From: an uncultured delta proteobacterium
GTDB taxonomy: Bacteria; Desulfobacterota; Syntrophia; Syntrophales; Smithellaceae
Reading direction: 5' to 3'
Length of the DNA: 64,000 bases
NCBI GenBank assembly: GCA_903907985.1
Contig: CAIVQG010000045.1
Coordinates: 1-64,000, forward strand
Made by a program: the position numbers and the translations under genes. Shown one piece after another: positions 1-64,000 of the stretch. Every line of letters starts with the position of its first letter. Position 1 is the stretch's first letter. The notes beneath the pieces were generated by a model, which was given only the letters and a program-made list of their open reading frames with translations, did not search any database and was not told the DNA's origin.

Positions 1-500
1 CCGGCGAGGCAGGCGCCAATATAAGACATCGGCGTTAAATCGCCGGAAGCTCCGACAGAGCCTTCGCAGGGAACGACCGGCGTTATTCCGTGGTTTAAAA
101 AATCAGCCATTTGCTGTAACAGCGCGACAGAAACTCCCGAATACCCACGTGCCAGGCAAATTATCCGGCACAACATCGCGCCACGCGTTTCCTCAATACC
201 GATGGGCTCCCCTGTGCCACAACCATGAAAACGGAAAATGTTTTCGCCGTTTTTCAAGGCAATGTTCATTGATATCCTGCTGCCACATGATTTGCCATAC
301 CCGGTGTTCACTCCATAAACAGGAACATCGCGTCGCATAGACTCCATGAGCATGAGCTTAGTTTTTTCCATCTGCCGCACAAAGCTTTTATCTTTGCTTA
401 TTCTAACGGCAACTCCATCGCGCGCGACGTGTATTATATCATCAAAACAGATATTGCCGCCGTCGATGACAACAAAGGGTTGTTTGCCAATTTTCTTCAT
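1..500 (-). CDS. Aromatic amino acid ammonia-lyase (HAL/PAL/TAL family), N-terminal part, cut by window edge
   Basis: The first 166 residues of a MIO-dependent ammonia-lyase are present; the rest lies left of the window. Visible landmarks are the catalytic Tyr in VYGVNTGYG (Tyr62) and the Ala-Ser-Gly triad at 151-153 in GSVGASGDLTP, which cyclises to the MIO electrophile. The substrate-selectivity pair, Ser-His in HutH and His-Leu in tyrosine lyases, reads Phe91-His92 in FHGCGTGEP. Enzymes of this family release cinnamate- or coumarate-type acids from Phe or Tyr. The gene lies 30 bp downstream of a radical SAM gene at the end of a polyketide operon, which suggests that it supplies an aryl starter acid rather than degrading histidine. 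The start is the ATG at 500. The family is certain; the substrate is inferred. Confidence 0.88.
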   Translation of the reverse strand, partial: MKKIGKQPFVVIDGGNICFDDIIHVARDGVAVRISKDKSFVRQMEKTKLMLMESMRRDVPVYGVNTGYGKSCGSRISMNIALKNGENIFRFHGCGTGEPIGIEETRGAMLCRIICLARGYSGVSVALLQQMADFLNHGITPVVPCEGSVGASGDLTPMSYIGACLA

Positions 501-530
501 GTTCCAATCATCTCTTTCTGTTTTAAAAAA

Positions 531-1760
531 CTAATCGCGTTTACGAGGTTTATATGTGTTGTCTGTTTTTTCTTTTTCCATAACTTGCTTCAGAAGTTTA
601 AACATCTTGTAGTTTTGCGGTTCATCTTCGTAAAACTTATCCCAGGCGTAATAATACATTTCCTGGAGTTTTTCCGGTGCCAGCAACTTCGGTTGAAATA
701 CGACTTTGCCGCAGGTGTAATCGTTCCAGTCGCTTGAAAATATTCTGCCTTCTTTATGCAGGTCATCAAATGTCCGGGTGTGGGGAAACGGGGTGAGCAC
801 AGTGAACTCCGCCATATCGAGATCAACTTCCAGAAGAAAATCCACCAGCTTTTTAATATAGTCTTCCGTGTGATAATCGAGGCCAAGGAGGATGCTTCCT
901 TCCACGGCAATTCCGTAATCATGATACCGTTTGATGCGGTCACGGATGAAATCGGAGGAATCAAATATCGCCTGATAAACAAACCAGGCTCCGGCCTGTG
1001 CCGCCAGATCAAGTACCTGATCGTCATCCTCAATAGGATGGCAGCACCATTTCTTTTTCAGAGGAATCATTTCGCGAAACAGGTTAATTTCCCAGTCTTT
1101 GTCCTGTGCCAGCGAATTATCGACAATAAATAGTCTGTTATTATCAATGCTCGCCATTTCTTCAATTACTTTATCATAGGGACGGGGCCGGAAACTGCGT
1201 CCGCCTAAAAAATTTACACAACAGGGATAGCAATTAAAACGGCAACCACGGGAAGCATGGACCAGGTCCACCATCTGCACGCCACGGTAATTATACATAT
1301 CCCTGTTTAAAATACTTCGCCGCGCCGTCCCGACACTTTCAATCGGTGGGAAATTATGCATGTAGTTGTATACTTTTTGCAATTTATTGTTGTTAAAATC
1401 GTCAAAGACCTTTTCCATTCGGCCTTCGGCCTCGCCCAGGAAAACAGCATCCGCGTGCAGCCCTGTTTCTTCGGCATGCAGCATGGTGGTGATGCCGCCG
1501 AATATTACCTTGATACCTTTAGCGCGGAAAGTGTCGGCAATTTCCCAGCCGCGTTTGGTCTGCGCAGTCAACATCATAGATATGCCGACCAGATCGGCCT
1601 CCGCTTCGAAGTCAATAGGTTCGACGTTTTCATCGATGAACTCTACTTCCACATCTGCCGGCAGCGCGGCGGCCATCACAACCGGGCCATGCGGCGGCAA
1701 GGTAAAGTGCGTCTGGCGCTCCAGCTTTTCCCATTTGGGATAGATTAATTTAAATTTCAT
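531..1760 (-). CDS. B12-binding-type radical SAM protein (BchE-like architecture)
   Basis: The 409-residue product has an N-terminal Rossmann-type B12-binding-like domain (about residues 20-125, with VGISMML and IKVIFGG strands). A radical SAM core follows, with the CxxxCxxC cluster motif in RGCRFNCYPCCV near residue 170. The usual cobalamin-ligating DxHxxG motif is not visible, so B12 may not be bound through histidine. Relatives include BchE and hopanoid or methyltransfer enzymes that use 5'-deoxyadenosyl radical chemistry without oxygen. The gene lies 12 bp after the acyl-CoA dehydrogenase gene in a leftward polyketide operon. A tailoring reaction on the aryl head or polyene chain is inferred; the reaction itself is unknown. 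Confidence 0.82.
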   Translation of the reverse strand: MKFKLIYPKWEKLERQTHFTLPPHGPVVMAAALPADVEVEFIDENVEPIDFEAEADLVGISMMLTAQTKRGWEIADTFRAKGIKVIFGGITTMLHAEETGLHADAVFLGEAEGRMEKVFDDFNNNKLQKVYNYMHNFPPIESVGTARRSILNRDMYNYRGVQMVDLVHASRGCRFNCYPCCVNFLGGRSFRPRPYDKVIEEMASIDNNRLFIVDNSLAQDKDWEINLFREMIPLKKKWCCHPIEDDDQVLDLAAQAGAWFVYQAIFDSSDFIRDRIKRYHDYGIAVEGSILLGLDYHTEDYIKKLVDFLLEVDLDMAEFTVLTPFPHTRTFDDLHKEGRIFSSDWNDYTCGKVVFQPKLLAPEKLQEMYYYAWDKFYEDEPQNYKMFKLLKQVMEKEKTDNTYKPRKRD

Positions 1761-1772
1761 TTATCCCCTTAA

Positions 1773-2912
1773 TTATATTATTGCTTTGGCAATAATTTGT
1801 TTCATGATTTCATTGGTTCCGGCCAGGATTCGCGTGATGCGAATGTCGCGCCAAGCGCGGGCAATCGGATATTCTTCACAATAGCCATAGCCACCAAACA
1901 GCTGTAAACACCGGTCGGCCACACGCCAGGCCATTTCGGTGACCCAGAATTTGGCCATCGAAACGTCGAGGACAACAGAGTTTTTCTGCCAGTGTTCCAC
2001 TATCATTTTATCTACAAAAGTCCGACCAATCTTAACTTCAGACGCCATTTCCGCCAGAACAAATTGAGTGTTTTGAAATCCTGTTAAGGGTTTGCCAAAC
2101 ATCTGCCTCACTTTGCAATATCGAATCGTTTCTCCCAGCATGAACTCTGCGGCTGTCTGCGCACCGATTGTGCAGATCAGGCGTTCCTGCTGGAGATTGG
2201 TCATCAGATTTTTAAAGCCGGTGCCTTTTTTGCCCAGACGGTTTTCCTGCCCAATACGGCAATCGGAAAAAAACAGTTCTGCCGTATCTTGAGAGCGCCA
2301 ACCGATTTTGTTGAGTCTTTTTCCTTTGGCGAAACCCGGCGTTTGAGCCTCCACCAGAAACAAATCAACGGCGGCATGCGGATTGGCCTCCCCGGGATCT
2401 TTGGCTGCCACAATGACCAAATCGCAATTGATACCGTTCGAGATAAATGTTTTCTGGCCGTTGAGAATAAATGAATCACCGTCTTCCACAGCAGTGGTCT
2501 TAATTCCAGCCAGATCGCTACCCGCCTGAGGTTCCGACATGGCAATCGCCGTCAGCAGATCGCCGTTGATGCAGCCCGGAAGATATTTTTTCTTCTGTTC
2601 TTCGGAAGCCAGTTGGACAATATAGGGCACAACTACATCACCGTGCAGGCGCGCTGAAAGACCGTAAAAGTTGGCTTTGGCCATCTCTTCAATCAGAATT
2701 GCGGAATAAAGAAAGTCGGCACCCTGACCACCGTATTGGGGAGACACCGAGGTACACAAAAAACCGTTTTCCCCCAGCTTCTTCCAGGCCCAGCGGGGAA
2801 CAATGCCGTCTTCTTCCCATTGATCGACATGGGGAACGATTTCTTTTTCCAGAAACCTGCGGAACGTCTCCCGAAAAATGCGATGTTCTTCCTGATAAGG
2901 TACAATTTCCAT
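1773..2912 (-). CDS. Acyl-CoA dehydrogenase, long-chain/isovaleryl-like type
   Basis: This is a full-length flavin acyl-CoA dehydrogenase (379 residues) with SEPQAGSDL (about 126-134), the FGKPLTGFQ segment and the C-terminal LFGGYGYCEEYP. The catalytic-base position of MCAD, in YEGT, is Ala here (LAGTNEIM). A Glu at residue 243 in LQQERL matches the alternative base used by LCAD-type enzymes, so the protein looks active. It desaturates an acyl thioester at alpha-beta and passes electrons to ETF. It lies 1 bp after the acyl-CoA ligase stop in the polyketide operon. An in-pathway role, such as making an unsaturated starter, is inferred. Confidence 0.9.
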   Translation of the reverse strand: MEIVPYQEEHRIFRETFRRFLEKEIVPHVDQWEEDGIVPRWAWKKLGENGFLCTSVSPQYGGQGADFLYSAILIEEMAKANFYGLSARLHGDVVVPYIVQLASEEQKKKYLPGCINGDLLTAIAMSEPQAGSDLAGIKTTAVEDGDSFILNGQKTFISNGINCDLVIVAAKDPGEANPHAAVDLFLVEAQTPGFAKGKRLNKIGWRSQDTAELFFSDCRIGQENRLGKKGTGFKNLMTNLQQERLICTIGAQTAAEFMLGETIRYCKVRQMFGKPLTGFQNTQFVLAEMASEVKIGRTFVDKMIVEHWQKNSVVLDVSMAKFWVTEMAWRVADRCLQLFGGYGYCEEYPIARAWRDIRITRILAGTNEIMKQIIAKAII

Positions 2913-2913
2913 T

Positions 2914-4440
2914 TTATGCCTGTTTTTCTTCCAACCGGTTTTTTAAAATCCTCTTTAAAACCTTTCCCGCTTGATTGCGAGGAAATTCTTCGACAAATAT
3001 TATTTTTTTGGGAATTTTATAAGGGGCTATTTTACCCTGCAGTATCGCCAGGATTTCATTTTCCGTCATGCGGACACCTGGCTGCAAAATAACAAAAGCA
3101 GCGACAACTTCGCCCCGTTTAGCCTCAGCCATGCCTACGGCGGCAGCTTCCTTAACTTGAGGAAGTGTCGAAATTGCCCGCTCTACTTCAATCGGATAAA
3201 TATTTTCACCGGAAGAAATTATCATCTCCACTTTTCTCCCGACAATATAAACAAACCCATCCTCATCACGTCTGCCCATGTCGCCGGTGTGAAACCAGCC
3301 GCCTTTCATCGCAACCCCGGTAGCCGCTTCCTTGCCCCAATAACCGGCAAAGACATTAGGCCCTTTGACAATTATTTCTCCGGTCGCAAGCGAGGGAAGA
3401 TCATTGCCTTGCTCATCTACAATGCGCAAGTTAATATGAAATACTTCTTTGCCGACTGACCCGGCCTTGCTGATCGAATCTTCCAAATCCAGTGAAGTCA
3501 GACGTCCCGTTTCGGTAAGCGCATATCCCTGCACGAATCCGACACCCTTTTCCTCCTGATATTTTTTAATTACCGGCAAGGGTATGGGCGCACCGCCCGA
3601 AATAAAAAAATGGACATGGGAGAGGTCGGCACTCTTCCATTCCTCCGCCTCAGCCATAAGCTGAAACATTACGGGTACGGCAAACATATAGTTTATTTTT
3701 TCTTTGCAGATATTGGCAAGCACTTCGGAGGAATTATAAAAGCTGCTGATCACGATGCTTCCTCCTGCATAAATAATCGGTGTTACCGAGGCCGCCAGGG
3801 CGCCAATGTGAAAGAGCGGAGCAACAACCAGTGATTTGTAAGAACGATCAACACCATAGCCTAAAAGGGAATGAATCGCACCGAAGAGAATATTTTGATG
3901 GGTTAACACCGCGCCTTTGGGATCACCGGTAGTACCTGATGTGTACATAATGAAAAGCGGGTCGGAAAGCTCAACCTCATCGATAATCGGCGGCTCGGCA
4001 ACGGAATGTTGATTTACATAATCTAAAAACACCGCATCACCGGTAAGTTCTCCTCCATGCCGTAAATATTTTTTCACAGAGACTCCCGCACCTTTAATTT
4101 CTGCAATTTTCGCGTCAAATTCGTCACAATAAATTAACAGGCATGGTCCGGAATCTTTAATGATGTAAACCAGCTCCGGTACTGCCAGCCGGAAATTCAA
4201 CGGTACCATGATGGCGCCCGTTTTAGCACAGGCGAAGAATATTTCCAGAAACTCGCTGCAATTGGACATCAGCAGGGCCACGCGGTCGCCCTTCATCGCT
4301 CCCAGGTTGGCAAGGGCGTTTGCTGTTTTATTCACGCGCTCATTGAACTGGCGGTTGTTATAAACTTTATCTTTATCCGTCAGAAAGGGCTTTTGGGGCT
4401 GAAGTATCGCCCGCTTGCTGATCCATTCACCGATATTCAT
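2914..4440 (-). CDS. AMP-forming acyl-CoA ligase (class I adenylating enzyme)
   Basis: A complete 508-residue ANL-superfamily ligase. The P-loop-like motif YTSGTTGDPKG lies near residue 170 and the A5 motif GYALTETG near 310. The hinge motif FHTGDMGRRDEDGFVYIVGRK and IISSGENIYP follow, and the C-terminal catalytic Lys is in RNQAGKVLKR. It activates a carboxylic acid with ATP and transfers it to CoA. Its start overlaps the stop of the chain-length-factor-like ketosynthase by 4 bp, which implies translational coupling. With the ammonia-lyase in the same operon, an aryl-propenoic acid is a plausible substrate, but selectivity cannot be read from the sequence. Confidence 0.9.
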   Translation of the reverse strand: MNIGEWISKRAILQPQKPFLTDKDKVYNNRQFNERVNKTANALANLGAMKGDRVALLMSNCSEFLEIFFACAKTGAIMVPLNFRLAVPELVYIIKDSGPCLLIYCDEFDAKIAEIKGAGVSVKKYLRHGGELTGDAVFLDYVNQHSVAEPPIIDEVELSDPLFIMYTSGTTGDPKGAVLTHQNILFGAIHSLLGYGVDRSYKSLVVAPLFHIGALAASVTPIIYAGGSIVISSFYNSSEVLANICKEKINYMFAVPVMFQLMAEAEEWKSADLSHVHFFISGGAPIPLPVIKKYQEEKGVGFVQGYALTETGRLTSLDLEDSISKAGSVGKEVFHINLRIVDEQGNDLPSLATGEIIVKGPNVFAGYWGKEAATGVAMKGGWFHTGDMGRRDEDGFVYIVGRKVEMIISSGENIYPIEVERAISTLPQVKEAAAVGMAEAKRGEVVAAFVILQPGVRMTENEILAILQGKIAPYKIPKKIIFVEEFPRNQAGKVLKRILKNRLEEKQA

Positions 4441-5702
4441 GCTTTGTTCTCCTCATTGTGACAATTACCCAACACGAGATAGACATAAGTGCCGCCGAAA
4501 GAAATACCGGCGAGCAGCGCATTATTAATGGCACTGGCCTCTGTCCGCTCGCGGACAAAGGCCAGTGCTGTCAGGGGCTCTGTGAGTCCGACGGTCGGCG
4601 GCAAAGCGCCTTTTTCGAAAGACAAGGCCAAAGCACAGGCTCGCATTCCACCGCCGGAAAAACTTTCTCCGAGAGCGCCTTTGATGGAAGTAATCAAAGG
4701 CCGGTTTTCACCTGCGGCAAATACTTCCGCATAGGCCTCCGCTTCGATTCGATCCAGTGTTATTCCGCCGTTGGCCGCAGCGGAGATGGCCTCGATATCC
4801 TGCGGGCCGACTCCGGCATTATTCAGCGCTCGTCCGATGGTCTTTTTTACGCCGGCGGCATTGTCCGGCCAGCCGGTAGGCGTTGTTGGCGAGGAGCCCT
4901 GTCCGAAACCCTTTATTTCACAGTAGGGCTTACGCCCCCTTGACATTGCCGACTCCCATCTTTCGATAAACAAAATGCCGCAACCTTCTCCGGCGACTGC
5001 ACCATTGCGGTCGCGGTCAAAAGGCCTGCATGCCTCAATCTTCCCATCGGAGGGTGAAAAAGTGTGAAACCGGGTCAGCGCTTCATAATAAAATTTCGAT
5101 AAAATGTCCACACCGCCTGTCAGCATAAAATCTGCCGCACCGCGTCGTATTTCTGATACGGCATAGGCAATGGCCGTTTCCGCGGAAACGGCAAAATGAG
5201 TTACTGTGGTATTGACCCCGCGGAATCCCAGTTCAATGGAAGCATGTCCGGCCGGTGCATTCATAACCGTGTTCGGAACCAGGATCGGGTTGACAAAGGC
5301 GGGACCATCTTTAAACAGTGTTCCGGCAAACTGGACGGTTACATCGGTAGCACCAAAAGATGTCCCCAACAGAATGCCGATACGGTCGCGGTTATCAGTA
5401 TTAATAGAGATACCGGCATCTTCCAGCGCCAGACGGGCGGCGGCCGTCGTCAGAAGCGAAATCTTATCCATTCGCCGGATGTTTTTCACCGAGATAAAAT
5501 CGCGCGGCTGAAAACCGGAGACTTCCGCACCTAAGTGTGACGGAAATGTGGATGTGTCAAAGGATTGAATCGGGGCAACAGGGCAATCACCCGCAAAAAC
5601 GCGGTGGCTGAATTCTTCCTTGCCGATTCCCAGCGGCGTCACCATGCCGAGACCGGTAATAACAATTCTTCGGGAGTTCTCCGTTTGCTGTGAATCAGCC
5701 AT
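4437..5702 (-). CDS. Chain-length-factor-like ketosynthase homologue lacking all catalytic residues
   Basis: The protein has a thiolase-fold ketosynthase framework (RRIVITGLGMVTPLG at the N-terminus, SFGGTYVYLVLG at the C-terminus). The nucleophile region reads THFAVSAETAIAYA where active enzymes have TACSAG, so Cys is replaced by Val. The first His motif reads SAAANGG instead of NAHGT, and the second reads IKGALGESFSGGG instead of a GH(T/L)LGAAG form. All three catalytic residues are gone, as expected of chain length factors such as ApeC of aryl-polyene clusters. The start at 5702 is chosen because AAGGGGG lies 8 nt upstream; a start at 5723 is possible. It overlaps the active ketosynthase upstream by 8 bp, so the two probably form a heterodimer. 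Confidence 0.85.
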   Translation of the reverse strand: MADSQQTENSRRIVITGLGMVTPLGIGKEEFSHRVFAGDCPVAPIQSFDTSTFPSHLGAEVSGFQPRDFISVKNIRRMDKISLLTTAAARLALEDAGISINTDNRDRIGILLGTSFGATDVTVQFAGTLFKDGPAFVNPILVPNTVMNAPAGHASIELGFRGVNTTVTHFAVSAETAIAYAVSEIRRGAADFMLTGGVDILSKFYYEALTRFHTFSPSDGKIEACRPFDRDRNGAVAGEGCGILFIERWESAMSRGRKPYCEIKGFGQGSSPTTPTGWPDNAAGVKKTIGRALNNAGVGPQDIEAISAAANGGITLDRIEAEAYAEVFAAGENRPLITSIKGALGESFSGGGMRACALALSFEKGALPPTVGLTEPLTALAFVRERTEASAINNALLAGISFGGTYVYLVLGNCHNEENKA

Positions 5703-6945
5703 TGCGGACACCCCCTTGATCATACTTGCCGAATATTACGGTCGTATTATTACCGCCAAAGGCAAAGGAATTGGAAAGCACAATGCGCAAGTCCGCCCTT
5801 CTCGCTCCGTCGGTTACGTAATCGAGGTCGCATTCCGGGTCAGAATTACGGTAATTGATCGTCGGCGGGATAAAACCGTTCTCCAAGGCCAGGATGGAAA
5901 CAATGCCTTCGAGCGCGCCGGCCGCGCCCAGCGTGTGGGCAGTCATGGCTTTAGTCGAACTTACCGGAATGCAATGAGCGCGCTTGCCGAATACTTCCTT
6001 GATCGCTTTAGTTTCCATAATATCATTGACCGGAGTTGCCGTGCCGTGGGCATTAATATAATCAACATCATCAGCGGAGATGCCGCTGTCTTTGAGGGCT
6101 GCCTGCATGCAACGGATGGCGCCGGAAGCTTTTTCATCGGGCGCCGTCATGTGGAAGGAATCACAGGTGACACCGTAGCCCAAAATTTCACCATAGATTT
6201 TAGCGCCTCTGTCCAAAGCAGTATCTAATGATTCCAGAACCATGATCGCTGCGGCCTCGCCTAAAGATAATCCCTCGCGGTCTTTATCGAAGGGATGGCA
6301 AACTTCCGGATCGAGCGATTTGAGGGCATTAAAAGCGGCATAAGTAATCCGGCACATCGGCTCCACTCCCCCGGCAATCATAATCCGGGCCTGGCCGCCT
6401 GCAATTAAATCCCGTGCGTAGCCGATGGCTGTGGCCCCGGCCGAGCAGGCCGTCATAAAAGTCGCTTTGGGGCCGGACAATCCTAAATTGGAAGCAATAC
6501 GATCAGCGGAAGAGGCGCAATAAACAGATGATAGGCGCGAAAATCGTGCCCTTCTACCATTGTTTGCCAGTAAATCTTTATAAAATGATTCCGCTTCGAG
6601 AAGCCCTCCGGAACCGCCGCCGATGGCAACTCCTGTCTCTTCGGTCAACTGCCGAGGTATTGGATAAAGGCCGGCAGCGGTTAGCGCCTCCATAGTCGCG
6701 GCAAAGGAGAGCATGTCCGCCCGGGACATTCTTTTGAGGGGAAAATACTGTGGAATGTAATCGCGGGGAGCAAAATTCTTGATCTGACCGCCGTTGCGGC
6801 AGCGAAAACCTTTTGTGTCAAAGAGGTCTAATGGTTGGATGCCGCAGACTCCCGCGCGCAGGGCTGATGCAAAATCAATAATATTATTGGCAATAGCGTT
6901 TAGCGTGCCTAGCCCGGTAATTACAATTCGTTTCTTTGTTTGCAT
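5695..6945 (-). CDS. Beta-ketoacyl-ACP synthase (FabF/ApeO-like, active)
   Basis: This is a complete FabF-type condensing enzyme. The nucleophile is Cys167 in MTACSAGATAIGYA, the two histidines are in INAHGTATPVND and AMTAHTLGAAG, and the C-terminal NSFAFGGNN loop is intact. It performs decarboxylative condensation of malonyl-ACP with an acyl thioester. It is the first gene of a leftward operon and is directly coupled to the catalytically dead homologue, as in KS/CLF pairs of aryl-polyene systems. An ATG at 6945 is preferred; an in-frame TTG lies 6 nt earlier. A sigma-70-like promoter lies about 50 bp upstream. Confidence 0.92.
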   Translation of the reverse strand: MQTKKRIVITGLGTLNAIANNIIDFASALRAGVCGIQPLDLFDTKGFRCRNGGQIKNFAPRDYIPQYFPLKRMSRADMLSFAATMEALTAAGLYPIPRQLTEETGVAIGGGSGGLLEAESFYKDLLANNGRRARFSRLSSVYCASSADRIASNLGLSGPKATFMTACSAGATAIGYARDLIAGGQARIMIAGGVEPMCRITYAAFNALKSLDPEVCHPFDKDREGLSLGEAAAIMVLESLDTALDRGAKIYGEILGYGVTCDSFHMTAPDEKASGAIRCMQAALKDSGISADDVDYINAHGTATPVNDIMETKAIKEVFGKRAHCIPVSSTKAMTAHTLGAAGALEGIVSILALENGFIPPTINYRNSDPECDLDYVTDGARRADLRIVLSNSFAFGGNNTTVIFGKYDQGGVRNG

Positions 6946-6993
6946 GCCCAACTTTGAGATTTTATCCTTTGCGGTAATTTTTCGGGTGGCAGA

Positions 6994-7022
6994 AACTTAG
7001 ATTGGGCGGGGGAAAAAGTCAA
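6994..7022 (-). promoter_or_regulatory. Predicted sigma-70 promoter of the left polyketide operon
   Basis: On the minus strand, TTGACT (7022-7017) and TAAGTT (6999-6994) are separated by 17 bp. They sit about 50 bp upstream of the first ketosynthase. This is a match by eye only. Confidence 0.4.
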
Positions 7023-7074
7023 ATAAATAATACAATTAACACTGTTGCAATCACTTTACTTGGCCAGTTTTCCA

Positions 7075-7104
7075 TTGACAGACAAAACCTTCTCATTCTA
7101 TTGT
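7075..7104 (+). promoter_or_regulatory. Possible promoter toward the PAS-LuxR gene
   Basis: TTGACA at 7075-7080 and TATTGT at 7099-7104 are 18 bp apart, about 200 bp before the regulator start. The rest of the 353-bp divergent intergenic region (6952-7304) holds a short palindrome (cgtat/atacg, 7186-7200) and no recognisable gene. Confidence 0.3.
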
Positions 7105-7304
7105 GTCTTCAAAAATGTATCTAAGGATATATTTCCACTTCTAAATCAATGATAATATCTCGGCGGTTAGAAAGAGGCGACGAGGCGTATTATATATACG
7201 TTGAGGAAACCGATGGCCCCGGCGTGCGCAGGCTTTGCCACCAAAGATAGCGTTTGATTTAGAATAGGAATAAGTCAATAAGCAAAATCAGGAGAAGTGC
7301 AGGG

Positions 7305-8252
7305 ATGATGGAAGGCGACCAAAAGAATATTGATGTTTCAAAATCCACGCTTTTACCGGGGAAGTCTGAGATAGAAAAGGGACAGAAGCTCATCAGTGAC
7401 CATGTCCTGGACATGGTCAGTCAGATCAGCCTGGATGGTATTTTTCTTTATGTCAGCCCGTCTCATGAGAAGGTTCTCGGGTTCAAGCCCGCGTTACTGC
7501 GGGGAACCTGCGCTTATGATCTGGTTCACCCGGATGACCTGGAGGCGACTCTAGCCACCGTCCGGGCGGCCATAGAGGACCGGACCCCCCTGAAATTTGA
7601 ATACCGCTCGCGACACGGCGAGGGTCACTACATCTGGACGGAAGCCAATGCCAATCCACTGTTCGCCGATGACGGCTGTCTGGTAGGAGCAATTCTTGTC
7701 ACCAGGGATATCACCCAGCGTAAAGAAGCGGAGACGGCCTTGTGGCAGATGCGCCATGACCTGGAGCAAAAGGTCCGGGAACGGACGGAAGGGATTCGCC
7801 GGCGTCAGTTGGAACTGGAGAACAAGAATCGGGAACTTGAGGAGCTCAACACCACCTTAAAAATACTTCTGAACCAGAGAGAGAAGGACAAGCGGGACAT
7901 GGCGGATAATGTTCTGGCGAATGTTCGTGGTCTTATTCTCCCCTATATCGACAAGATGAAGTGTCGCCGTCTCGATGACGGTCTCCTGGCCTGTCTTTCC
8001 ACAATCGAAACGAGCCTCGCTCAAATCGTGTCGCCTTTTTCCCGCCAGCTCACATCCCGCTATACTCACTTGACCCCGCGGGAAATCCAGATCGCCCACC
8101 TTGTCAAAGAAGGCCGGAATTCGAAAGAAATCGCCGGGCTGCTGGACCTTTCCCTGCCCACAATCGAATTCCATCGCCATAACCTGCGGAAAAAACTGGG
8201 TATCGATCAGCAAAAGCTCAATCTTCGCGCCTATTTGATGTCTATCGATTGA
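7305..8252 (+). CDS. PAS domain LuxR-family transcriptional regulator
   Basis: The 315-residue protein has one PAS domain (about 30-140, with ISLDGIFLYVSPS and VTRDITQRKEA at its end). A charged coiled coil follows (about 145-195). The C-terminal LuxR/GerE helix-turn-helix (about 245-310) includes LTPREIQIAHLVKEGRNSKE and a typical FHRHNLRKKL recognition helix. No receiver or kinase domain is present, so the PAS domain is probably a direct ligand or redox sensor. GGAGAA precedes the ATG by about 9 nt. The next genes, an SDR and an acyl-CoA ligase on the same strand, are the obvious candidate targets. Confidence 0.9.
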   Translation: MMEGDQKNIDVSKSTLLPGKSEIEKGQKLISDHVLDMVSQISLDGIFLYVSPSHEKVLGFKPALLRGTCAYDLVHPDDLEATLATVRAAIEDRTPLKFEYRSRHGEGHYIWTEANANPLFADDGCLVGAILVTRDITQRKEAETALWQMRHDLEQKVRERTEGIRRRQLELENKNRELEELNTTLKILLNQREKDKRDMADNVLANVRGLILPYIDKMKCRRLDDGLLACLSTIETSLAQIVSPFSRQLTSRYTHLTPREIQIAHLVKEGRNSKEIAGLLDLSLPTIEFHRHNLRKKLGIDQQKLNLRAYLMSID

Positions 8253-8393
8253 ACCTTGTCCCGCACCTTCATTTCTCGGCATCTCCCATAACACCATTGG
8301 CTTTTACCTATGGATAACCCCATTGTTTTCCCGTGTTGCGTTCTGGAAGCGATCTGTCATGGTAAAAGTTAATGCTATATCAAGGAGGGGATA

Positions 8394-9209
8394 ATGCAAC
8401 CACTGTCAGGAAAGAATGTTTTGATCACCGGAGCGGGAAGCGGCATCGGCCGTTTGATGGCCCACTATTTTGCCGATGAGCGCGCCAATGTCGCCCTGGT
8501 CGACATCAATGAGAAGGCCGTAAAGAGTGTTGCCCAGGAGGTCGCGACCAGGAAGGTCCGCACGTCTTATCATCTTTGCAATATCGCCGATCGGGCGGCA
8601 GTGGTCCAGACGGTCGACAGGATTCGAAAAGATTTCGGGCCGATCGATATTCTTGTCAACAACGCCGGCACCGTCGTCGGCAAATCGTTCTTCGATATTA
8701 CCATAGAGGAAATGGAACGGACGATGAATATTAATTACTGGGGACATCTCTACTTTACAAAAATACTCATCGGCGATATGATCGCACGCAAAAACGGCGC
8801 CATTGTCAATGTCGCCTCTTCCAGCGGTCTGATCGGCATGCCGATGCTTTCGGCCTATGCCGCGAGCAAATTCGCCGAAGTCGGGTTTTCTGAGGCCCTG
8901 CGCAGGGAACTCAAGAAATTCGGGCATAAGGGTGTTACCGTCACCTGCGTCTGCCCGTATATCATCGATACGGGGATGTTCAAAGGATTTAAACCCATGC
9001 TTTTGAGTCCAGTTCTCAAACCGGAATATGCCGCCAGAAAGATCGTCGACGGCGCCAAAAAAGGGAAACCCTACGTCATGCTTCCCCCTCACAGCATATA
9101 CAGTTCACTGATGCTGAAACTCCTGCCGACACACCTGTTCGATCGGATTCTGAAGATGTCCGGTGCCGAGAAAGCGATGGACTGTTTTGAGGGACGGAAA
9201 GCATCTTAA
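8394..9209 (+). CDS. Short-chain dehydrogenase/reductase (classical SDR)
   Basis: A 271-residue Rossmann oxidoreductase with the TGAGSGIG cofactor motif at 12-19, NNAG near residue 91, a catalytic Ser region VASSSG and Tyr155/Lys159 in YAASK. The 'VDI' at the end of beta-2 suggests NAD(H) preference. The longer C-terminal tail (after residue 200) resembles lipid or retinol SDRs more than FabG. A strong AAGGAGGGG precedes the ATG. It lies 34 bp upstream of the ligase gene, so an operon acting on a CoA-linked or lipid alcohol is likely. The substrate is unknown. Confidence 0.88.
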   Translation: MQPLSGKNVLITGAGSGIGRLMAHYFADERANVALVDINEKAVKSVAQEVATRKVRTSYHLCNIADRAAVVQTVDRIRKDFGPIDILVNNAGTVVGKSFFDITIEEMERTMNINYWGHLYFTKILIGDMIARKNGAIVNVASSSGLIGMPMLSAYAASKFAEVGFSEALRRELKKFGHKGVTVTCVCPYIIDTGMFKGFKPMLLSPVLKPEYAARKIVDGAKKGKPYVMLPPHSIYSSLMLKLLPTHLFDRILKMSGAEKAMDCFEGRKAS

Positions 9210-9243
9210 AGACGGGGGCGATAATCACGGAAAGGAGAGAAAC

Positions 9244-10779
9244 ATGAAACTCGAGTTTGCAAACATCAGGGAAATGGTGGCGACTCAGGCGCGCCGCTAT
9301 CAGGACAGGATTGCCATCCGCTATTACGAACGGGATATCACCTACCGTGATCTGGATGAACAAAGCGACCGTGTGGCCCACGGCCTTCTCCGGCTGGGGG
9401 TACAAAAAGGCGACAGGGTTTGCATGCTCATGGATAACAGCCCGGAATTTTACTATACCTACTTTGGAATCAACAAGATCGGAGCTATTGCCGGTCCGGT
9501 CAACTGCTGGTGGCAGACCGGAGAGATCCAGTACCTGCTTAACGATTCCGGGGCGGTGGCCCTGGTATGCGATCATAACTATCGCGGCTACATTGATAAG
9601 ATCATCGACGGTACACCTGCTCTGAAACATGTCATTGAACGGGAGGCAACCGATGATCGTTTCCTGCCGTTTGAAAAAATGCTGACCGAACCTTCCGAAC
9701 TTCCCGCCACGGATATCGGCTTCGATGATGTGTCCACGATCGTCTATACATCGGGGACGACGGGCAATCCCAAGGGGGTTTTGCTGACGCACCGGAATAT
9801 CCTGACCAACTCCTGGCAGGCCAGCCTGCTGGCCAATATTGATGAAAAAGACGTCATCATGTGTTTTCTCCCCCTGTTCCACGTCAACGGGCTGGTCATT
9901 ACCGGAACAGCCCCTCTGGCTCAAGGTTCCCAGATCATCCTGCGCCGGAATTTCTCGGCCTCGGAATTCTGGGAATGCGTGGCGAAATATCGCGTCTCGA
10001 TCTTCAGCGGCGTACCGACGGTTTACCAGATTCTTCTGAGTACACCGGGTTTCGAGGGTCTTGACGTGTCCTCTCTCCGCTACGGCGTCTGCGGTGCGGC
10101 TCCCATGCCCGTGGAGGCCATACGCAAATTCGAGGAAACCTTCAATATGATTATCGTCGAAGGTTATGGGCTGACTGAAAGCACCGCCGGGGCAACAGCC
10201 AATCCCATCAACGGCGTCCGGAAGATTGGTTCCATCGGAATTCCCTTTGCGGGAAGCGAAATTCAGATTATGGACGATGAGGACAAAGAGGTTCCCCAGG
10301 GGGAAGTGGGAGAAATATGCATTCGGGGCGACAACGTCATGAAGGGCTACTTTAAGAAGCCGGAGGAAACGGCCCAGACACTGCGCAGCGGATGGCTCCA
10401 CACCGGAGACATGGCCTTCAAGGATGAGGACGGATTCCTGTTTATTGTTGACCGGAAGAAAGAAATGATCATCCGGGGCGGAGAAAATATCTACCCGAAG
10501 GAGTTGGAGGGAATCATTTTCAGCCATTCCCAGGTCGCGGAAGTCGCCGTTGTCGGTGTCCCCGACAAAATCTACGGGGAAGAAGTCATGGCTTGCCTGG
10601 TTCTCCATCCGGGTCAGGTGTTGACGCCAGAAGCATTTCAAGAGTGGTGCCGGTCCAATATGGCGTCTTATAAAGTGCCGAAATACGTCGATATCCGGAC
10701 AGCCATTCCCAGAAACCTCCTGGGAAAGATCCTGAAAAAAGAGCTGAAGTCCGCCCTGAAGGCCGAGGGGAAAATCTGA
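9244..10779 (+). CDS. Long-chain acyl-CoA ligase (FadD-like)
   Basis: A complete ANL ligase of 511 residues from the ATG at 9244, chosen because GGAAAGGAG sits just upstream; an earlier in-frame start at 9163 would overlap the SDR. Motifs are YTSGTTGNPKG, EGYGLTES, WLHTGDMAFKDEDGF, IIRGGENIYPKE and the C-terminal RNLLGKILKK with the catalytic Lys. It forms acyl-CoA from a free acid, ATP and CoA in the cytoplasm. It ends 20 bp before a strong intrinsic terminator that closes the SDR-ligase unit. Confidence 0.92.
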   Translation: MKLEFANIREMVATQARRYQDRIAIRYYERDITYRDLDEQSDRVAHGLLRLGVQKGDRVCMLMDNSPEFYYTYFGINKIGAIAGPVNCWWQTGEIQYLLNDSGAVALVCDHNYRGYIDKIIDGTPALKHVIEREATDDRFLPFEKMLTEPSELPATDIGFDDVSTIVYTSGTTGNPKGVLLTHRNILTNSWQASLLANIDEKDVIMCFLPLFHVNGLVITGTAPLAQGSQIILRRNFSASEFWECVAKYRVSIFSGVPTVYQILLSTPGFEGLDVSSLRYGVCGAAPMPVEAIRKFEETFNMIIVEGYGLTESTAGATANPINGVRKIGSIGIPFAGSEIQIMDDEDKEVPQGEVGEICIRGDNVMKGYFKKPEETAQTLRSGWLHTGDMAFKDEDGFLFIVDRKKEMIIRGGENIYPKELEGIIFSHSQVAEVAVVGVPDKIYGEEVMACLVLHPGQVLTPEAFQEWCRSNMASYKVPKYVDIRTAIPRNLLGKILKKELKSALKAEGKI

Positions 10780-10798
10780 TTCCGGAACAAATGAGATA

Positions 10799-10836
10799 AA
10801 AAACGCCCCCGTTGAGTAAGGCGCGGGGGCGTTTTT
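10799..10836 (+). terminator. Rho-independent terminator after the acyl-CoA ligase
   Basis: A perfect 12-bp stem (AAAACGCCCCCG, 10800-10811, with CGGGGGCGTTTT, 10824-10835) around a 12-nt loop ends in a T run. The A and T tracts on both sides mean it could work in both directions. Confidence 0.9.
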
Positions 10837-10863
10837 GTGTCCGTAGAGTCTTCTCTATGACCA

Positions 10864-11280
10864 TTATTTTTCTGCCGGGTATCCCGTGATACGGGCGATT
10901 CGGCGATATATGGGTTCCAGGACGCGGGATGACTTCTTGTAGGCATCGTGGAACAGCCGGGTGTAAATGCGGTGGTGATGTGGATCGGGCTGGAAGGTTT
11001 TGCCCTTGCGAACCATGGCTGCTACTGCTTCTTCAAAGGTAGCGTACATCCCCGTGCCTACAGCCGCATCGATGGCTGCGCCCAGGGCAGCAATCTCGGA
11101 AGTTTCCATGCGCGATACAGGAAGATTGAACATATCGGCCGCAATTTAGACCACTACGTCGCTGCGCGATCCGCCGCCGCCGACGCGGATCTCCGTAATG
11201 GCGATACCGGTTTTCTTCCGGACAACCTCCTGCAGGCGGCGCAATTCGAAACAAATGCCTTCAAAAATTGCCCGGTATAG
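10864..11280 (-). pseudogene. FGGY-family carbohydrate kinase, decayed C-terminal remnant
   Basis: Read leftward from about 11280, the frame gives YRAIFEGICFELRRL, then a GGGSRSD motif typical of the FGGY kinase C-terminal domain. An in-frame TAA follows at a position where a Gln codon is expected (next to IAADMFNLPVSR). The frame continues to an ordinary stop at 10864-10866 through ALGAAIDAAVGTGMY. The N-terminal two-thirds of the kinase is missing, because the reading frame meets a transposase remnant at about 11281. A short ORF could still start inside the fragment at 11133, but a function is unlikely. Confidence 0.8.
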
Positions 11281-11578
11281 GTAGCCACAAGGGCAAAATG
11301 GTTTTGAGTCGCTTGGAACAGGGTAGATTGGCCGTTAGACATATCTGCTTTAAGGGCCGAATAATGGCATCTTTATTGTAAACAGTGGGCTTTCATCTTT
11401 TCTTCGCCTTCTGTTTTGTAAACCGCTTATGCCCTCTTAAACGCCGGATCGCATGTTCCCGGTGATAACCACAGACGGCACAACATTCATCGATAATAAC
11501 AGTCTTTTCTTTACGGGTTGCTTCCTTATAACGCTTATGAAGAGCTTCAAAATATTCTCTTTTGGACTATGGACTCAT
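11281..11578 (-). pseudogene. Decayed transposase N-terminal remnant (integrase-type IS)
   Basis: From the ATG at 11578, which has GGAGG upstream, the frame reads SKREYFEALHKRYKEA, then DECCAVCGYHREHAIRRL, then LPCSKRLKTILPLWLP. These match the N-terminal helix-turn-helix region of rve-type transposases. Two in-frame stops, one after the third codon and one after KAKKR, kill it. The similarity ends at 11281-11285, exactly where the kinase remnant begins, so insertion and later deletion are likely. An 11-bp direct repeat (ATGTTACCGAA on the minus strand, 11608-11618 and 11655-11665) just upstream may belong to the element's terminus. Confidence 0.7.
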
Positions 11579-11607
11579 ATACTTAAACCTCCGTTCCCGA
11601 ATCTCTA

Positions 11608-11665
11608 TTCGGTAACATCGATTTATGAGTCAACGTACATCTTTTATCTCCTCCTTCGGTAACAT
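11608..11665. repeat. Paired 11-bp direct repeat upstream of the transposase remnant
   Basis: TTCGGTAACAT occurs at 11608-11618 and 11655-11665. It may be transposase-binding repeats of a decayed IS end. From 11666 to 11928 no gene is seen, only a possible -10 element (TATAAT, 11722-11727) for the FIST gene. Confidence 0.45.
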
Positions 11666-11928
11666 ATTATGTGAGGCAATTCTAACGGTGATAATTTATG
11701 TTCCATCAATGATAATTATGATATAATGTTCTGTAAGAGGGGTTGACACTAACGGAACCATCGGTGAAATACAGTAGCACAACCTGTATACAGGGTGGCA
11801 CCCGGAGAAAACAAACCTCGACCCTTTAGTATCAGGATACATAGATATGTTCGACTCAATAGAATCATTTACTAAGAAACCCTGCCCCGCTTGAGGAAAC
11901 TTCACTTAAAAGAAGGGATGTATTAACT

Positions 11929-13062
11929 ATGGTGAAAAATCGTCTGAGCATTAGAACGGGACGATCCCTTTCAAGGGATGAAGAAAGGGCCGTCTCTGAA
12001 TTCCATCAAGCAGTGCGGCAACCCAAAACTGAAGCTGTCATCTTTTTCTGCTCTCCCAGGTACAACCTCGATATCCTGGGCCGGGAGCTGGCAAAACAAT
12101 TCGACTGCCCCCTCATTGGTTGCACAACCGCCGGTGAAATATCAAACTTTGGTTATCAAGAGGGAGGTATCGTCGGCGCCAGCCTTGCCTCAAACGAATT
12201 AACGGTTCATCGCCACATACTATCTCCCTTGAGCCAATTTACCCTGAACAAAGCGGGGAAAATGGCTTCGAGCATCCGGGAAAACCTTTCGCATGCAAAG
12301 GGATTTGAGAGGGAAAAGATGTTTGGTTTCATTTTGATCGATGGCCTTTCCATGCTCGAAGAAGAAATCATTGCCTCGCTGTTCACCTGCTTTGAAGGCA
12401 TTACTATCATCGGGGGGTCTGCTGGTGATGACATGGCATTCCATAAAACCTACATCTATGATGACGGACAATTCAAATCCGATGCTGCCATATTTTCAGT
12501 TTTTGAGACCACGCTTCCGTTTTCAACATTCAAAACCCAGCACTTTAAGCCGACAGATACGAAAATTGTTATCACCGGCGCGAATCCTCAAAAACGAATC
12601 ATTACTGAGATCAACGGCGAAACTGCTGCCCTTGAATATGCTAAAGTTCTCGGGCTTGAACTGGATCAACTAAATCCAACGGTGTTTTCCGAAAATCCGC
12701 TTTTACTAAGAATCGGCGGCGAATGGTATGTGCGCTCAATTCAGAAGCGCAATATTGACAACAGTCTGAGTATGTTTAGTGCAATCGAAGAAGGTTTGGT
12801 ATTAACAGTAGGGAAAGGTGGAGATATCATTGCAAATTTCATGGAACAAATGCATCTCATTGAAAAAGAGATTCCGCAAAACAGTCTTTTCATCTTTTGC
12901 GATTGCATTTTGCGGAAGCTGGAATTGAACGGACTTGGTATCATCGGCGAAATGGATCGGTTGCTCGGAGACTGTAAAGCCATCGGATTCAACACCTATG
13001 GGGAACAATTCAATTCTATACACGTGAATCAAACATTGACGGGAGTAGTGATCGGTGGCTGA
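11929..13062 (+). CDS. FIST-domain sensory protein
   Basis: A soluble 377-residue protein with FIST N (about 30-215: VIFFCSPRYNLDILGREL, IGCTTAGEI, GGSAGDD) and FIST C (about 225-365, ending in GIGEMDRLLGDCKAIGFNTYGEQ). FIST proteins are proposed sensors of small molecules such as amino acids and commonly pair with kinases or cyclases. The stop overlaps the GTG start of the hybrid kinase by 8 bp, so they are translationally coupled and probably one signalling unit. The ligand is unknown. Confidence 0.9.
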   Translation: MVKNRLSIRTGRSLSRDEERAVSEFHQAVRQPKTEAVIFFCSPRYNLDILGRELAKQFDCPLIGCTTAGEISNFGYQEGGIVGASLASNELTVHRHILSPLSQFTLNKAGKMASSIRENLSHAKGFEREKMFGFILIDGLSMLEEEIIASLFTCFEGITIIGGSAGDDMAFHKTYIYDDGQFKSDAAIFSVFETTLPFSTFKTQHFKPTDTKIVITGANPQKRIITEINGETAALEYAKVLGLELDQLNPTVFSENPLLLRIGGEWYVRSIQKRNIDNSLSMFSAIEEGLVLTVGKGGDIIANFMEQMHLIEKEIPQNSLFIFCDCILRKLELNGLGIIGEMDRLLGDCKAIGFNTYGEQFNSIHVNQTLTGVVIGG

Positions 13063-15754
13063 ACAAGAAAAAATCCATCATCTTGAAGATAAAGTTAAAG
13101 AGCTTGAAAGAAGCCTTTCAGCCAAAGAAAAAATCTGTGATATTTTAATGAAAAGGGTGGAACGGAGCATCGACTCCGTAGGAGGGGCGTATTCTATCTT
13201 TGAACGCAATATCCTCCTGCAAAAGCTGGTTGACCAGAGATCCAGAGAGCTTGAAGATGCCAATAAAAAATTGTCCCATGAGATCAACGAGCGAGTTAAG
13301 GGCGAGCAGGAGTTGCAGAATGTCATTCAGGGTTCTCCCATACCTGAATTTGTAATTAGGAAAGACCACAAGGTATTATACTGGAACAAGGCACTGGAAG
13401 AACTCAGCGGCATCAAAGCCGGGGAGGTGATCGGCACAAGACAACACTGGAAAGCATTCTATAGTAAAAAGAGACCTTGTCTGGCGGATCTCCTGGTCGA
13501 CGAGACTCTGGAAGCGATCCCTCAGTGGTATTCCGGCAAATATATCAAGTCCAAGTTGATAGAAGGGGCGTATGAGGCAATAGACTTTTTCCCGGAATTA
13601 GGCGACGGAGGGAAGTGGCTGCGCTTCACGGCAGCAAGCATAAGGGACTTTCAGGGGGATCTCGTCGGTGCAATAGAGACTCTCGAAGACATAACAGAGC
13701 GCAAGCAGGCGGAGGATGCTCTTATAGAATCCCAGCAACGGCTTGCAGGCATCATTAATTTCCTGCCCGATGCCGCAATGGTTATTGACAGAGACGGGAA
13801 ATTAATCGCCTGGAACAGGGCTATTGAAGATATGACAGGCGTCAGGGCGAAAGAAATGTTGGGCAAAGGCAACTATGAACATGCCATTCCCTTCTACAAA
13901 GAAAGAAGGCCCATACTCATCGATCTGGTCCTGCAACCGAAGGAGGAAGTAGAGAGAAAATACAGAACCATCAAATGGCAAGGGGAGATTATTATCGGGG
14001 AAGCTTATATATCCGATTTGAGAGGGAACACAGTTTACCTGCTGGGAACGGCATCTCCTCTTTATGACACGAAAGGATCAATAGTTGGGGCCATTGAGAC
14101 GATCAGGGACATAACGGATAGCAGGAAGATGGAGAAAGAACTTGCATCAGAGCATGATCGTCTTGCTGCCATTCTGGACGGTATTCCGATCCCAGCCTTC
14201 GTGATTGACCTGAATCATGCGGTTGTCCTCTGGAACAGAAACAATGAGATATTTACAGGTAAATCAAAGGACGAGATGCTCGGGAGAAGGCTGGATTTGA
14301 GATTTCTCGCTAAAGATAAGACGCCTTACGCACTTGCAGAGCTTGTCCTGAAGATGTCGGACGAAGATCTCATATGTAAATATGGTTCCAAAGGTGTTCT
14401 CAAAAGTAATATTTTCCCCGGGGCATTTGAGAGTATCGGACCTATCTTTCTTGGTGGAGAAGAACATATCATGTCAATCCAGGCGGCCAGGATATATAAC
14501 CAACAGGGGGAGGTTATTGGCGCTGTTCAGACCGCACAGGACATTACCGAACGTATTCGGATTCAGGAGGAACAAGAGAAATTGCAGTCCCAGCTCATCC
14601 AGGCTCAGAAGATGGAGGCCATCGGAATATTGGCCGGCGGCATCGCCCATGACTTCAACAACATTCTTACCGGTATTATGGGCTATACGGAATTATACAA
14701 GGAAGCGGTACGTGACCAGCCAAAAGTCTATCATAGCATGGAACAAGTGCTCAAGGCCACCGAGCGGGCAAAAGACCTGGTGCAGCAGATACTGGCCTTC
14801 AGCCGTAAGGCCGAGCCGGAAAAGAAGCCCATTGCCATAGCTCCTATCGTTGAAGAAGTTGTCAACTTCATGCGGGCATCGTTGCCTGCAACAATTGAAA
14901 TAACTCTGAAGAGCAAAGAGCCTTCCGATGTCATCATGGCCGATCCCTCACAAATGCATCAGGTGCTGGTCAACCTGTGTACGAACGCGGGGTATGCTAT
15001 GAAGGATACAGGGGGCGTCCTTGAGATCGGCATGGAAGAAGTCTTCATCGGTGCTGATGACCGCTTGAATCACCCGTCCATAAGGCTCGGCCATTATCTT
15101 GAATTATCCGTCCGGGATACCGGCCAAGGAATTTCTCGGGAGAATCTCGGGAGAATCTTCGAACCATACTTTACGACAAAGGTAAAGGGAGAAGGGACGG
15201 GCCTGGGGCTTGCGGTTGTACACGGAATCGTCAAAGACCATGGCGGGGAGATCAGAATATATAGTGAAGTGGGCAAGGGTACCATTTTCAGAATTTACTT
15301 GCCCTTACTTGAACAGCACACGGAATACACCGCAGATGCCAGGGAAACGATATTGCGTGGAAAAGGTGAAACGATCCTATTTGTTGACGACGAAAAGATG
15401 GTGGTCGAGTTGAACAGAGAGCTCCTTGAAGCACTTGGCTATAGAGTGGTTACAGAAACGGACCCTGTTAAAGCAATTGAGGCATTCAAGGAAAATCGCG
15501 ATGCCTTTGATCTTCTAATCACAGACAAGACCATGCCACGATTGACGGGTTTTGATGTGGTCCGGGAAGTAAGAAGTATTCGCACTGATATTCCTGTTAT
15601 ACTCTGTTCAGGCTTTCAAGAAAAAGAGGACCTGGAAAAGCTCACCGCCCTCGGCATCAACCAGTTAATTGCCAAGCCGATTAAGATGAGCATACTGGCC
15701 AAAGCCATTCGTGATGTGCTGGATAAAGACAGATTTGAGACACAGAAGACATGA
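13055..15754 (+). CDS. Hybrid sensor histidine kinase with three PAS domains and a receiver
   Basis: The 899-residue soluble protein has an N-terminal coiled coil (1-85), then three PAS domains (about 88-220, 225-355, 365-500), each with a DITER/DITDS-like exit. HisKA carries His532 in AGGIAHDFNNIL, and HATPase has DTGQGIS and GTGLGLAVVHGIV. The C-terminal receiver has phospho-acceptor Asp824 in LLITDKTMP and a conserved Lys in IAKPI. No membrane segment is evident, so input is cytoplasmic and probably comes from the FIST partner. It starts at GTG 13055. No output gene is next to it. Confidence 0.93.
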   Translation: MAEQEKIHHLEDKVKELERSLSAKEKICDILMKRVERSIDSVGGAYSIFERNILLQKLVDQRSRELEDANKKLSHEINERVKGEQELQNVIQGSPIPEFVIRKDHKVLYWNKALEELSGIKAGEVIGTRQHWKAFYSKKRPCLADLLVDETLEAIPQWYSGKYIKSKLIEGAYEAIDFFPELGDGGKWLRFTAASIRDFQGDLVGAIETLEDITERKQAEDALIESQQRLAGIINFLPDAAMVIDRDGKLIAWNRAIEDMTGVRAKEMLGKGNYEHAIPFYKERRPILIDLVLQPKEEVERKYRTIKWQGEIIIGEAYISDLRGNTVYLLGTASPLYDTKGSIVGAIETIRDITDSRKMEKELASEHDRLAAILDGIPIPAFVIDLNHAVVLWNRNNEIFTGKSKDEMLGRRLDLRFLAKDKTPYALAELVLKMSDEDLICKYGSKGVLKSNIFPGAFESIGPIFLGGEEHIMSIQAARIYNQQGEVIGAVQTAQDITERIRIQEEQEKLQSQLIQAQKMEAIGILAGGIAHDFNNILTGIMGYTELYKEAVRDQPKVYHSMEQVLKATERAKDLVQQILAFSRKAEPEKKPIAIAPIVEEVVNFMRASLPATIEITLKSKEPSDVIMADPSQMHQVLVNLCTNAGYAMKDTGGVLEIGMEEVFIGADDRLNHPSIRLGHYLELSVRDTGQGISRENLGRIFEPYFTTKVKGEGTGLGLAVVHGIVKDHGGEIRIYSEVGKGTIFRIYLPLLEQHTEYTADARETILRGKGETILFVDDEKMVVELNRELLEALGYRVVTETDPVKAIEAFKENRDAFDLLITDKTMPRLTGFDVVREVRSIRTDIPVILCSGFQEKEDLEKLTALGINQLIAKPIKMSILAKAIRDVLDKDRFETQKT

Positions 15755-16071
15755 TCCGTTTAGGATAATGTTGGAGTCAACATCTCAATAGTACGAATGG
15801 TATTCATTGATTTTTTAGATTTACATTTTCAAACATCAGTAGATGCTCTACGTAACAGATTTTGTTACGTAGAGGTAGCTGTAACAGCTAAACAAGGCAG
15901 GTCCTGTTTAGCTGTCGTCTGTCAAGGCAAGCACAGGCTTTAAACATTATACTATCTAATGCTTAGATGATTGCTGCGGTTATTCACTACCTAGCAAAAA
16001 CATTGCGATAAAGCCTTTTGCCGGTACAATGTCCGGATATGTTATGAAAGGTACGAGACAAGGTAACGGAA
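15755..16071. other. Intergenic region with two strong hairpins
   Basis: No gene is seen. CTCTACGTAAC (15846-15856) pairs perfectly with GTTACGTAGAG (15864-15874). CAGCTAAACA (15885-15894) pairs with TGTTTAGCTG (15905-15914). The region lies between convergent genes, so the hairpins may terminate transcripts from either side, although neither has a clear T tract. Confidence 0.6.
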
Positions 16072-16860
16072 TCAGTTTTTTTCTTTGTTTGTGGCAAGAC
16101 GGGCTTCATAGAGGCTGCGCGCCTGATCGGCGACGGCGGAGATGGAAAAATCAATGCCCTGATAGTCCGGCGTAAGTGATCCGATTAATTCTACCTTTAC
16201 TATATTAAAAGCGCGGGCATTGAAGGAGAAGGTGCCCGGACGGAAAAGTTTATTCGTGTTTTCAATGAAGATCAGTTTCAGCGGAGCGTCGCAATAGCGG
16301 GCAATGCTGAACACACCTTTATTAAAAGGCATCAGTTTTCCATTACGGCTCCTTGTCCCTTCCGGAAACACAAACAGATTGCCGCCTGCCGCCAGATGTT
16401 CTTTAATGCTTTCCAGATTGTTAATCATTGCCGGTCCCAGCATTTCGCTGGGAGCCGAAGGCACATAGCCGGAATTTTTCAGCAGCCAGCCGAAGAAGGG
16501 AACCTTAAAAAAAGTGCTTTTAACTATTGTCCGCAGTCGAGGCAAAAGTGAAATAAGCAAAATAGGATCAAGATAGGATAAGTGATTGCAGACAATCACC
16601 GATGAATGGATTTCCCGGACTTCCTCTGGGATTGCAAATTTTGTACGGGGAATAAGCCAGCGGGTCAAGGTGAAAAAGTTCTTCATATGAAGATGGTTTA
16701 ACTTTTGAAAAGCTGTTATCCGATTTCCTGCAAAAAAATATGCCGGCAGGTAAAACAAAAAGAAAAAAACAATAGAACCGAAAAGGAAATAAGACCATAA
16801 GAGCAGGGTAATGAAAAAATTAATGACGCGTTGAATGCTTCTTATTGGGGGCATTTTCAT
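16072..16860 (-). CDS. PlsC-type acyltransferase (lysophospholipid acyltransferase family)
   Basis: A 262-residue membrane-associated acyltransferase with an N-terminal hydrophobic hairpin (about 13-45). The HX4D catalytic motif is in NHLSYLD (His93-Asp98) and the acyl-acceptor motif is VFPEGTRSR near 157-166. Family members transfer an acyl chain from ACP or CoA to a glycerolipid. Aryl-polyene clusters typically carry such an enzyme for lipid attachment, and here it follows the ketosynthase by 1 bp. Attachment of the polyene to a glycerolipid is inferred. Confidence 0.88.
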   Translation of the reverse strand: MKMPPIRSIQRVINFFITLLLWSYFLFGSIVFFFLFYLPAYFFAGNRITAFQKLNHLHMKNFFTLTRWLIPRTKFAIPEEVREIHSSVIVCNHLSYLDPILLISLLPRLRTIVKSTFFKVPFFGWLLKNSGYVPSAPSEMLGPAMINNLESIKEHLAAGGNLFVFPEGTRSRNGKLMPFNKGVFSIARYCDAPLKLIFIENTNKLFRPGTFSFNARAFNIVKVELIGSLTPDYQGIDFSISAVADQARSLYEARLATNKEKN

Positions 16861-16861
16861 C

Positions 16862-18100
16862 TCAGGATAATTTTTTTAGAAGCAAGATGGTATTCACTCC
16901 GCCAAAGGCGAAATTTTGAATAGCCGCTGTTTTTACTGGGTGCTGGATAATTTTTTGCACATGTTTGATCATTGCGCACCGTTCGTCGACTTCTTCCAGA
17001 TTCAATGTCGGTGCAATGAATCCGTCCTGCATCATGTAAAGCGTAAGAATTGATTCAATGCTCCCGCAGGCAGCCATGGTATGTCCCATATAGCCTTTTA
17101 ACCCTACAACATAGGGATGATTGCCGAAAACATGATTAATGGCTTGTGCTTCAATGATATCGCCCATCTTTGTGGCCGTAGCGTGAGCGCTGACTAAATC
17201 GACATCGTCAGAATTGATTTTTGCATTTTCCAGACCGAGTTGGAGTGTATTGGTTATTCCGGTGAGATTGGGCAAAATAAGATCGCCGCCGTTGTTGTTG
17301 CAGGCAAAGCCGACAACTTCCGCCAGAATATCCGCACCGCGCCTCCTTGCAAATTCGTATTCTTCCAGCATAACGGCGCCGGCGCCTTCGGCCACGACCA
17401 GTCCGTCACGCAATTTGTCAAACGGGCGCGGGGTGTGTTGCGGGTCAGTATTGAAGGCGGTGGAACAGGCCATCAGGTTATCGAAAACAGCCACCGTTAT
17501 TGTATCGTATTCATCGGCGCCACCGCAAAGCATCGCTTCCTGCATCCCGAATTTAACCGACTCGTAACCGTAGCCGATGGACTGGCTGCTGGTTGTGCAA
17601 GCCGTACCGGAGGAAATCACCCGGCCGGTAATGCCGAACATCTTGGTAATATTGACGGCAGTTGTATGCACCATGGATTTTAGATAATCAACTGCTCCGA
17701 TTGTTTTAAAAGCGTTATTATCTGTTGCCCCGAAAAGGTTACGGTAAATATCCCGCTGGGTAACCGGGCTGCCATGGATAGAACCAAACGCAACTCCTAA
17801 TTTCCCGGAAGTTATAAATTCCTGCGGTAAACCCGACTGCTCCAGAACCTCTTTGGCCACCTGGCAGGCGTAATAAGCGCAGGGCGCCATTGTTTTGCGG
17901 TTGTGCCGTTTAAAATCATAGTTAATGGGATAGTCAACTGTTCCGTAAACTTTAGAATGGATGTGGCGACTGATCAACTCATCTTCGCGCAAAGGTTTTA
18001 TCCCGGAAATGCCCCGGAGCAGACTGTTAACTATTTGCTCCCTGCCGTGACCGATGGGGGTTATAGCCGAAGCAGCTGTTATGACCACCCTGCGTTCCAT
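16862..18100 (-). CDS. Beta-ketoacyl-ACP synthase (second active ketosynthase)
   Basis: A 412-residue FabF-like enzyme. The nucleophile is Cys168 in SSGTACTTSSQSIGYG, with histidines in SAHATATKMGD and GYMGHTMAACGS and a C-terminal NFAFGGVNT loop. 'SAHATATKMGD' is unusual compared with the FabF form NAHGTSTP, as in the divergent ketosynthases of aryl-polyene clusters. It is 3 bp downstream of the acyl carrier protein gene and 1 bp upstream of the acyltransferase gene. It is probably either the initiating condensing enzyme or a second elongating one. Confidence 0.9.
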   Translation of the reverse strand: MERRVVITAASAITPIGHGREQIVNSLLRGISGIKPLREDELISRHIHSKVYGTVDYPINYDFKRHNRKTMAPCAYYACQVAKEVLEQSGLPQEFITSGKLGVAFGSIHGSPVTQRDIYRNLFGATDNNAFKTIGAVDYLKSMVHTTAVNITKMFGITGRVISSGTACTTSSQSIGYGYESVKFGMQEAMLCGGADEYDTITVAVFDNLMACSTAFNTDPQHTPRPFDKLRDGLVVAEGAGAVMLEEYEFARRRGADILAEVVGFACNNNGGDLILPNLTGITNTLQLGLENAKINSDDVDLVSAHATATKMGDIIEAQAINHVFGNHPYVVGLKGYMGHTMAACGSIESILTLYMMQDGFIAPTLNLEEVDERCAMIKHVQKIIQHPVKTAAIQNFAFGGVNTILLLKKLS

Positions 18101-18103
18101 AAA

Positions 18104-18376
18104 TTATTTGTCCCCGGCGAGCGTTGCTTTTATCTGGGTAATCTTTTCGACATAGTCGCAAATTTGACTTATTGTGCGGATTTCCATGGCCAGCTTTTTT
18201 TCTTCCTGTGTAAGTTCAAAACCTAATAACTTTTCTATTTCCAGCAGAAGCTCGATGGCGTCAATACTATCAAACCCGTATTCTTCTCTTAAATTATCAT
18301 CCATGCCGGGATTTTCGACTTCAAATTCCCGCTGGAAAATATTTTTAATTTCTCTTTCAATTTCTTGACGTGTCAT
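18104..18376 (-). CDS. Acyl carrier protein
   Basis: A 90-residue acidic four-helix carrier protein. The phosphopantetheine attachment Ser37 lies in YGFDSIDAIELL, with 'ID' following Ser as in many polyketide carriers instead of FabD-type 'LD'. It carries the growing chain for the adjacent ketosynthase. No phosphopantetheinyl transferase is present in the window, and the second carrier protein usual for such clusters is absent, so it may lie off the left edge. Confidence 0.92.
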   Translation of the reverse strand: MTRQEIEREIKNIFQREFEVENPGMDDNLREEYGFDSIDAIELLLEIEKLLGFELTQEEKKLAMEIRTISQICDYVEKITQIKATLAGDK

Positions 18377-18593
18377 ACGTTATTCCCGTTCCGCAGATTT
18401 ATTTCGATGTATCTGACAAATATTTCAGCAATTTTCTACAATTTTTAAAAATTAGCACAAAATACCTGCTGCGTCCAGCCAAACTGCAACGGATGTGCTT
18501 TGCCTGTTCGAATGTACATTCCGGCCTCAAGGAGTTCGAAATTTAACCCGGGAAATTGCAAATCATTTTATTTGCGGCCGGTATTCTTACGCT

Positions 18594-20096
18594 TCAACCT
18601 TCACTGGGCTTGTTTCCCGCAAGTGTCATTGATTTGAATTCATGGATAAACCGTTCCTGGCCCACAATTCGCCTCACCGCATCAAAAGAACCTAAAAGGC
18701 TGCCCAATACTCCCGGGGCCACAACGTTTTGCCCTGCCAGGTAAAGCCCGGATAAGGGAACATTATTTAAAGAGGCAATTTTCAGCATCTGGCGAGACGA
18801 TCTCATTAATCCGTAGCAGGAACCTTCTGCACAATTGACATAATCCCGGACCGTCAATGGCGTAAAAACATCAATAATCTTAGCATCTTTTAATTTTCCA
18901 AAAACATCATCGGCCTGACGCAAAAGATCGTGGGCAATACTTAATTTTTTCTCTTCATAGTCTTTGCCGCGCCTGCCGGAATTTGTGTTTTCCCATTTGC
19001 TCCATTCGCTGCAGGAGGATTTGGTAATGATGGAAAGCAAATTTGCTCCGGCAGCATTTCCCCGGCGCAGCTGATAAAAAACTCCGTTATTCAATATGCC
19101 TTTTTCTCTTGCCTCAAGGCGGTAAATGTTATGGGTCATTTCCGGATGTTCCCGGCCATCAACGCTGACCTGAAGAACTATAACGCCATCCGTTTCCTGC
19201 AAGTTTGCTAAACGATCCCGGTAGGAACTCTTCAGGGATTCAACATCTAACAGCGTGAGCAACGCTTTGGGATGGACCGCAGCAACAACAGCGTCCGCCG
19301 TCAAAGAGTTTCCCGATTTCAACTGTAATCCGGTAACTTTCCCCGACTCGATGATTATTTTTTGGGCGCCTTCGTTCAGGATAAGCCGGCCACCGAGTTG
19401 CCGGAACCGCTCTACAAAAACATCAGCCATTTTAGCGCCGCTTTCTTTTAATCGCCAGCAGGAGAATAAATAACCGGCCAAAACCATGTGATGAAAAATT
19501 ACCGGACACTCCGCCAGAGGAACACCAATAAGCTGCGCCGGCATGGCCAAGACATCCTGCAAGCCGTCAGAGGCATTTAGTTTCTCTAAGTACTCACCCA
19601 TCGGGTTAAAATAATCAATATTCTGAAAGGGATCACCTTGATTGAGCAAAAACGAGGGATCGAGCATGCGTTCGGCAATTTTCCGTAAATTTTTCATGAT
19701 GACATCAATTGCCGCAGTATCGCCGGGGAATGCCGTCTGCAGATTTTTCTCATAGGCATCAATGCTGGTCGGCAAATCAAATATAAAATTATCAAAGATG
19801 TAACGGTCAATTACACCATCTTGTCCCATTCTTTCAAAAAGATCATTGACGCTGATGCCCAGAAGGCGGAATATTATGCCCAATGGTTCATCCTCGCCTA
19901 ATGCACCCACATAATGAACGCCTACGGAGCAGTCAATTCCCGAACGCCGGTAAGAACGCATCAGTCCGCCGGCCAATGGATTTTTCTCTACGATCGTAAT
20001 ATTAAAGTTCAAAAGCGATAAAATAATACCCGTACTCAGTCCGCCAATACCAGCGCCGATAATGACAATATTATTACCTTCCAAAGGTGCTTTCAT
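18594..20096 (-). CDS. FAD-dependent phytoene-desaturase/retinol-saturase-like oxidoreductase
   Basis: The 500-residue protein has an N-terminal dinucleotide-binding fold VIIGAGIGGLSTG (11-23), an acidic end to beta-2 (VEKNPLAGG) and the C-terminal FAD motif GLYLAGQNVVAPGVLGSLLGS typical of the CrtI/RetSat superfamily. These enzymes isomerise, desaturate or reduce conjugated polyenes. Its place in a polyene-type cluster fits action on the polyene chain. The stop is 217 bp from the acyl carrier protein gene, and its start overlaps the lipoprotein gene's stop by 4 bp. Reaction direction is unknown. Confidence 0.85.
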   Translation of the reverse strand: MKAPLEGNNIVIIGAGIGGLSTGIILSLLNFNITIVEKNPLAGGLMRSYRRSGIDCSVGVHYVGALGEDEPLGIIFRLLGISVNDLFERMGQDGVIDRYIFDNFIFDLPTSIDAYEKNLQTAFPGDTAAIDVIMKNLRKIAERMLDPSFLLNQGDPFQNIDYFNPMGEYLEKLNASDGLQDVLAMPAQLIGVPLAECPVIFHHMVLAGYLFSCWRLKESGAKMADVFVERFRQLGGRLILNEGAQKIIIESGKVTGLQLKSGNSLTADAVVAAVHPKALLTLLDVESLKSSYRDRLANLQETDGVIVLQVSVDGREHPEMTHNIYRLEAREKGILNNGVFYQLRRGNAAGANLLSIITKSSCSEWSKWENTNSGRRGKDYEEKKLSIAHDLLRQADDVFGKLKDAKIIDVFTPLTVRDYVNCAEGSCYGLMRSSRQMLKIASLNNVPLSGLYLAGQNVVAPGVLGSLLGSFDAVRRIVGQERFIHEFKSMTLAGNKPSEG

Positions 20097-20779
20097 TCTT
20101 CACTGCCTTTGCTTTTCTCCGTTTTCAATTCGCCTTCCAGCGGTTCGGCCTCAATCAGCGTCAGATTGAGCGAATAATTTAAGGCCTCTTTTGCCGAAAG
20201 TTCAATGCTCGAATATATATTTTCCGAAGTCATGCCCAGTTTGACCAGCCGCTGCCAGTTGCCGTATACGGAATATTTATTAATTTCTATGCCTTCAGGA
20301 AGCCTCGCAATAACGTCAATCCAAGCGCCGCTTTTTTCCTGCCAGCGGCAAATCTCTGAGCCATCGGAAAGGATTCCTTTTGTCTTGATTTCCCCTTCCG
20401 GCGCCAGAAAAATCAACTTGATATCTTCAATCATATTTTTGGTGAAATCGCCCGAATCAAAAGGTGGCAGTGCTCTGATCACTTTCAGTGCCGGCTTGGC
20501 TTCGGCTTCAAAGAGCACCATGCCTTCCGCCGTCATAATTGCACAGGACACAAACCGGGTAGACGGATCAACCAGCGTAATGCCGATTATTGCTCCCTGG
20601 ATTTCACCACCTATGCGGGCTTCGATGGCATGAACCAATCTATAGGGTTCTTTCAAAAACGGCGATGAACAAACTGCAGATTTCGGCTGGTTCTGCGGCA
20701 AAATCGGATTGATTGCCGGAAGCGTCTGGCAGGAAACAAGAAGAAAAGCTGTTAAGATCAGCAGCCGTATTCCTTTCAT
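20093..20779 (-). CDS. Predicted outer-membrane lipoprotein of the polyene cluster (DUF3261-like)
   Basis: The 228-residue precursor has a lipoprotein signal (LLILTAFLLVSC; lipobox LVSC, Cys17) and no other membrane segment. The mature part is beta-rich, with no catalytic motif recognised. Small lipoproteins of this kind sit beside LolA-like carriers in aryl-polyene clusters and probably receive the lipid-linked polyene at the outer membrane. Starts and stops overlap by 4 bp on both sides. The family assignment is tentative and the lipoprotein nature is clear. Confidence 0.72.
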   Translation of the reverse strand: MKGIRLLILTAFLLVSCQTLPAINPILPQNQPKSAVCSSPFLKEPYRLVHAIEARIGGEIQGAIIGITLVDPSTRFVSCAIMTAEGMVLFEAEAKPALKVIRALPPFDSGDFTKNMIEDIKLIFLAPEGEIKTKGILSDGSEICRWQEKSGAWIDVIARLPEGIEINKYSVYGNWQRLVKLGMTSENIYSSIELSAKEALNYSLNLTLIEAEPLEGELKTEKSKGSEE

Positions 20780-21393
20780 TCGACATCCTGAAATAGGGAA
20801 GGGTTAATAGCTTTATTGATTTCCACATCAGTAAAATCAATTATCGTTGCCGCATTTTGACCTTCAATAATTTTGACGGATTTAATTGCCATTGTTTTTC
20901 TGGCGATGGATATTTCGATTTTATCAATCATCCCGGCCATGTTTTGCCCCACTGGAACAAGTGTGATTAATGTATTTGTTCCTTCTTTCAATGATGCCTT
21001 AAAGGAAGGGTTGCGGTCAAACCTGCCGCTCATCCAGTTAACAACTTCGCTAAGCACAATGCGCATGGCCTGCACCCCGCCGGATTTATCCTCCACCATT
21101 TTGCCGCCGGACATGATAAAACGTTTGGCGTCACCATTGCCGGAAATGACGATGCTTCGTAATGGTTTTAAATATTCCCAGCGGAAGGAATTCGGCGCCG
21201 CATAAAAAAACCTGCCTTCCGCAATGAGCGGTTTGGCCAATATTTTCATCTGCTTTTTTTGCACAAAACGAGCTTGTACCGTTTTAATATTGGCGGAGTC
21301 CAAGCGTAATTGTTCAAAGCTCTCCGCGAAGGCGGAATAGGGCAGCAAAACAAACATAAGCAAAAACAATAAAATTAAATATTCTCTTTTCAT
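20776..21393 (-). CDS. LolA-like periplasmic lipid/lipoprotein carrier
   Basis: The 205-residue precursor has a clear signal peptide (hydrophobic core 6-21, cleavage after AFA). The mature part matches LolA: an N-terminal VQARFVQKKQMKILAKPL segment, then the GRFFYAAPNSFRWEYLKP strand pair. LolA carries acyl chains through the periplasm in a half-barrel. A cluster-encoded copy suggests dedicated export of the polyene lipid. It is coupled to the following lipoprotein gene by a 4-bp overlap. Confidence 0.85.
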   Translation of the reverse strand: MKREYLILLFLLMFVLLPYSAFAESFEQLRLDSANIKTVQARFVQKKQMKILAKPLIAEGRFFYAAPNSFRWEYLKPLRSIVISGNGDAKRFIMSGGKMVEDKSGGVQAMRIVLSEVVNWMSGRFDRNPSFKASLKEGTNTLITLVPVGQNMAGMIDKIEISIARKTMAIKSVKIIEGQNAATIIDFTDVEINKAINPSLFQDVE

Positions 21394-21445
21394 CGTTTCT
21401 CTATTCTCGTATTTTCAATGTTAGAAAAATTGTAGCGACCGCGCA

Positions 21446-21551
21446 AAAAGCTCCAGAGGCAAGGCGCCCCAGGCCCGAGGAGTGAGACGTACTTTTCGCG
21501 TACGTCGCAACGACGAGGGCTGCCGCGCAACGCCGCATATGGACTTTTTCC
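21446..21551. repeat. Dispersed imperfect-palindrome repeat, copy 1
   Basis: An element of about 105 bp whose ends pair (AAAAAGCTCCAGA at the left, TATGGACTTTTT at the right). It has internal complementary blocks GCAAGGCGCC/CGCGCAACGCC and CGTACTTTTCGCGTACG. It sits between the FabG and LolA-like genes. A diverged copy occurs at 43664-43788. Confidence 0.7.
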
Positions 21552-21562
21552 GGGGTCGCAAT

Positions 21563-22291
21563 TCAGCACATACCGCCGTTTATCGATATTGTCTGCCCCG
21601 TAATGTAGGAAGCATCATCCGAACATAAAAAGCGAATAACACGCGCAACTTCCTCCGGTTTTCCTACCCGCGCCATCGGTATTACCTTTTTAATTTCGGC
21701 AATCGGTGCATCCTTAATCATGTCCGTTTCAATTAAACCCGGAGCCACGACGTTTACCTTGATGCCAAAGCGCGCCACTTCCACAGCCAGCGAACGAGAC
21801 GCCCCGATCAGCCCTGCTTTTGCCGCTGAATAATTTGTTTGCCCGCGATTAGGCATTATTCCTGCCACGGAGGAAACCGAAACAATCGAGCCGCTTTTAT
21901 TTTTAATCATCTCCCGCAAAACAGGCTTAGTCATATTATAAAAACCCTTGAGCGTAGTATTGATTACACTATCCCATTCCTCTTCTCCCAACAGGAGAAA
22001 AAGACCGTCGGCATTAATTCCGGCGTTGTTAACCAGTACATGGATTCGACCATGCCGCCCGGCAATGGAGCTGATATTTTCTTTTGTCTGCGCCGTATTG
22101 ACAACGTCAAACTTAAGTGTTTCACCGGTTCCCCCTGCTTTCTGGACCAACTTAAGCGTTTCGGCAGCCGCCAGCTCGTTTTCCTTATAATTGATGACTG
22201 TAAAATAACCTGCTTTAGCCAATTCCACAGCCGTTGCCCTGCCAATCCCGCGGCTTGCCCCGGTAATTATTGCTACTTTTTTCTCACTCAT
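21563..22291 (-). CDS. 3-oxoacyl-ACP reductase (FabG-like ketoreductase)
   Basis: A 242-residue SDR with TGASRGIG (10-17), NNAG (88-91), Ser140/Ser141, Tyr154 and Lys158 in YSAAKAG, and the FabG-type C-terminus ITGQTISINGGMC. It reduces beta-ketoacyl-ACP to beta-hydroxyacyl-ACP with NADPH. With the hotdog dehydratase 86 bp upstream it completes the ketosynthase-reductase-dehydratase cycle. With no enoyl reductase nearby, the cycle would leave conjugated double bonds. Confidence 0.92.
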   Translation of the reverse strand: MSEKKVAIITGASRGIGRATAVELAKAGYFTVINYKENELAAAETLKLVQKAGGTGETLKFDVVNTAQTKENISSIAGRHGRIHVLVNNAGINADGLFLLLGEEEWDSVINTTLKGFYNMTKPVLREMIKNKSGSIVSVSSVAGIMPNRGQTNYSAAKAGLIGASRSLAVEVARFGIKVNVVAPGLIETDMIKDAPIAEIKKVIPMARVGKPEEVARVIRFLCSDDASYITGQTISINGGMC

Positions 22292-22377
22292 CCTTGTATT
22301 AAACTCCTTGCAGTAATTTGCACCATTTCACTTTCAGATAACGATAAGGCAAGAAGGAAAGGGAATTGGCATTGGTA

Positions 22378-22818
22378 TTAGTCATTTGTTGGATCTTCAT
22401 TCATCCGTAAAGCCTGCAGGACAATTTCAGCCAGGATTTCTATGCCGGCTGTAACAGTACCTTTTATTACACTGTAATTATCAAACGAATAGGAATTGCC
22501 AACACTGGCCACAAGATGCGTTCCCACGAAAATTTCGGCAACATTGAACCGGGCATCCTTGACACCAACGAGCCAGCCCTTGCCGCCGGCTTTGCCTTGC
22601 ATTTTTCTCTTATAGCCGTCAATAACCGCGCCGGTCTGGGCAACAACTTCGATTAAGACAATCGGGCTTACAGCATTGCCGTCACATGAAGGCCAGTGGG
22701 AGTTCACTACCGCTCCCGCCACAGCTGATTCCGGCGTAATCTCCAGTACCTCACTGATCATTCTTATCCGGTCACGATGCGGGATCAAGCTTTCAATATC
22801 AATGTTCAGTATGGACAT
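22378..22818 (-). CDS. Hotdog-fold beta-hydroxyacyl dehydratase (ApeP/FabZ-like)
   Basis: A short single-hotdog protein (146 residues from the ATG at 22818, which has GGGAG 5 nt upstream). IPHRDRIRMISEVLEI near the N-terminus resembles the LPHRxPMLLID opening of FabZ/ApeP, and the central helix SPIVLIEVVAQTGAVIDGY matches the FabZ hotdog helix. It would dehydrate beta-hydroxyacyl-ACP to the trans-enoyl form. It is the first gene of the right-hand leftward operon. Assignment to the dehydratase rather than another hotdog activity rests on context. Confidence 0.78.
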   Translation of the reverse strand: MSILNIDIESLIPHRDRIRMISEVLEITPESAVAGAVVNSHWPSCDGNAVSPIVLIEVVAQTGAVIDGYKRKMQGKAGGKGWLVGVKDARFNVAEIFVGTHLVASVGNSYSFDNYSVIKGTVTAGIEILAEIVLQALRMNEDPTND

Positions 22819-22942
22819 AAAAACTCCCATCTCCGTAGCAAAGCAAATTCAAAATGACGGGTAGAACAATTTTGCCCCGGGCAATGAGATATAATGCAGC
22901 AGTAGAATTGCGTCGGGATTTAGACCCTCAATATTAATATCT

Positions 22943-22972
22943 AGACTAATGAGAAAACTAGGTAGAAGTCAA
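22943..22972 (-). promoter_or_regulatory. Possible promoter of the right polyketide operon
   Basis: On the minus strand, TTGACT (22972-22967) and TAGTCT (22948-22943) are 18 bp apart, in the AT-rich divergent region before the dehydratase gene. Nothing else is recognised in 22831-23114. Confidence 0.35.
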
Positions 22973-23114
22973 CAAAAATTGTTTTGGGTAGGTTACCTAT
23001 CTTCTCTGTTTAGCGCTCTGTTTTATACAGCCACGAAATTATAGAAATAAATGGTGCATTGATTTTTTTCGCTTTTTTGGATAAGAAGTAAAAAAACTAA
23101 TAAATAAAATTTAC

Positions 23115-24494
23115 TTGATTGTGACCAACGTGCAAAAAGACCAATTCAACAGCCTATATAAAAGAATTCTTGCTCCCTCCAAAACTCTTTGCCAAAGAGA
23201 GTTTACTTATTCCGGATACAGCTATAGTGAAGTTTTCGAACTGGCTGCCGGAATTCGAAAAATATTGTCCCGGCGGGGCGGGGAAAAAACCATTTGCATT
23301 TGTACGGAAAACAAAGCGGTCATTGCCGCCTGCGTACTGGCTTCGTTGAACTCGGCTTGTCAGTTAATATTGCCCTACTCCTTTTCCGCTCACGCTTTGG
23401 CAGAAATGTATGAAGCTGTAGGCTTTAATGCCGCGATTGCCGATCACCCGGAAGAAATGCCGCCCGGTGTGGAAATAATCACGCCCCTGCCCAGTTCCAT
23501 TGCGGAAATTAATTCCGCTGATATTCGCGATCCGGATAAGCAATTTCTGCGTCTTTTTACCGGCGGTTCTACCGGAAAGCCCAAAGTCTGGTCAAAATCG
23601 CCGCGTAATTTACTTTCGGAAGCTTTTTATTTGAAAGAAAAGTTTGCCATTTCCGAAAAGGATCTTTTCGTCTCCACGGTACCGCCTTACCATATTTACG
23701 GTCTGCTTTTTTCCGTTTTAGTACCCTTTATCGCTCATGCCCGATTGTTGCCGGATATTTACACCTTCCCGCAGGAAATTATCTCCACCATCAACAAACA
23801 TAAAGCCTCTGTGCTGGTGAGTGTACCTATTCATTACCGTTCCCTGAAAGTAGATAATATGTCCGCTCCTTCACTCAAAGTAGCTTTTTCTTCTTCCGGG
23901 GTACTTGACCGTTCCGATGGCTTGCATTTCCATAAAAAAACGGGATTGGGCATCACAGAAATATACGGTTCCACCGAAACCGGCGGCATTGCTACAAGGT
24001 GTGTAAGCGATCATACTGACAGTTGGAAACCCTTCAATATTGTATCTTGGAAACTGATGGGCAAAAGATTATCCATTAAATCTGATCTGGCCTCACCGGA
24101 AATGGAAAGGGATGAGGAAGGTTACTGCCGGACCGGTGACGAAGCCCGCCAGGACAGGGACAACCGTTTTGTTCTTCTGGGACGGGCGGATGGCATTGTC
24201 AAAGTTGCCGGCAAAAGAGTTGATTTGCAGGATGTGCAAAATAAAATCAAGACACTGCCGACAGTAAGGGACGCAATTGTAGTTTCGCTTCCGGCGGAAA
24301 AAGGACGGGAAAACGTCATTGCCGCCGTTGTTGCCTGTGACCTGACCGAAACTTACTTGAAAAAACTTCTGATGGATATGCTGGAACCTTACGCTATTCC
24401 TCGCCACGTAAAAATCGTCGCGCAAATAACCACGACTGCTACCGGCAAAATCGATCGCCGGAGGATTGAAAATATTTTCCTTACCAACAAATAA
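23115..24494 (+). CDS. AMP-ligase of the aryl-polyene type (ApeH-like acyl/aryl-ACP synthetase)
   Basis: The 459-residue adenylating enzyme is shorter than FadD. Motifs are LFTGGSTGKPKVW in place of the usual YTSGTTG, TEIYGSTETGG, and a C-terminal GRADGIVKVAGKRVDLQDV with the catalytic Lys in ATGKIDRRR. This reduced form resembles ApeH, which loads an aromatic starter acid onto an acyl carrier protein. It diverges from the right-hand operon across a 280-bp AT-rich region. The start is uncertain (TTG 23115, or GTG at 23121 or 23130), with no clear ribosome site. Confidence 0.82.
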   Translation: MIVTNVQKDQFNSLYKRILAPSKTLCQREFTYSGYSYSEVFELAAGIRKILSRRGGEKTICICTENKAVIAACVLASLNSACQLILPYSFSAHALAEMYEAVGFNAAIADHPEEMPPGVEIITPLPSSIAEINSADIRDPDKQFLRLFTGGSTGKPKVWSKSPRNLLSEAFYLKEKFAISEKDLFVSTVPPYHIYGLLFSVLVPFIAHARLLPDIYTFPQEIISTINKHKASVLVSVPIHYRSLKVDNMSAPSLKVAFSSSGVLDRSDGLHFHKKTGLGITEIYGSTETGGIATRCVSDHTDSWKPFNIVSWKLMGKRLSIKSDLASPEMERDEEGYCRTGDEARQDRDNRFVLLGRADGIVKVAGKRVDLQDVQNKIKTLPTVRDAIVVSLPAEKGRENVIAAVVACDLTETYLKKLLMDMLEPYAIPRHVKIVAQITTTATGKIDRRRIENIFLTNK

Positions 24495-24631
24495 AGAGGT
24501 ACATCCTGGGTAAGCCTAATTCACGGAAATGTATTTTTTTAAAAATTAACAATCAAAAAAATATATGAAAATCTGATTCATTGACAGAACAAAACCAAGA
24601 TGACTGAATCTTACTAAGTAGGAGGAAAATC

Positions 24632-25723
24632 ATGGATAATATTCTTTTCAAGCCGGTAAAGATTGGAAAGTACGAACTCCCCAACCGCATATTCATGTCA
24701 CCGATGACCCGCAGCCGTGCGGATAACCCTGAAAATAAAGCAACCCCTCTCATAGCTGAATATTATGAACAACGATCGACTGCCGGATTAATTATTACCG
24801 AAGGATCTCAGGTTTCACCGCAGGCCGCAGGTTATATCAACACGCCGGGAATATACAGCGCGGCTCAGGTGGAAGGCTGGAAGCTAACCACTCAAGCAGT
24901 CCACAAAAACAAAGGTCATATTTTCTGCCAACTCTGGCATGTTGGCCGTATGTCTCATCCCGATTTTCATGGCGGCAATCTTCCCGTGGCGCCATCGGCA
25001 ATCAATCCACATGATCATTCTTTTACTGCTGAAGGATTTAAAGATACGGTTACACCTCGCGCTCTTTCGATACCGGAGATACACGGCATAACCCAAGAAT
25101 TCCTTCGAGCTGCTGAGAATGCCGTAGCTGCCGGATTTGACGGAGTGGAGATACATTCCGCAAACGGATATCTTTTCCATCAGTTTTTTACCAATTGTTC
25201 CAATAACCGTACTGACGAATATGGAGGTTCTCACGAAAACAAAGCTCGGTTCTTTTTTGAGACATTAGCCGCCATAGGTGGGGCTGTGGGTTTTGAGAGG
25301 GTTGGAGTCCGTCTGAATCCTTCTGCACACGGATTCTTCGGCATAACTATTGACAAAGAAACGATCCCCACTTTTGAATATATCGTAGAGAGGTTAAACG
25401 ATTATCCGAAACTTGCTTATCTTCATCTCGTCGAACCGATGGTGCCTGTAGATAATGTTCCTTATGCCGAAAAAGAAATAGCCAAACATTTTCGCCCTCG
25501 CTATAAAGGCAAGCTTATTATCAACTGCGGTTTCCGGTTCTCCAGCGCTATCCGCGTTATTGAGGATGATCTTGCTGATGCCGTGGCTTTCGGCCATGCT
25601 TTTATCTCCAACCCTGATCTTGTAGAACGCATCCGCCATGGTATTGACTGGAGCAGATGGGATGATAAGACCTTTTACACTACCGGCAATAAAGGTTACA
25701 CAGACTATCCCCGTGCCACATAA
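24632..25723 (+). CDS. Old yellow enzyme family FMN ene-reductase
   Basis: A complete 363-residue TIM-barrel flavoenzyme of the OYE/NemA type. The N-terminal LFKPVKIGKYELPNRIFMSPMTRSRA is characteristic, followed by FCQLWHVGRMSHP. The active site is in HSANGYLFHQF (His and Asn pair), followed by NNRTDEYGGS. It reduces activated C=C bonds with NAD(P)H. AGGAGG lies 7 nt before the ATG. Its closeness to the polyene cluster invites a link, but it has its own upstream region and could be independent. Confidence 0.92.
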   Translation: MDNILFKPVKIGKYELPNRIFMSPMTRSRADNPENKATPLIAEYYEQRSTAGLIITEGSQVSPQAAGYINTPGIYSAAQVEGWKLTTQAVHKNKGHIFCQLWHVGRMSHPDFHGGNLPVAPSAINPHDHSFTAEGFKDTVTPRALSIPEIHGITQEFLRAAENAVAAGFDGVEIHSANGYLFHQFFTNCSNNRTDEYGGSHENKARFFFETLAAIGGAVGFERVGVRLNPSAHGFFGITIDKETIPTFEYIVERLNDYPKLAYLHLVEPMVPVDNVPYAEKEIAKHFRPRYKGKLIINCGFRFSSAIRVIEDDLADAVAFGHAFISNPDLVERIRHGIDWSRWDDKTFYTTGNKGYTDYPRAT

Positions 25724-25816
25724 TAAAGCTTTCTTGGGGATAGTGATAATCTAAAGCGAACCCGGGAAAGTCATTTCTGCCTAAGGGACAAGAGCAACCA
25801 ATTTAATTGCCAGCCC

Positions 25817-27124
25817 CTAACGGCCGCCCTCAAGTTTTGTGTTCAAGCGGTTTAAACGATGCAATAAGGATTCTTTTTCTTCTTCGGAAAACGTATTGAC
25901 CTTTTGTAATGCTTTGTCCACCAGCATTTTTGCCTGGCTGCAATCGGAAGCGCGGTGCTCCAGCCATTTGGCCAATTCCGAGACAGCATAGAAATCGAAA
26001 GGCTCGCAGGCAGTCATGTCCTGCCAGATCTGTACGGCTTCGTTTAATCTGCCGGTGCGTTTGTATAATTGAGCCAGTTTCTTCTTTGACTGGAGGGAGA
26101 AATCGGAACAACTTTTCTCGTGGAACATGTTCAATATTTTTCCGGTTCCTTCCAGGTTATGGCGATTCAATAAAAGACGTGCCGCGGCCAGATAATCATC
26201 GGTATGAGCGTGTTGCTCTATGGCCTGAGCAGTCATGATATCGACCAAATGGGCAGTGAGTGTGGCCATGGAAATTACGTCCAGACGATTATGCTCAAAT
26301 ATGCCGGCAAGCAATCGAGGATCGCGCCTCCTGAGCCAGTCGAAATAGCGCTGGGGAATTTCCCAGCCGGGAATGTCTCCTTCTCGCTCTACTCCCAGTA
26401 CCTCCGCCTCCAGTGTAACCAAGCGGCTGTTAGCTAGGCGATGCCCTAAAATTCGGCGCGACGGATGCAGTAAATCCAGATGCGGAAATAAAGAAAGACT
26501 GCTCTCCATTCTATTCAGAATAAAACGTGTTGTCAGCAGGTTTATGTCAAAGGCCTTGCCGTTAAATGTCACCAGAAACTTCTTTTTGCAGGCAATTTCG
26601 GCAAGGTATGTGAGAGCAGCAGCCTCCTCGCCAAAATCACGCGCCAGTATTTGGCGGACATGAAAGTGACCTTCCTCAAACCAACCCAGGCCGATTAAAA
26701 AAGCCATCGTGCCGGTTCCACCGGCCAGCCCCGTAGTTTCCGTATCCAGGAACAAGGCGTCGGAACAGGTAAACTCACCGATGCCGGGATTATTGGCCAG
26801 CATTGCTGCCGCCTTCATATCAAAACCGGAAGCTTCGCTGATATTGCGATGACCATGACGGCTGGCACCCCGGACAACTTCGCTGATCAGAAAAAATTTG
26901 CCGTAATAGTTTTCGATTTCTTCACCCGGAACAATTTGGGCAAGACCAGCATTGCCTCTCGTTGCTGCATTCTCGGCAGCAACTTTTTTTGTGGTCTGGG
27001 TGCGCGAAACGATCGTCTCGATCCGGTGACGCAGATCAGCAAGTTTGACATCTTTCTCTGATAATTCGATTGGAACTTTTATGTTTTCGCCGGTCAGGCG
27101 TTTTAATTTATCAATCGATTTCAT
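25817..27124 (-). CDS. mrfB: DEDD-type exonuclease with TPR-like tail (MrfB/YprB-like)
   Basis: The 435-residue protein has a central RNase H-like exonuclease fold. Exo I DTETTG (Asp127, Glu129), Exo II FNGKAFDINLL and Exo III EHNRLDVIS supply the four acidic metal ligands. The C-terminal third (about 300-420) is helical with TPR-like repeats. B. subtilis MrfB has the same layout and works with MrfA in excision repair of mitomycin-type lesions. Here it lies 100 bp downstream of the MrfA-like helicase on the same strand, which supports the assignment. Confidence 0.85.
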   Translation of the reverse strand: MKSIDKLKRLTGENIKVPIELSEKDVKLADLRHRIETIVSRTQTTKKVAAENAATRGNAGLAQIVPGEEIENYYGKFFLISEVVRGASRHGHRNISEASGFDMKAAAMLANNPGIGEFTCSDALFLDTETTGLAGGTGTMAFLIGLGWFEEGHFHVRQILARDFGEEAAALTYLAEIACKKKFLVTFNGKAFDINLLTTRFILNRMESSLSLFPHLDLLHPSRRILGHRLANSRLVTLEAEVLGVEREGDIPGWEIPQRYFDWLRRRDPRLLAGIFEHNRLDVISMATLTAHLVDIMTAQAIEQHAHTDDYLAAARLLLNRHNLEGTGKILNMFHEKSCSDFSLQSKKKLAQLYKRTGRLNEAVQIWQDMTACEPFDFYAVSELAKWLEHRASDCSQAKMLVDKALQKVNTFSEEEKESLLHRLNRLNTKLEGGR

Positions 27125-27224
27125 TTTTTGATATTTTATCTCACAAACTGGATTATTCTATAAATGGAATCAAGCACATGCTTAGTCTTACATAATATGC
27201 TTTAACTCGTTTTTGAAGAACCCC

Positions 27225-29606
27225 TCATTTTCCTAGAACCAGCTCCACAATCTTCGGCACAATCTCCTTGGCCGATTTGCCTACTTCCAGCGTCGGTCCA
27301 ACGCAGGAGGGGCAGCCGTAAGCGCACGGACATTTTTCAATGAGGCTGCGCGCGGCAAAAAGCAGGTTGGAATGTTCGTGGTAAAGAAGTTCGGAAAACC
27401 CGATGCCCCCGGGATAGGAATCAAAGATAAAGATGGTCGGATCAAATTCATCAATTCTTACACCAGCCTTCGGATCCGCAATTTCCCTTTGTCCGTTCAC
27501 GAAAGTGGTAATGACACGTCCGGTTTTCCCCTGGCTGACAAACCACTCCCCGCTTTTATCGCCGAGCGAACGATCAATGTCGTGCTGATCCGCCATTAAA
27601 AACATCGCCGCCAGATGATGCAGGCTATAGGCCAGGCCGGCCAGCCCGTCAATTATTTCCGCCGGCGAAAAATCAAGTTTCTGTAAACGATCACGCGGAA
27701 TGGTGAACCAGTAGCTGGTTGTATGCATATCTTTTTCGGGCAGATTAACATCGCCGTACCCCAGATTCTCGGAAGTATAAAATTTAATTTTTTTATAGCC
27801 GACAACCTTGCGCACAACCTGAACTTCGCCATGTTCCACTATGGCGCCGGCGTCCTGATGATTATCAAACGAATCCATAACCCGGACATTGGTGTAGGTC
27901 ATGGCATCGGTATAGTAATCGGCATCAACTTTGCGCACGTAGGCTTTCTTGCCTTCGAGATCAAGCTTGTCCACATGATACTGCTCTGATGCCATCAAAT
28001 AAATCGCATTATCATGCAGAGCGGTGAATGCACTGTCCCAGTCCACTTCGGCAATCACCTTGTGACGGCCGGTGTCGGTCGTATCTACAACCACAACATT
28101 TTCGGGATTGATCGACCGCAGGCTTACTTCATCCGCCGGATAGCTTTCCGCCGCCCAGTGCCAGCGGTCATTGCTACGATGCAGGACTTCCTTTTCTTCC
28201 AGATAATGGAGAAACTCTTCCAGATTTTCACCGCCGAATTTCTCTCCCTTTTCAAAGGGCAATTCAAAGGCCGCACTTTTTATATGATGCAGCAGAATGA
28301 GTAAATTGTCGGGATTAATCCGGCAGTGTTCCGGCGACAGGGCAAAGAAGTAAGTGGGATTTTCCATAATGAACTGATCCAGCGGGTTGCTGCGGGCAAT
28401 TAATATGGCCAGACTTTGCCCGCTGCGGCGTCCGGCACGTCCTGCCTGCTGCCAGGTGCTGGCAATCGAGCCGGGATAACCCGCCATGATGCACGCTTCC
28501 AGATTGCCGATATCGATGCCTAATTCCAGAGCATTCGTGCTGACAACGCCCATGACTTCACGCTTCCGCAGGCCGCTTTCTATTTCACGGCGCAAGTTCG
28601 GCAAATAGCCTCCCCGGTAACCGGTGACAAAATGGTCGTCGTGAGGTTTGGTGCGCACAAATTTATCTTTTAAATATTTTGTCAGCACTTCGACATTCAG
28701 GCGGCTGGTGGCAAATACAATTGTTTGAATATCGTTGGCGATGAGATCGGAGGCAATTTTGCGGGCCGGTGTCATCGCGCTCTGCCGGATGCCTAGTTCG
28801 CGATTGACGAGCGGCGGGTTATAAAGAACAAATGTTTTCGCCCCGGTGGGCGCGCCGCTTTTGTCCAGTAGCGCCACTGTGCGTTCCAATATTTTTTCGG
28901 CATGTTCCCGGGGGTTAGCTACGGTTGCCGAGCAGCAGATAAAGACGGGATTAGCTCCGTAAAAACGGCAAATTCGCACCAGCCGGCGAATGACATTGGC
29001 AAAGTGGGAACCGAAGATACCGCGGTAAATATGCAGCTCATCAATAATGATGTATTTTAAATTGACAAAAAGTTTTTGCCATTTGGTGTGATGCGGCAGA
29101 ATGCCCGCATGCAGCATGTCGGGATTGGTAACGACAATATGCCCCTGCCGGCGGATGGCCTGGCGAGCTTCGTCCGGCGTGTCGCCGTCGTAGGTAAAAG
29201 TTTTAATGTCGGCCTGCAAATCGCTGATCAGAGAATGAACTTCATGCATCTGATCCTGGGCGAGAGCCTTGGTCGGAAAGAGATACAGGGCGCGGGTTTC
29301 CGGGTCATCAAGAATGCTTTGCAATACCGGCAGATTATAGCAAAGCGTCTTGCCGCTGGCGGTTGGCGTTACCAGCACGACATCCTGCCCGTTACGAATA
29401 AAACGAACGGCCTGGGCCTGATGCTTATAGAGTTTTTCATGGCCTCGTTTTTCTAATACAGATCGGAGATGAGGATTGACCCACACGGGATAATCCTCCC
29501 ACTCGCCTGCTTTGGCCGGAATTTCGACAATGGCCGTAGCATTAGAATTAAAGCTTTTGTTTTTCTTTAAACGGACAACCCATTCGTTCAAGGTCAGCTT
29601 AGGCAT
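27225..29606 (-). CDS. mrfA: DEAD/DEAH-box helicase with C-terminal DUF1998 (MrfA/YprA-like)
   Basis: A large superfamily 2 helicase (793 residues from the ATG at 29606). Motif I is TPTASGKT, motif II DELH, motif III CSATVAN, and motif VI QQAGRAGRRSGQS. The C-terminal DUF1998 region ends with a four-cysteine cluster, CPCAYGCPSC, that probably binds metal. This layout is diagnostic of MrfA (YprA). The ATG is preferred over an upstream TTG at 29663 because AAAGGG lies 10 nt before it. It is followed by the exonuclease partner, so the pair forms an mrfAB operon. Confidence 0.9.
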   Translation of the reverse strand: MPKLTLNEWVVRLKKNKSFNSNATAIVEIPAKAGEWEDYPVWVNPHLRSVLEKRGHEKLYKHQAQAVRFIRNGQDVVLVTPTASGKTLCYNLPVLQSILDDPETRALYLFPTKALAQDQMHEVHSLISDLQADIKTFTYDGDTPDEARQAIRRQGHIVVTNPDMLHAGILPHHTKWQKLFVNLKYIIIDELHIYRGIFGSHFANVIRRLVRICRFYGANPVFICCSATVANPREHAEKILERTVALLDKSGAPTGAKTFVLYNPPLVNRELGIRQSAMTPARKIASDLIANDIQTIVFATSRLNVEVLTKYLKDKFVRTKPHDDHFVTGYRGGYLPNLRREIESGLRKREVMGVVSTNALELGIDIGNLEACIMAGYPGSIASTWQQAGRAGRRSGQSLAILIARSNPLDQFIMENPTYFFALSPEHCRINPDNLLILLHHIKSAAFELPFEKGEKFGGENLEEFLHYLEEKEVLHRSNDRWHWAAESYPADEVSLRSINPENVVVVDTTDTGRHKVIAEVDWDSAFTALHDNAIYLMASEQYHVDKLDLEGKKAYVRKVDADYYTDAMTYTNVRVMDSFDNHQDAGAIVEHGEVQVVRKVVGYKKIKFYTSENLGYGDVNLPEKDMHTTSYWFTIPRDRLQKLDFSPAEIIDGLAGLAYSLHHLAAMFLMADQHDIDRSLGDKSGEWFVSQGKTGRVITTFVNGQREIADPKAGVRIDEFDPTIFIFDSYPGGIGFSELLYHEHSNLLFAARSLIEKCPCAYGCPSCVGPTLEVGKSAKEIVPKIVELVLGK

Positions 29607-29810
29607 ATCTTTTTTACCCTTTGTTTTGGTATTGCATCTATGATAAAAAGAGAAATATCTCAACAGGTAATTCCAGATGGTAATTGCAATAATTAAATTA
29701 ACAAGTTACATTTATTGGTATATCGGGAATGGGAATTTTGAGGGTTTAACTGTAGTTTTTCAGGCAGATGAGCTGTACCAATCTGTAGAGATTTATGGTA
29801 ACTGTTAATC

Positions 29811-29999
29811 ATGTCTACAATTAAAAAAATTGTCCGGAAAAGTAATCTTCACGATCCGCAATCTGTCAAGGAAGACCTTGCCTATTGGCTTGGCCGTCCT
29901 GCGGCAGAACGCGTTGCCGCCGTTGACTACTTAAGGAAACAGCATTATGGAAGTACAGAAAGACTTCAAAGAGTTGCTAGAGTTATTCAACGGGCATAA
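29811..29999 (+). CDS. Small basic protein paired with a nucleotidyltransferase (putative antitoxin-like partner)
   Basis: A 62-residue basic protein with IKKIVRKSNLHDP, then DLAYWLGRPAAERVAAVDYLRKQHYGS. It has no signal or membrane segment. Small proteins with this YWLxRPxxERxxAVxxLRxQxxG pattern often occur directly before genes like the next one. The 3' end overlaps the next gene by 53 bp in another frame, which implies coupling. It resembles a two-gene toxin-antitoxin or defence module, but neither role is shown by sequence. Confidence 0.65.
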   Translation: MSTIKKIVRKSNLHDPQSVKEDLAYWLGRPAAERVAAVDYLRKQHYGSTERLQRVARVIQRA

Positions 30000-30393
30000 A
30001 GTGGAATACATGATTGTCGGAGCTTATTCTCTGGCCTTTCATGGTGTTCCGCGTTTTACGGGTGATATTGATATTTTTGTGCGACCATCTTCCGGAAACG
30101 CCCAAAGAATCTTATCCGCGCTTGCTGATTTCGGTTTTGGTTCTCTGAATCTTACCGTCGATGACTTTCAAAAACCTGATTCCGTAGTTCAACTGGGCGC
30201 GCCACCAGTCCGTATCGACATTATTACATCAATAACAGGAGTTACTTGGGAAGAAGCGAATGGGGGAAAGCAAGCTGGGTTATACGGTGATGTTCCCGTT
30301 TTCTTTTTAGGCAGGGAACAATATATTGCCAACAAACGTGCAACCGGCCGGAAAAAAGACCTGGCAGACCTTGAGGCGCTCGGCGAGGAGTGA
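29947..30393 (+). CDS. Nucleotidyltransferase-fold protein (AbiEii/MNT-like)
   Basis: A 148-residue single-domain protein. GAYSLAFHGVPRFTGDIDIFVRPS contains the GxS-like turn and the DxD metal pair of the Pol-beta nucleotidyltransferase superfamily. A third acidic residue follows in VRIDIIT. The C-terminal FLGREQYIANKRATGRKKDLADLEAL is shared with AbiEii-related proteins. Such proteins can adenylylate or nucleotidylate RNA or a partner. Together with the overlapping small gene it may be a toxin-antitoxin type pair. Confidence 0.8.
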   Translation: MEVQKDFKELLELFNGHKVEYMIVGAYSLAFHGVPRFTGDIDIFVRPSSGNAQRILSALADFGFGSLNLTVDDFQKPDSVVQLGAPPVRIDIITSITGVTWEEANGGKQAGLYGDVPVFFLGREQYIANKRATGRKKDLADLEALGEE

Positions 30394-30471
30394 ACTCAAA
30401 CGCTGTGCGATATTTTTAATTAATTCCATTATTAGCCTGTAAGCGCGACTTGCTATGAGAACAGGAGGCAT

Positions 30472-31590
30472 ATGCTGACGAAACAAGACATAATCGCGGA
30501 AGCCCGGCGGTTGAAATTTGCCGATATTGGTTTTACCAATGCCGAACCCTTTACCTCGCAAAAGGAATATCTGCTGGATCATATGACGGAGTATGGCTGG
30601 ACTCAAAAAGCAGGTTTCAGCCTTCTTGACGGAACGGATCCGCAAAACATTCTTCCTGGGGCAAAATCCATCATCGTATTGCTGGAATCTTATTTTGCCG
30701 AAGCTTTCCCTCACCAGATGGAAGGTAACTTCGGCCGCTGCTATCTAGATGACGACCGCGTTACCAAAGATGGTCTGGCGCTGAAGGTTAAAGCCTTCCG
30801 GCAATTCCTCAAAGCCAATTCTATTGACTCCAAGGTGCCATTCAACCTGCCGCACCGGTTGGCGGCCGCCAGAGCAGGGTTGGGAACTTTTGGCAAGAAC
30901 AGCCTTTTTTATGCGCGACGCGTGGCCCGGGCCAGTTCCTGGATAATTCCTGTCACTATTGTCATTGATTCTGAATTTCCTCCCGATGAGCCGACTGTCG
31001 CCATTGGCTGTCCTGAGTGGTGCCGTAATGCCTGTGTGGCGGCATGTCCAACGGGTGCCCTCAAGGGAGGCGGGAAAATTGATCCGCGCCGCTGCATCTC
31101 CTATTTAACATATTATGGTGAAGGTCTCACACCTAGAGAACTTCGGGAGCCAATGGGTATGTATGTTTACGGCTGTGACCGTTGCCAGAATGTTTGTCCG
31201 CGCAATCTTCCCTGGATGTCGGAAGCAAAGATCATGAACAGCCGGGTGGCGGCAAAGGCCGCCGACTTTGAACTGGCCTGCCTGTTGCACATGGACAAAC
31301 CATATTTCACCCAGAAGATATGGCCGCATATGTTCTATATGTCTGCCGACGATCTCTGGCGCTGGAAAATGAACGCGGCGCGCGCTATGGGCAACAGCCT
31401 CAATCCCGCTTACACAGCCGACCTTATCCGGGCATTTAAAGAAAATTCTGATGAGCGCGTCCAGAGTATGATCGCCTGGGCACTGAGCCGTATCGGTGGC
31501 CAAGAGGCCAAAGAGGCTCTGAACCAATTTCAGAAGGGCAGCAAGGGGATAGTAAGGGATGAAATTGAACAGGCATTTGCCGAATTGTAA
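30472..31590 (+). CDS. queG: Epoxyqueuosine reductase family iron-sulfur protein (QueG-like)
   Basis: The 372-residue length matches QueG. The N-terminal cobalamin-binding-like domain opens with FADIGFTNAEPF, then AARAGLGTFGKNSL. Two 4Fe-4S motifs follow: C180, C184, C188 and C192 in CPEWCRNACVAACPTGA, and C235, C238 and C242 in YGCDRCQNVCP. A HEAT-like tail completes it. QueG reduces epoxyqueuosine to queuosine in tRNA. The first cluster has CxxxC spacing instead of the usual CxxC, so this may be a divergent paralogue rather than true QueG. AGGAGG precedes the ATG closely. Confidence 0.72.
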   Translation: MLTKQDIIAEARRLKFADIGFTNAEPFTSQKEYLLDHMTEYGWTQKAGFSLLDGTDPQNILPGAKSIIVLLESYFAEAFPHQMEGNFGRCYLDDDRVTKDGLALKVKAFRQFLKANSIDSKVPFNLPHRLAAARAGLGTFGKNSLFYARRVARASSWIIPVTIVIDSEFPPDEPTVAIGCPEWCRNACVAACPTGALKGGGKIDPRRCISYLTYYGEGLTPRELREPMGMYVYGCDRCQNVCPRNLPWMSEAKIMNSRVAAKAADFELACLLHMDKPYFTQKIWPHMFYMSADDLWRWKMNAARAMGNSLNPAYTADLIRAFKENSDERVQSMIAWALSRIGGQEAKEALNQFQKGSKGIVRDEIEQAFAEL

Positions 31591-31732
31591 TTTCTTCTTG
31601 AAGACTATTTCTCAATCAAAAATGATATCAATGCGGCAATAAATATTGACAATATTACTCAGTTGTTCAGTGGCAATGACCATACATCAGATTATCAAAG
31701 CTTAAGCACACTAAAGGGAATATTTCAAGACG

Positions 31733-32296
31733 ATGAATATTAAAGATAATGAAGCCCACGGCAGACGCCATGAAATGGTTTACCCCTTTAAAAGACAAAC
31801 CTATGGCTATGATTGCGGCGCATCCTGCATGGAAACAGTGTTGACGCATTTCGGATATGATGTGCGGGAAGATCATATAATAAGAATTGCCGGAACTGAT
31901 AAAAACGGGACATCCATCGAAGGGTTAATGAAAGTTGCCAAAAAATTCGCCCTCAAATACAAAACACGCGAAAACATGACCATTGATGATCTGAAAAAAT
32001 GTATAAACCGCCGACGTCCCTGCATAACTCCGATTCAGGCATGGTGCAGTCGCGCAAAGAAAAATTGGGAAGATGATTGGTCCTGTGGCCATTATGTTGT
32101 CCCCATCGGTTACGATAAAAAAAATATTTATTTCGAAGACCCGGCATCGGATCACCGAACTTTTCTTTCATACGAGGAAATGGACAGAAGATGGCATGAC
32201 AAAGATGTCGCAGGCAATAAACTGATCCACTTCGGTATCATGTTTTACGGCAAACCAGAAAGATTTGATGATGATGAAATGATCCACATGGGTTGA
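31733..32296 (+). CDS. C39-like cysteine peptidase domain protein
   Basis: A 187-residue stand-alone C39-like domain. The nucleophile Cys28 is in GYDCGASCMETVL, the His is in CGHYVVPIGYD and the Asp in IYFEDPASDH. No transporter or signal segment is present, so it is cytoplasmic and not a bacteriocin exporter. Stand-alone proteins of this kind are poorly understood. AGACG before the ATG is a weak ribosome site; a later Met15 is possible. Confidence 0.82.
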   Translation: MNIKDNEAHGRRHEMVYPFKRQTYGYDCGASCMETVLTHFGYDVREDHIIRIAGTDKNGTSIEGLMKVAKKFALKYKTRENMTIDDLKKCINRRRPCITPIQAWCSRAKKNWEDDWSCGHYVVPIGYDKKNIYFEDPASDHRTFLSYEEMDRRWHDKDVAGNKLIHFGIMFYGKPERFDDDEMIHMG

Positions 32297-32393
32297 CACC
32301 CATTCGCATTTATTTGTTGTCATTAGCAATATTTGACTTCGTAAATAACATTTCGGCACTTTTTACGAGTGCAGGAGCAAGTTGAAGCCTATT

Positions 32394-33179
32394 TTATGCC
32401 TGCCCTAGATGGATAAACGTATCTACAATCTCCACAATTGTTTTGATTCTTTTTTCCAGGTTGCCGCTGGTGGGTGTTTCGGTAACGATACTGTGCGGTA
32501 CTCCGTTTTCAAACATGAAATCTTCAAAAGAACTGTCGTGAAAATTGAAGATAATGCCGTCTTTTGCCGTGCCTCCGTACTGCATCGTTGTTCCGTCGTC
32601 GGCAGAGCCGAATTCTTTCGCGCCTACTTTCAGAAGTTCCTGTGCGACGGATGAAGGCCTGTCACCTTCCTCAAAAGCGTAAATATAAAACATTTCTTTT
32701 TCCGGTGCTTCGTGCAGGGAAATAAATCCATCTTTCCCGAGAGACAAAAGAAGTTCGCTATGACGGATTAAAATCTTCCCCTCATCAGAAGGCAATAAAT
32801 TCATCTCCGGATGGCAAAAACCCTGATTGGATATTTTGCTATCTTTGCCATAGCGTCTGTTTTCCTTCAAAGCAAGTGGGCTCATGATCGGCAGGAAAGA
32901 AACATTTTCAAATCTCGAACCGTACTGCAAGTAATTAATGAGACCCCAGACACCGGCATATTCATTGCCGTGGAATCCCGCCGCCACCAGTATTTTTTTT
33001 ACTGTACTTGTTGTTTGTGGTGTCAACAGCATGATGGGATAGGAATCAATCATTCCCAATTCCTGATAAGCGAGACCGCGCAGGGCAGCAAGTTTTTTAA
33101 CCATGGAAATGGCAAGTTCAATATCGTTGGGATTGTCGGGAACAAAAATATTTTTAATCATAGTCATCTTTTTTGCCAA
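32394..33179 (-). CDS. M14-like zinc carboxypeptidase/aspartoacylase family hydrolase
   Basis: A 261-residue hydrolase. The metal motif HxxE is in AAGFHGNEYAG, and FISLHEAPEKEMFYIY may supply a further His. The C-terminal SIVTETPTSG has the Glu expected of the catalytic base. The length is close to succinylglutamate desuccinylase/M14-type amidohydrolases. No signal peptide is seen. It lies 26 bp downstream of the alcohol dehydrogenase gene, so they may be co-transcribed. The substrate is unknown. Confidence 0.75.
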   Translation of the reverse strand: MAKKMTMIKNIFVPDNPNDIELAISMVKKLAALRGLAYQELGMIDSYPIMLLTPQTTSTVKKILVAAGFHGNEYAGVWGLINYLQYGSRFENVSFLPIMSPLALKENRRYGKDSKISNQGFCHPEMNLLPSDEGKILIRHSELLLSLGKDGFISLHEAPEKEMFYIYAFEEGDRPSSVAQELLKVGAKEFGSADDGTTMQYGGTAKDGIIFNFHDSSFEDFMFENGVPHSIVTETPTSGNLEKRIKTIVEIVDTFIHLGQA

Positions 33180-33205
33180 AACAATTCATTTTATTGTTTA
33201 GCCTC

Positions 33206-34441
33206 TTATGTCTGGATAGATCTGATAACCGCCATGCACTCCTCTTTGTTCATGATTTTCGGAACGGGATATGTTGGGTTGCATTCAGACAAGGCACGTT
33301 CTGCGATTGTCGGGATGTCTTCATTCTTGATGCAATCGAACTTATTCGGAATGTTCATTCTGCCGTTAAGGGCTTTAATTGCGTCGATAAAAGATCCGGC
33401 CTTTTGAGGCTGGCTCATGCCGGGCAGGGAAACACCGGCAACATCCGCAAGTTTAGCAAGAGGCTTATGCGCTGCTTCGCCGTACCATTCAAGGACATAA
33501 GGCAAAATAACTGACATGGCCAGACCATGAGGAACACCGTACATACCACCGAGATTATGGCCGATACCATGAACATAACCAACGCCGCCACGCGTGAATG
33601 AATATCCGGCATAATGTGAAGCAAGCAGCATTTTTCCGCGTGCGTCGATATCTTTACCGTTGTTATAAGCTTTTTCAATATTTTTGAAAATTATCTCCAC
33701 TGCCAGAACAGCTTTTTTACGGGTATCTTCATTGTTATAGAATTTACCAATATAGGACTCCACAGCATGCGCCAAAGCATCGAGACCTGTCGTTGATGTA
33801 ATGTGAGGCGGAAGACCGACAGTAAGTAAAGGATCAAGAACCGCGTATTGTGGACGAATAACGGGGTCGGTAATCGGATATTTCTCATGAGTTTGAGGGT
33901 CCGATACAACGGCTGCTATTGTGGTTTCGGAACCTGTACCTGCTGTGGTCGGGACTGCGAAAAGAGTCGGAGGTAAAAGAGATCCCATTTTAACAGCGGG
34001 AAGTATTACCTTAAACAAACCTCTCATTTGAGTAACCGAACGATTCGGCCGCGCAACTCTTGCTCCTGTAACTTTTGCGCAGTCCATCGGTGAACCGCCG
34101 CCGAATGCTATGATAGCTTGACAATTATTTGCATTATAGATTTTCAGTGCTGCTTCGATGTTGTCTATTGTAGGATTGGGTTGTACCTGATCATAGAGGT
34201 AATACTTGATGCCTGCTGAATTTAGAGTCTCAAAGAGAGAATCGAGCAGGTGAATACCCATGAGGCCGGGGTCGGTAACTACCAGAACGCTTGTTATGCC
34301 TTGCTCTTTGATAACCGCAGGAAGTTTATTTATGCTATCCGTGCCGTCGATGATTATGGGTTCAATCCAGGGAATGCATTTCATGGCTAAACCCATAATG
34401 AACTGATAAGTACGATAATACGCTTTCTTCAATGCCCACAT
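33206..34441 (-). CDS. Iron-containing alcohol dehydrogenase (group III)
   Basis: A complete 411-residue enzyme. The NAD-binding motif is AFGGGSPMDCAK, and VPTTAGTGSETT is characteristic. Metal ligands lie in GLDALAHAVES and in HGIGHNLGGMYGVPHGLAMSVILP. Such enzymes interconvert short alcohols and aldehydes with NAD(H), often in fermentative anaerobes. It is first in a leftward pair with the M14-like hydrolase. A large gap without genes precedes it. Confidence 0.93.
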   Translation of the reverse strand: MWALKKAYYRTYQFIMGLAMKCIPWIEPIIIDGTDSINKLPAVIKEQGITSVLVVTDPGLMGIHLLDSLFETLNSAGIKYYLYDQVQPNPTIDNIEAALKIYNANNCQAIIAFGGGSPMDCAKVTGARVARPNRSVTQMRGLFKVILPAVKMGSLLPPTLFAVPTTAGTGSETTIAAVVSDPQTHEKYPITDPVIRPQYAVLDPLLTVGLPPHITSTTGLDALAHAVESYIGKFYNNEDTRKKAVLAVEIIFKNIEKAYNNGKDIDARGKMLLASHYAGYSFTRGGVGYVHGIGHNLGGMYGVPHGLAMSVILPYVLEWYGEAAHKPLAKLADVAGVSLPGMSQPQKAGSFIDAIKALNGRMNIPNKFDCIKNEDIPTIAERALSECNPTYPVPKIMNKEECMAVIRSIQT

Positions 34442-34948
34442 GCTGATTGCCTCGGGTTTTATTTTTTTCTGTCGACTCTTACGTAGTGTAGCGTTTACAC
34501 CTATTGCCCAACTTTCTGTCCGTCTGCTTATATATGTGTCATCTCTCGGGTTTCACATAAAGGAAAAACGTCGATCTTGTCTTCCCATCAGTTTGATCAG
34601 AACTTCCTTTTTGCGTACGGCAGTATAGGGAACGCGTTCTCGTGTGTCAAGGATATCTTGGCCATAAACTGTGGGATGCTGATCGTGTTTATTATGAAGG
34701 TTAGTATTGAATATTCTTCAGGCTGGTTCAATCGTCCTTCGATTGAACCGTAATAATAATTAGTGGCTGCGGAGCAATCTGCTATAAGTCATTAAATCAA
34801 AACACAAACCTCAATATTTCTTCTTGACAGTCAGCCCTTTTAATGGTTCACAGGAGGCGAAAATCAGGCACTGTTGGTTATTCTGGCAATCGGAAGTTTT
34901 GCCTTCATTTATAGAACCTAATTAAAGCATGTATGGAAAGGAGCAGTA
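34442..34948. other. Gene-free stretch with a perfect hairpin
   Basis: No convincing gene is seen. GGTTCAATCG (34725-34734) pairs with CGATTGAACC (34740-34749) across a 5-nt loop, followed by an AT-rich run. A TTGACA lies at 34825-34830 upstream of the next gene, without a good -10. Confidence 0.5.
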
Positions 34949-35506
34949 ATGAACAAGGAAGATTTTATTCTTTTTAGCGGAGGCGCTCAGGGAGCTGAAG
35001 CGGAATTTGGAGCGAACGCGGAGAGATTGGGAATTGAAGAAATAAACTTTACTTTTGAGGGACACACAATAATGCGCAAAAGAGGGTTGCGTGTCTTGAA
35101 TCACGAGGAATTGAAAAATGGCGATGTTTCCCTGGAGTACATTTCTAAACTGATGAATCGCCGTTACACGGATAATGTCACATTCCGTAAAATTATCCAG
35201 ACTATCTGGTATCAGATCAACAGCGGCCAGGAAGTTTTTGTTATCGGCGAAGTTCTGGCAGACAATACCGTGAAGGGTGGTACCGGATGGGGCGCGGAAT
35301 TCAGCAAGATCTGCAACAAGCCGTTGCACGCTTTCGATCAAAAACGCAATTGTTGGTTTTCCTGGAATAAAATGGAATGGATAGAGCGCAAAAAGGGCGA
35401 CGAACCGGTAATCAGCCGGAGTCATTTTACCGGAGGCGGAACACGCATCCTGGAAGAAAACGGCAAACAGGCAATTAAAGAATTATTCGACAGATCGTTC
35501 AAATAA
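34949..35506 (+). CDS. SLOG/YspA-like Rossmann protein of unknown function
   Basis: The 185-residue protein begins ILFSGGAQGAEAEFGANAERLG, a glycine-rich nucleotide-binding loop like those of SLOG/DprA-related proteins. Later motifs are FVIGEVLADNTVKGGTGWGAEF and KPLHAFDQKRNCWFSWN. Related proteins occur in bacteria and phages, and many SLOG proteins bind nucleotide signals. GAAAGGAGCAG precedes the ATG. It stands alone between two intergenic regions and is followed by a repeat and a terminator. The fold is inferred from motif only and the function is not known. Confidence 0.65.
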   Translation: MNKEDFILFSGGAQGAEAEFGANAERLGIEEINFTFEGHTIMRKRGLRVLNHEELKNGDVSLEYISKLMNRRYTDNVTFRKIIQTIWYQINSGQEVFVIGEVLADNTVKGGTGWGAEFSKICNKPLHAFDQKRNCWFSWNKMEWIERKKGDEPVISRSHFTGGGTRILEENGKQAIKELFDRSFK

Positions 35507-35509
35507 ATG

Positions 35510-35625
35510 ACACTCGCTGAAAACAAGCGTAGTGCAGGTTGAAGCGTAAGTGGAATTTATCCCGAAAGTGTAACCCAGCGAATGTTGGGCGGAGCCCAGC
35601 GGGCTGTGCTATTCGGGATCCATGT
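35510..35625. repeat. Dispersed hairpin repeat, copy A
   Basis: A 115-bp element begins CTCGCTGAAAACAAGCGTAG and contains a hairpin bounded by ATCCCGAAAG and CTATTCGGGAT, with an inner CCAGCGAATGTTGGGCGG. About 55 bp of its left part recurs inverted at 60597-60650. Confidence 0.7.
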
Positions 35626-35676
35626 GTTAATTTACCATCCCCTCGGGGCGAATAGATTCTCCCTGGACAAACATAA

Positions 35677-35717
35677 GGCGGTTGAAAAAATAATCTTCAA
35701 CCGCCCTTTATTCTTTT
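35677..35717 (+). terminator. Rho-independent terminator after the SLOG-like gene
   Basis: GGCGGTTGAA (35677-35686) pairs perfectly with TTCAACCGCC (35696-35705), followed by CTTTATTCTTTT on the plus strand. Confidence 0.85.
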
Positions 35718-35877
35718 ATTTGTCCTGACCCATACTTGGCTCGCCAGTCAGTGTCCAATTCAGTCATATCTCGGTAACCGCTTCACTTACTTATCTGCAA
35801 AGTGAGCCAATCTCCAACCTTGATGATTACGGAAAGAAAGTAAGACCTTTTGACCCCTTTCTCTTTATTCAAACCAA

Positions 35878-36510
35878 TCATTTGTTGCATTGTCCTATTG
35901 ATCCTTGTTTGCACCTGGTGCCGTCCGTCCACTCTGCCCCGCTCAAGATTGCCCCGGTCAGGTTTGCGCCGCCCAGGTTTGCGCCGTGAAGATCAGCCCC
36001 GCTCAAGTTCGCACCGCTCAGGTTCGCCCTGCTTAGGAACGCATCGCTCAGGCCCGCCACGCTCAGGTCTGCCCCTCCTAGATCCGCCCCTCCCAAATCA
36101 GCCTGGTTCAAGTTCGCCTGGTTCAGATTCGCTCTGCTCAGGAACGCCCCGTTCAGGTTCGCATAGTTCAGCTTCGCCTTGTGCAGGTTCGCGCCGGTCA
36201 GGTCCGCCTGACTCAGGTTCGTCTGGATCAGGTTCGTTCCGGTCAGGGTCGCACCGCTCAAGCCAGCCCTGCTCAGGTTCGCATTGCTCAGGTCACAATT
36301 GACGCATTGGTTGAACGATTTCAACTTTACCAGATCATTCTGATCAAATCCATTAGCCACACCGCCCATCAGAACCAAAGAAACAAACATCATGCCGATT
36401 GCTGCAGCGCCTCTCGCCGTCATCGTCAATTCCCTCCTTCGTGGGTATTTTGATAAGAACTTGCTTTGGGATGTACGAAAAAGGGAGTTGTGTGTCAAGA
36501 AAAGATTCAA
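35878..36510 (-). CDS. Secreted pentapeptide-repeat protein 1
   Basis: The 210-residue precursor's start may be downstream, at MTARGAAAIG near 36423, with a signal peptide ending near GVANG. The mature part has about 24 A(N/D)Lxx repeats, forming a right-handed quadrilateral helix. It is capped by CVNCDLSNANL at the N-terminus and WTDGTRCKQGSIGQC at the C-terminus. The same cysteine caps occur in the two other pentapeptide proteins in this window, so all are probably disulfide-capped periplasmic or extracellular rods. No enzymatic function is seen. Confidence 0.85.
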   Translation of the reverse strand: MNLFLTHNSLFRTSQSKFLSKYPRRRELTMTARGAAAIGMMFVSLVLMGGVANGFDQNDLVKLKSFNQCVNCDLSNANLSRAGLSGATLTGTNLIQTNLSQADLTGANLHKAKLNYANLNGAFLSRANLNQANLNQADLGGADLGGADLSVAGLSDAFLSRANLSGANLSGADLHGANLGGANLTGAILSGAEWTDGTRCKQGSIGQCNK

Positions 36511-36602
36511 ATGAAGAAAGGATTCACATAAATAATTCCTTTGAGTTCAAACATGAAAGGTAAGCATTAAAATTCATCGATTACGGGGAAAGTCTTACCG
36601 GC

Positions 36603-36660
36603 GATCTTTACACTTGCTGTCAAGAAAACTTCATTCTACAGCATTTTATTCCTTTGAATC
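36603..36660. repeat. Short dispersed repeat, copy near 36.6 kb
   Basis: GATCTTTACACTTGCTG, then GAAAACTTCATTCTACAGCA, then TATTCCTTTGA recur with small changes at 41032-41103. No gene is seen in 36511-36764. Confidence 0.55.
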
Positions 36661-36764
36661 CAGCTGCTGCGGGACGAGTGTTGATTCTCCCGAGTTTGCT
36701 GTGATATAATGACGTTCATTTCATAACTCGACAGCTTGTGCCGAGGTGGTTGATTTTTTTCAAC

Positions 36765-37688
36765 CTACCACAGACGGGCTTCCAGACAATAAAGGAGCCA
36801 TGCCCCCGACAGATACATGAGAAATAGAAATGAAAGGACAAACAACCGGTCCAGTCCGGCAAGCTTCTGTGTACGCATGATCATAAACAGGGCGGCAGCA
36901 GCGCAAGCCAGCGTTCCTGCCACGGTTGTGCCCATTCCCACGCCGACGCGGATTGCCAGAAGGAACGCCATTCCCAGAAAACAGCCGTAAAGGATCAAGG
37001 CAAGCACCCTGGGGTGCGAAACGTGCGCGAAGATATTACCTACACCCGCCGCACTGTCACCCTCGATATCTTTCAGGTCTTTTATCTGACAGAGAAAGAA
37101 AAAGGCTGTCAGCAGATAGCCAATGATCTCCTTATCCTCCCGGGCGCTGCCAAAGCCGTTAGGCCTGGAGATACACGTCCCGGCGATAAATACGCATCCC
37201 CCGATCAGGGCGAGGGTCACAGAACCGACTGGCCAGAAGCGCCGCACTCGCATGGGCGGTGCCGAATAGAGATACGAAAGCCCCCATATTAGGAACCAGA
37301 TAGAGAAGAAGCTGCTCCCGACCGGGATTGCCAGAACGGCAGAGAGTGTCAGCAGGATCGTAGCCAACCTTCGCGCCCTGCCTTCACTGATAACGCCCTC
37401 GACCAGGGGGCGCCTGCTATTGGAGATGCGGTCGATAGCCAGATCATGAATGTCGTTGATGATCTTCGCATACGCAAACAAAAGGGTGATGGAACTGGCG
37501 GCGCACCCCAGTTTAAGCAGCTCCGCCCAACTGCCGGGCAGCATCGGCATGCCGGCCTGCCGGGCGGTATTGAAAAACCCGAACAAGAGCAGCCACAAAT
37601 AGAACAGGAGCCTGCTCGGATAGAGAAACTCCGCGATCAAGCGGCCCGCCCCTTTTGCCCGAAGAATTTGCGTCCCGTTCACCATCAT
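36765..37688 (-). CDS. UbiA-family prenyltransferase
   Basis: A 307-residue polytopic protein with about eight membrane helices. The two prenyl-diphosphate/Mg motifs of UbiA are present: NDIHDLAID at 78-86 and KDLKDIEGD at 203-211. UbiA enzymes transfer an isoprenoid chain to an acceptor within the membrane. Its start overlaps the cyclase-like lipoprotein stop by 4 bp, so the two are co-translated. Acceptor and chain length are unknown. It does not sit with quinone, heme or menaquinone genes. Confidence 0.88.
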   Translation of the reverse strand: MMVNGTQILRAKGAGRLIAEFLYPSRLLFYLWLLLFGFFNTARQAGMPMLPGSWAELLKLGCAASSITLLFAYAKIINDIHDLAIDRISNSRRPLVEGVISEGRARRLATILLTLSAVLAIPVGSSFFSIWFLIWGLSYLYSAPPMRVRRFWPVGSVTLALIGGCVFIAGTCISRPNGFGSAREDKEIIGYLLTAFFFLCQIKDLKDIEGDSAAGVGNIFAHVSHPRVLALILYGCFLGMAFLLAIRVGVGMGTTVAGTLACAAAALFMIMRTQKLAGLDRLFVLSFLFLMYLSGAWLLYCLEARLW

Positions 37689-38731
37689 CTGCCATCTCTG
37701 GTGGCGCTGGCGGCAATCTTTGCCTCGCTCGCCGACCGGAGCGCCTTTACAGCCAGTGCCGTCGTCACGACTCCGTCAGTATCGTAGGCCCGCCAGACAA
37801 CCGGCGGATGGTCGCTATAGGTATATTCCCAGACAGGCGCATGCTCATCCCGCCATGAACCGTCCGGCTCCTGCCGAGCGGCAAGCCAGGCGATCCCCCT
37901 GCGAAAGGCATCGTCGATAACGCCGCAGGCAGCCAGTGCATTGAGAGCCAGGGAGGTATCATACACCCCGCCCCAGGAACCGTCTTGGTTTTGGCTTGTT
38001 TGCAGAAAAGCGATCCCTTTCTTCCGCGCGGCCTCTCCCGTGCCTGTTTTGCCGAGAAGCACGAGACTCATATAGGTTGCGTAATAGCGCCCGGGATAAA
38101 AATAGGAGCGCCACCATCCCTGCGACGTTTGCGCACGAATAATCAGCTCTTCATTGATCAGCGGAAAGAGCGTTGTTTCCGCAAGCAAGGCGAAGATATT
38201 GGCATTGACCTCGGGGTGAATGCCCAAATTGCCCGCGACTGAAGGTTCGTAAACTGTAGCCACCGTCCCCCGTCCGTCAAAAGTGGTAAAGGCCTTGGCC
38301 TCCCTGTTATAAAAACGCAGCAAACTGTCAGCGGCGACTTCTCTGCCCAACATACGGTATGTCCGGATCACGAAGGCCGTATCGTCGGCATCGACCGGGG
38401 CATAGGGCATATAGCCCCAGACGCCTTGCCGCTCTTCCGCGTCCATTCTCGCTGTGATCTTTTGCCGCTCCCCTGGGAAGAGCAGATCGCCGATGGCCGA
38501 GGCGATGAAAAAAGAGGCAAACACATGTCCTGCCCGATGGACGGGGCAGGAAGAACCGTTGGAGGCCCGGCAGGCCAGATGATGGCGCTCTTCCCCCAAG
38601 GCCTTACGGAGGTATGACACGCCCTGACCCACGGCAGTGTCGATGCGCCGGTCTCCGGCCGCCCCTGCGGGCATATGGGCGCAACCGGACAACAGACAGA
38701 GCGCCGCCACAGTAGCCATGACTTTTTTCAT
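37685..38731 (-). CDS. Lipoprotein with class II terpene-cyclase-like alpha-barrel (DxDDTA motif)
   Basis: The 348-residue precursor has a lipoprotein signal (LLSGC, Cys17). The mature protein is a single alpha/alpha barrel with QW-like repeats QNQDGSWGG and QEPDGSW, plus YDTSLALNALAA and YDTDGVVTTALAV helices. At 114-119 it carries Asp-Ala-Asp-Asp-Thr-Ala, the acid motif of squalene-hopene-type class II cyclases, just after GVWGYMPYAP. Known cyclases are larger (600+ residues, two or three domains) and not lipoproteins. Coupling to the UbiA gene suggests a shared isoprenoid substrate. Alternatively the motif is structural in a prenyltransferase-like barrel with another role. Confidence 0.75.
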   Translation of the reverse strand: MKKVMATVAALCLLSGCAHMPAGAAGDRRIDTAVGQGVSYLRKALGEERHHLACRASNGSSCPVHRAGHVFASFFIASAIGDLLFPGERQKITARMDAEERQGVWGYMPYAPVDADDTAFVIRTYRMLGREVAADSLLRFYNREAKAFTTFDGRGTVATVYEPSVAGNLGIHPEVNANIFALLAETTLFPLINEELIIRAQTSQGWWRSYFYPGRYYATYMSLVLLGKTGTGEAARKKGIAFLQTSQNQDGSWGGVYDTSLALNALAACGVIDDAFRRGIAWLAARQEPDGSWRDEHAPVWEYTYSDHPPVVWRAYDTDGVVTTALAVKALRSASEAKIAASATRDGR

Positions 38732-38771
38732 TTAAATTGCCTTCTCAAACATGCAACCGCAAGGACTGCCC

Positions 38772-39089
38772 TTAGTATCTATTCCTTTTGACGCAGCGCC
38801 ATCCCGAATCCGGATCATAGTCCGACTCTACGGTGCCACGGATAATGCTGTTGTAATACTTCGAAGACATATAATCCTGCGGCGTACTGATATCATTCTT
38901 GATATCCCCCTTAGAGCCGCCGATAAAATTGGCGCCACAGCTGTTACCCTTTTTATCCAGCCAAGAAATCCCGCCCCCATCGACCACACGGCTTCCCTCG
39001 CATCTGCAGGCGAAGGCATGGCCGGAAGCCGCAAAACCGGCGGACAGGAAGCAAGCTACCACCAGACACATCATCACTTTTTTCATCAT
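38772..39089 (-). CDS. Small secreted cysteine protein A (paralogue of the next)
   Basis: The 105-residue precursor has a classical signal peptide (VMMCLVVACFLSAGFAA; cleavage near GHA-FA). The mature 79 residues begin FACRCEGSRVVDGGG and end DPDSGWRCVKRNRY, with four cysteines (CxC plus two). AAGGAG lies 8 nt before the ATG. Its neighbour at 39143-39472 is a clear paralogue. No known family is recognised. It lies in the operon between the membrane protein and the cyclase-like gene. Confidence 0.82.
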   Translation of the reverse strand: MMKKVMMCLVVACFLSAGFAASGHAFACRCEGSRVVDGGGISWLDKKGNSCGANFIGGSKGDIKNDISTPQDYMSSKYYNSIIRGTVESDYDPDSGWRCVKRNRY

Positions 39090-39142
39090 GTTCGTTTCTC
39101 CTTTTTCGTTATCCCAAAGCTAGTACCGGAGCAACCACTCCC

Positions 39143-39472
39143 TTAGTATGTATTCCTTTTGACACAGCGCCATCCCGAATCCGGATCGTAAGCCGAATCT
39201 ACAGTGCCATTGATAATGCCGTTATAATACTGCGAAGGCATGAAATTGTTCTGATCCTTGACATTATTAATGATTTTCCCCTTCTCGCCACCGCTGAAGC
39301 CATTGCCGCAATCGATTTTTTTATCCAGCCAATCGGTCCCCGTCCCACTAATCCCATCATGCACAACTCTTCCCTCGCATCTGCAGGCGAAGGCATGGCT
39401 GGAAGCTGCAAAACCAGCGGACAGGAAGCAGGCCAGCATAAGGCACATCATCACTTTTTTCACCGTTTTCAT
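39143..39472 (-). CDS. Small secreted cysteine protein B (tandem paralogue)
   Basis: A 109-residue precursor from the ATG at 39472, which has AAGGAG directly upstream. It has a signal peptide, then FACRCEGRVVHDG near the mature N-terminus, WLDKKIDCGNGFSGGEKG in the middle and DPDSGWRCVKRNTY at the end. The pattern is the same as in protein A: CxC, one central Cys and one Cys near the C-terminus, probably two disulfides. It starts 14 bp after the membrane protein stop. The ends of the pair are the most conserved parts. Confidence 0.82.
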   Translation of the reverse strand: MKTVKKVMMCLMLACFLSAGFAASSHAFACRCEGRVVHDGISGTGTDWLDKKIDCGNGFSGGEKGKIINNVKDQNNFMPSQYYNGIINGTVDSAYDPDSGWRCVKRNTY

Positions 39473-39485
39473 TTCTCCTTTTCGT

Positions 39486-40772
39486 TTATTGTATAGATCG
39501 TAACTGCCTCTGCCGCACGCCGATAGAGACGGCTGCCACGGCAAGAAACAGCAACAAAAACATAGTTCCGTGCCCCTCGAAAGGCCGCCAGGGACCATAG
39601 GGGAGAATCAGGGACGCCCCCGCCAGAAGAGCGGCCACGCTAATCAGCGGTTCACCCAAATGGCGGATGACGGGAATCCGCCGCAGTTCAAAGGGCGAGT
39701 GCCCGTACAGAAAGATCACCGAGGTGATCAACAGCCAGAACGGGATAAAACCTGCCGCCGATGCTCCCCCGAAGACAGCCGACAGCGTCAGAAGTACCGG
39801 CCCTGCCTCTTTGGCACGATTACCGGTGCGCAGCTTTTCGGCAAGATATAGCAGGTACAGTGAAAGAACAGCCGCGCCTAGTTTAAAAAGATCGCCGGGA
39901 TTGATGATCCGTTCTGTGAGTTCCAACCAGCCGGCCGTGTAGAAAAAGCCGCAGACCGCCAGGGCAAGAGAGATAAATCCCGTAGCCGGTATCAAGAGGC
40001 CGGATGGTTGTAAACCGCCCTTTTCCCGAATGAGAAATGTGCCGGTCAGAACAGCAATTCCGGCAACCGGGATGAGATAGAGAAAAAACAAGGCCTGCTC
40101 AAAAAGGATGCCCGTGGCTGCCAGTGATTCGATCGTATCGGGCCCCCAGCCGCACAGGGTGAAGATTGCCGGGAGGTAGCCGAAGATGAAAATTACGATA
40201 TAGATCGAGAGGGCAAGGGTGAAGGAGCGCAGGATTCCCTTTTTGAAAACGAAGAGACCGAAAAAAAGGCATCCTGTCACGACCAGAAACACCTCCACGC
40301 GCACCCCAGTTGTCACCATGGCAATGGAGGCGAAGGGATCGAATAGGTGCATGAATTCGTGCCCAAAGGCGTCGAAGTTCTCGCCGTATTTGACGGCGCC
40401 GGCAAAGCCTTTGCCGAGAATGGTATCGAGAAGCGGCACGATCAGGATGAGCGGAGAAAACAGCAGGGTGAACAAAACGCTTTCCCGGTAACGCAACCCC
40501 AGGAAGAAAGCAATCATGAGCGCAATGGCGGCAAACATGGCAAGCCAGGAAAGGTACGGATGAAGGTAATAGATCACGACCCGGTAGAAATCATTCCACA
40601 GAAAAAGCGAGTGCTTCCGGGAAAATACCTCGAGAAACGTCCTAAACGCGATGATGCCGGTGAAACCGAGCAAAATCCTGCCCGGCGTCAAAGGCTGATT
40701 CAGAAATTTATTTATTGCAGTCATCATGGCTAAAAAACCGATCCTGTTTATAAATGAACATTTCCAGCGCAC
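39486..40772 (-). CDS. Polytopic membrane protein of unknown function
   Basis: Up to 428 residues with about 11-12 hydrophobic helices. The start is uncertain: GTG at 40772, or ATG at 40727/40724 (MMTAINKF). A loop between predicted helices contains FDAFGHEFMHLFDPF. HEFMH (138-142) fits the zinc-protease pattern HExxH, although this may be chance. No transporter family is recognised. It is the first gene of the operon with small proteins B and A, the cyclase-like lipoprotein and UbiA, so it may handle export or membrane processing of their product. Confidence 0.8.
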   Translation of the reverse strand: MRWKCSFINRIGFLAMMTAINKFLNQPLTPGRILLGFTGIIAFRTFLEVFSRKHSLFLWNDFYRVVIYYLHPYLSWLAMFAAIALMIAFFLGLRYRESVLFTLLFSPLILIVPLLDTILGKGFAGAVKYGENFDAFGHEFMHLFDPFASIAMVTTGVRVEVFLVVTGCLFFGLFVFKKGILRSFTLALSIYIVIFIFGYLPAIFTLCGWGPDTIESLAATGILFEQALFFLYLIPVAGIAVLTGTFLIREKGGLQPSGLLIPATGFISLALAVCGFFYTAGWLELTERIINPGDLFKLGAAVLSLYLLYLAEKLRTGNRAKEAGPVLLTLSAVFGGASAAGFIPFWLLITSVIFLYGHSPFELRRIPVIRHLGEPLISVAALLAGASLILPYGPWRPFEGHGTMFLLLFLAVAAVSIGVRQRQLRSIQ

Positions 40773-41202
40773 AGAGACAAACTTACTCCGATTCGATTAT
40801 TTTGCTCTTACTTTCCACATTAGGTTAGCAATCTATATGCCATTTGGTAATAATCAGTATTTAAGAGCGTTTGCAAGATTTTTCTGATTTTCTCCTGCCC
40901 GTAACTGCCAACTTTACGGGCAGGTGTGCCCACTACGTTGCCAGTGTATTATTTTTGCTGATTACCGATGGAAATATGGTTTTAGGGAATTAATATCATT
41001 TTTGTTTATTACAGGGAAAAGGGGGACAATTGATCTTTACACATGCTGCCCGGAAAACTTCGTCTTACAGCACGTTAACAACCGCCCCAATTATTCCTTT
41101 TGACTTTTTCTTTCTTCGAGAACGCTGATAAAAAAACCAGCGACAGCCAGTTTCTCATTAGCCGCAATTTCTTAACCATTTCCGTTTATTTTGAAGTAAT
41201 AT
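40773..41202. other. Intergenic region with hairpin and repeat
   Basis: No gene is seen. CCTGCCCGTAA (40894-40904) pairs perfectly with TTACGGGCAGG (40914-40924). A short dispersed repeat at 41032-41103 matches 36603-36660. The promoter of the membrane protein operon should be here, but no strong match was found. Confidence 0.5.
41032..41103. repeat. Short dispersed repeat, copy near 41.0 kb
   Basis: GATCTTTACACATGCTG, then GAAAACTTCGTCTTACAGCA and ATTATTCCTTTTGA match the copy at 36603-36660. Together the two copies bracket the UbiA/cyclase-like operon. Confidence 0.55.
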
Positions 41203-41276
41203 AACTCATGAATGAAATACCATTCCGATCATCTGCAGAAACTTACTTTTCAAGACCTGAGCCCGTGCTCTTCCCT
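41203..41276. repeat. REP-like cassette repeat, copy 1
   Basis: Shares AAACTCATNNATNAAATAC-like sequence and CAAGACCTGAGCCCGTGCTC with copies at 41821-41911 and 42494-42578. It runs into the stop codon of the small secreted gene at 41275. On the minus strand it resembles GGGnTCAGGTCTTGAA-type REP elements. Confidence 0.65.
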
Positions 41277-41643
41277 AATTGCACCGCGAGGCCGCGTAGC
41301 CCTTCGTCAGAACTCTCCCGTTTCTGACGACCCTCCATTGCTGGCAATCCGTGCCGCTTAAGGTTGTAGACGATTTCTTGCAGATTGCCTCGTTGTCATT
41401 GTTCGAACTCTTCCAGAAATCATAATGAGTGGTCACGCCGTATTTGATTTCCGAATACGCTCCGTGGACCCCCAGCCCGGTCCACTGGGCCATCTGGGCG
41501 GAGGTCAGCCGATAGGTGTGGTCGCTGCCGCCGCAGAAGTGTTTGGACAGCGTGTTTCCCAGGGTATCGGCCGCCGCCGGGCCGGCAAAAGCGAACAAAA
41601 AGAACAGGGCGGTCAGGGTAACGGTTTGCAGTGTGGTCTTCAT
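41275..41643 (-). CDS. Small secreted protein, unrecognised
   Basis: The 122-residue precursor has a signal peptide (TALFFLFAFAGPAAA, cleavage before DTLG). The mature part has four cysteines (HFCGG, AICKK, TDCQQW and C-terminal SRCN) and WRVVRNGRVL. A good GGAGGAGATAAAA precedes the ATG. It has no recognised family. It lies between pentapeptide gene 2 and the membrane-protein operon and carries a cassette repeat at its 3' end, so it may be part of the same surface-protein locus. Confidence 0.7.
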   Translation of the reverse strand: MKTTLQTVTLTALFFLFAFAGPAAADTLGNTLSKHFCGGSDHTYRLTSAQMAQWTGLGVHGAYSEIKYGVTTHYDFWKSSNNDNEAICKKSSTTLSGTDCQQWRVVRNGRVLTKGYAASRCN

Positions 41644-41708
41644 TTTTATCTCCTCCTTCTCTTCTCTGGGTAATGTTCTATTTAATCACGTAATTCCGCA
41701 ACCGGCAA

Positions 41709-41742
41709 GGGTTAGCGAGTAACAGGGTTAGCGAGTAACACC
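41709..41742. repeat. Tandem 17-bp direct repeat
   Basis: GGGTTAGCGAGTAACA occurs twice in a row upstream of the small secreted gene. The rest of 41644-41975 holds cassette repeat copy 2 and no gene. Confidence 0.6.
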
Positions 41743-41820
41743 AATTAAATGGAACCGTTCCGTTTTATATACAGTCAGCATTGCCGCAATTTTATTTACT
41801 AAGTCCGTTTGCTCCGGAGA

Positions 41821-41911
41821 AATAAAACTCATCGATAAAATACCCATACGATCATCTCGATTATCTGCAAAAACTTATTTTTCAAGACCTGAGCCCGTGC
41901 TCTTCCCTTAT
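41821..41911. repeat. REP-like cassette repeat, copy 2
   Basis: Contains ATTATCTGCAAAAACTTATT, then TTCAAGACCTGAGCCCGTGC, then TCTTCCCTTA. It is the closest match to copy 1 and lies 65 bp beyond the stop of pentapeptide gene 2. Confidence 0.65.
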
Positions 41912-41975
41912 CTTTATACCTTCTCATCTCAAATCGTTATAAAAACGAATGATCAATGCTTGCGGACAGACATTT

Positions 41976-42410
41976 TTATTTACGGCATCTGCCGACTGAC
42001 CTATCTTTGCATTTCGAACCATCCGTCCATGTCGCATTACTCAGGTTGGCACCTTTCAGGACGGCCATTGTCAGATTGGCACCGTGCAGGTCTGCACCGC
42101 TCAGGTTGGCATGGATCAGGTTTGTACTGGTCAGGTCTGCACCGTTCAGCCTGGCATTGCTCAGATTGGCATCACTCAGGTCGGCATTACTCAGGTTGAC
42201 ACCGCTCAGGTTGGCATTAATCAGATTGGTACCGCTCAGCATGGTATCACTCAGGTTGGCTTCACTCAGGTCACAATCAGGACATACGCGCATTGTTTTT
42301 AATTTTAACAAATCTGCCTGGTCATAGCCCGACGCGCCACTCGCGAATAACAAAGCCAGCACAAACGGAACAACAGCAAGCCGGAAAAAGATTTTTCGGT
42401 TTTTCTTCAT
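41976..42410 (-). CDS. Secreted pentapeptide-repeat protein 2
   Basis: The 144-residue precursor has a signal peptide ([21 protein letters not shown]). The mature part has about 14 A(N/D)LSx repeats between the caps [11 protein letters not shown] and [17 protein letters not shown]. It is shorter than protein 1 and has the same ends, so repeat number has changed while the caps stayed. A function as a structural rod or surface layer is inferred only. AGGAGAGG lies just before the ATG. Confidence 0.87.
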
Positions 42411-42493
42411 GGATTTTCCTCTCCTTCATAATTAACTTTATAAAGCAGAAAGCAGAAATATTCGGAACGGGTGTATTTATTTCCTAGAGCGTT

Positions 42494-42578
42494 AAAGCTC
42501 ATTGGTAAGATACCATGCCGATTATCTTGATTATCTACAAAACTTGTTTTTCAAGACCTGACCCCAGGCTTTCCCGGA
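42494..42578. repeat. REP-like cassette repeat, copy 3
   Basis: A more diverged copy: ATTATCTACAAAACTTG, then TTTTTCAAGACCTGACCCCA. It lies in the gene-free stretch 42411-42826 between pentapeptide genes 2 and 3. Nothing else is recognised there. Confidence 0.55.
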
Positions 42579-42826
42579 CAGCCTAAGTAGTCGCCGATTG
42601 TGACCGTTTCAGCATTTGCGCCAACTTGCTTTGAGGCCCTCCGAGCTTTTCCGTGGCCCAATAACAAAGGATGCTTCTTGCCTTTGTCTTTCGGATATCC
42701 CATAATGAATCTAATATCTCATCCGGGGTTACTTGCGTGATTTCAGCAAATCATTTGATTAATATATCCAGATTATATCCTCTGGCTCTGAGTCGATATC
42801 CTTCCTTGAATCTTTCGGCTGATTTA

Positions 42827-43312
42827 TTATTTGTTACATTGCCCGAGAGCGCCATTCTGACATTTAGACCCGTCTGTCCAGGTCGCCCCGTTCAGGAGCG
42901 CCCCGGTCAGGTTTGCGCCGCTCAGGTTTGCGCCCTGAAGGTTTACCTGAAACAGGTTTGCATAACTCAGATCCGCATTGATCAGCTTTGCCCCACTCAT
43001 ATTTGATACCTGCAGCTGTGTCGCTACCAAGTTCGCCCCGGACAAGTTTGCTCCGCTGAGGTTCACCTTATTAAGCCATGCCCCTTTCAGGCTTGCCCCG
43101 TTCAGGCTTGCCCCACTCAAATTTGCGCCGTTCAGGTACACCCCGTATAGGTCTGCCCCACCCAGGTTTGCTTCGCTCAGGTCACAATCGGGACATTGTT
43201 TTGTTGTCGTTAGTTTCTGTACATCAGCTTGACTAAACGCATAGAGACTTGCTGCGAATGAAACAGCGACCAGAATAAGTGTAACCATGATTGATAAGAA
43301 TAGTTTCTTCAT
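42827..43312 (-). CDS. Secreted pentapeptide-repeat protein 3
   Basis: The 161-residue precursor has a signal peptide (LFLSIMVTLILVAVSFAASLYA). About 15-16 repeats follow the cap [11 protein letters not shown] and end at [17 protein letters not shown]. The ends are almost the same as in proteins 1 and 2, which supports recent duplication. GGAGGACGAGC lies upstream of the ATG. It is the rightmost gene of the surface-protein locus. Confidence 0.87.
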   Translation of the reverse strand: MKKLFLSIMVTLILVAVSFAASLYAFSQADVQKLTTTKQCPDCDLSEANLGGADLYGVYLNGANLSGASLNGASLKGAWLNKVNLSGANLSGANLVATQLQVSNMSGAKLINADLSYANLFQVNLQGANLSGANLTGALLNGATWTDGSKCQNGALGQCNK

Positions 43313-43663
43313 ATGCTCGTCCTCCGTGAAAAAAATTGGTCGGTCATATACCTGTGATAATCGAATTGTAATTGGGGTCAGGTATTGAAATATCAGTTTT
43401 CCTGCCTCTTAATAACAGTTGATAATTATTAAATGATACGTGGTCAACAAAATACAACTTACTAAAAAGAATGCAAGAGAAAACATGTGGTTGTCGGTTA
43501 AGAAAAGAAGGGAATGGGGTAAGGGTAAGATGTTACTTTGCGGTTCGACATAACCATATCTGTTCACACGTGACAAGCAGGTTTCTGGATTCTCCAGTCG
43601 AGCTGGGGAATGACAAAAAAGATTGCCACAACGCCTAAGAGGCGTTTCGCAATGACAAAATAA
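43313..43663. repeat. Repeat-rich intergenic region
   Basis: No credible gene is seen. GGGGTCAGGTATTGAAATAT (43374-43393) resembles the REP-type start of the cassette repeats in opposite orientation. Around 43590-43665, 'gtcattgcgaaacgcc'-type sequence is a common non-coding repeat whose translation mimics a protein. Part of a larger dispersed element follows. Confidence 0.5.
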
Positions 43664-43788
43664 TGTAGGCTGTTCAGAAAGGTTTAGATGCAAGGCGCGC
43701 GAGGATTTAGGAATGAGGCCTACTTTTACGTAGGTCGTAGTGACTAAACCGGAGCGCAACTCCGCAGATCAGCCTTTATCAACAGCCG
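43664..43788. repeat. Dispersed imperfect-palindrome repeat, copy 2
   Basis: GGCTGTTCAGAAAGGTTTAG at the left pairs with the right end ending in CAACAGCC. The interior ATGCAAGGCGCGCGAGG and CCTACTTTTACGTAGG match the copy at 21446-21551 in layout. It ends just before the trpA stop. Confidence 0.7.
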
Positions 43789-43795
43789 TCCGGCA

Positions 43796-44590
43796 TCAGC
43801 GCAATGCCTGTTTGATTTTGCTGACATATCCGGCAACAACTTTTACCAACTCCGGATTATTTCTGTTTTCATCAATCATTCTAACTACGGCGCTGCCAAT
43901 GACGATGCCGTCGGCTAGTAGCCCGATTTCCCTGGCCTGTTCAGGTGTTGCGATACCGAAGCCAACAGCTACGGGCAGTTTTGTAATTTTCTCTATTCTA
44001 TCCACTGCTATTTTGATGTCGGCAATGACTGGCGCTGCCGTGCCGGTAATGCCGGTAATGGAAACGTAATAGATAAATCCGGCAGTTTGAGCCGCAATCT
44101 GCCGCTCTCTAGCGGAGCCGGTTGTCGGCGCAATCAGCGAGATAAAATCAATACCCGCTGCATCCGAATATTGGCGCAGTTCGCGGGCTTCTTCCGGCGG
44201 CAAATCAACGACCAGAACTCCATCGACACCATCTTTTTGGGCGGCTAAAGCAAACTTTTTTGTACCGTAAGCAAAAATCGGATTGAAATAACCGAAAAGA
44301 ACAATGGGAATCTGCGACACCTGACGTAATTCACCGATCATCTCTAAAATACCGGCCAGCGTTGTGCCGTTTTTCAGAGCGCGCTGTGCTGCTGCCTGAA
44401 TAACGGGGCCGTCGGCGGTAGGATCGGAAAAGGGAATGCCGATTTCCAGAATATCCGCGCCTGCTGTCTCCATGGCGAGAATTAATTCTTTTGTCACAGC
44501 CAGTGACGGATCACCGGCTGTTAAATAGATGATCAGCGCTTTTTCCTTCTTTGCGCGCAAAGTATGAAATTTTTCTGATATGCGGCTCAT
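43796..44590 (-). CDS. trpA: Tryptophan synthase alpha chain
   Basis: A 264-residue TIM barrel. The catalytic Glu is in ILEIGIPFSDPTADGP, with the Asp in GVLVVDLPPEE. It splits indole-3-glycerol phosphate to indole and glyceraldehyde-3-phosphate. It is the last gene of the leftward trp operon, 139 bp after trpB. That spacer contains GC-rich inverted repeats of a type also seen before trpE. Confidence 0.97.
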   Translation of the reverse strand: MSRISEKFHTLRAKKEKALIIYLTAGDPSLAVTKELILAMETAGADILEIGIPFSDPTADGPVIQAAAQRALKNGTTLAGILEMIGELRQVSQIPIVLFGYFNPIFAYGTKKFALAAQKDGVDGVLVVDLPPEEARELRQYSDAAGIDFISLIAPTTGSARERQIAAQTAGFIYYVSITGITGTAAPVIADIKIAVDRIEKITKLPVAVGFGIATPEQAREIGLLADGIVIGSAVVRMIDENRNNPELVKVVAGYVSKIKQALR

Positions 44591-44729
44591 AATGTATTTA
44601 GCTCCTTCTCTGTCCTCATCGCAATTGATTCTTTCCTCTCCACCCGCGGGAGAGGATTAAGGTGAGGGGCATCTTGTATTTTCACCCTCCCTTTATCCCT
44701 TCCCTCGAGGGAGGGAAGTTAAATTGATG
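44591..44729. repeat. trpB-trpA spacer with small palindromic repeats
   Basis: CCTCTCCACCCGCGGGAGAGG and CTTCCCTCGAGGGAGGGAAG are hairpin-forming repeats. A related form (CCCCTTGTGGGAGGGG) lies in the trpE-trpG spacer near 49030. Confidence 0.6.
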
Positions 44730-45917
44730 CTACAGTAATTTTTCCTCAATTATCGTCTGTGCATCTTTATCGCCGCGTCCGGAAAGACAAATCACGATGA
44801 TTTTATTTTTTGCCATTTTCGGGGCGATCTTCATAGCGTAGGCCAGCGCGTGCGCACTCTCCAAAGCGGGAATTATTCCCTCCTGAAGAGATAAGAAAGA
44901 AAATGCGGCAACTGCTTCTCTATCCGTCACTGTCACGTAGTTAACTCTTTTAATGGAATGGAAGTAGGCATGCTCCGGGCCGACTCCCGGATAATCCAGC
45001 CCTGCTGCAATGGAGTAAGCATCGCGCACCTGGCCGTGATCGTCTTGCAGCAAATATGTTTTATTTCCATGCAGCACACCGACTTTTCCGGCATTGATAC
45101 TCGCCGAATGTTGGGAAGTATTCAAACCATGACCTGCAGCTTCCACTCCGTACATGGCAATATCCTTTTCATTACGGAAAGGATAAAACATGCCCATCGC
45201 GTTTGAGCCTCCGCCCACACAGGCCACCAGTACATCGGGATTCCGCCCCGCGATTTTTCGAATTTGCTTTTTCGTTTCTTTCCCGATGACCGACTGAAAA
45301 TTGCGCACCATCTGCGGGTAGGGATGCGGGCCGGCCGTTGTTCCGATAATGTAAAATGTATCGCGCACACTGGAAACCCAGTAACGCATGGCTTCATTCA
45401 TGGCGTCTTTGAGCGTTGCTGTACCGCTGGAAACCGGAACAACTTGGGCTCCTAATATTTTCATCCGGAAAACATTGGGTGCCTGACGGCGAATATCCTC
45501 TTCGCCCATGAATATCCGGCACTCCATGCCGAAAAGTGCCGCCACCGTCGCCGTGGCCACGCCATGCTGGCCCGCACCGGTTTCGGCAATTACTTTTTTC
45601 TTGCCCATGCGGCGCGCGAGCAATGCCTGTCCCAGCGTGTTATTGATTTTGTGCGAACCGGTATGATTCAGGTCTTCGCGCTTGAGATAAATTTTAGCTC
45701 CGCCCAGGGCCTTTGTCATTCTGGCGGCAAAATAAAGCGGCGTTTCCCTGCCGGCATAATCCTGCTGATAACAGGATAATTCCTTCCGGAAAGTTTTATC
45801 TTTTTGCGCTGCCTTATAGGCTTCTTGCAGCTCAATTAATGCAGGCATTAAAGTTTCGGCCGCATACCGGCCCCCGAAAATGCCAAAGTGTCCGTATTTG
45901 TCCGGTTGATTCTTCAT
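44730..45917 (-). CDS. trpB: Tryptophan synthase beta chain
   Basis: A 395-residue PLP enzyme. The PLP Lys lies in [16 protein letters not shown] and the phosphate loop is [21 protein letters not shown] and the C-terminal CLSGRGDKD are typical of TrpB1. It joins indole and serine to tryptophan. Its ATG overlaps the trpF stop by one base (TAATG), so the two are translationally coupled. Confidence 0.97.
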
Positions 45918-46579
45918 TATCTTCCCCTCTTCGTAAATATTAATTCCATTTCCTTATGTCCGGCAGCGGCACGCCGAATAACATCAAATATTCTTGCCAG
46001 TTTTTCATGATCCTTCTTCCCCGGTTTTATTTCCACGCCGCTGTTTATGTCCAGAGCATGGGGTACGACTTTCTCCAGAGCCTCGCAAACATTATTCTCG
46101 TTTAAGCCGCCGGCTAAGATGAGTGGTTTTTTGCTCTTTAACTGCAAGGCCAAATCCCAGTTTGACTTTTTACCGGTACCGCCATAAAGACCGGCATGGC
46201 GGCTATCAGTAAGAATTGCAGCAGCATTGTATCGGACGGCATTTTGTAAATCATTTTCATCACACAACTCAACAGCCTTAATAATAATCTTGGACGAGAA
46301 ATCCTGACAATATTCAACGGATTCATCACCCTGAAGCTGAATAAAATCGAGATCGCATAACTCAGCTATCTTTTTTACTTCTTTCGTGTCTTCGTTAACA
46401 AAGACACCGATGCTCACAATGTTTAAGGGCAATTTCTTAATAATCAGTCTGGCTTGTTCGGGCGCAATATAGCGGGGAGAAGGCGGATAAAATATAAAAC
46501 CCAGAGCGTCAGAGCCGCAGGAAGCAGCGCACAATGCATCTTCAATATTAGTTATGCCGCATATTTTAATTTGCGTCAT
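45917..46579 (-). CDS. trpF: Phosphoribosylanthranilate isomerase
   Basis: A 220-residue TIM barrel that begins with IKICGITN (catalytic Cys) and has the general acid in [16 protein letters not shown]. It isomerises phosphoribosylanthranilate to CdRP. It overlaps trpC by 14 bp and trpB by 1 bp. It is separate from trpC here, not fused as in enterics. Confidence 0.95.
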
Positions 46580-47354
46580 TGTATGGCTCTCCCCGGAATT
46601 CTTTTAATTTCTTCCCGATGTCTGCGGCGGTAACCAGGGCTTCACCAATCAAAAAAGAGGAAATTCCTGCCTGCGCAATATTTTCAATATCGGCTCTGGT
46701 GTTAATCGCGCTTTCCGCAACCGTTATTATTCCTGCGGGTACAAAGCGCGCTAGCTCTTTGCAGGTGCTTATATCCGTAACGAAGGTATCGAGATTCCTG
46801 TTGTTAATGCCGACAATATCAGCGCCGGCAGCCAGAGCATTTTCCATCTCGGCGGCGGTGTGGACTTCGGTGAGCGCGGCAAGTCCCATTTCCCGCGTCA
46901 GCGCAATGAATTCGCCGAGCCTTGCCCCCAGAATACGGGCAATGAGTAGCACGGCATCGGCTCCGATGGCCCGGCTTTCATAGATTTGATAAGGGTCAAT
47001 AATAAAATCCTTCCGCAAAAGCGGCAGTTTTACTTCGTTGCGAATTTGTGTCAGATATTTTTTATGCCCCATAAAATATTTTTCATCCGTCAGAACAGAG
47101 ATCGCTGCCGCACCGTATTTTTCATAGGTGATGGCGATATTTACCGGATCAAAATGTTCCAAAAGCCTCCCACGGGAAGGGGAAGCACATTTAACTTCGG
47201 CAATGATTGCGCAGGAACTACCGCTGATCGCCGTTTTGAAATTTCGGCAGGGCGCAAGCCCCTTTACTGCATTTAGCAAATCAGCAAACGGCATATTCTG
47301 CTTTAGCTGCGCCACTTCTTCTCTTTTTGTTGCCACAATCTTGTCTAAAATCAT
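46566..47354 (-). CDS. trpC: Indole-3-glycerol phosphate synthase
   Basis: A 262-residue TIM barrel with IAEVKCASPSRG, LRKDFIIDPYQIYES and ITVAESAINTRADI. It closes the indole ring on CdRP. It overlaps trpF by 14 bp. Its upstream 54-bp spacer to trpD contains a short tandem repeat. Confidence 0.96.
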   Translation of the reverse strand: MILDKIVATKREEVAQLKQNMPFADLLNAVKGLAPCRNFKTAISGSSCAIIAEVKCASPSRGRLLEHFDPVNIAITYEKYGAAAISVLTDEKYFMGHKKYLTQIRNEVKLPLLRKDFIIDPYQIYESRAIGADAVLLIARILGARLGEFIALTREMGLAALTEVHTAAEMENALAAGADIVGINNRNLDTFVTDISTCKELARFVPAGIITVAESAINTRADIENIAQAGISSFLIGEALVTAADIGKKLKEFRGEPYNDAN

Positions 47355-47359
47355 CAGTC

Positions 47360-47400
47360 TTACCTTCAGCCCTCAGCCTTCAGTCTTCAGTCTTCAGCCA
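47360..47400. repeat. Short tandem repeat in the trpD-trpC spacer
   Basis: Repeats of CTTCAG with CC/TC/TT spacers (cttcagccctcagccttcag, then tcttcagtcttcagcc) form a microsatellite-like tract of about 40 bp just upstream of trpC. Confidence 0.6.
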
Positions 47401-47408
47401 AGCAGCCT

Positions 47409-48419
47409 TTAGCTGTTGCTCAGTTCAATGAGTTGCTGTAGCTTTTTGACAGCGGCCCCGCTATCAATACAATCTTCCGCTATCTTGATTCCTTCTTTAA
47501 TGTCTTCGGCTTTTTCTCCGGCGATAATCGCCAGTGCGGCGTTAAGGATAACAACGTCACGACAAGCTCCGCTTTTCGAGGTCAAGACATCTTTAACTAT
47601 TTGGGCATTGAGCGCAGAATCACCGCCGCGAATGTCTTCCAGAGGATATGTCTGGCCGAAGTAATCAATGGGATTAATGTTGTAAGTTCTGATAATGCCG
47701 TATTTGAGTTCCGCCACCCTCGTTTCGCCGGATACTGTAATTTCGTCGAGTCCATCGGAACCGTGCACAACGAAAGCTCTTTTCGTTCCCATATTCTTTA
47801 ACACTCCGGCGAACATTTCGGTGAGCTGCGGATCATAAACACCCAGCAGCTGGGCTGTGGCTCCCGCCGGATTAGTCAACGGACCCAGCATGTTAAATAT
47901 TGTGCGGATGCCGATTTCCCGACGTGGCCCGATAGCGTATTTCATTGCCCCGTGCAGTTTTGGTGCAAACAAAAAGCCGATGCCGATTTGCTGGATGCAT
48001 TCTTCCACTATCTCCTGACCGGCGCTGACGTTGACACCGAGAGCTTCCAGGACATCGGCGCTGCCGCAAGCACTGGATACAGCCCGATTACCGTGCTTGG
48101 CAACCGTGATACCGGCTGCCGCTACCACAAAGGCTGTCGTTGTCGAAATATTGAAAGTATTTAAACGATCGCCGCCGGTACCGCAGGTATCAACGATAGT
48201 CGTAGCGCAGGCATTGACGTGTGTTGCTTTCTGGCGCATTATTCGGGCCGCACCGGTAACTTCTTCGACCGTTTCTCCTTTCATCCGCAGTGCGGTTATC
48301 AGCGACCCGATCTGAGCCGGTGTGGCCTGGCCTTCCATTATTTCTTCCATCGCCGCCATCATTTCGGCTTCGCTTAAATCTATTTTCTGCACTGCCTTGT
48401 CAATAGCTTCCTTTATCAT
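47409..48419 (-). CDS. trpD: Anthranilate phosphoribosyltransferase
   Basis: A 336-residue enzyme. The PRPP loop is in [17 protein letters not shown], and [15 protein letters not shown] and the helix around [18 protein letters not shown] are conserved. It adds phosphoribose to anthranilate. It starts 2 bp after the trpG stop. It is not fused to trpG. Confidence 0.97.
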
Positions 48420-48421
48420 GA

Positions 48422-49009
48422 TTAATTCTCCTTGCGTCCGGTATATTGCAGAAAGTTTTTAAGAATTCTTTTGCCCTGCGGTGTCAGCACCGATTCGGGA
48501 TGAAATTGAATTCCCTCCACCGGGTATTGCTTGTGCCGCAAACCCATGATTTCCCCTTCCTCTGTTTCGGCACTTATTTCCAGGCAAGCAGGAAGTGTCT
48601 CTTTATTTACAATCAGGGAATGATAGCGCCCGGCGGAAAAGGGATTGGGCAGGCCAGCAAAAATGGTTTTGGAGTCATGGCGGACCATCGAGGTTTTGCC
48701 GTGCATGATACGCTGGGCCCGGATAATTTCTCCGCCTAAGGCAAAGGCAATGGATTGATGCCCAAGACAGATGCCCATAATAGGGACTGATGTATAAAAG
48801 TTGCGGACAACTTCCACGGTGATCCCTGCTTCCCGGGGCGAGCGCGGTCCCGGCGAGAGAAAAATCGCCTGTGGCTGGAGCTTGTTTATTTCATCCAATG
48901 TAATCTTGTCATTGCGGAATACCCGCACGTCTTCACCCATTTGCCCCAGATACTGGACAATGTTGAATGTGAAGGAATCGTAATTGTCAATCATCAAAAT
49001 CATCTTCAT
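48422..49009 (-). CDS. trpG: Anthranilate synthase component II (glutamine amidotransferase)
   Basis: A 195-residue class I amidotransferase. The nucleophile Cys is in MGICLGHQ, and the His and Glu are in QFHPES. It supplies ammonia to TrpE. It could also serve PabB. The first codons could be ATG 49009 or 49003 ([11 protein letters not shown]). A short hairpin-bearing spacer separates it from trpE. Confidence 0.95.
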
Positions 49010-49070
49010 TTCTCCAAAAAAACTTCCCCGCCCCTTGTGGGAGGGGATTGAGGGGATGGGTTATAAAGAA

Positions 49071-50555
49071 TTACTTGCCATTCTTTATAACAAAGCCGCC
49101 CGCAGCCAGACGTACCGCCTGGAACATGGCGCCGGCCTTGTTTAATGACTCCTGATACTCCAGTGCAGGTACGGAATCGTGGACAATCCCGGCGCCGGCC
49201 TGAATATAAATATGCCCGTCTTTCAGCAGCATTGTCCGGATGGTAATGCAGAGATCCATATTGCCGCTGAAACTGAAATAGCCGACCGCGCCGCCGTAAG
49301 TTCCGCGCGCGTCGGGCTCGAGTTCATCGATAATTTCCATTGCCCGGATTTTCGGCGCGCCGGTTAAAGTGCCGGCAGGGAAGGTAGCCGCAAGGACATC
49401 GAAAGCGTCACGGCCTTTTGCCAGCTGGGCGCGGATATTGGATACCAGATGCATCACATGGGAGTATTTCTCCACGACCATATACTGATTTACCTGCACC
49501 GAGCCGGTTTGGGCAACGCGCCCCAGATCATTTCGTCCTAGATCAACCAGCATTACATGCTCGGCGCGTTCCTTTTCATCGGACAACAGCTCATCGGAAA
49601 GTTGCCGGTCTTCCTGCTCCGTCTTGCCTCTTTTTCGTGTGCCGGCGATCGGCCGCAGTTCCATTGTTTGTTCTTCCAGGCGCACCATGACTTCCGGTGA
49701 AGAGCCGATCAGCTTTATATCATTCAGTTTCAGAAAGAACAAATAGGGTGAAGGATTGACGAAGCGCAACGCCCGGTAAAGATCAACCGGATTAGACCGG
49801 CACTCGCTTTGAAAGCGTTGGGAGAGCACTACCTGAATGGCATCGCCGGCTGTGATGTATTCCTTTGCTTTTTCCACAATATCCTCATATTGACTCTCTG
49901 TCATGTTGGAGGTGAAGGATACTGCAGAATATTTTTCCGGATGAACGGCGGGTAGAAATAACGTTTTGATCATATCTTCGATCTTTCGGCAGGAAGCGGC
50001 GTAACAATCTTCCAGTGACTCCGCCTCTTCGGTAAAAGCGCAGGCAACCACTTTAATCGTATGCCGGACGTTATCAAAAATCATCATGGAATCGCTGATG
50101 ACAAAGATTGCTTCATCCAGTCCCGGATCATCAATCTTTCCACCGGGAAGTTTTTCAAAATAGCGCACCATGTCATAACCTAAGTAACCGACTGCGCCGC
50201 CGTAAAACCGCGGCAGGCCGGGAACAGATACAGGCTGGTAGCGGCCCAACAAATCCCGCAAATATTGCAGAGGATCACCATTGTGCGGACTTTTCGTTAC
50301 TTTGCCTTTTTCCGTAATGATTACTTCCGCTCCGTGCACCTGAAAAACAACGCCGGCATCGGTGCCAAGAAACGAATATCGCCCCCATTTCTCGCCGCCT
50401 TCAACGCTTTCCAGCAGATAGACATGATCCTTCTCCTGCAATTTCATTAAAACTGAAACCGGTGTTTCCACATCGGCTAATATTTCCCGGTAAACAGGAA
50501 TAAGATTTCCTCTTTTCGCCATGCGGGCAAATTCTTCAAAACTGGGTTCGTACAT
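49071..50555 (-). CDS. trpE: Anthranilate synthase component I
   Basis: A 494-residue chorismate enzyme from the ATG at 50555, chosen because AAGGAG lies 10 nt upstream. LLES in VYLLESVEGGEKWGRYSF is the Trp feedback site, so the enzyme is probably inhibited by tryptophan. The C-terminal chorismate domain has PAGTLTGAPKIRAMEI and YGGAVGYFSFSGN. It is the first structural gene, about 130 bp after the leader peptide stop, and is controlled by attenuation. Confidence 0.97.
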   Translation of the reverse strand: MYEPSFEEFARMAKRGNLIPVYREILADVETPVSVLMKLQEKDHVYLLESVEGGEKWGRYSFLGTDAGVVFQVHGAEVIITEKGKVTKSPHNGDPLQYLRDLLGRYQPVSVPGLPRFYGGAVGYLGYDMVRYFEKLPGGKIDDPGLDEAIFVISDSMMIFDNVRHTIKVVACAFTEEAESLEDCYAASCRKIEDMIKTLFLPAVHPEKYSAVSFTSNMTESQYEDIVEKAKEYITAGDAIQVVLSQRFQSECRSNPVDLYRALRFVNPSPYLFFLKLNDIKLIGSSPEVMVRLEEQTMELRPIAGTRKRGKTEQEDRQLSDELLSDEKERAEHVMLVDLGRNDLGRVAQTGSVQVNQYMVVEKYSHVMHLVSNIRAQLAKGRDAFDVLAATFPAGTLTGAPKIRAMEIIDELEPDARGTYGGAVGYFSFSGNMDLCITIRTMLLKDGHIYIQAGAGIVHDSVPALEYQESLNKAGAMFQAVRLAAGGFVIKNGK

Positions 50556-50585
50556 TATTGATTTCTCCTTGTTCGTTAAAATAAA

Positions 50586-50615
50586 AAAGGCCATGAGTTT
50601 TAATTCACGGCCTTT
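50586..50615 (-). terminator. trp leader terminator 2
   Basis: On the minus strand AAAGGCCGTGA pairs with TCATGGCCTTT, then TTTATTTTAA. It sits about 30 bp before trpE and below the first terminator, as a second barrier to read-through. Confidence 0.75.
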
Positions 50616-50629
50616 GCAGATTACTGGAA

Positions 50630-50669
50630 ATAAAAAAGCCGTGAAGACCTGAGAGGTTCTCCACGGCTT
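50630..50669 (-). terminator. trp leader terminator 1 (attenuator)
   Basis: On the minus strand AAGCCGTGGAGAACCT pairs with AGGTCTTCACGGCTT (one mismatch and one wobble), then TTTTTATTT. It follows the leader peptide stop by about 23 nt. This is the likely attenuator, whose folding depends on ribosome position at the Trp codons. Confidence 0.82.
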
Positions 50670-50691
50670 AGATTTTAATTAATAAAAAAGA

Positions 50692-50769
50692 TCAGCGGCG
50701 GACACACCCCTCCATGAGGTTCCACCACCACCAACCATTCAAAGATACTGTGATAATTTTCTTTTCCAT
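50692..50769 (-). CDS. trpL: trp operon leader peptide
   Basis: A 25-residue peptide, read on the minus strand from an ATG at 50769 with GGGAAGTG just upstream, to TGA at 50694-50692. It contains four consecutive Trp codons (TGG four times) in NGWWWWN at residues 11-17. Tandem terminator hairpins follow. This is the classic organisation for translational attenuation: ribosome stalling at the Trp codons under starvation would prevent the terminator. Confidence 0.85.
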   Translation of the reverse strand: MEKKIITVSLNGWWWWNLMEGCVRR

Positions 50770-50795
50770 AAACACTTCCCAATAAAGTTGATTGC

Positions 50796-50824
50796 CCTAT
50801 AGCAATATTTAAAAAAGCTGTCAA
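50796..50824 (-). promoter_or_regulatory. trp operon sigma-70 promoter
   Basis: TTGACA (50824-50819) and TATAGG (50801-50796) are separated by 17 bp on the minus strand, about 27 bp before the leader ATG. The -35 overlaps the TGA stop of the upstream acyl-CoA dehydrogenase gene. ATTGC/GCAAT around the -10 forms a small inverted repeat, but no TrpR box is recognised. Confidence 0.75.
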
Positions 50825-52425
50825 CAATTTTTCGCAATTTCGAATTCTTGCAGGGCCAGATCTTGATAGGCGTGGAAGAAATTGTGGCAGAATACATCCC
50901 ATCTCCGGCAGACCTCCATGGTCTTGTCATCCAGGTGGAACAGATCGCTATGGGAGAGGAGCTCGGTCATCTCTTTCACCAGCTCTCCTCTACGTGCCTC
51001 GTCAAGCCCGGCCAGGTTATTTTCGATGAAGTCCGCCGGTTTGTACCAGTCGGCGACGCGTTGCAGATCACGGTGCATCTGTGTGAGCAGCACGTTGCGC
51101 GGCCCTTCCCATAGTTCGTTGATGGCGGCATCGCGATAGAGACGGGGCAGACTGGAGAAGTCCTCCATCACACCGTGGCCGCCGAAGATGGACATGGCCA
51201 TGCGGATGACGTCCGTGCAGTCCCAGGAAGCCGCAAGTTTCTGGAGCATGATGAGTTCGCGGATGTCAAAGCGTTTCTTACGGGCCGCTTCCGGTTCATC
51301 AGTCGCCAGACCGCCCTTAATGCCCCCTTCGAGTGAGAGGAATTCCCGGTATAGCTTAAACGCACCGGCTGTTGTCCGCTTTGCTGTATGGTCAATGGCG
51401 GCCAGCTGGCCTGCGACCATCGGGAACTGGCCGATCTTCAGACCGAATGCCTCGCGGAGTTCAGCGTATTTCCTGGCTTCCCGGACGGCCCGGGTCATGG
51501 AGGCGGCGGCGGAAAGTCCGACAGTAAGGCGTGAGTAAGTCAGAACGATGCCCACGACATTGGCCACGCCTTTGTCCAAGGGACCTACAGGGTAGGCGAC
51601 AGCGCCGTTGAAGGTGAGTTCGCCCGTGGTCAGTTCGCTTGTCCCCATCTTCCACTTGATCCGGTCGATGGTGTAGCCGTTGCGGATTTCCTTTTCCTTG
51701 TCGCCGGGCAGCCATGAAGGCAGGACAAACAAGGCCACCTTGTCTGAGTCCTTCGGTTTGGCAGTAACGACGCAGTAGTCCGCGTGGGTGGCGGAGCAGA
51801 AGAATTTTGTCCCGTACAACCGCCACACGCCGCCTTCCTCCACGGCCTCGAGGAGATTGGCCGGGACGTCGGAGCCGCCCTGGATTTCCGACAGGTACTG
51901 GGCGCCGATGGCTAACCGCCCATCGATCCCCTCCTTGCAGTCTTGGAGGATGGCCTTTGTCTCGGGAGTGTCGGCAAATTTTTCCAGGATCATGACGAGG
52001 CCTTCCGTACAGGTGATGGGACAGGCCACGCAGGCTTCGCCGTTCTGGTAGATGAGATACATTTTAATGAGCTTTTCCCAGGGTGTAGTTTGCGCGGAGA
52101 AGAAGGCCTCCGCGAAGACTTCCTGCTCAAGGATTTCGGTTTCCCCGGGGCGGCAGATCCGGTCGATCCGGCGGTGATGGCCGTCGTAGTGCATCATGAA
52201 CGGGCGTTTCTCCGGAAGTGCGATCCGTTCGGCCAGGTCTCGCCACCTAAACGATGCTTTCAGCGAGACCGATCGGGCGGTGGCGTCTACCTTTTCCCAG
52301 GCGTTGCCGGTGAAGTGGCGGACAACCTTCTGGATGAAGGGATCGTCGCCGTAGTAATCCACGCCTTGTCTCCAGGTGAGGAATTCGTCGAAATTATATG
52401 GATTGTTACGATCGGGCAATGACAT
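50821..52425 (-). CDS. Acyl-CoA dehydrogenase, AidB-like/large type
   Basis: A 534-residue flavin acyl-CoA dehydrogenase, longer than the usual 380-residue type, with an N-terminal extension of about 70 residues and a C-terminal helical tail. Motifs are YLSEIQGGSDVPANL, KWKMGTSELTTGEL and MSIFGGHGVMEDFSS. The catalytic Glu440 lies in NELWEGPRN, the canonical position. GGAGG precedes the ATG. It follows the shortened acyl-CoA synthetase gene by 9 bp, under the TetR-type operator. Its substrate is unknown; the family includes AidB, which binds DNA. Confidence 0.88.
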   Translation of the reverse strand: MSLPDRNNPYNFDEFLTWRQGVDYYGDDPFIQKVVRHFTGNAWEKVDATARSVSLKASFRWRDLAERIALPEKRPFMMHYDGHHRRIDRICRPGETEILEQEVFAEAFFSAQTTPWEKLIKMYLIYQNGEACVACPITCTEGLVMILEKFADTPETKAILQDCKEGIDGRLAIGAQYLSEIQGGSDVPANLLEAVEEGGVWRLYGTKFFCSATHADYCVVTAKPKDSDKVALFVLPSWLPGDKEKEIRNGYTIDRIKWKMGTSELTTGELTFNGAVAYPVGPLDKGVANVVGIVLTYSRLTVGLSAAASMTRAVREARKYAELREAFGLKIGQFPMVAGQLAAIDHTAKRTTAGAFKLYREFLSLEGGIKGGLATDEPEAARKKRFDIRELIMLQKLAASWDCTDVIRMAMSIFGGHGVMEDFSSLPRLYRDAAINELWEGPRNVLLTQMHRDLQRVADWYKPADFIENNLAGLDEARRGELVKEMTELLSHSDLFHLDDKTMEVCRRWDVFCHNFFHAYQDLALQEFEIAKNC

Positions 52426-52434
52426 GTGAACCTC

Positions 52435-53028
52435 CTAATTGATTTGTTTGCGCAGCTCTTTTTTCAACACCTTGCCGACGGCATTTTTCGGAATGGCGTC
52501 GATGAAGCGGATCTCGCGGACGCATTTATAGCCGGCCAGGTTTTGGCGGCACAGGGACATGATCTCCTGCTCCGAAACCGTAACATCCACCTTTTTTACA
52601 ATGAAGGCCAGAGGAATTTCGCCCCATTTGGCATCGGGTTTGCCCACAACAGCGACTTCCGCAACGCCGGGATGCCCCTTGATGACCTGCTCCAATTCGG
52701 CCGGATAGATGTTTTCGCTTCCGCTGATGATCATGTCCTTCAACCGGTCGACTACCGAGAGAAACCCCTCTTCATCGATCTTGCCAAGGTCACCGGACCG
52801 GTAATAACTGTTCCAGATCACTGCCGCCGTGGCCTCCTCGTTGTTCTTGCAGAAAACGGCGATGCGGTCTCCCGAACGGATACCTCGTTTTATCAGCAAT
52901 GCGGCAAAACGGTTGGCCCGCTCGTTTACATCCCGAAAGTTGTACCGATAGTTATCGCCTATAAATGCCTCCATCCCGGGGTTGAGATAAGCGCGGTTAG
53001 AAAGAAGTTGACCGATATTGATTTTCAT
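52435..53028 (-). pseudogene. Acyl-CoA synthetase with large in-frame internal deletion
   Basis: The 197-residue reading frame consists of the first 65 or so residues of an ANL ligase (ends SGDRIAVFCKNNEE) joined directly to its C-terminal part (ATAAVIWNSYYRSGDLGKIDEEGF). The adenylate-binding YTSGTTG region and about 300 residues are missing. The C-terminal hinge and the catalytic Lys in KNAVGKVLKK remain. A good AGGAGG and promoter precede it, so a chimeric protein may still be made. It cannot bind ATP in the usual way. It may be a pseudogene or a repurposed fragment. Confidence 0.85.
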
Positions 53029-53060
53029 AATATTCCTCCTGTTAGATCTAGGTCTTTGTT

Positions 53061-53103
53061 GTAACCAGTGGTTATATTATAAACCAACGGTTACAATTGT
53101 CAA
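53061..53103 (-). promoter_or_regulatory. Promoter and TetR-type operator of the acyl-CoA operon
   Basis: On the minus strand, TTGACA (53103-53098) and TATAAT (53081-53076) have a 16-bp spacer. Over it lies a long inverted repeat, GTAACCAGTGGTT (53061-53073) with AACCAACGGTTAC (53082-53094), 11 of 13 positions matching. The TetR gene diverges immediately. Binding would block the promoter. Confidence 0.75.
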
Positions 53104-53129
53104 TCATTTTTTATGGGGGATAAGGTACA

Positions 53130-53774
53130 GTGAATAGGGATAATTCGGAAAACAAGACAAGAGCGGTGAAGGGAAAGACGGCCTTTTCCCGCCTCAGGGA
53201 GCAGGAGAAGAGTGCGCGCCAGGATGTCATTGTCGATGCCGCCCAACGGGTTTTTGCAGTAAAACCTTTCAACAAGGTCAGCATCCGCGACGTTGCAATG
53301 GAGGCGGGGATTTCCCATGCATCTATCTACCGGTATTTTCCCGATCAGCAGGCCTTGTTTGTCGAAGCATTTCTGCGCGGCGCCAAGGAAATCGTGCAGG
53401 TACTTGACGACATCGTCCGGAACAGTGATCAGGGAGACATTGAGAAGGTGACGGAAGAATTCATCATCTATATGATCGAAAACGATCAGTATTTTCGGAT
53501 GATGACCCATTTCATGCTGGATGGTTCGCTCAGTGCTGATATGGTCGAAAAGCTTAACTCCATGGAGCGCCTGCTTTTCGCTGAGTTTGACAAACTCTTC
53601 CTGAAAATGGCCGGAGCGGAGGTGGGAGATGTGCGGCTGATGTCTCATGCCTTTTTCGCGGCGCTCAACGGTGTTCTCATCACTTTCCGTAATTACCCCG
53701 GACGCAACCGGGAAGAGGTGACCCGGCACATGCGGCGCGTTGCCGGAATTATCGCCAACAAATTCAAGGCATGA
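53130..53774 (+). CDS. TetR-family transcriptional regulator
   Basis: A 214-residue regulator with an N-terminal helix-turn-helix in NKVSIRDVAMEAGISHASIYRYFPDQQAL (about residues 49-78). The C-terminal all-helical ligand domain is typical of fatty-acid (FadR-type) TetR proteins. It starts at GTG 53130 with GGGGGATAAGG upstream. It diverges from the acyl-CoA synthetase/dehydrogenase operon, so the palindrome in between is its likely operator. An acyl-CoA ligand is plausible. Confidence 0.9.
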   Translation: MNRDNSENKTRAVKGKTAFSRLREQEKSARQDVIVDAAQRVFAVKPFNKVSIRDVAMEAGISHASIYRYFPDQQALFVEAFLRGAKEIVQVLDDIVRNSDQGDIEKVTEEFIIYMIENDQYFRMMTHFMLDGSLSADMVEKLNSMERLLFAEFDKLFLKMAGAEVGDVRLMSHAFFAALNGVLITFRNYPGRNREEVTRHMRRVAGIIANKFKA

Positions 53775-53920
53775 TAACGGGCCAATAATGCGTTTATGGA
53801 TATGTTTGAGTTTAAAGACCAGCGGTAGAGGTACAAAAAAGGTGAATTCTGACTTAACTTATGGTACTTTCCTGCGCGTCAGGTTACCCGCTAAAAGTGA
53901 TTGATAAGGAAATATTATTA

Positions 53921-54703
53921 ATGTCTGATCGGAAAGATGATAAATTATCATATGTGAGAAACAGGAGATATGTGCTGCTTTGCGTATCTCTGATCCTTGT
54001 GGCAATTATCGGGCTGATTTACAGCGTATTAAATTTCCACAGGGGTTTATTATTCCTTGCCGCGGTGGAAGTATTTGTCTTTGTTTTCTGTATTATAATG
54101 CTGCTATTTGTCTGTTTGCGGTCACGGTTTCTTTCCGTGGCATGTACAATCTTCGTTGTAATGACTTTCACCTTCGGTGTCATCGCCTCGGCCACTGAAA
54201 AAGCAGATCCGACAATCTTCGTGTGGGTCGGTCTCGGTCCCCTGATTGCTTTTTTTCTGCTTGGGGCAAGGAGGGGCTTCTTCTTTAGTGCATTAATAGT
54301 ACCCCTGTGCGCAATTCTATTTATCAACTCCCATCCGAACCTTCCTCTTGTTGCTTATCTTAACGTCATCATATCCATCTTATGGATTGTTGCTCTATCC
54401 ATGTATTACGAGATCACCAGAGCTAACACCGAGAAAGCCCTGATCGAGGATATTGAGGAACGACATCAGAAAGAAGAAGAACTGCTAGTAATCAACCAAA
54501 ATCTCCAGGATGCGCTTGATCAAATCAAAACGCTCCGAGGGCTCCTGCCCATTTGCTCTGCCTGCAAAAAGATAAGAAATGATAAAGGCTACTGGGAACA
54601 AATAGAAGGTTACATCAGTTATCGATCAGAAGCGGAATTCAGCCATGGAATTTGTCCGGACTGTGCAAAAGAATTGTATCCGGAATTCTACAAAGAGAAA
54701 TAA
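53921..54703 (+). CDS. Membrane protein with coiled coil and C-terminal CxxC/CxxC module
   Basis: A 260-residue protein from the ATG at 53921 (AAGGAA upstream) with about six membrane helices (20-180). A coiled coil follows, then a tail reading LLPICSACKKIRNDKGYWEQIEGYI and HGICPDCAKELYPEFY. The paired CxxC motifs probably bind metal. The same tail is often found at the end of response regulators and sensor proteins in deltaproteobacteria. Here no kinase or receiver domain is attached. It may be a membrane sensor partner. Confidence 0.8.
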   Translation: MSDRKDDKLSYVRNRRYVLLCVSLILVAIIGLIYSVLNFHRGLLFLAAVEVFVFVFCIIMLLFVCLRSRFLSVACTIFVVMTFTFGVIASATEKADPTIFVWVGLGPLIAFFLLGARRGFFFSALIVPLCAILFINSHPNLPLVAYLNVIISILWIVALSMYYEITRANTEKALIEDIEERHQKEEELLVINQNLQDALDQIKTLRGLLPICSACKKIRNDKGYWEQIEGYISYRSEAEFSHGICPDCAKELYPEFYKEK

Positions 54704-54835
54704 TTGATTAATGTAATTTTAATTATTTTCCCGGAATATTTGCCATTCCTACTGTGGTAAAAGTGAAGACCACGATGTGTAGTAATTTAACCACGGATTC
54801 TTTTCCAACAGAGAAAATCGCTAAGGAGTACTATT

Positions 54836-55651
54836 ATGGAAAGTCAAATAGCCAAAGCAATTCATCCTGTGCATCAGCCTGTGGCACTTATCTGGTCTGA
54901 TGAAAAGCCGGCCGGGGCAATGCAGTTTCAGGAAAATAAATGGGGCTGTGTGATGTGGCTTGTAGCCCACGCGGCCAAAGGGAAAACGGCTGTTGCTGAC
55001 GCCACGACATTCGGCTGCTTTGGCGGTGGCGTCGGCTTAGGATTCGGCAATCAATATAAAAGTTTTCCCGGCGGTGAAGAAGGTTTTTGCCATTTCCTTT
55101 CTTCCGGCAATGCACTAAGGCCTGGTGGCAAAGAACTAGCCGAAAAAATAAAACCGTTTATGCGCGCCGAAGCTCATGATAATTTTCTGCACGGAGAGCG
55201 TTACATTAAAACTCCGGCGCAAGTGGAGACGTTTATTAAGACGCTTCCGATGATGGAAATTCCCACAAAATACGTTGTCTTTAAACCTCTGGCGGATGTG
55301 AATGAGGCCAAAGAAAAAGCGCAGACAATAATATTCTTTGTCAACCCCGATGCTCTTTCCGCGCTGGTAGTTTTAGCCAATTACGGAAGAGACGGTAATG
55401 AGAACGTGATTATTCCCTACGCCGCAGGTTGCCAGACAATCGGCATTTATCCGTATCAGGAAGCTCAATCGGCACAGCCGCGGGCAGTGATCGGTCTCAC
55501 CGATTTATCGGCGCGAGTTTATATACGCAAGCAGATGGGAGACAATCTTATGACCTTTGCCATGCCCGGGGCGCTTTTTGCCGAAATGGAGCAAAATGTG
55601 TCGGGGTCATTTCTGGAACGCCATACCTGGCAGAGCCTGATGGCTGAATGA
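54836..55651 (+). CDS. DUF169 family protein
   Basis: A 271-residue soluble protein with the DUF169 pattern: HQPVALIWSD at the start, GCVMWLVAHAAKGKTAVADA and GCFGGGVGLGFG with conserved cysteines, VIIPYAAGCQTIGIYPYQE, and a C-terminal FAMPGALFAEMEQ. Cysteines in CFGGG and GCQT could bind metal. The function is unknown; the family is widespread in strict anaerobes. GGAGTACTATT precedes the ATG. Confidence 0.88.
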   Translation: MESQIAKAIHPVHQPVALIWSDEKPAGAMQFQENKWGCVMWLVAHAAKGKTAVADATTFGCFGGGVGLGFGNQYKSFPGGEEGFCHFLSSGNALRPGGKELAEKIKPFMRAEAHDNFLHGERYIKTPAQVETFIKTLPMMEIPTKYVVFKPLADVNEAKEKAQTIIFFVNPDALSALVVLANYGRDGNENVIIPYAAGCQTIGIYPYQEAQSAQPRAVIGLTDLSARVYIRKQMGDNLMTFAMPGALFAEMEQNVSGSFLERHTWQSLMAE

Positions 55652-55741
55652 TTATTTTTTGCTGATGGAATAGGCAAGTTGAACAGGCAGAGAATATATA
55701 AATGCCTGGTCGAAAAGACTTGACCCGAAAGAAATATTGAA

Positions 55742-55769
55742 TTGACAAACGGAACAATTATCCTATCTT
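55742..55769 (+). promoter_or_regulatory. Predicted sigma-70 promoter for the YqhA-like gene
   Basis: TTGACA (55742-55747) and TATCTT (55764-55769) with a 16-bp spacer, about 65 bp upstream of the ATG at 55834. Confidence 0.5.
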
Positions 55770-55833
55770 GCTACGGCCGATCATTAAATGCTAATTTTGA
55801 TAAATGGCGATTCTAAATTGTGGAGTATAGAAA

Positions 55834-56349
55834 ATGTTTTTAAAAAAAGTTGAACAGTTTCTGGAGAGTTTCATGTTCAAAAGCCGGTGGCTGCTGGCTC
55901 CTTTTTATATCGGCCTGGTAGCTGCTAATGCCCTGCTGTTGGTCAAGTTTGTTAAGGAGTTCATCAAACTGATTCCCGTTGTGATCAGTGGTGAAGGCGG
56001 ACAGGTGATGGCAGGCATATTATCATTGATTGACATAGTTCTGGTTGCCAATCTAATGATTATTATCATTTTTGCCGGTTACGAAAATTTTGTTTCCAAG
56101 ATTGATACGAAAGGGCACGTAGACCGTCCGGACTGGATGGGAAAGGTGGGATTCTCTGATCTGAAGATGAAGGTAATCGGTTCCATCGTTGCCATTTCCG
56201 CCATCGAATTGCTGAAGTCATTTGTCAGCCTGGAATCGATTAGTAACGAACATCTGGCCTGGAAAGTAGGCATTCATCTCACTTTTGTATTATCCGGCAT
56301 TGGTTTTGCGGTTATGGACCGGCTTGGTGCTGGCACTAAAGGCCACTGA
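55834..56349 (+). CDS. YqhA/UPF0114 family membrane protein
   Basis: A 171-residue protein with four membrane helices and the UPF0114 pattern: SRWLLAPFYIGLVAANALLL, then FAGYENFVSKID and DWMGKVGFSDLKMKVIGSIVAISAIELLKSF. The function is unknown. It has its own promoter-like sequence, and GGAGTATAG precedes the ATG. Confidence 0.88.
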   Translation: MFLKKVEQFLESFMFKSRWLLAPFYIGLVAANALLLVKFVKEFIKLIPVVISGEGGQVMAGILSLIDIVLVANLMIIIIFAGYENFVSKIDTKGHVDRPDWMGKVGFSDLKMKVIGSIVAISAIELLKSFVSLESISNEHLAWKVGIHLTFVLSGIGFAVMDRLGAGTKGH

Positions 56350-56510
56350 TCTTTCAATATTTTTTATTACGTTAGCAACGGAGACGGCTGCTGTTGACGA
56401 TTCGTATTGAAAATATGCAATGTTGCCGGCACGGGTAGTTAAAGACTTGCAGATACTGATGCAAGCTTGTCTTTGTTTGTTTTTCGCGCGCGTCATTAAT
56501 TTAATCTCGC

Positions 56511-56538
56511 TTGACACCTGTCCGGTATCTTCTATATA
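56511..56538 (+). promoter_or_regulatory. Predicted sigma-70 promoter of the diadenylate cyclase gene
   Basis: TTGACA (56511-56516) and TATATA (56533-56538) with a 16-bp spacer, 40 bp upstream of the ATG at 56579. Confidence 0.6.
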
Positions 56539-56578
56539 AGTTTTACCCGATGAATTAATCAGCAAGCAGGAAGAAATC

Positions 56579-58045
56579 ATGCCCACCATTGATTCTATAT
56601 TGATGTTTATCAAGAGCGTCCGGATTCAGGATATTCTGGATATAGTGATTATCGCCGTGATGATCTTTGCGTTGCTGACGTGGTTTAAAACCAGGGCATC
56701 GCGCTTTGTACTTATCGGCATAATTCTTCTCGGCGTTATTTATGTTGCTGCACGTTTTTTTCAGCTTTATCTTACGACTATTGTTCTGCAGGGTTTTTTT
56801 GCCATTTTGCTTTTCGTTTTAGTTGTTATTTTCCAGGAAGATCTGCGCAGCTTCTTTGAAAGACTGGCTATGCTGGGAAATATCCGTAAAATAATCCGGC
56901 CTCTATCGTCTTTGGAAGGAACAACGGAGATAATTGCCCAGACTGCCGTAAATCTGGCCAAAAAAAATATTGGTGCATTAATTGTTCTGCAGGGAGATGA
57001 TCCGCTGAATCGTCATATCAATGGAGGCACAGCTTTAGACGGAATTGTCAGTGAGCCACTGCTCGTGAGTATTTTTGATCCTCATTCCTTTGGCCATGAT
57101 GGTGCCGTGATTATTAATGGCGACCGTGTCGCCATGTTCGGCTGTCACTTGCCGCTTTCCATGAACACGGCTAAATTCGGCAATCTCGGTTTGCGTCATA
57201 CCGCTGCACTGGGCATGGCGGAACGTTCGGATGCCCTGTGCATAGTTGTTTCCGAGGAAAGAGGCACAATATCTCTGGCCCAGCAGGAAGAATTGACCGT
57301 GGTGAAAAATGCGGCAGCCCTGCATGAGGCGCTGGAAAAGTTTTATATCCGTAATGCTCCCGTTGAAAAATCATCTCTCCCCATGACCTGGCTTAAGGAA
57401 AATACGCGGGAAAAAGTTATTGCCATCGCTCTGGCCTGTGTTTTGTGGGTTGCCTTTGGTTATCAGCGGGATATTCTGCGCCGCGATTTTATAATACCTA
57501 TCGATTATAAAAACATCCCCGCCAACTGGAAAATTGACGAGCCGCAGGTATCAGAGGTGAAGGTTATTCTTCAGGGACCGTCACAGGCTTTTCAGTTGTT
57601 CGATGAGCGCTCGTTGAAATTATCATTGGATTTATCGGCACTCGCTGAAAAAAAACGGGAATTTACCTTAGCTAAAGATATGCTCAACGCGCCATCCAGT
57701 TTAGCTGTAACGGAAATAACACCGGCGAGAATTCGCGTTTATGCATCCAGACTTCTGTCCTATACATTGCCCGTAAATATTATAACCCGCAACTCTTTGC
57801 CCAATCATATTTCCTTACAAAAAATTACTCTTACTCCATCCAACGTCAAAGTATTAATTGATTCGCGGTTGCGCCCTGAGCAGGTTAGAATGGAAACAGA
57901 ACCAATTGATCTGCAAAAGATAACAAAGACGACCATGGTAAATACGAAAGTTGTCCTGCCTGTTGGCGTTTCCTTTCCCGATGGCAAGGTTCCTTCCATA
58001 TCTGCCGTGATAAAAGTGAAGAAGAAAGCTTCGTTAGGGAGGTAA
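56579..58045 (+). CDS. cdaA: Diadenylate cyclase fused to YbbR domains (CdaA-CdaR fusion type)
   Basis: A 488-residue protein. The N-terminal three membrane helices (about 15-90) and DAC domain (about 105-270) match CdaA, with the DGA motif at Asp174 (FGHDGAVIING) and FGCHLPLS. The expected RHR motif reads R206-H207-T208 in GLRHTAALG. Another membrane segment follows (about 282-298) and then two or so YbbR-like beta domains (about 300-485). In Firmicutes, CdaA and the YbbR protein CdaR are separate. It would make c-di-AMP from ATP, if the altered motif tolerates it. It is followed 3 bp later by corA. Confidence 0.85.
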   Translation: MPTIDSILMFIKSVRIQDILDIVIIAVMIFALLTWFKTRASRFVLIGIILLGVIYVAARFFQLYLTTIVLQGFFAILLFVLVVIFQEDLRSFFERLAMLGNIRKIIRPLSSLEGTTEIIAQTAVNLAKKNIGALIVLQGDDPLNRHINGGTALDGIVSEPLLVSIFDPHSFGHDGAVIINGDRVAMFGCHLPLSMNTAKFGNLGLRHTAALGMAERSDALCIVVSEERGTISLAQQEELTVVKNAAALHEALEKFYIRNAPVEKSSLPMTWLKENTREKVIAIALACVLWVAFGYQRDILRRDFIIPIDYKNIPANWKIDEPQVSEVKVILQGPSQAFQLFDERSLKLSLDLSALAEKKREFTLAKDMLNAPSSLAVTEITPARIRVYASRLLSYTLPVNIITRNSLPNHISLQKITLTPSNVKVLIDSRLRPEQVRMETEPIDLQKITKTTMVNTKVVLPVGVSFPDGKVPSISAVIKVKKKASLGR

Positions 58046-58047
58046 AT

Positions 58048-59109
58048 ATGCGTCCCGATCATTTAAAAAGATCAAAAAAGGCGGGCCTTTTACCGGGCAG
58101 TCTGATTCATCTCGGCAACACGTATGCCGAAAAACCCAAAATTACCCTTACCCGCTATAATGAAACATTTTTTTCGGAGAAAGAAATCAGTTCATTTGCC
58201 GCTCTGGGTGTCCAAAAAGACGAACCGGGAATAATCTGGATCGCCATGGATGGATTACAGAATACAGAATTGCTCGAAGAACTGGGCAATATTTTTGGCC
58301 TGCATCCCCTTGTTCTGGAAGATATTCTCAATACCGACCAGCGTCCCAAAATGGAAGATTATTGTGATTACCTTTACATCGTCCTGCGTAATTTTAACGG
58401 ACAGAGTAACGGCGACCTAATCTCTGAGCAAATTAGTATCATCTTGGGTAAAAATTTTGTCCTTTCTTTCCGGGAAAAAGAGAGCACCATCTTCCAACCG
58501 ATACAGGAAAGACTTCGCAATAACAAAGGCCGCATCCGGAAATTCGGCGCCGACTATCTTGTCCACGCTATCATTGATAGTATTGTGGACAACTATTTTA
58601 TCGTTCTGGAAAAGCTTGAAGAAAAAATAGAGTTTCTGGAAGATGATTTATTGAAAAAACCCACTCCGGTAATGCTTCAGGCGATTCATGAACTAAAAAG
58701 AGAATTAATACTCCTGCGCAAATCACTCTGGCCGCTGCGGGAAGCAATAAGCGCTCTGGAGCGATCTGATTCTCCATTAATCAGTGAAACCACAGGTATT
58801 TATTTTAAAGATATATTCGACCATGTTATTGCCGTTATTGATTCTGTGGAAACTTTCCGGGACATGCTCTCCGGCATGCTGGACATATACCTTTCTTCCG
58901 TCAGCAACCGGCTCAATGAAGTGATGAAAGTTCTGACTATCATTGCCACTATTTTTATGCCTTTAACTTTCCTGGCCGGTGTTTACGGCATGAATTTCAA
59001 ATTCATGCCTGAACTGGAGTGGCGCTGGGGCTATTTCGGTATTTTAGGAATTATGCTGGTTATCGCCTTGTCTATGGTTCATTATTTCAAGAAGAAAAAA
59101 TGGTTCTAG
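58048..59109 (+). CDS. corA: CorA family magnesium/cobalt channel
   Basis: A 353-residue protein with a large cytoplasmic funnel and two C-terminal helices. The signature GMNF is in LAGVYGMNFKFMPEL between them, followed by a charged KKKKWF tail. It forms a pentameric Mg2+ channel. It lies 3 bp after the diadenylate cyclase gene, with GGGAGG before the ATG, so they are co-transcribed. c-di-AMP often controls ion channels, which makes the coupling notable. Confidence 0.93.
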   Translation: MRPDHLKRSKKAGLLPGSLIHLGNTYAEKPKITLTRYNETFFSEKEISSFAALGVQKDEPGIIWIAMDGLQNTELLEELGNIFGLHPLVLEDILNTDQRPKMEDYCDYLYIVLRNFNGQSNGDLISEQISIILGKNFVLSFREKESTIFQPIQERLRNNKGRIRKFGADYLVHAIIDSIVDNYFIVLEKLEEKIEFLEDDLLKKPTPVMLQAIHELKRELILLRKSLWPLREAISALERSDSPLISETTGIYFKDIFDHVIAVIDSVETFRDMLSGMLDIYLSSVSNRLNEVMKVLTIIATIFMPLTFLAGVYGMNFKFMPELEWRWGYFGILGIMLVIALSMVHYFKKKKWF

Positions 59110-59294
59110 CGGAAGTAAAATGGTTGCATTAGTAATAAAAATATGCTCAATTTAACAGGCGTCTGACTTTCGGCACCACCACAGAAAAATGTTTTAATTA
59201 AATTAATCCTGAGTGGTTGCAGCTAGCCCAAATATCCTGGCAGACAGCTACTTTGGAATAGGCGATTTACAATAAAAATTAGGGGGCATTTGGT

Positions 59295-59774
59295 ATGCGA
59301 GTTTTTGAAGCAAGCGACATAGTGGAAATAGCAATTCGGATTGAAGAAAACGGCACTAACTTCTACAAGTTTGCCGAGCAGATTGCCAAGCAGGAAGAAG
59401 CAAAGAAACTTTTTGCTGATTTGGCTAAGGCGGAAGTTGCCCATAAAAAGACTTTTGAGGGTATTTTTGCGAAAATGGAAAAATACAGCCCGCCGGAAAG
59501 TTTTGCCGGTGAATATAGTTCTTATCTGCGTGACTATGTGGATAGTAATATAATTTTTACCAAGGAAGTACTGGATAAAGAACTGACGAAAGTTAAGGAT
59601 ACCCTGTCGGCAATTGATTTTGCCATCAGACGTGAATTGGATTCCATTCTTTATTACCATGAAATAAAAAGATTTGTGCCGACAACCCAGCATGCTGCTA
59701 TCGATCAGATCATTGATGAAGAGAGAAAACATTTCTCCTGTTTATCGGAAGCTAAAAAAAGATATTCTGCATAA
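59295..59774 (+). CDS. Ferritin-like/rubrerythrin-type diiron protein
   Basis: A 159-residue four-helix protein. Ligand candidates are Glu in IRIEENGTNFY, Glu-His in AKAEVAHKK, Glu in IRRELDSILYYHE and Glu-His in DEERKHF. This is the ferritin-like diiron arrangement, without the C-terminal rubredoxin domain of classical rubrerythrin. A role in peroxide or iron handling is likely. AGGGGGC lies upstream of the ATG. It lies 14 bp before the enoyl-CoA hydratase-like gene. Confidence 0.85.
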   Translation: MRVFEASDIVEIAIRIEENGTNFYKFAEQIAKQEEAKKLFADLAKAEVAHKKTFEGIFAKMEKYSPPESFAGEYSSYLRDYVDSNIIFTKEVLDKELTKVKDTLSAIDFAIRRELDSILYYHEIKRFVPTTQHAAIDQIIDEERKHFSCLSEAKKRYSA

Positions 59775-59788
59775 AGAAAGGATTGATT

Positions 59789-60472
59789 ATGTCCACAATG
59801 GAGTTGAAAAAAGAAGGTACGGTTTATGTTCTGAGTCTGACTAACGGTGCAAAAGCCAACACTTTTACTGAAGATGTAATTAATGAATATAATTCTGTTC
59901 TTGACGAGTTGGAAGCAGCGCCCGGTAATGTCGCCCTGGTAATTACCAGCACCGATCCCAAATTCTGGTCCAATGGTATTAACCTGGAATGGATTATTAC
60001 CCAGCCAGCCAATTATTTTATGCAGTTTGCATCTATGCTGGATAGACTTTATCTGCGCTTTGCTTTATTGGATATGCCGACCGTCGGCTGCTTGACCGGT
60101 CATACTTACGCCGGCGCCGCAATCCTCGCCGCCACTTTTGATTTCCGCCTGATGCGCGCTGACCGCGGATATTTTTGTTTTCCGGAAGTTGATATCAAAA
60201 TTCCCTTTTCCCCAATTATGCAGGAGATTTTAAAATATTTGCCCGATCAACAAGCTGTTACCGAACTTGTTCTGATGGGCAAGAGAGTTGGCGGCGAAGA
60301 AGCATTAAAGATGAAGATTGTATCCGCAATTTACGCGGGAGATATTCTCTTGCCTAAAGCTACGGAGATGGCGCAATTCCTCTCCCAGAAGGATCGAAAG
60401 ACCTACACCTTACTGAAAAGAAATATGCGCAGCAGTCTGGGCAGGATGCAACGGAACTTGCCGGGGATGTAA
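59789..60472 (+). CDS. Enoyl-CoA hydratase/isomerase family protein
   Basis: A crotonase-fold protein of 227 residues from the ATG at 59789 (AAAGGA upstream). The oxyanion holes are in KFWSNGINLEW and GHTYAGAAILAAT. The usual catalytic Glu pair is not obvious: FCFPEVDIKIPF keeps a Glu at the second site and the first is absent, suggesting isomerase-like or other crotonase activity. It is shorter than typical hydratases (260). The substrate is unknown. Confidence 0.83.
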   Translation: MSTMELKKEGTVYVLSLTNGAKANTFTEDVINEYNSVLDELEAAPGNVALVITSTDPKFWSNGINLEWIITQPANYFMQFASMLDRLYLRFALLDMPTVGCLTGHTYAGAAILAATFDFRLMRADRGYFCFPEVDIKIPFSPIMQEILKYLPDQQAVTELVLMGKRVGGEEALKMKIVSAIYAGDILLPKATEMAQFLSQKDRKTYTLLKRNMRSSLGRMQRNLPGM

Positions 60473-60555
60473 TATATTGATAAAAATCTGCCGCTGTATT
60501 TTTAATCGCCCCGCGTTTGTTTTCAGCTAGTAACTATTCATCCATCCGTATAGGA

Positions 60556-60650
60556 CTGTATCCCGGATAGACCGAAGCCACCTCGCTTCGGCTTCCGGGA
60601 TCAATTCCGCTGACGCTTCAAACTGCACTGAGTTTGTTTTCAGCGAGCAT
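60556..60650. repeat. Dispersed hairpin repeat, copy B (inverted relative to copy A)
   Basis: ATCCCGGATAGACCGAAGCC pairs with GGCTTCCGGGAT, and the tail ACGCTTCAAACTGCACTGAG, then TTTGTTTTCAGCGAG, matches copy A at 35510-35565 in reverse orientation. It ends just before the HD-domain gene. Confidence 0.7.
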
Positions 60651-60699
60651 CATTGATTTGAAATTGATCTTTTCCGGGGAATATTGTACACAATTCGCC

Positions 60700-62118
60700 A
60701 TGAAAAAAACAGCATCCCTCAATCTTAATGTTTATAGGGGCATGGCGCTGATTGCTGATCCTATTCATCAATATGCCTTTTTTACCGTGCCGCAGGATAA
60801 TGATCAGAAAGAAACAACTGAAAAAGACCTGATTGATTCTCCCTGGCTGCAAAGATTAAGACGGATTTACCAGTTACAGAGTGCCCGCTGGGTATATCCC
60901 GCAGCGGAGCACTCGCGTTTCCAGCATTCATTAGGGACAATGCATGTAGCTGGTGAATTTGCCAAACACGTTCATCCCAGTTTGTGCGACGTCTGCCAAG
61001 ATACACCTTCCTTAAATTACATCGAAGAGTTGATGCGTGTTGCCGGTTTACTGCACGATGTGGGGCATGGGCCATACGGACACTTCTTTGATGAACACTA
61101 TTTGAGCAATTGGGGATTGACCCATGAGTTAATCGGCCAGCAGATCATTATTAAAAAACTGGGGAGCACTATCTCCCGCCTCAGACGCAGTCCCTCCGGC
61201 GCTTTTGCGGGCCGAGAAGCCCTTGATCCGATGCAGGTGGCCTTTTTGATAAAAGCGCCGGATATTAAAAAAGAAAATCAACCGCGCTGGCTGCATATGC
61301 TGCGGCAGTTATTCTCGGGCATTTATACAGTGGATAATCTTGACTACGTGCAGCGCGACGCCTACATGACCGGATTTTCACTCGACATGGTCGATATACC
61401 CCGTCTGCGTTATTATACTTTTTTCACTTCCGAAGGCGTTACCCTTCATCAATCGGGCATATCCGCACTGGGGCGGTTTCTCAATGCCCGCTTAAATCTG
61501 TATAGCAATGTTTATTTTCACCGGACAACGCGCGCCCTGGATTTGCACTTGCAGGAAATTTTCCGCGATACGATAAATCTGATCTTTCCCGGCAATCCAC
61601 TGAAAAATCTGGATGGTTACCTGCGCTGTGATGAATGGTCATTGTTCAATGAAGTGCAGAGCTGGCTTGTGGCCAAAGATGCAACAAAAAGAAAGCTGGC
61701 CCGAGAATGGCAAAAGCTGCATAACCGGAAAGTAAAATGGAAAATGGCGTTTTCTACGGAAATATCTATAGCTCAGATTCATAGAGGTACTGGCTTTTCG
61801 CCGGCGAAAGATTACGAAGTAAAGATCAGAGAGCATCTGCCGGCAAAGCTAAAGGGTATTTCTTTTAAGGTTGATCTGGCCACACAGGACCCGCGGCCGC
61901 TCAATCCCATGGCCGAACCAGGCAAAAGAGTCAATATTTTCAACCCGGTCACGGGCATTACATCACAGGAACCGCTGGAGGAAATATATCGTTTTATTCC
62001 TGCCCGGGTCATGCATTTCCGGGTGTTTGCCTTAAACCATGACCATGATGGAGCTCTCTCTCTTGCTGCCGAAAACGCACTCAATTCGCAAGAGGCGGCA
62101 ATGCCGACGAATGTTTGA
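60700..62118 (+). CDS. HD-domain phosphohydrolase (SAMHD1/dGTPase-like)
   Basis: A 472-residue protein from the ATG at 60700; an earlier start at 60634 would lie inside a repeat. Metal ligands are His76 in HSRFQHSLG, His119-Asp120 in LLHDVGHGPYGHFFDEH and Asp215 in NLDYVQRD. The overall pattern is that of SAMHD1-type dNTP triphosphohydrolases. It overlaps the start of nrdD, which would couple dNTP hydrolysis with synthesis. The ribosome site is weak. Confidence 0.88.
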   Translation: MKKTASLNLNVYRGMALIADPIHQYAFFTVPQDNDQKETTEKDLIDSPWLQRLRRIYQLQSARWVYPAAEHSRFQHSLGTMHVAGEFAKHVHPSLCDVCQDTPSLNYIEELMRVAGLLHDVGHGPYGHFFDEHYLSNWGLTHELIGQQIIIKKLGSTISRLRRSPSGAFAGREALDPMQVAFLIKAPDIKKENQPRWLHMLRQLFSGIYTVDNLDYVQRDAYMTGFSLDMVDIPRLRYYTFFTSEGVTLHQSGISALGRFLNARLNLYSNVYFHRTTRALDLHLQEIFRDTINLIFPGNPLKNLDGYLRCDEWSLFNEVQSWLVAKDATKRKLAREWQKLHNRKVKWKMAFSTEISIAQIHRGTGFSPAKDYEVKIREHLPAKLKGISFKVDLATQDPRPLNPMAEPGKRVNIFNPVTGITSQEPLEEIYRFIPARVMHFRVFALNHDHDGALSLAAENALNSQEAAMPTNV

Positions 62119-64000
62119 TATGGTTGAAAATTCTGAAACAACAGACTTAACTCTTTTTGTCCGCACTTCCGGCGAAGAGATTGCCCACTGGAACCGCCAG
62201 CGCATTGTCGATGCACTTGTGCGGGAAGCGGAAATTGACTATCCGCTGGCTGAGGAAATATCCAAAGAAGTAGAGAAACAGATTTTCTCTTCCAGCATCG
62301 GAATACTCACAACTGCCCTGATCCGCGAACTGGTTAATGCGCGGCTCATTGAAAGGGGGCTGGAAAAAGAACGCAGGCTACATGGCCGGCTCGGTTTCCC
62401 CCTTTATGATGTTCGCCAGCTAATCCTCCATCAAAATAATGAAAATGCCAATATTCCTCATTCTCCCGAGGGCACTAATCTGCTCTTTGCCGAAGGTATT
62501 AAAAAGGAATTTTCTCTTTATGATGTATTTTCTCCGGATGTCGGAGAAGCGCATGCCGCCGGTGATATACACATTCATGGTCTGGGATACATTGATCGTC
62601 CTTACAGCTGCTGCCAATCTTTGGAATATCTAAAAATGAATGGATTAAAGTTGCCGCAGGCGATCAATTCGGCGAAACCAGCCAAGCACGCTGAAGTACT
62701 GTTGGCACATATGGTCCGTTTCAGCGCTATACTCCAGGGTCATTTTACCGGGACCATAAGCTGGGATGCGCTCAACATTTCTTTTGCACCTTATCTGGGA
62801 AAAATGACCGATAAAGAGGTGCGGCAGTTTGCCCAAATGCTGATCTATGATTTTTCCCAACTGACTGCCACGCGCGGTGGTCAGGCCCTCTTTACAGATA
62901 TACATCTATATTGTGAAGTGCCGGATCATTGGGCGAAACTTCCCGCCATTGGTTCCGGAGGAGAACTTACCGGGAAAAATTATGGCGATTACGCTCCGGA
63001 TACTATACGTTTTGCCCGGGCTATCATGGAAGTATTTAAAAAAGGTGATGCGACCGGGAAGCCATTTATCTTGCCGCGGCCGCTATTGCATATATCGGAA
63101 TCTTTTTTGCAGAAGAAAGCGTCTTCAGAAATTTTAGGGCTGGCCTGTGAAGTGGCGAGCCTGAAAGGGAATATCTGTTTTGTGTTTGATCGCGCTGAAG
63201 ATGCCCGCTCTTTTGTCTGTTGTAAGGCTGGCAGTAAGGATAACGCCGATTGTAATTGGGAATTGGACAAGCCCTGGCTGATAAGAACCGCAGCTATCCA
63301 GAGTGTTACCTTGAATTTGCCGCGAAGCGCTTATAAGGCTGATGGAGATGAGAAGAAGTTGTGGGCTGAGCTTCAGGACCTTGCCGCCAGGGCAGTCAAA
63401 GCTCATGTTCAGAAAAAAGATTTTTTAGAAAAACTTCTGTCCTATGCCGATCAGGGGCCGCTGGCGGCGCTGGCGATGAATAATGATGGTTTTCCCTATT
63501 TGAGAATGAGCCGGGCGTTTTACATTGTCGGCCTTGCAGGTCTCAATGAGCTGGTGCAAGTCCATCTGGGCAAACAATTACATGAAGCGCCGGACGCACT
63601 GGCGTTTGGTTTAAAAGTTGTTGAATATTTGCAAAGCGAAGTTCGGCGCTGGAGCAGGGATGCCGCCATGGAATTTGTGCTGGAGCAGTCACCGGCGGAA
63701 ACGACAGCTTATCGTTTTGCCAGGTTGGATTTAAAATATTATTCGCCGGTTGCCGGTCGCTATGTGAAAGGCAATATCTCCGAAGGGGCAATTTATTACA
63801 CCAACTCCACGCATCTGAATGTTGCCGCGGATGTTACGCCTGCGCAAAGAGTAGCTCAAGAAGGTCTTTTTCATAAGTACATCGAAGGAGAGGTCATCAC
63901 ACATTTGCAATTGGGCAGCTTTAATCCTGCTAAAGAGGAGCTCTGCCGGTTTGTGAAAGATGTGTTTTATAAATCAGCCAATTGCCAGATTGATTTTACA
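62111..64000 (+). CDS. nrdD: Anaerobic ribonucleoside-triphosphate reductase, cut by window edge
   Basis: About 630 residues are present; the C-terminal glycyl-radical site lies outside. An ATP-cone domain (about 8-95: FVRTSGEEIAHWNRQRIVDAL) is followed by the catalytic barrel with DIHIHGLGYIDRPYSCCQSLEYL, GHFTGTISWDALNISFAPY, and LTATRGGQALFTDIHL. It makes dNTPs without oxygen, activated by a radical SAM enzyme (NrdG) probably downstream. It starts at ATG 62111 or 62120; the first overlaps the HD gene stop. Its presence fits a strict anaerobe. Confidence 0.95.
   Translation, partial: MFDMVENSETTDLTLFVRTSGEEIAHWNRQRIVDALVREAEIDYPLAEEISKEVEKQIFSSSIGILTTALIRELVNARLIERGLEKERRLHGRLGFPLYDVRQLILHQNNENANIPHSPEGTNLLFAEGIKKEFSLYDVFSPDVGEAHAAGDIHIHGLGYIDRPYSCCQSLEYLKMNGLKLPQAINSAKPAKHAEVLLAHMVRFSAILQGHFTGTISWDALNISFAPYLGKMTDKEVRQFAQMLIYDFSQLTATRGGQALFTDIHLYCEVPDHWAKLPAIGSGGELTGKNYGDYAPDTIRFARAIMEVFKKGDATGKPFILPRPLLHISESFLQKKASSEILGLACEVASLKGNICFVFDRAEDARSFVCCKAGSKDNADCNWELDKPWLIRTAAIQSVTLNLPRSAYKADGDEKKLWAELQDLAARAVKAHVQKKDFLEKLLSYADQGPLAALAMNNDGFPYLRMSRAFYIVGLAGLNELVQVHLGKQLHEAPDALAFGLKVVEYLQSEVRRWSRDAAMEFVLEQSPAETTAYRFARLDLKYYSPVAGRYVKGNISEGAIYYTNSTHLNVAADVTPAQRVAQEGLFHKYIEGEVITHLQLGSFNPAKEELCRFVKDVFYKSANCQIDFT

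Follow-up and report, generated by a model that had tools for sequence, protein, structure and literature searches.

A UbiA-superfamily prenyltransferase gene clustered with genes for a predicted exported MstE-like terpene cyclase and small secreted cysteine-containing proteins in an uncultured delta proteobacterium

The window analyzed here is a stretch of 64,000 nt (contig CAIVQG010000045.1 of assembly GCA_903907985.1, positions 1 to 64,000, forward strand). Between 36765 and 40727 it carries a tight run of leftward genes, and all five open reading frames proposed by the first-pass annotation are present (5/5). These genes, followed by two further ones from the same neighborhood, are as follows.

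39486..40727, minus strand: membrane protein of 413 aa with an N-terminal TM domain and a pseudo-UbiA, ATG start
39143..39472, minus strand: small secreted Cys protein B, with a signal peptide and the pattern CxC...C...SGWxC...Y
38772..39089, minus strand: small secreted Cys protein A, tandem paralog of B
37685..38731, minus strand: monodomain class II terpene cyclase-like lipoprotein, predicted to be exported, with lipobox LLSGC, DADDTA, and VNAN
36765..37688, minus strand: UbiA-superfamily intramembrane prenyltransferase with intact NDxHDxxxD and KDLKDIEGD motifs
41275..41643, minus strand: further small secreted Cys protein of unrelated sequence, upstream of the operon and associated with it by clustering only
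41976..42410, minus strand: secreted pentapeptide-repeat protein with [11 protein letters not shown], in the same Cys-protein island, weak association

Along the run, the intergenic gaps measure 13, 53, and 40 bp, and the overlap between the UbiA and lipoprotein genes, which had also been pointed out beforehand, is 4 bp; this spacing indicates a one-operon arrangement. The most likely start of the membrane protein gene is the ATG at 40727, a GTG at 40772 being optional, and the start of small protein B was corrected to 39472 because its 151-aa open reading frame begins too early. SD-like sequences (GAGAAGG, AAAGGAG) lie upstream of the lipoprotein gene and both small genes.

We surveyed 155 genomes of the class for co-occurrence of these genes. 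Full-length cyclase homologs were found in 3 of the 155 (G000, G130, and G132), and close relatives of the UbiA gene were found in the same three, always adjacent to the cyclase gene; in each of them, small secreted Cys-containing proteins are encoded beside the cassette. Such proteins accompany it at four loci, and the gene order is shuffled. At L008, in a deltaproteobacterial MAG, the order is cyclase, small, TM-UbiA, small, and at L041 a UbiA gene that loses its 5' end at the contig edge is followed by three small genes and the cyclase gene; the UbiA gene of G132 is 5'-truncated at a contig end. That the order varies while the set stays speaks for function over mere block inheritance, albeit with small numbers (three genomes). 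Thus, the neighborhood conservation on which the first-pass annotation had hung its proposal is borne out, the set recurring, with adjacent genes, in three genomes. No relatives were detected in viral contigs or phages, and for the TM-UbiA fusion there were none in plasmids either. For the toroid pair of the window and L008, dN/dS was 0.20. The UbiA pair gave 0.25, and the two small genes compared with each other gave 0.51. The genes are under purifying selection, and the low dN/dS, together with the recurrence in three genomes, places the gene set beyond chance. Altogether, the cassette is well supported as a unit and is rare (three genomes). The GC content is 53 to 59% across 37 to 40 kb compared to ~45% on both flanks, and the cyclase and the TM domain are absent from the other three genomes of the genus; both observations are compatible with horizontal acquisition but do not prove it.

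Sequence, fold, and motif all bear out the earlier description of the lipoprotein as a single-barrel protein with the class II terpene cyclase motif. The protein is 348 aa long, with DADDTA at residues 114 to 119 and VNAN at residues 175 to 178, and its barrel narrowly exceeds the cut-off of the Pfam family SQHop_cyclase_C (30.2 versus 26.1 bits). A profile built from three cyclase sequences (A4) was run against PDB sequences; the best solved structures were 8paj (E = 5.7e-18), 2sqc (E = 4e-16), and 8pak (E = 4.6e-14), with further matches to 6ij1 (E = 4e-11) and MstE 6sbb (E = 5e-5), all of them single-domain class II cyclases or squalene-hopene cyclase itself. AlphaFold gave a model of moderate quality (pLDDT 65, pTM 0.73) that is weak at residues 105 to 114; at this pLDDT of 65, the top Foldseek match of the barrel was MstE (E = 5e-8), and the TM scores to MstE, 8pak, and 6ij1 were 0.57 to 0.63. 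In VIA, the model matched 8paj with a Z of 24.1 and MstE 6sbc with a Z of 23.7 over 282 residues; matches to MstE and its single-domain relatives had a Z of 23 to 24 over 280 to 290 residues, whereas GH105-type (glycosidase-type) toroids ranked lower, with a Z of about 17 to 19. Pfam scores and the Z ranking ruled out three other assignments of the barrel (protein prenyltransferase, TED, and glycosidase), the score for a protein prenyltransferase beta subunit (PF00432) being 12.5 bits against a cut-off of 26.5. Tests for a full-length squalene-hopene cyclase failed (TIGR01787, 47.8 versus 322.7 bits; TIGR01507, 28.4 versus 431.1 bits).

In the alignment with S. platensis ent-copalyl diphosphate synthase (5bp8), the DADD of the barrel falls on the DSDD of that enzyme, a position occupied by DADS in 8paj and 8pak. 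Both DxDD and VNxN are conserved in seven cyclases of low identity, the latter motif with the variants VNCN in L011 and INAN in Novosphingobium, and both are retained at only about 25 to 30% identity, L041 included. Among toroids sampled regardless of motif, DxDD[TSA] occurred in the cyclase-like ones, and most non-cyclase toroids were without DxDD. By inspection, a lipobox is present at the N-termini of the window protein (MKK...LLSGC) and its L008 counterpart (MKN...LLAGC), and the L041 cyclase, a more distant relative, has a signal-like N-terminus with no clear lipobox. Judged by sequence, the barrel belongs to the family of MstE-like monodomain class II terpene cyclases and is probably catalytic, and the protein is predicted to be exported and lipid-anchored. 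To our knowledge, an exported class II terpene cyclase has no precedent, and the named relatives all appear to be cytosolic.

The UbiA protein scores 81 bits with PF01040 (cut-off, 34.2). Its two Asp motifs, NDIHDLAID and KDLKDIEGD, are intact and are conserved in L008 and L041; its nearest solved structure is that of digeranylgeranylglyceryl phosphate synthase (6m31; E = 6.6e-15), and it is 59% identical to the UbiA half of the L008 fusion. These features suggest that it is an active prenyltransferase. The gene at the other end of the run had been described as encoding a separate polytopic membrane protein. The gene exists, but the C-terminal half of its product is a decayed UbiA and not a protein of an unrelated kind; the N-terminal TM domain comprises ~235 aa with about six hydrophobic segments. 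This membrane protein is 33% identical to the L008 TM-UbiA fusion over 421 columns (E = 5e-51) and 28% identical to the UbiA of the window (E = 4e-10), and the alignment shows that the NDxxDxxxD and KDxKDxEGD regions are both missing from its UbiA half. The TM domain has no relative in Pfam or among PDB sequences and was found only in G000 and G130 among 395 genomes of the phylum plus the class. Two candidate identities of the domain were discarded: YIP1, with no Pfam match and an hhalign probability of 0.9%, and an internal UbiA duplicate.

At L008, a single protein of 533 aa consists of the TM domain and an intact UbiA. The same MAG carries a second TM domain at L039 (64% identical to that of L008), which leads into a UbiA half at L040, likewise without NDxxDxxxD. 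The UbiA segment of L040, which lies behind a chimeric first 250 bases, and the end of L039 overlap exactly over 32 bases; we therefore read both as one decayed fusion gene and dropped L040 as a separate UbiA gene. Together with the pattern in the window, this suggests that each of the two genomes has one intact and one decayed UbiA. The TM domain of the window is more distant from those of L008 and L039 than these two are from one another, which suggests that decay occurred twice.

Small proteins A and B are 66 to 67% identical. With five tandem copies in L039 they form a family (family A) that shares a signal peptide, CxC, a third Cys, and an invariant [ST]GWxC, and many members end in Tyr. 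Small secreted Cys proteins of unrelated sequence are encoded at L008 (9101-9478 and 11244-11690) and at L041 (three genes). A simple signal-and-Cys scan placed 5/5 of the small secreted Cys open reading frames of the 64-kb window at 38.8 to 43.3 kb, in or upstream of the operon, a rough count, as the scan misses some known L008 and L041 cases. Family A is not confined to the cassette, since members also occur without it (G069, G130:C74, and G000:C63). The model of a small protein was weak (pLDDT 64, pTM 0.52), and a fold search with that weak model returned no match. Their repeated adjacency suggests that the small proteins are functional partners of the cassette.

Beyond the class, the best cyclase homolog is that of G186 (L094; E = 8e-22; motif DMDDS), and the cyclase was not found in other genomes of the class of G186. 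The L094 gene follows one for a LynF/TruF/PatF-like prenyltransferase (TIGR04445, E = 1e-22, below the cut-off) in a RiPP cluster that also holds radical SAM enzymes, PqqD domains, and an ABC transporter. In Nostoc sp. C052, WP_179070293.1 is a PhyH-UbiA-cyclase-TPR fusion whose cyclase (DLDDT) is 43% identical to that of L094 and whose locus encodes glycosyltransferases, a sulfotransferase, and an ABC exporter. In Novosphingobium RL4, 0.9 kb separates the cyclase (DVDDT) gene from the UbiA gene, and the locus also encodes a sulfotransferase and an ABC exporter. These three cases back the pairing seen in the window independently. The UbiA of the window is only weakly similar to its Nostoc and Novosphingobium counterparts, which suggests recruitment of the pairing on more than one occasion. 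It takes three forms: UbiA operon, UbiA fusion, and peptide-prenyltransferase RiPP cluster.

We favor, at somewhat better than even chances, the explanation that the cassette is a prenylation-then-cyclization module of the merosterol type (UbiA plus MstE) relocated to the cell envelope. The inner-membrane UbiA would use a polyprenyl diphosphate to prenylate an acceptor, and the attached chain would then reach the outer side of the inner membrane. There, the lipid-anchored cyclase would protonate the terminal alkene of the chain via the middle Asp of DxDD, forming rings. The Asp motifs of UbiA enzymes face the cytoplasm; with an exported cyclase, the product must therefore cross the membrane. 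The TM/pseudo-UbiA protein, as a diverged sister of the TM-UbiA fusion, might most plausibly form a complex with UbiA or pass the product across the membrane, and the small secreted Cys proteins, given their repeated adjacency, may be acceptors, carriers, or chaperones of the product. The operon itself contains no gene for acceptor or prenyl-diphosphate biosynthesis.

Alternatively, the small secreted Cys proteins could be substrates, prenylated on Trp, Tyr, or Cys and then folded by the exported cyclase. This we consider unlikely, and we are just as hesitant about the corresponding product, cyclized prenyl groups installed outside the inner membrane on diversifying small Cys-containing secreted proteins. 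Such a role would fit small genes that are always adjacent, tandemly duplicated, and divergent (five copies in L039), the invariant [ST]GWxC of family A, and the terminal Tyr of many members; the cyclase and the small proteins would also share the periplasm. NctPC, in which a peptide Trp is geranylgeranylated and then cyclized (PMC13290415), offers a precedent, and the RiPP cluster of G186 encodes a cyclase relative next to a peptide prenyltransferase. However, the small proteins of the loci fall into several unrelated families, family A also occurs without the cassette, and the operon has no RiPP recognition element or leader peptidase. Moreover, UbiA enzymes work on the cytoplasmic side, on small acceptors embedded in the membrane, whereas proteins exported via Sec, such as these, fold outside.

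It is also improbable, in our estimation, that the small secreted proteins are unrelated neighbors which the island simply gathers, with the core serving as an ordinary pathway to a meroterpenoid or quinone-like lipid. These genomes do encode small secreted Cys proteins at other places, and the Nostoc and Novosphingobium UbiA-cyclase loci hold glycosyltransferases, a sulfotransferase, and ABC exporters but no small proteins. Nonetheless, the small genes lie inside the operon, between the membrane protein and the cyclase with gaps of 13 to 53 bp, and they stay with the cassette at four loci despite the shuffled order. A barrel that has lost catalysis and, once exported, binds or chaperones an isoprenoid lipid seems rather less probable still: many exported toroids are not cyclases, and the dead UbiA sister in the same operon shows that enzyme decay happens here, but retention of DxDD and VNxN at such low identity, L041 included, and the toroid dN/dS of 0.20 argue against it. 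A toxin-immunity or defense cassette, with secreted antagonists and membrane proteins that protect the producer, would suit the divergent tandem copies of small secreted Cys proteins and the polytopic membrane proteins next to them, but it is very improbable, as immunity needs neither a conserved acid-motif cyclase nor an intact UbiA and no match to any toxin family was found.

The class II terpene cyclases known so far are cytosolic. If the preferred reading, an envelope-located prenylation-cyclization module, is true, the exported cyclase and UbiA would place terpene cyclization in the envelope, and the outcome would be either a novel envelope lipid or protein lipidation of a new kind. Genome mining for cyclized-prenyl products also gains a simple handle in the recurrent pairing of a prenyltransferase with a monodomain cyclase.

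The first-pass annotation held that no known pathway contains this set of genes, which is true only in part. UbiA-like and squalene-hopene cyclase-like enzymes make cyanobacterial merosterols (PMC5618424), and the merosterol/merosterolic acid step of Scytonema likewise combines a UbiA-superfamily prenyltransferase with the single-domain cyclase MstE, with a DxDD-type acid. Unlike that step, the window has a cyclase with predicted export and a lipid anchor, a TM/pseudo-UbiA sister of its UbiA, and secreted Cys proteins, and it lacks aromatic-acid and P450 genes. NctPC, a fusion of an ABBA peptide prenyltransferase and an MstE-like cyclase domain, also prenylates first, attaching a C20 (geranylgeranyl) group to a peptide Trp, and then cyclizes (PMC13290415); its acceptor is a peptide, whereas the prenyltransferase of the window is a UbiA and the window proteins are predicted to be exported. 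The Nostoc protein WP_179070293.1 combines, within a single polypeptide, UbiA with a cyclase of the same family but differs in its UbiA subclade, the lack of a signal peptide, and its neighbors. The G186 cluster likewise sets a cyclase relative beside a prenyltransferase, there LynF/TruF-like and of the ABBA type, and it differs in its cytosolic cyclase, radical SAM enzymes, and PqqD domains; RiPP hallmarks (PqqD/RRE, radical SAM, ABC exporter) are absent from the operon genes of the window, whose small proteins carry Sec signals. With squalene-hopene cyclase, the barrel of the window shares alpha/alpha barrel repeats and DxDDTA, but that enzyme has two domains and about 630 aa, compared to one domain of about 330 aa that falls far below the family cut-offs. 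Thus, the merosterol enzymes and NctPC indicate that the enzyme core is of a known kind, and the new elements relative to both systems are the predicted export of the cyclase, the TM/pseudo-UbiA protein, and the secreted partners.

Secreted pentapeptide-repeat proteins flank the cassette in the window, encoded at the following positions:

35878-36510, secreted pentapeptide-repeat protein
41976-42410, secreted pentapeptide-repeat protein
42827-43312, secreted pentapeptide-repeat protein

Their C-terminal cysteine pairs match, and the proteins at 41976-42410 and 42827-43312 also have an 11-letter stretch in common. About 4.5 kb from the cassette, 31733-32296 encodes a C39-like cysteine peptidase, as judged by eye (YGYDCGASCMETVL). 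Farther away, ketosynthase, acyl-CoA ligase, reductase, and dehydratase-like genes stand in a row (4437-22830) that looks like an aryl-polyene cluster or a related one of the fatty-acid type.

The window's own genome carries small secreted Cys proteins at a second site (L055:6673-7716; G000:C63), one of which is similar to the protein adjoining the decayed UbiA of L040, a contig piece of another genome (G130:C187). Compared with the neighbouring contig L039, the initial 250 bases of that piece (L040:1-250) appear chimeric, at an assembly join.

On a Nostoc sp. C052 plasmid (L101:6027-9683), WP_179070293.1 (1218 aa), annotated only as a TPR protein, combines PhyH, UbiA, monodomain terpene cyclase, and TPR in one polypeptide. 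In a 652-aa protein of a Patescibacteria MAG (L011:7884-9842), a cyclase-like barrel bearing DLDDT precedes a segment that contains DDFLDDE; this protein is possibly a bifunctional class II/class I terpene synthase. Finally, a RiPP-type cluster in a genome of another class (L094; G186:C129:7000-19000) contains two radical SAM/SPASM enzymes, PqqD domains, and an ABC transporter, together with a LynF/TruF-like prenyltransferase and a monodomain class II cyclase, suggesting a cyclised prenyl peptide as its product.
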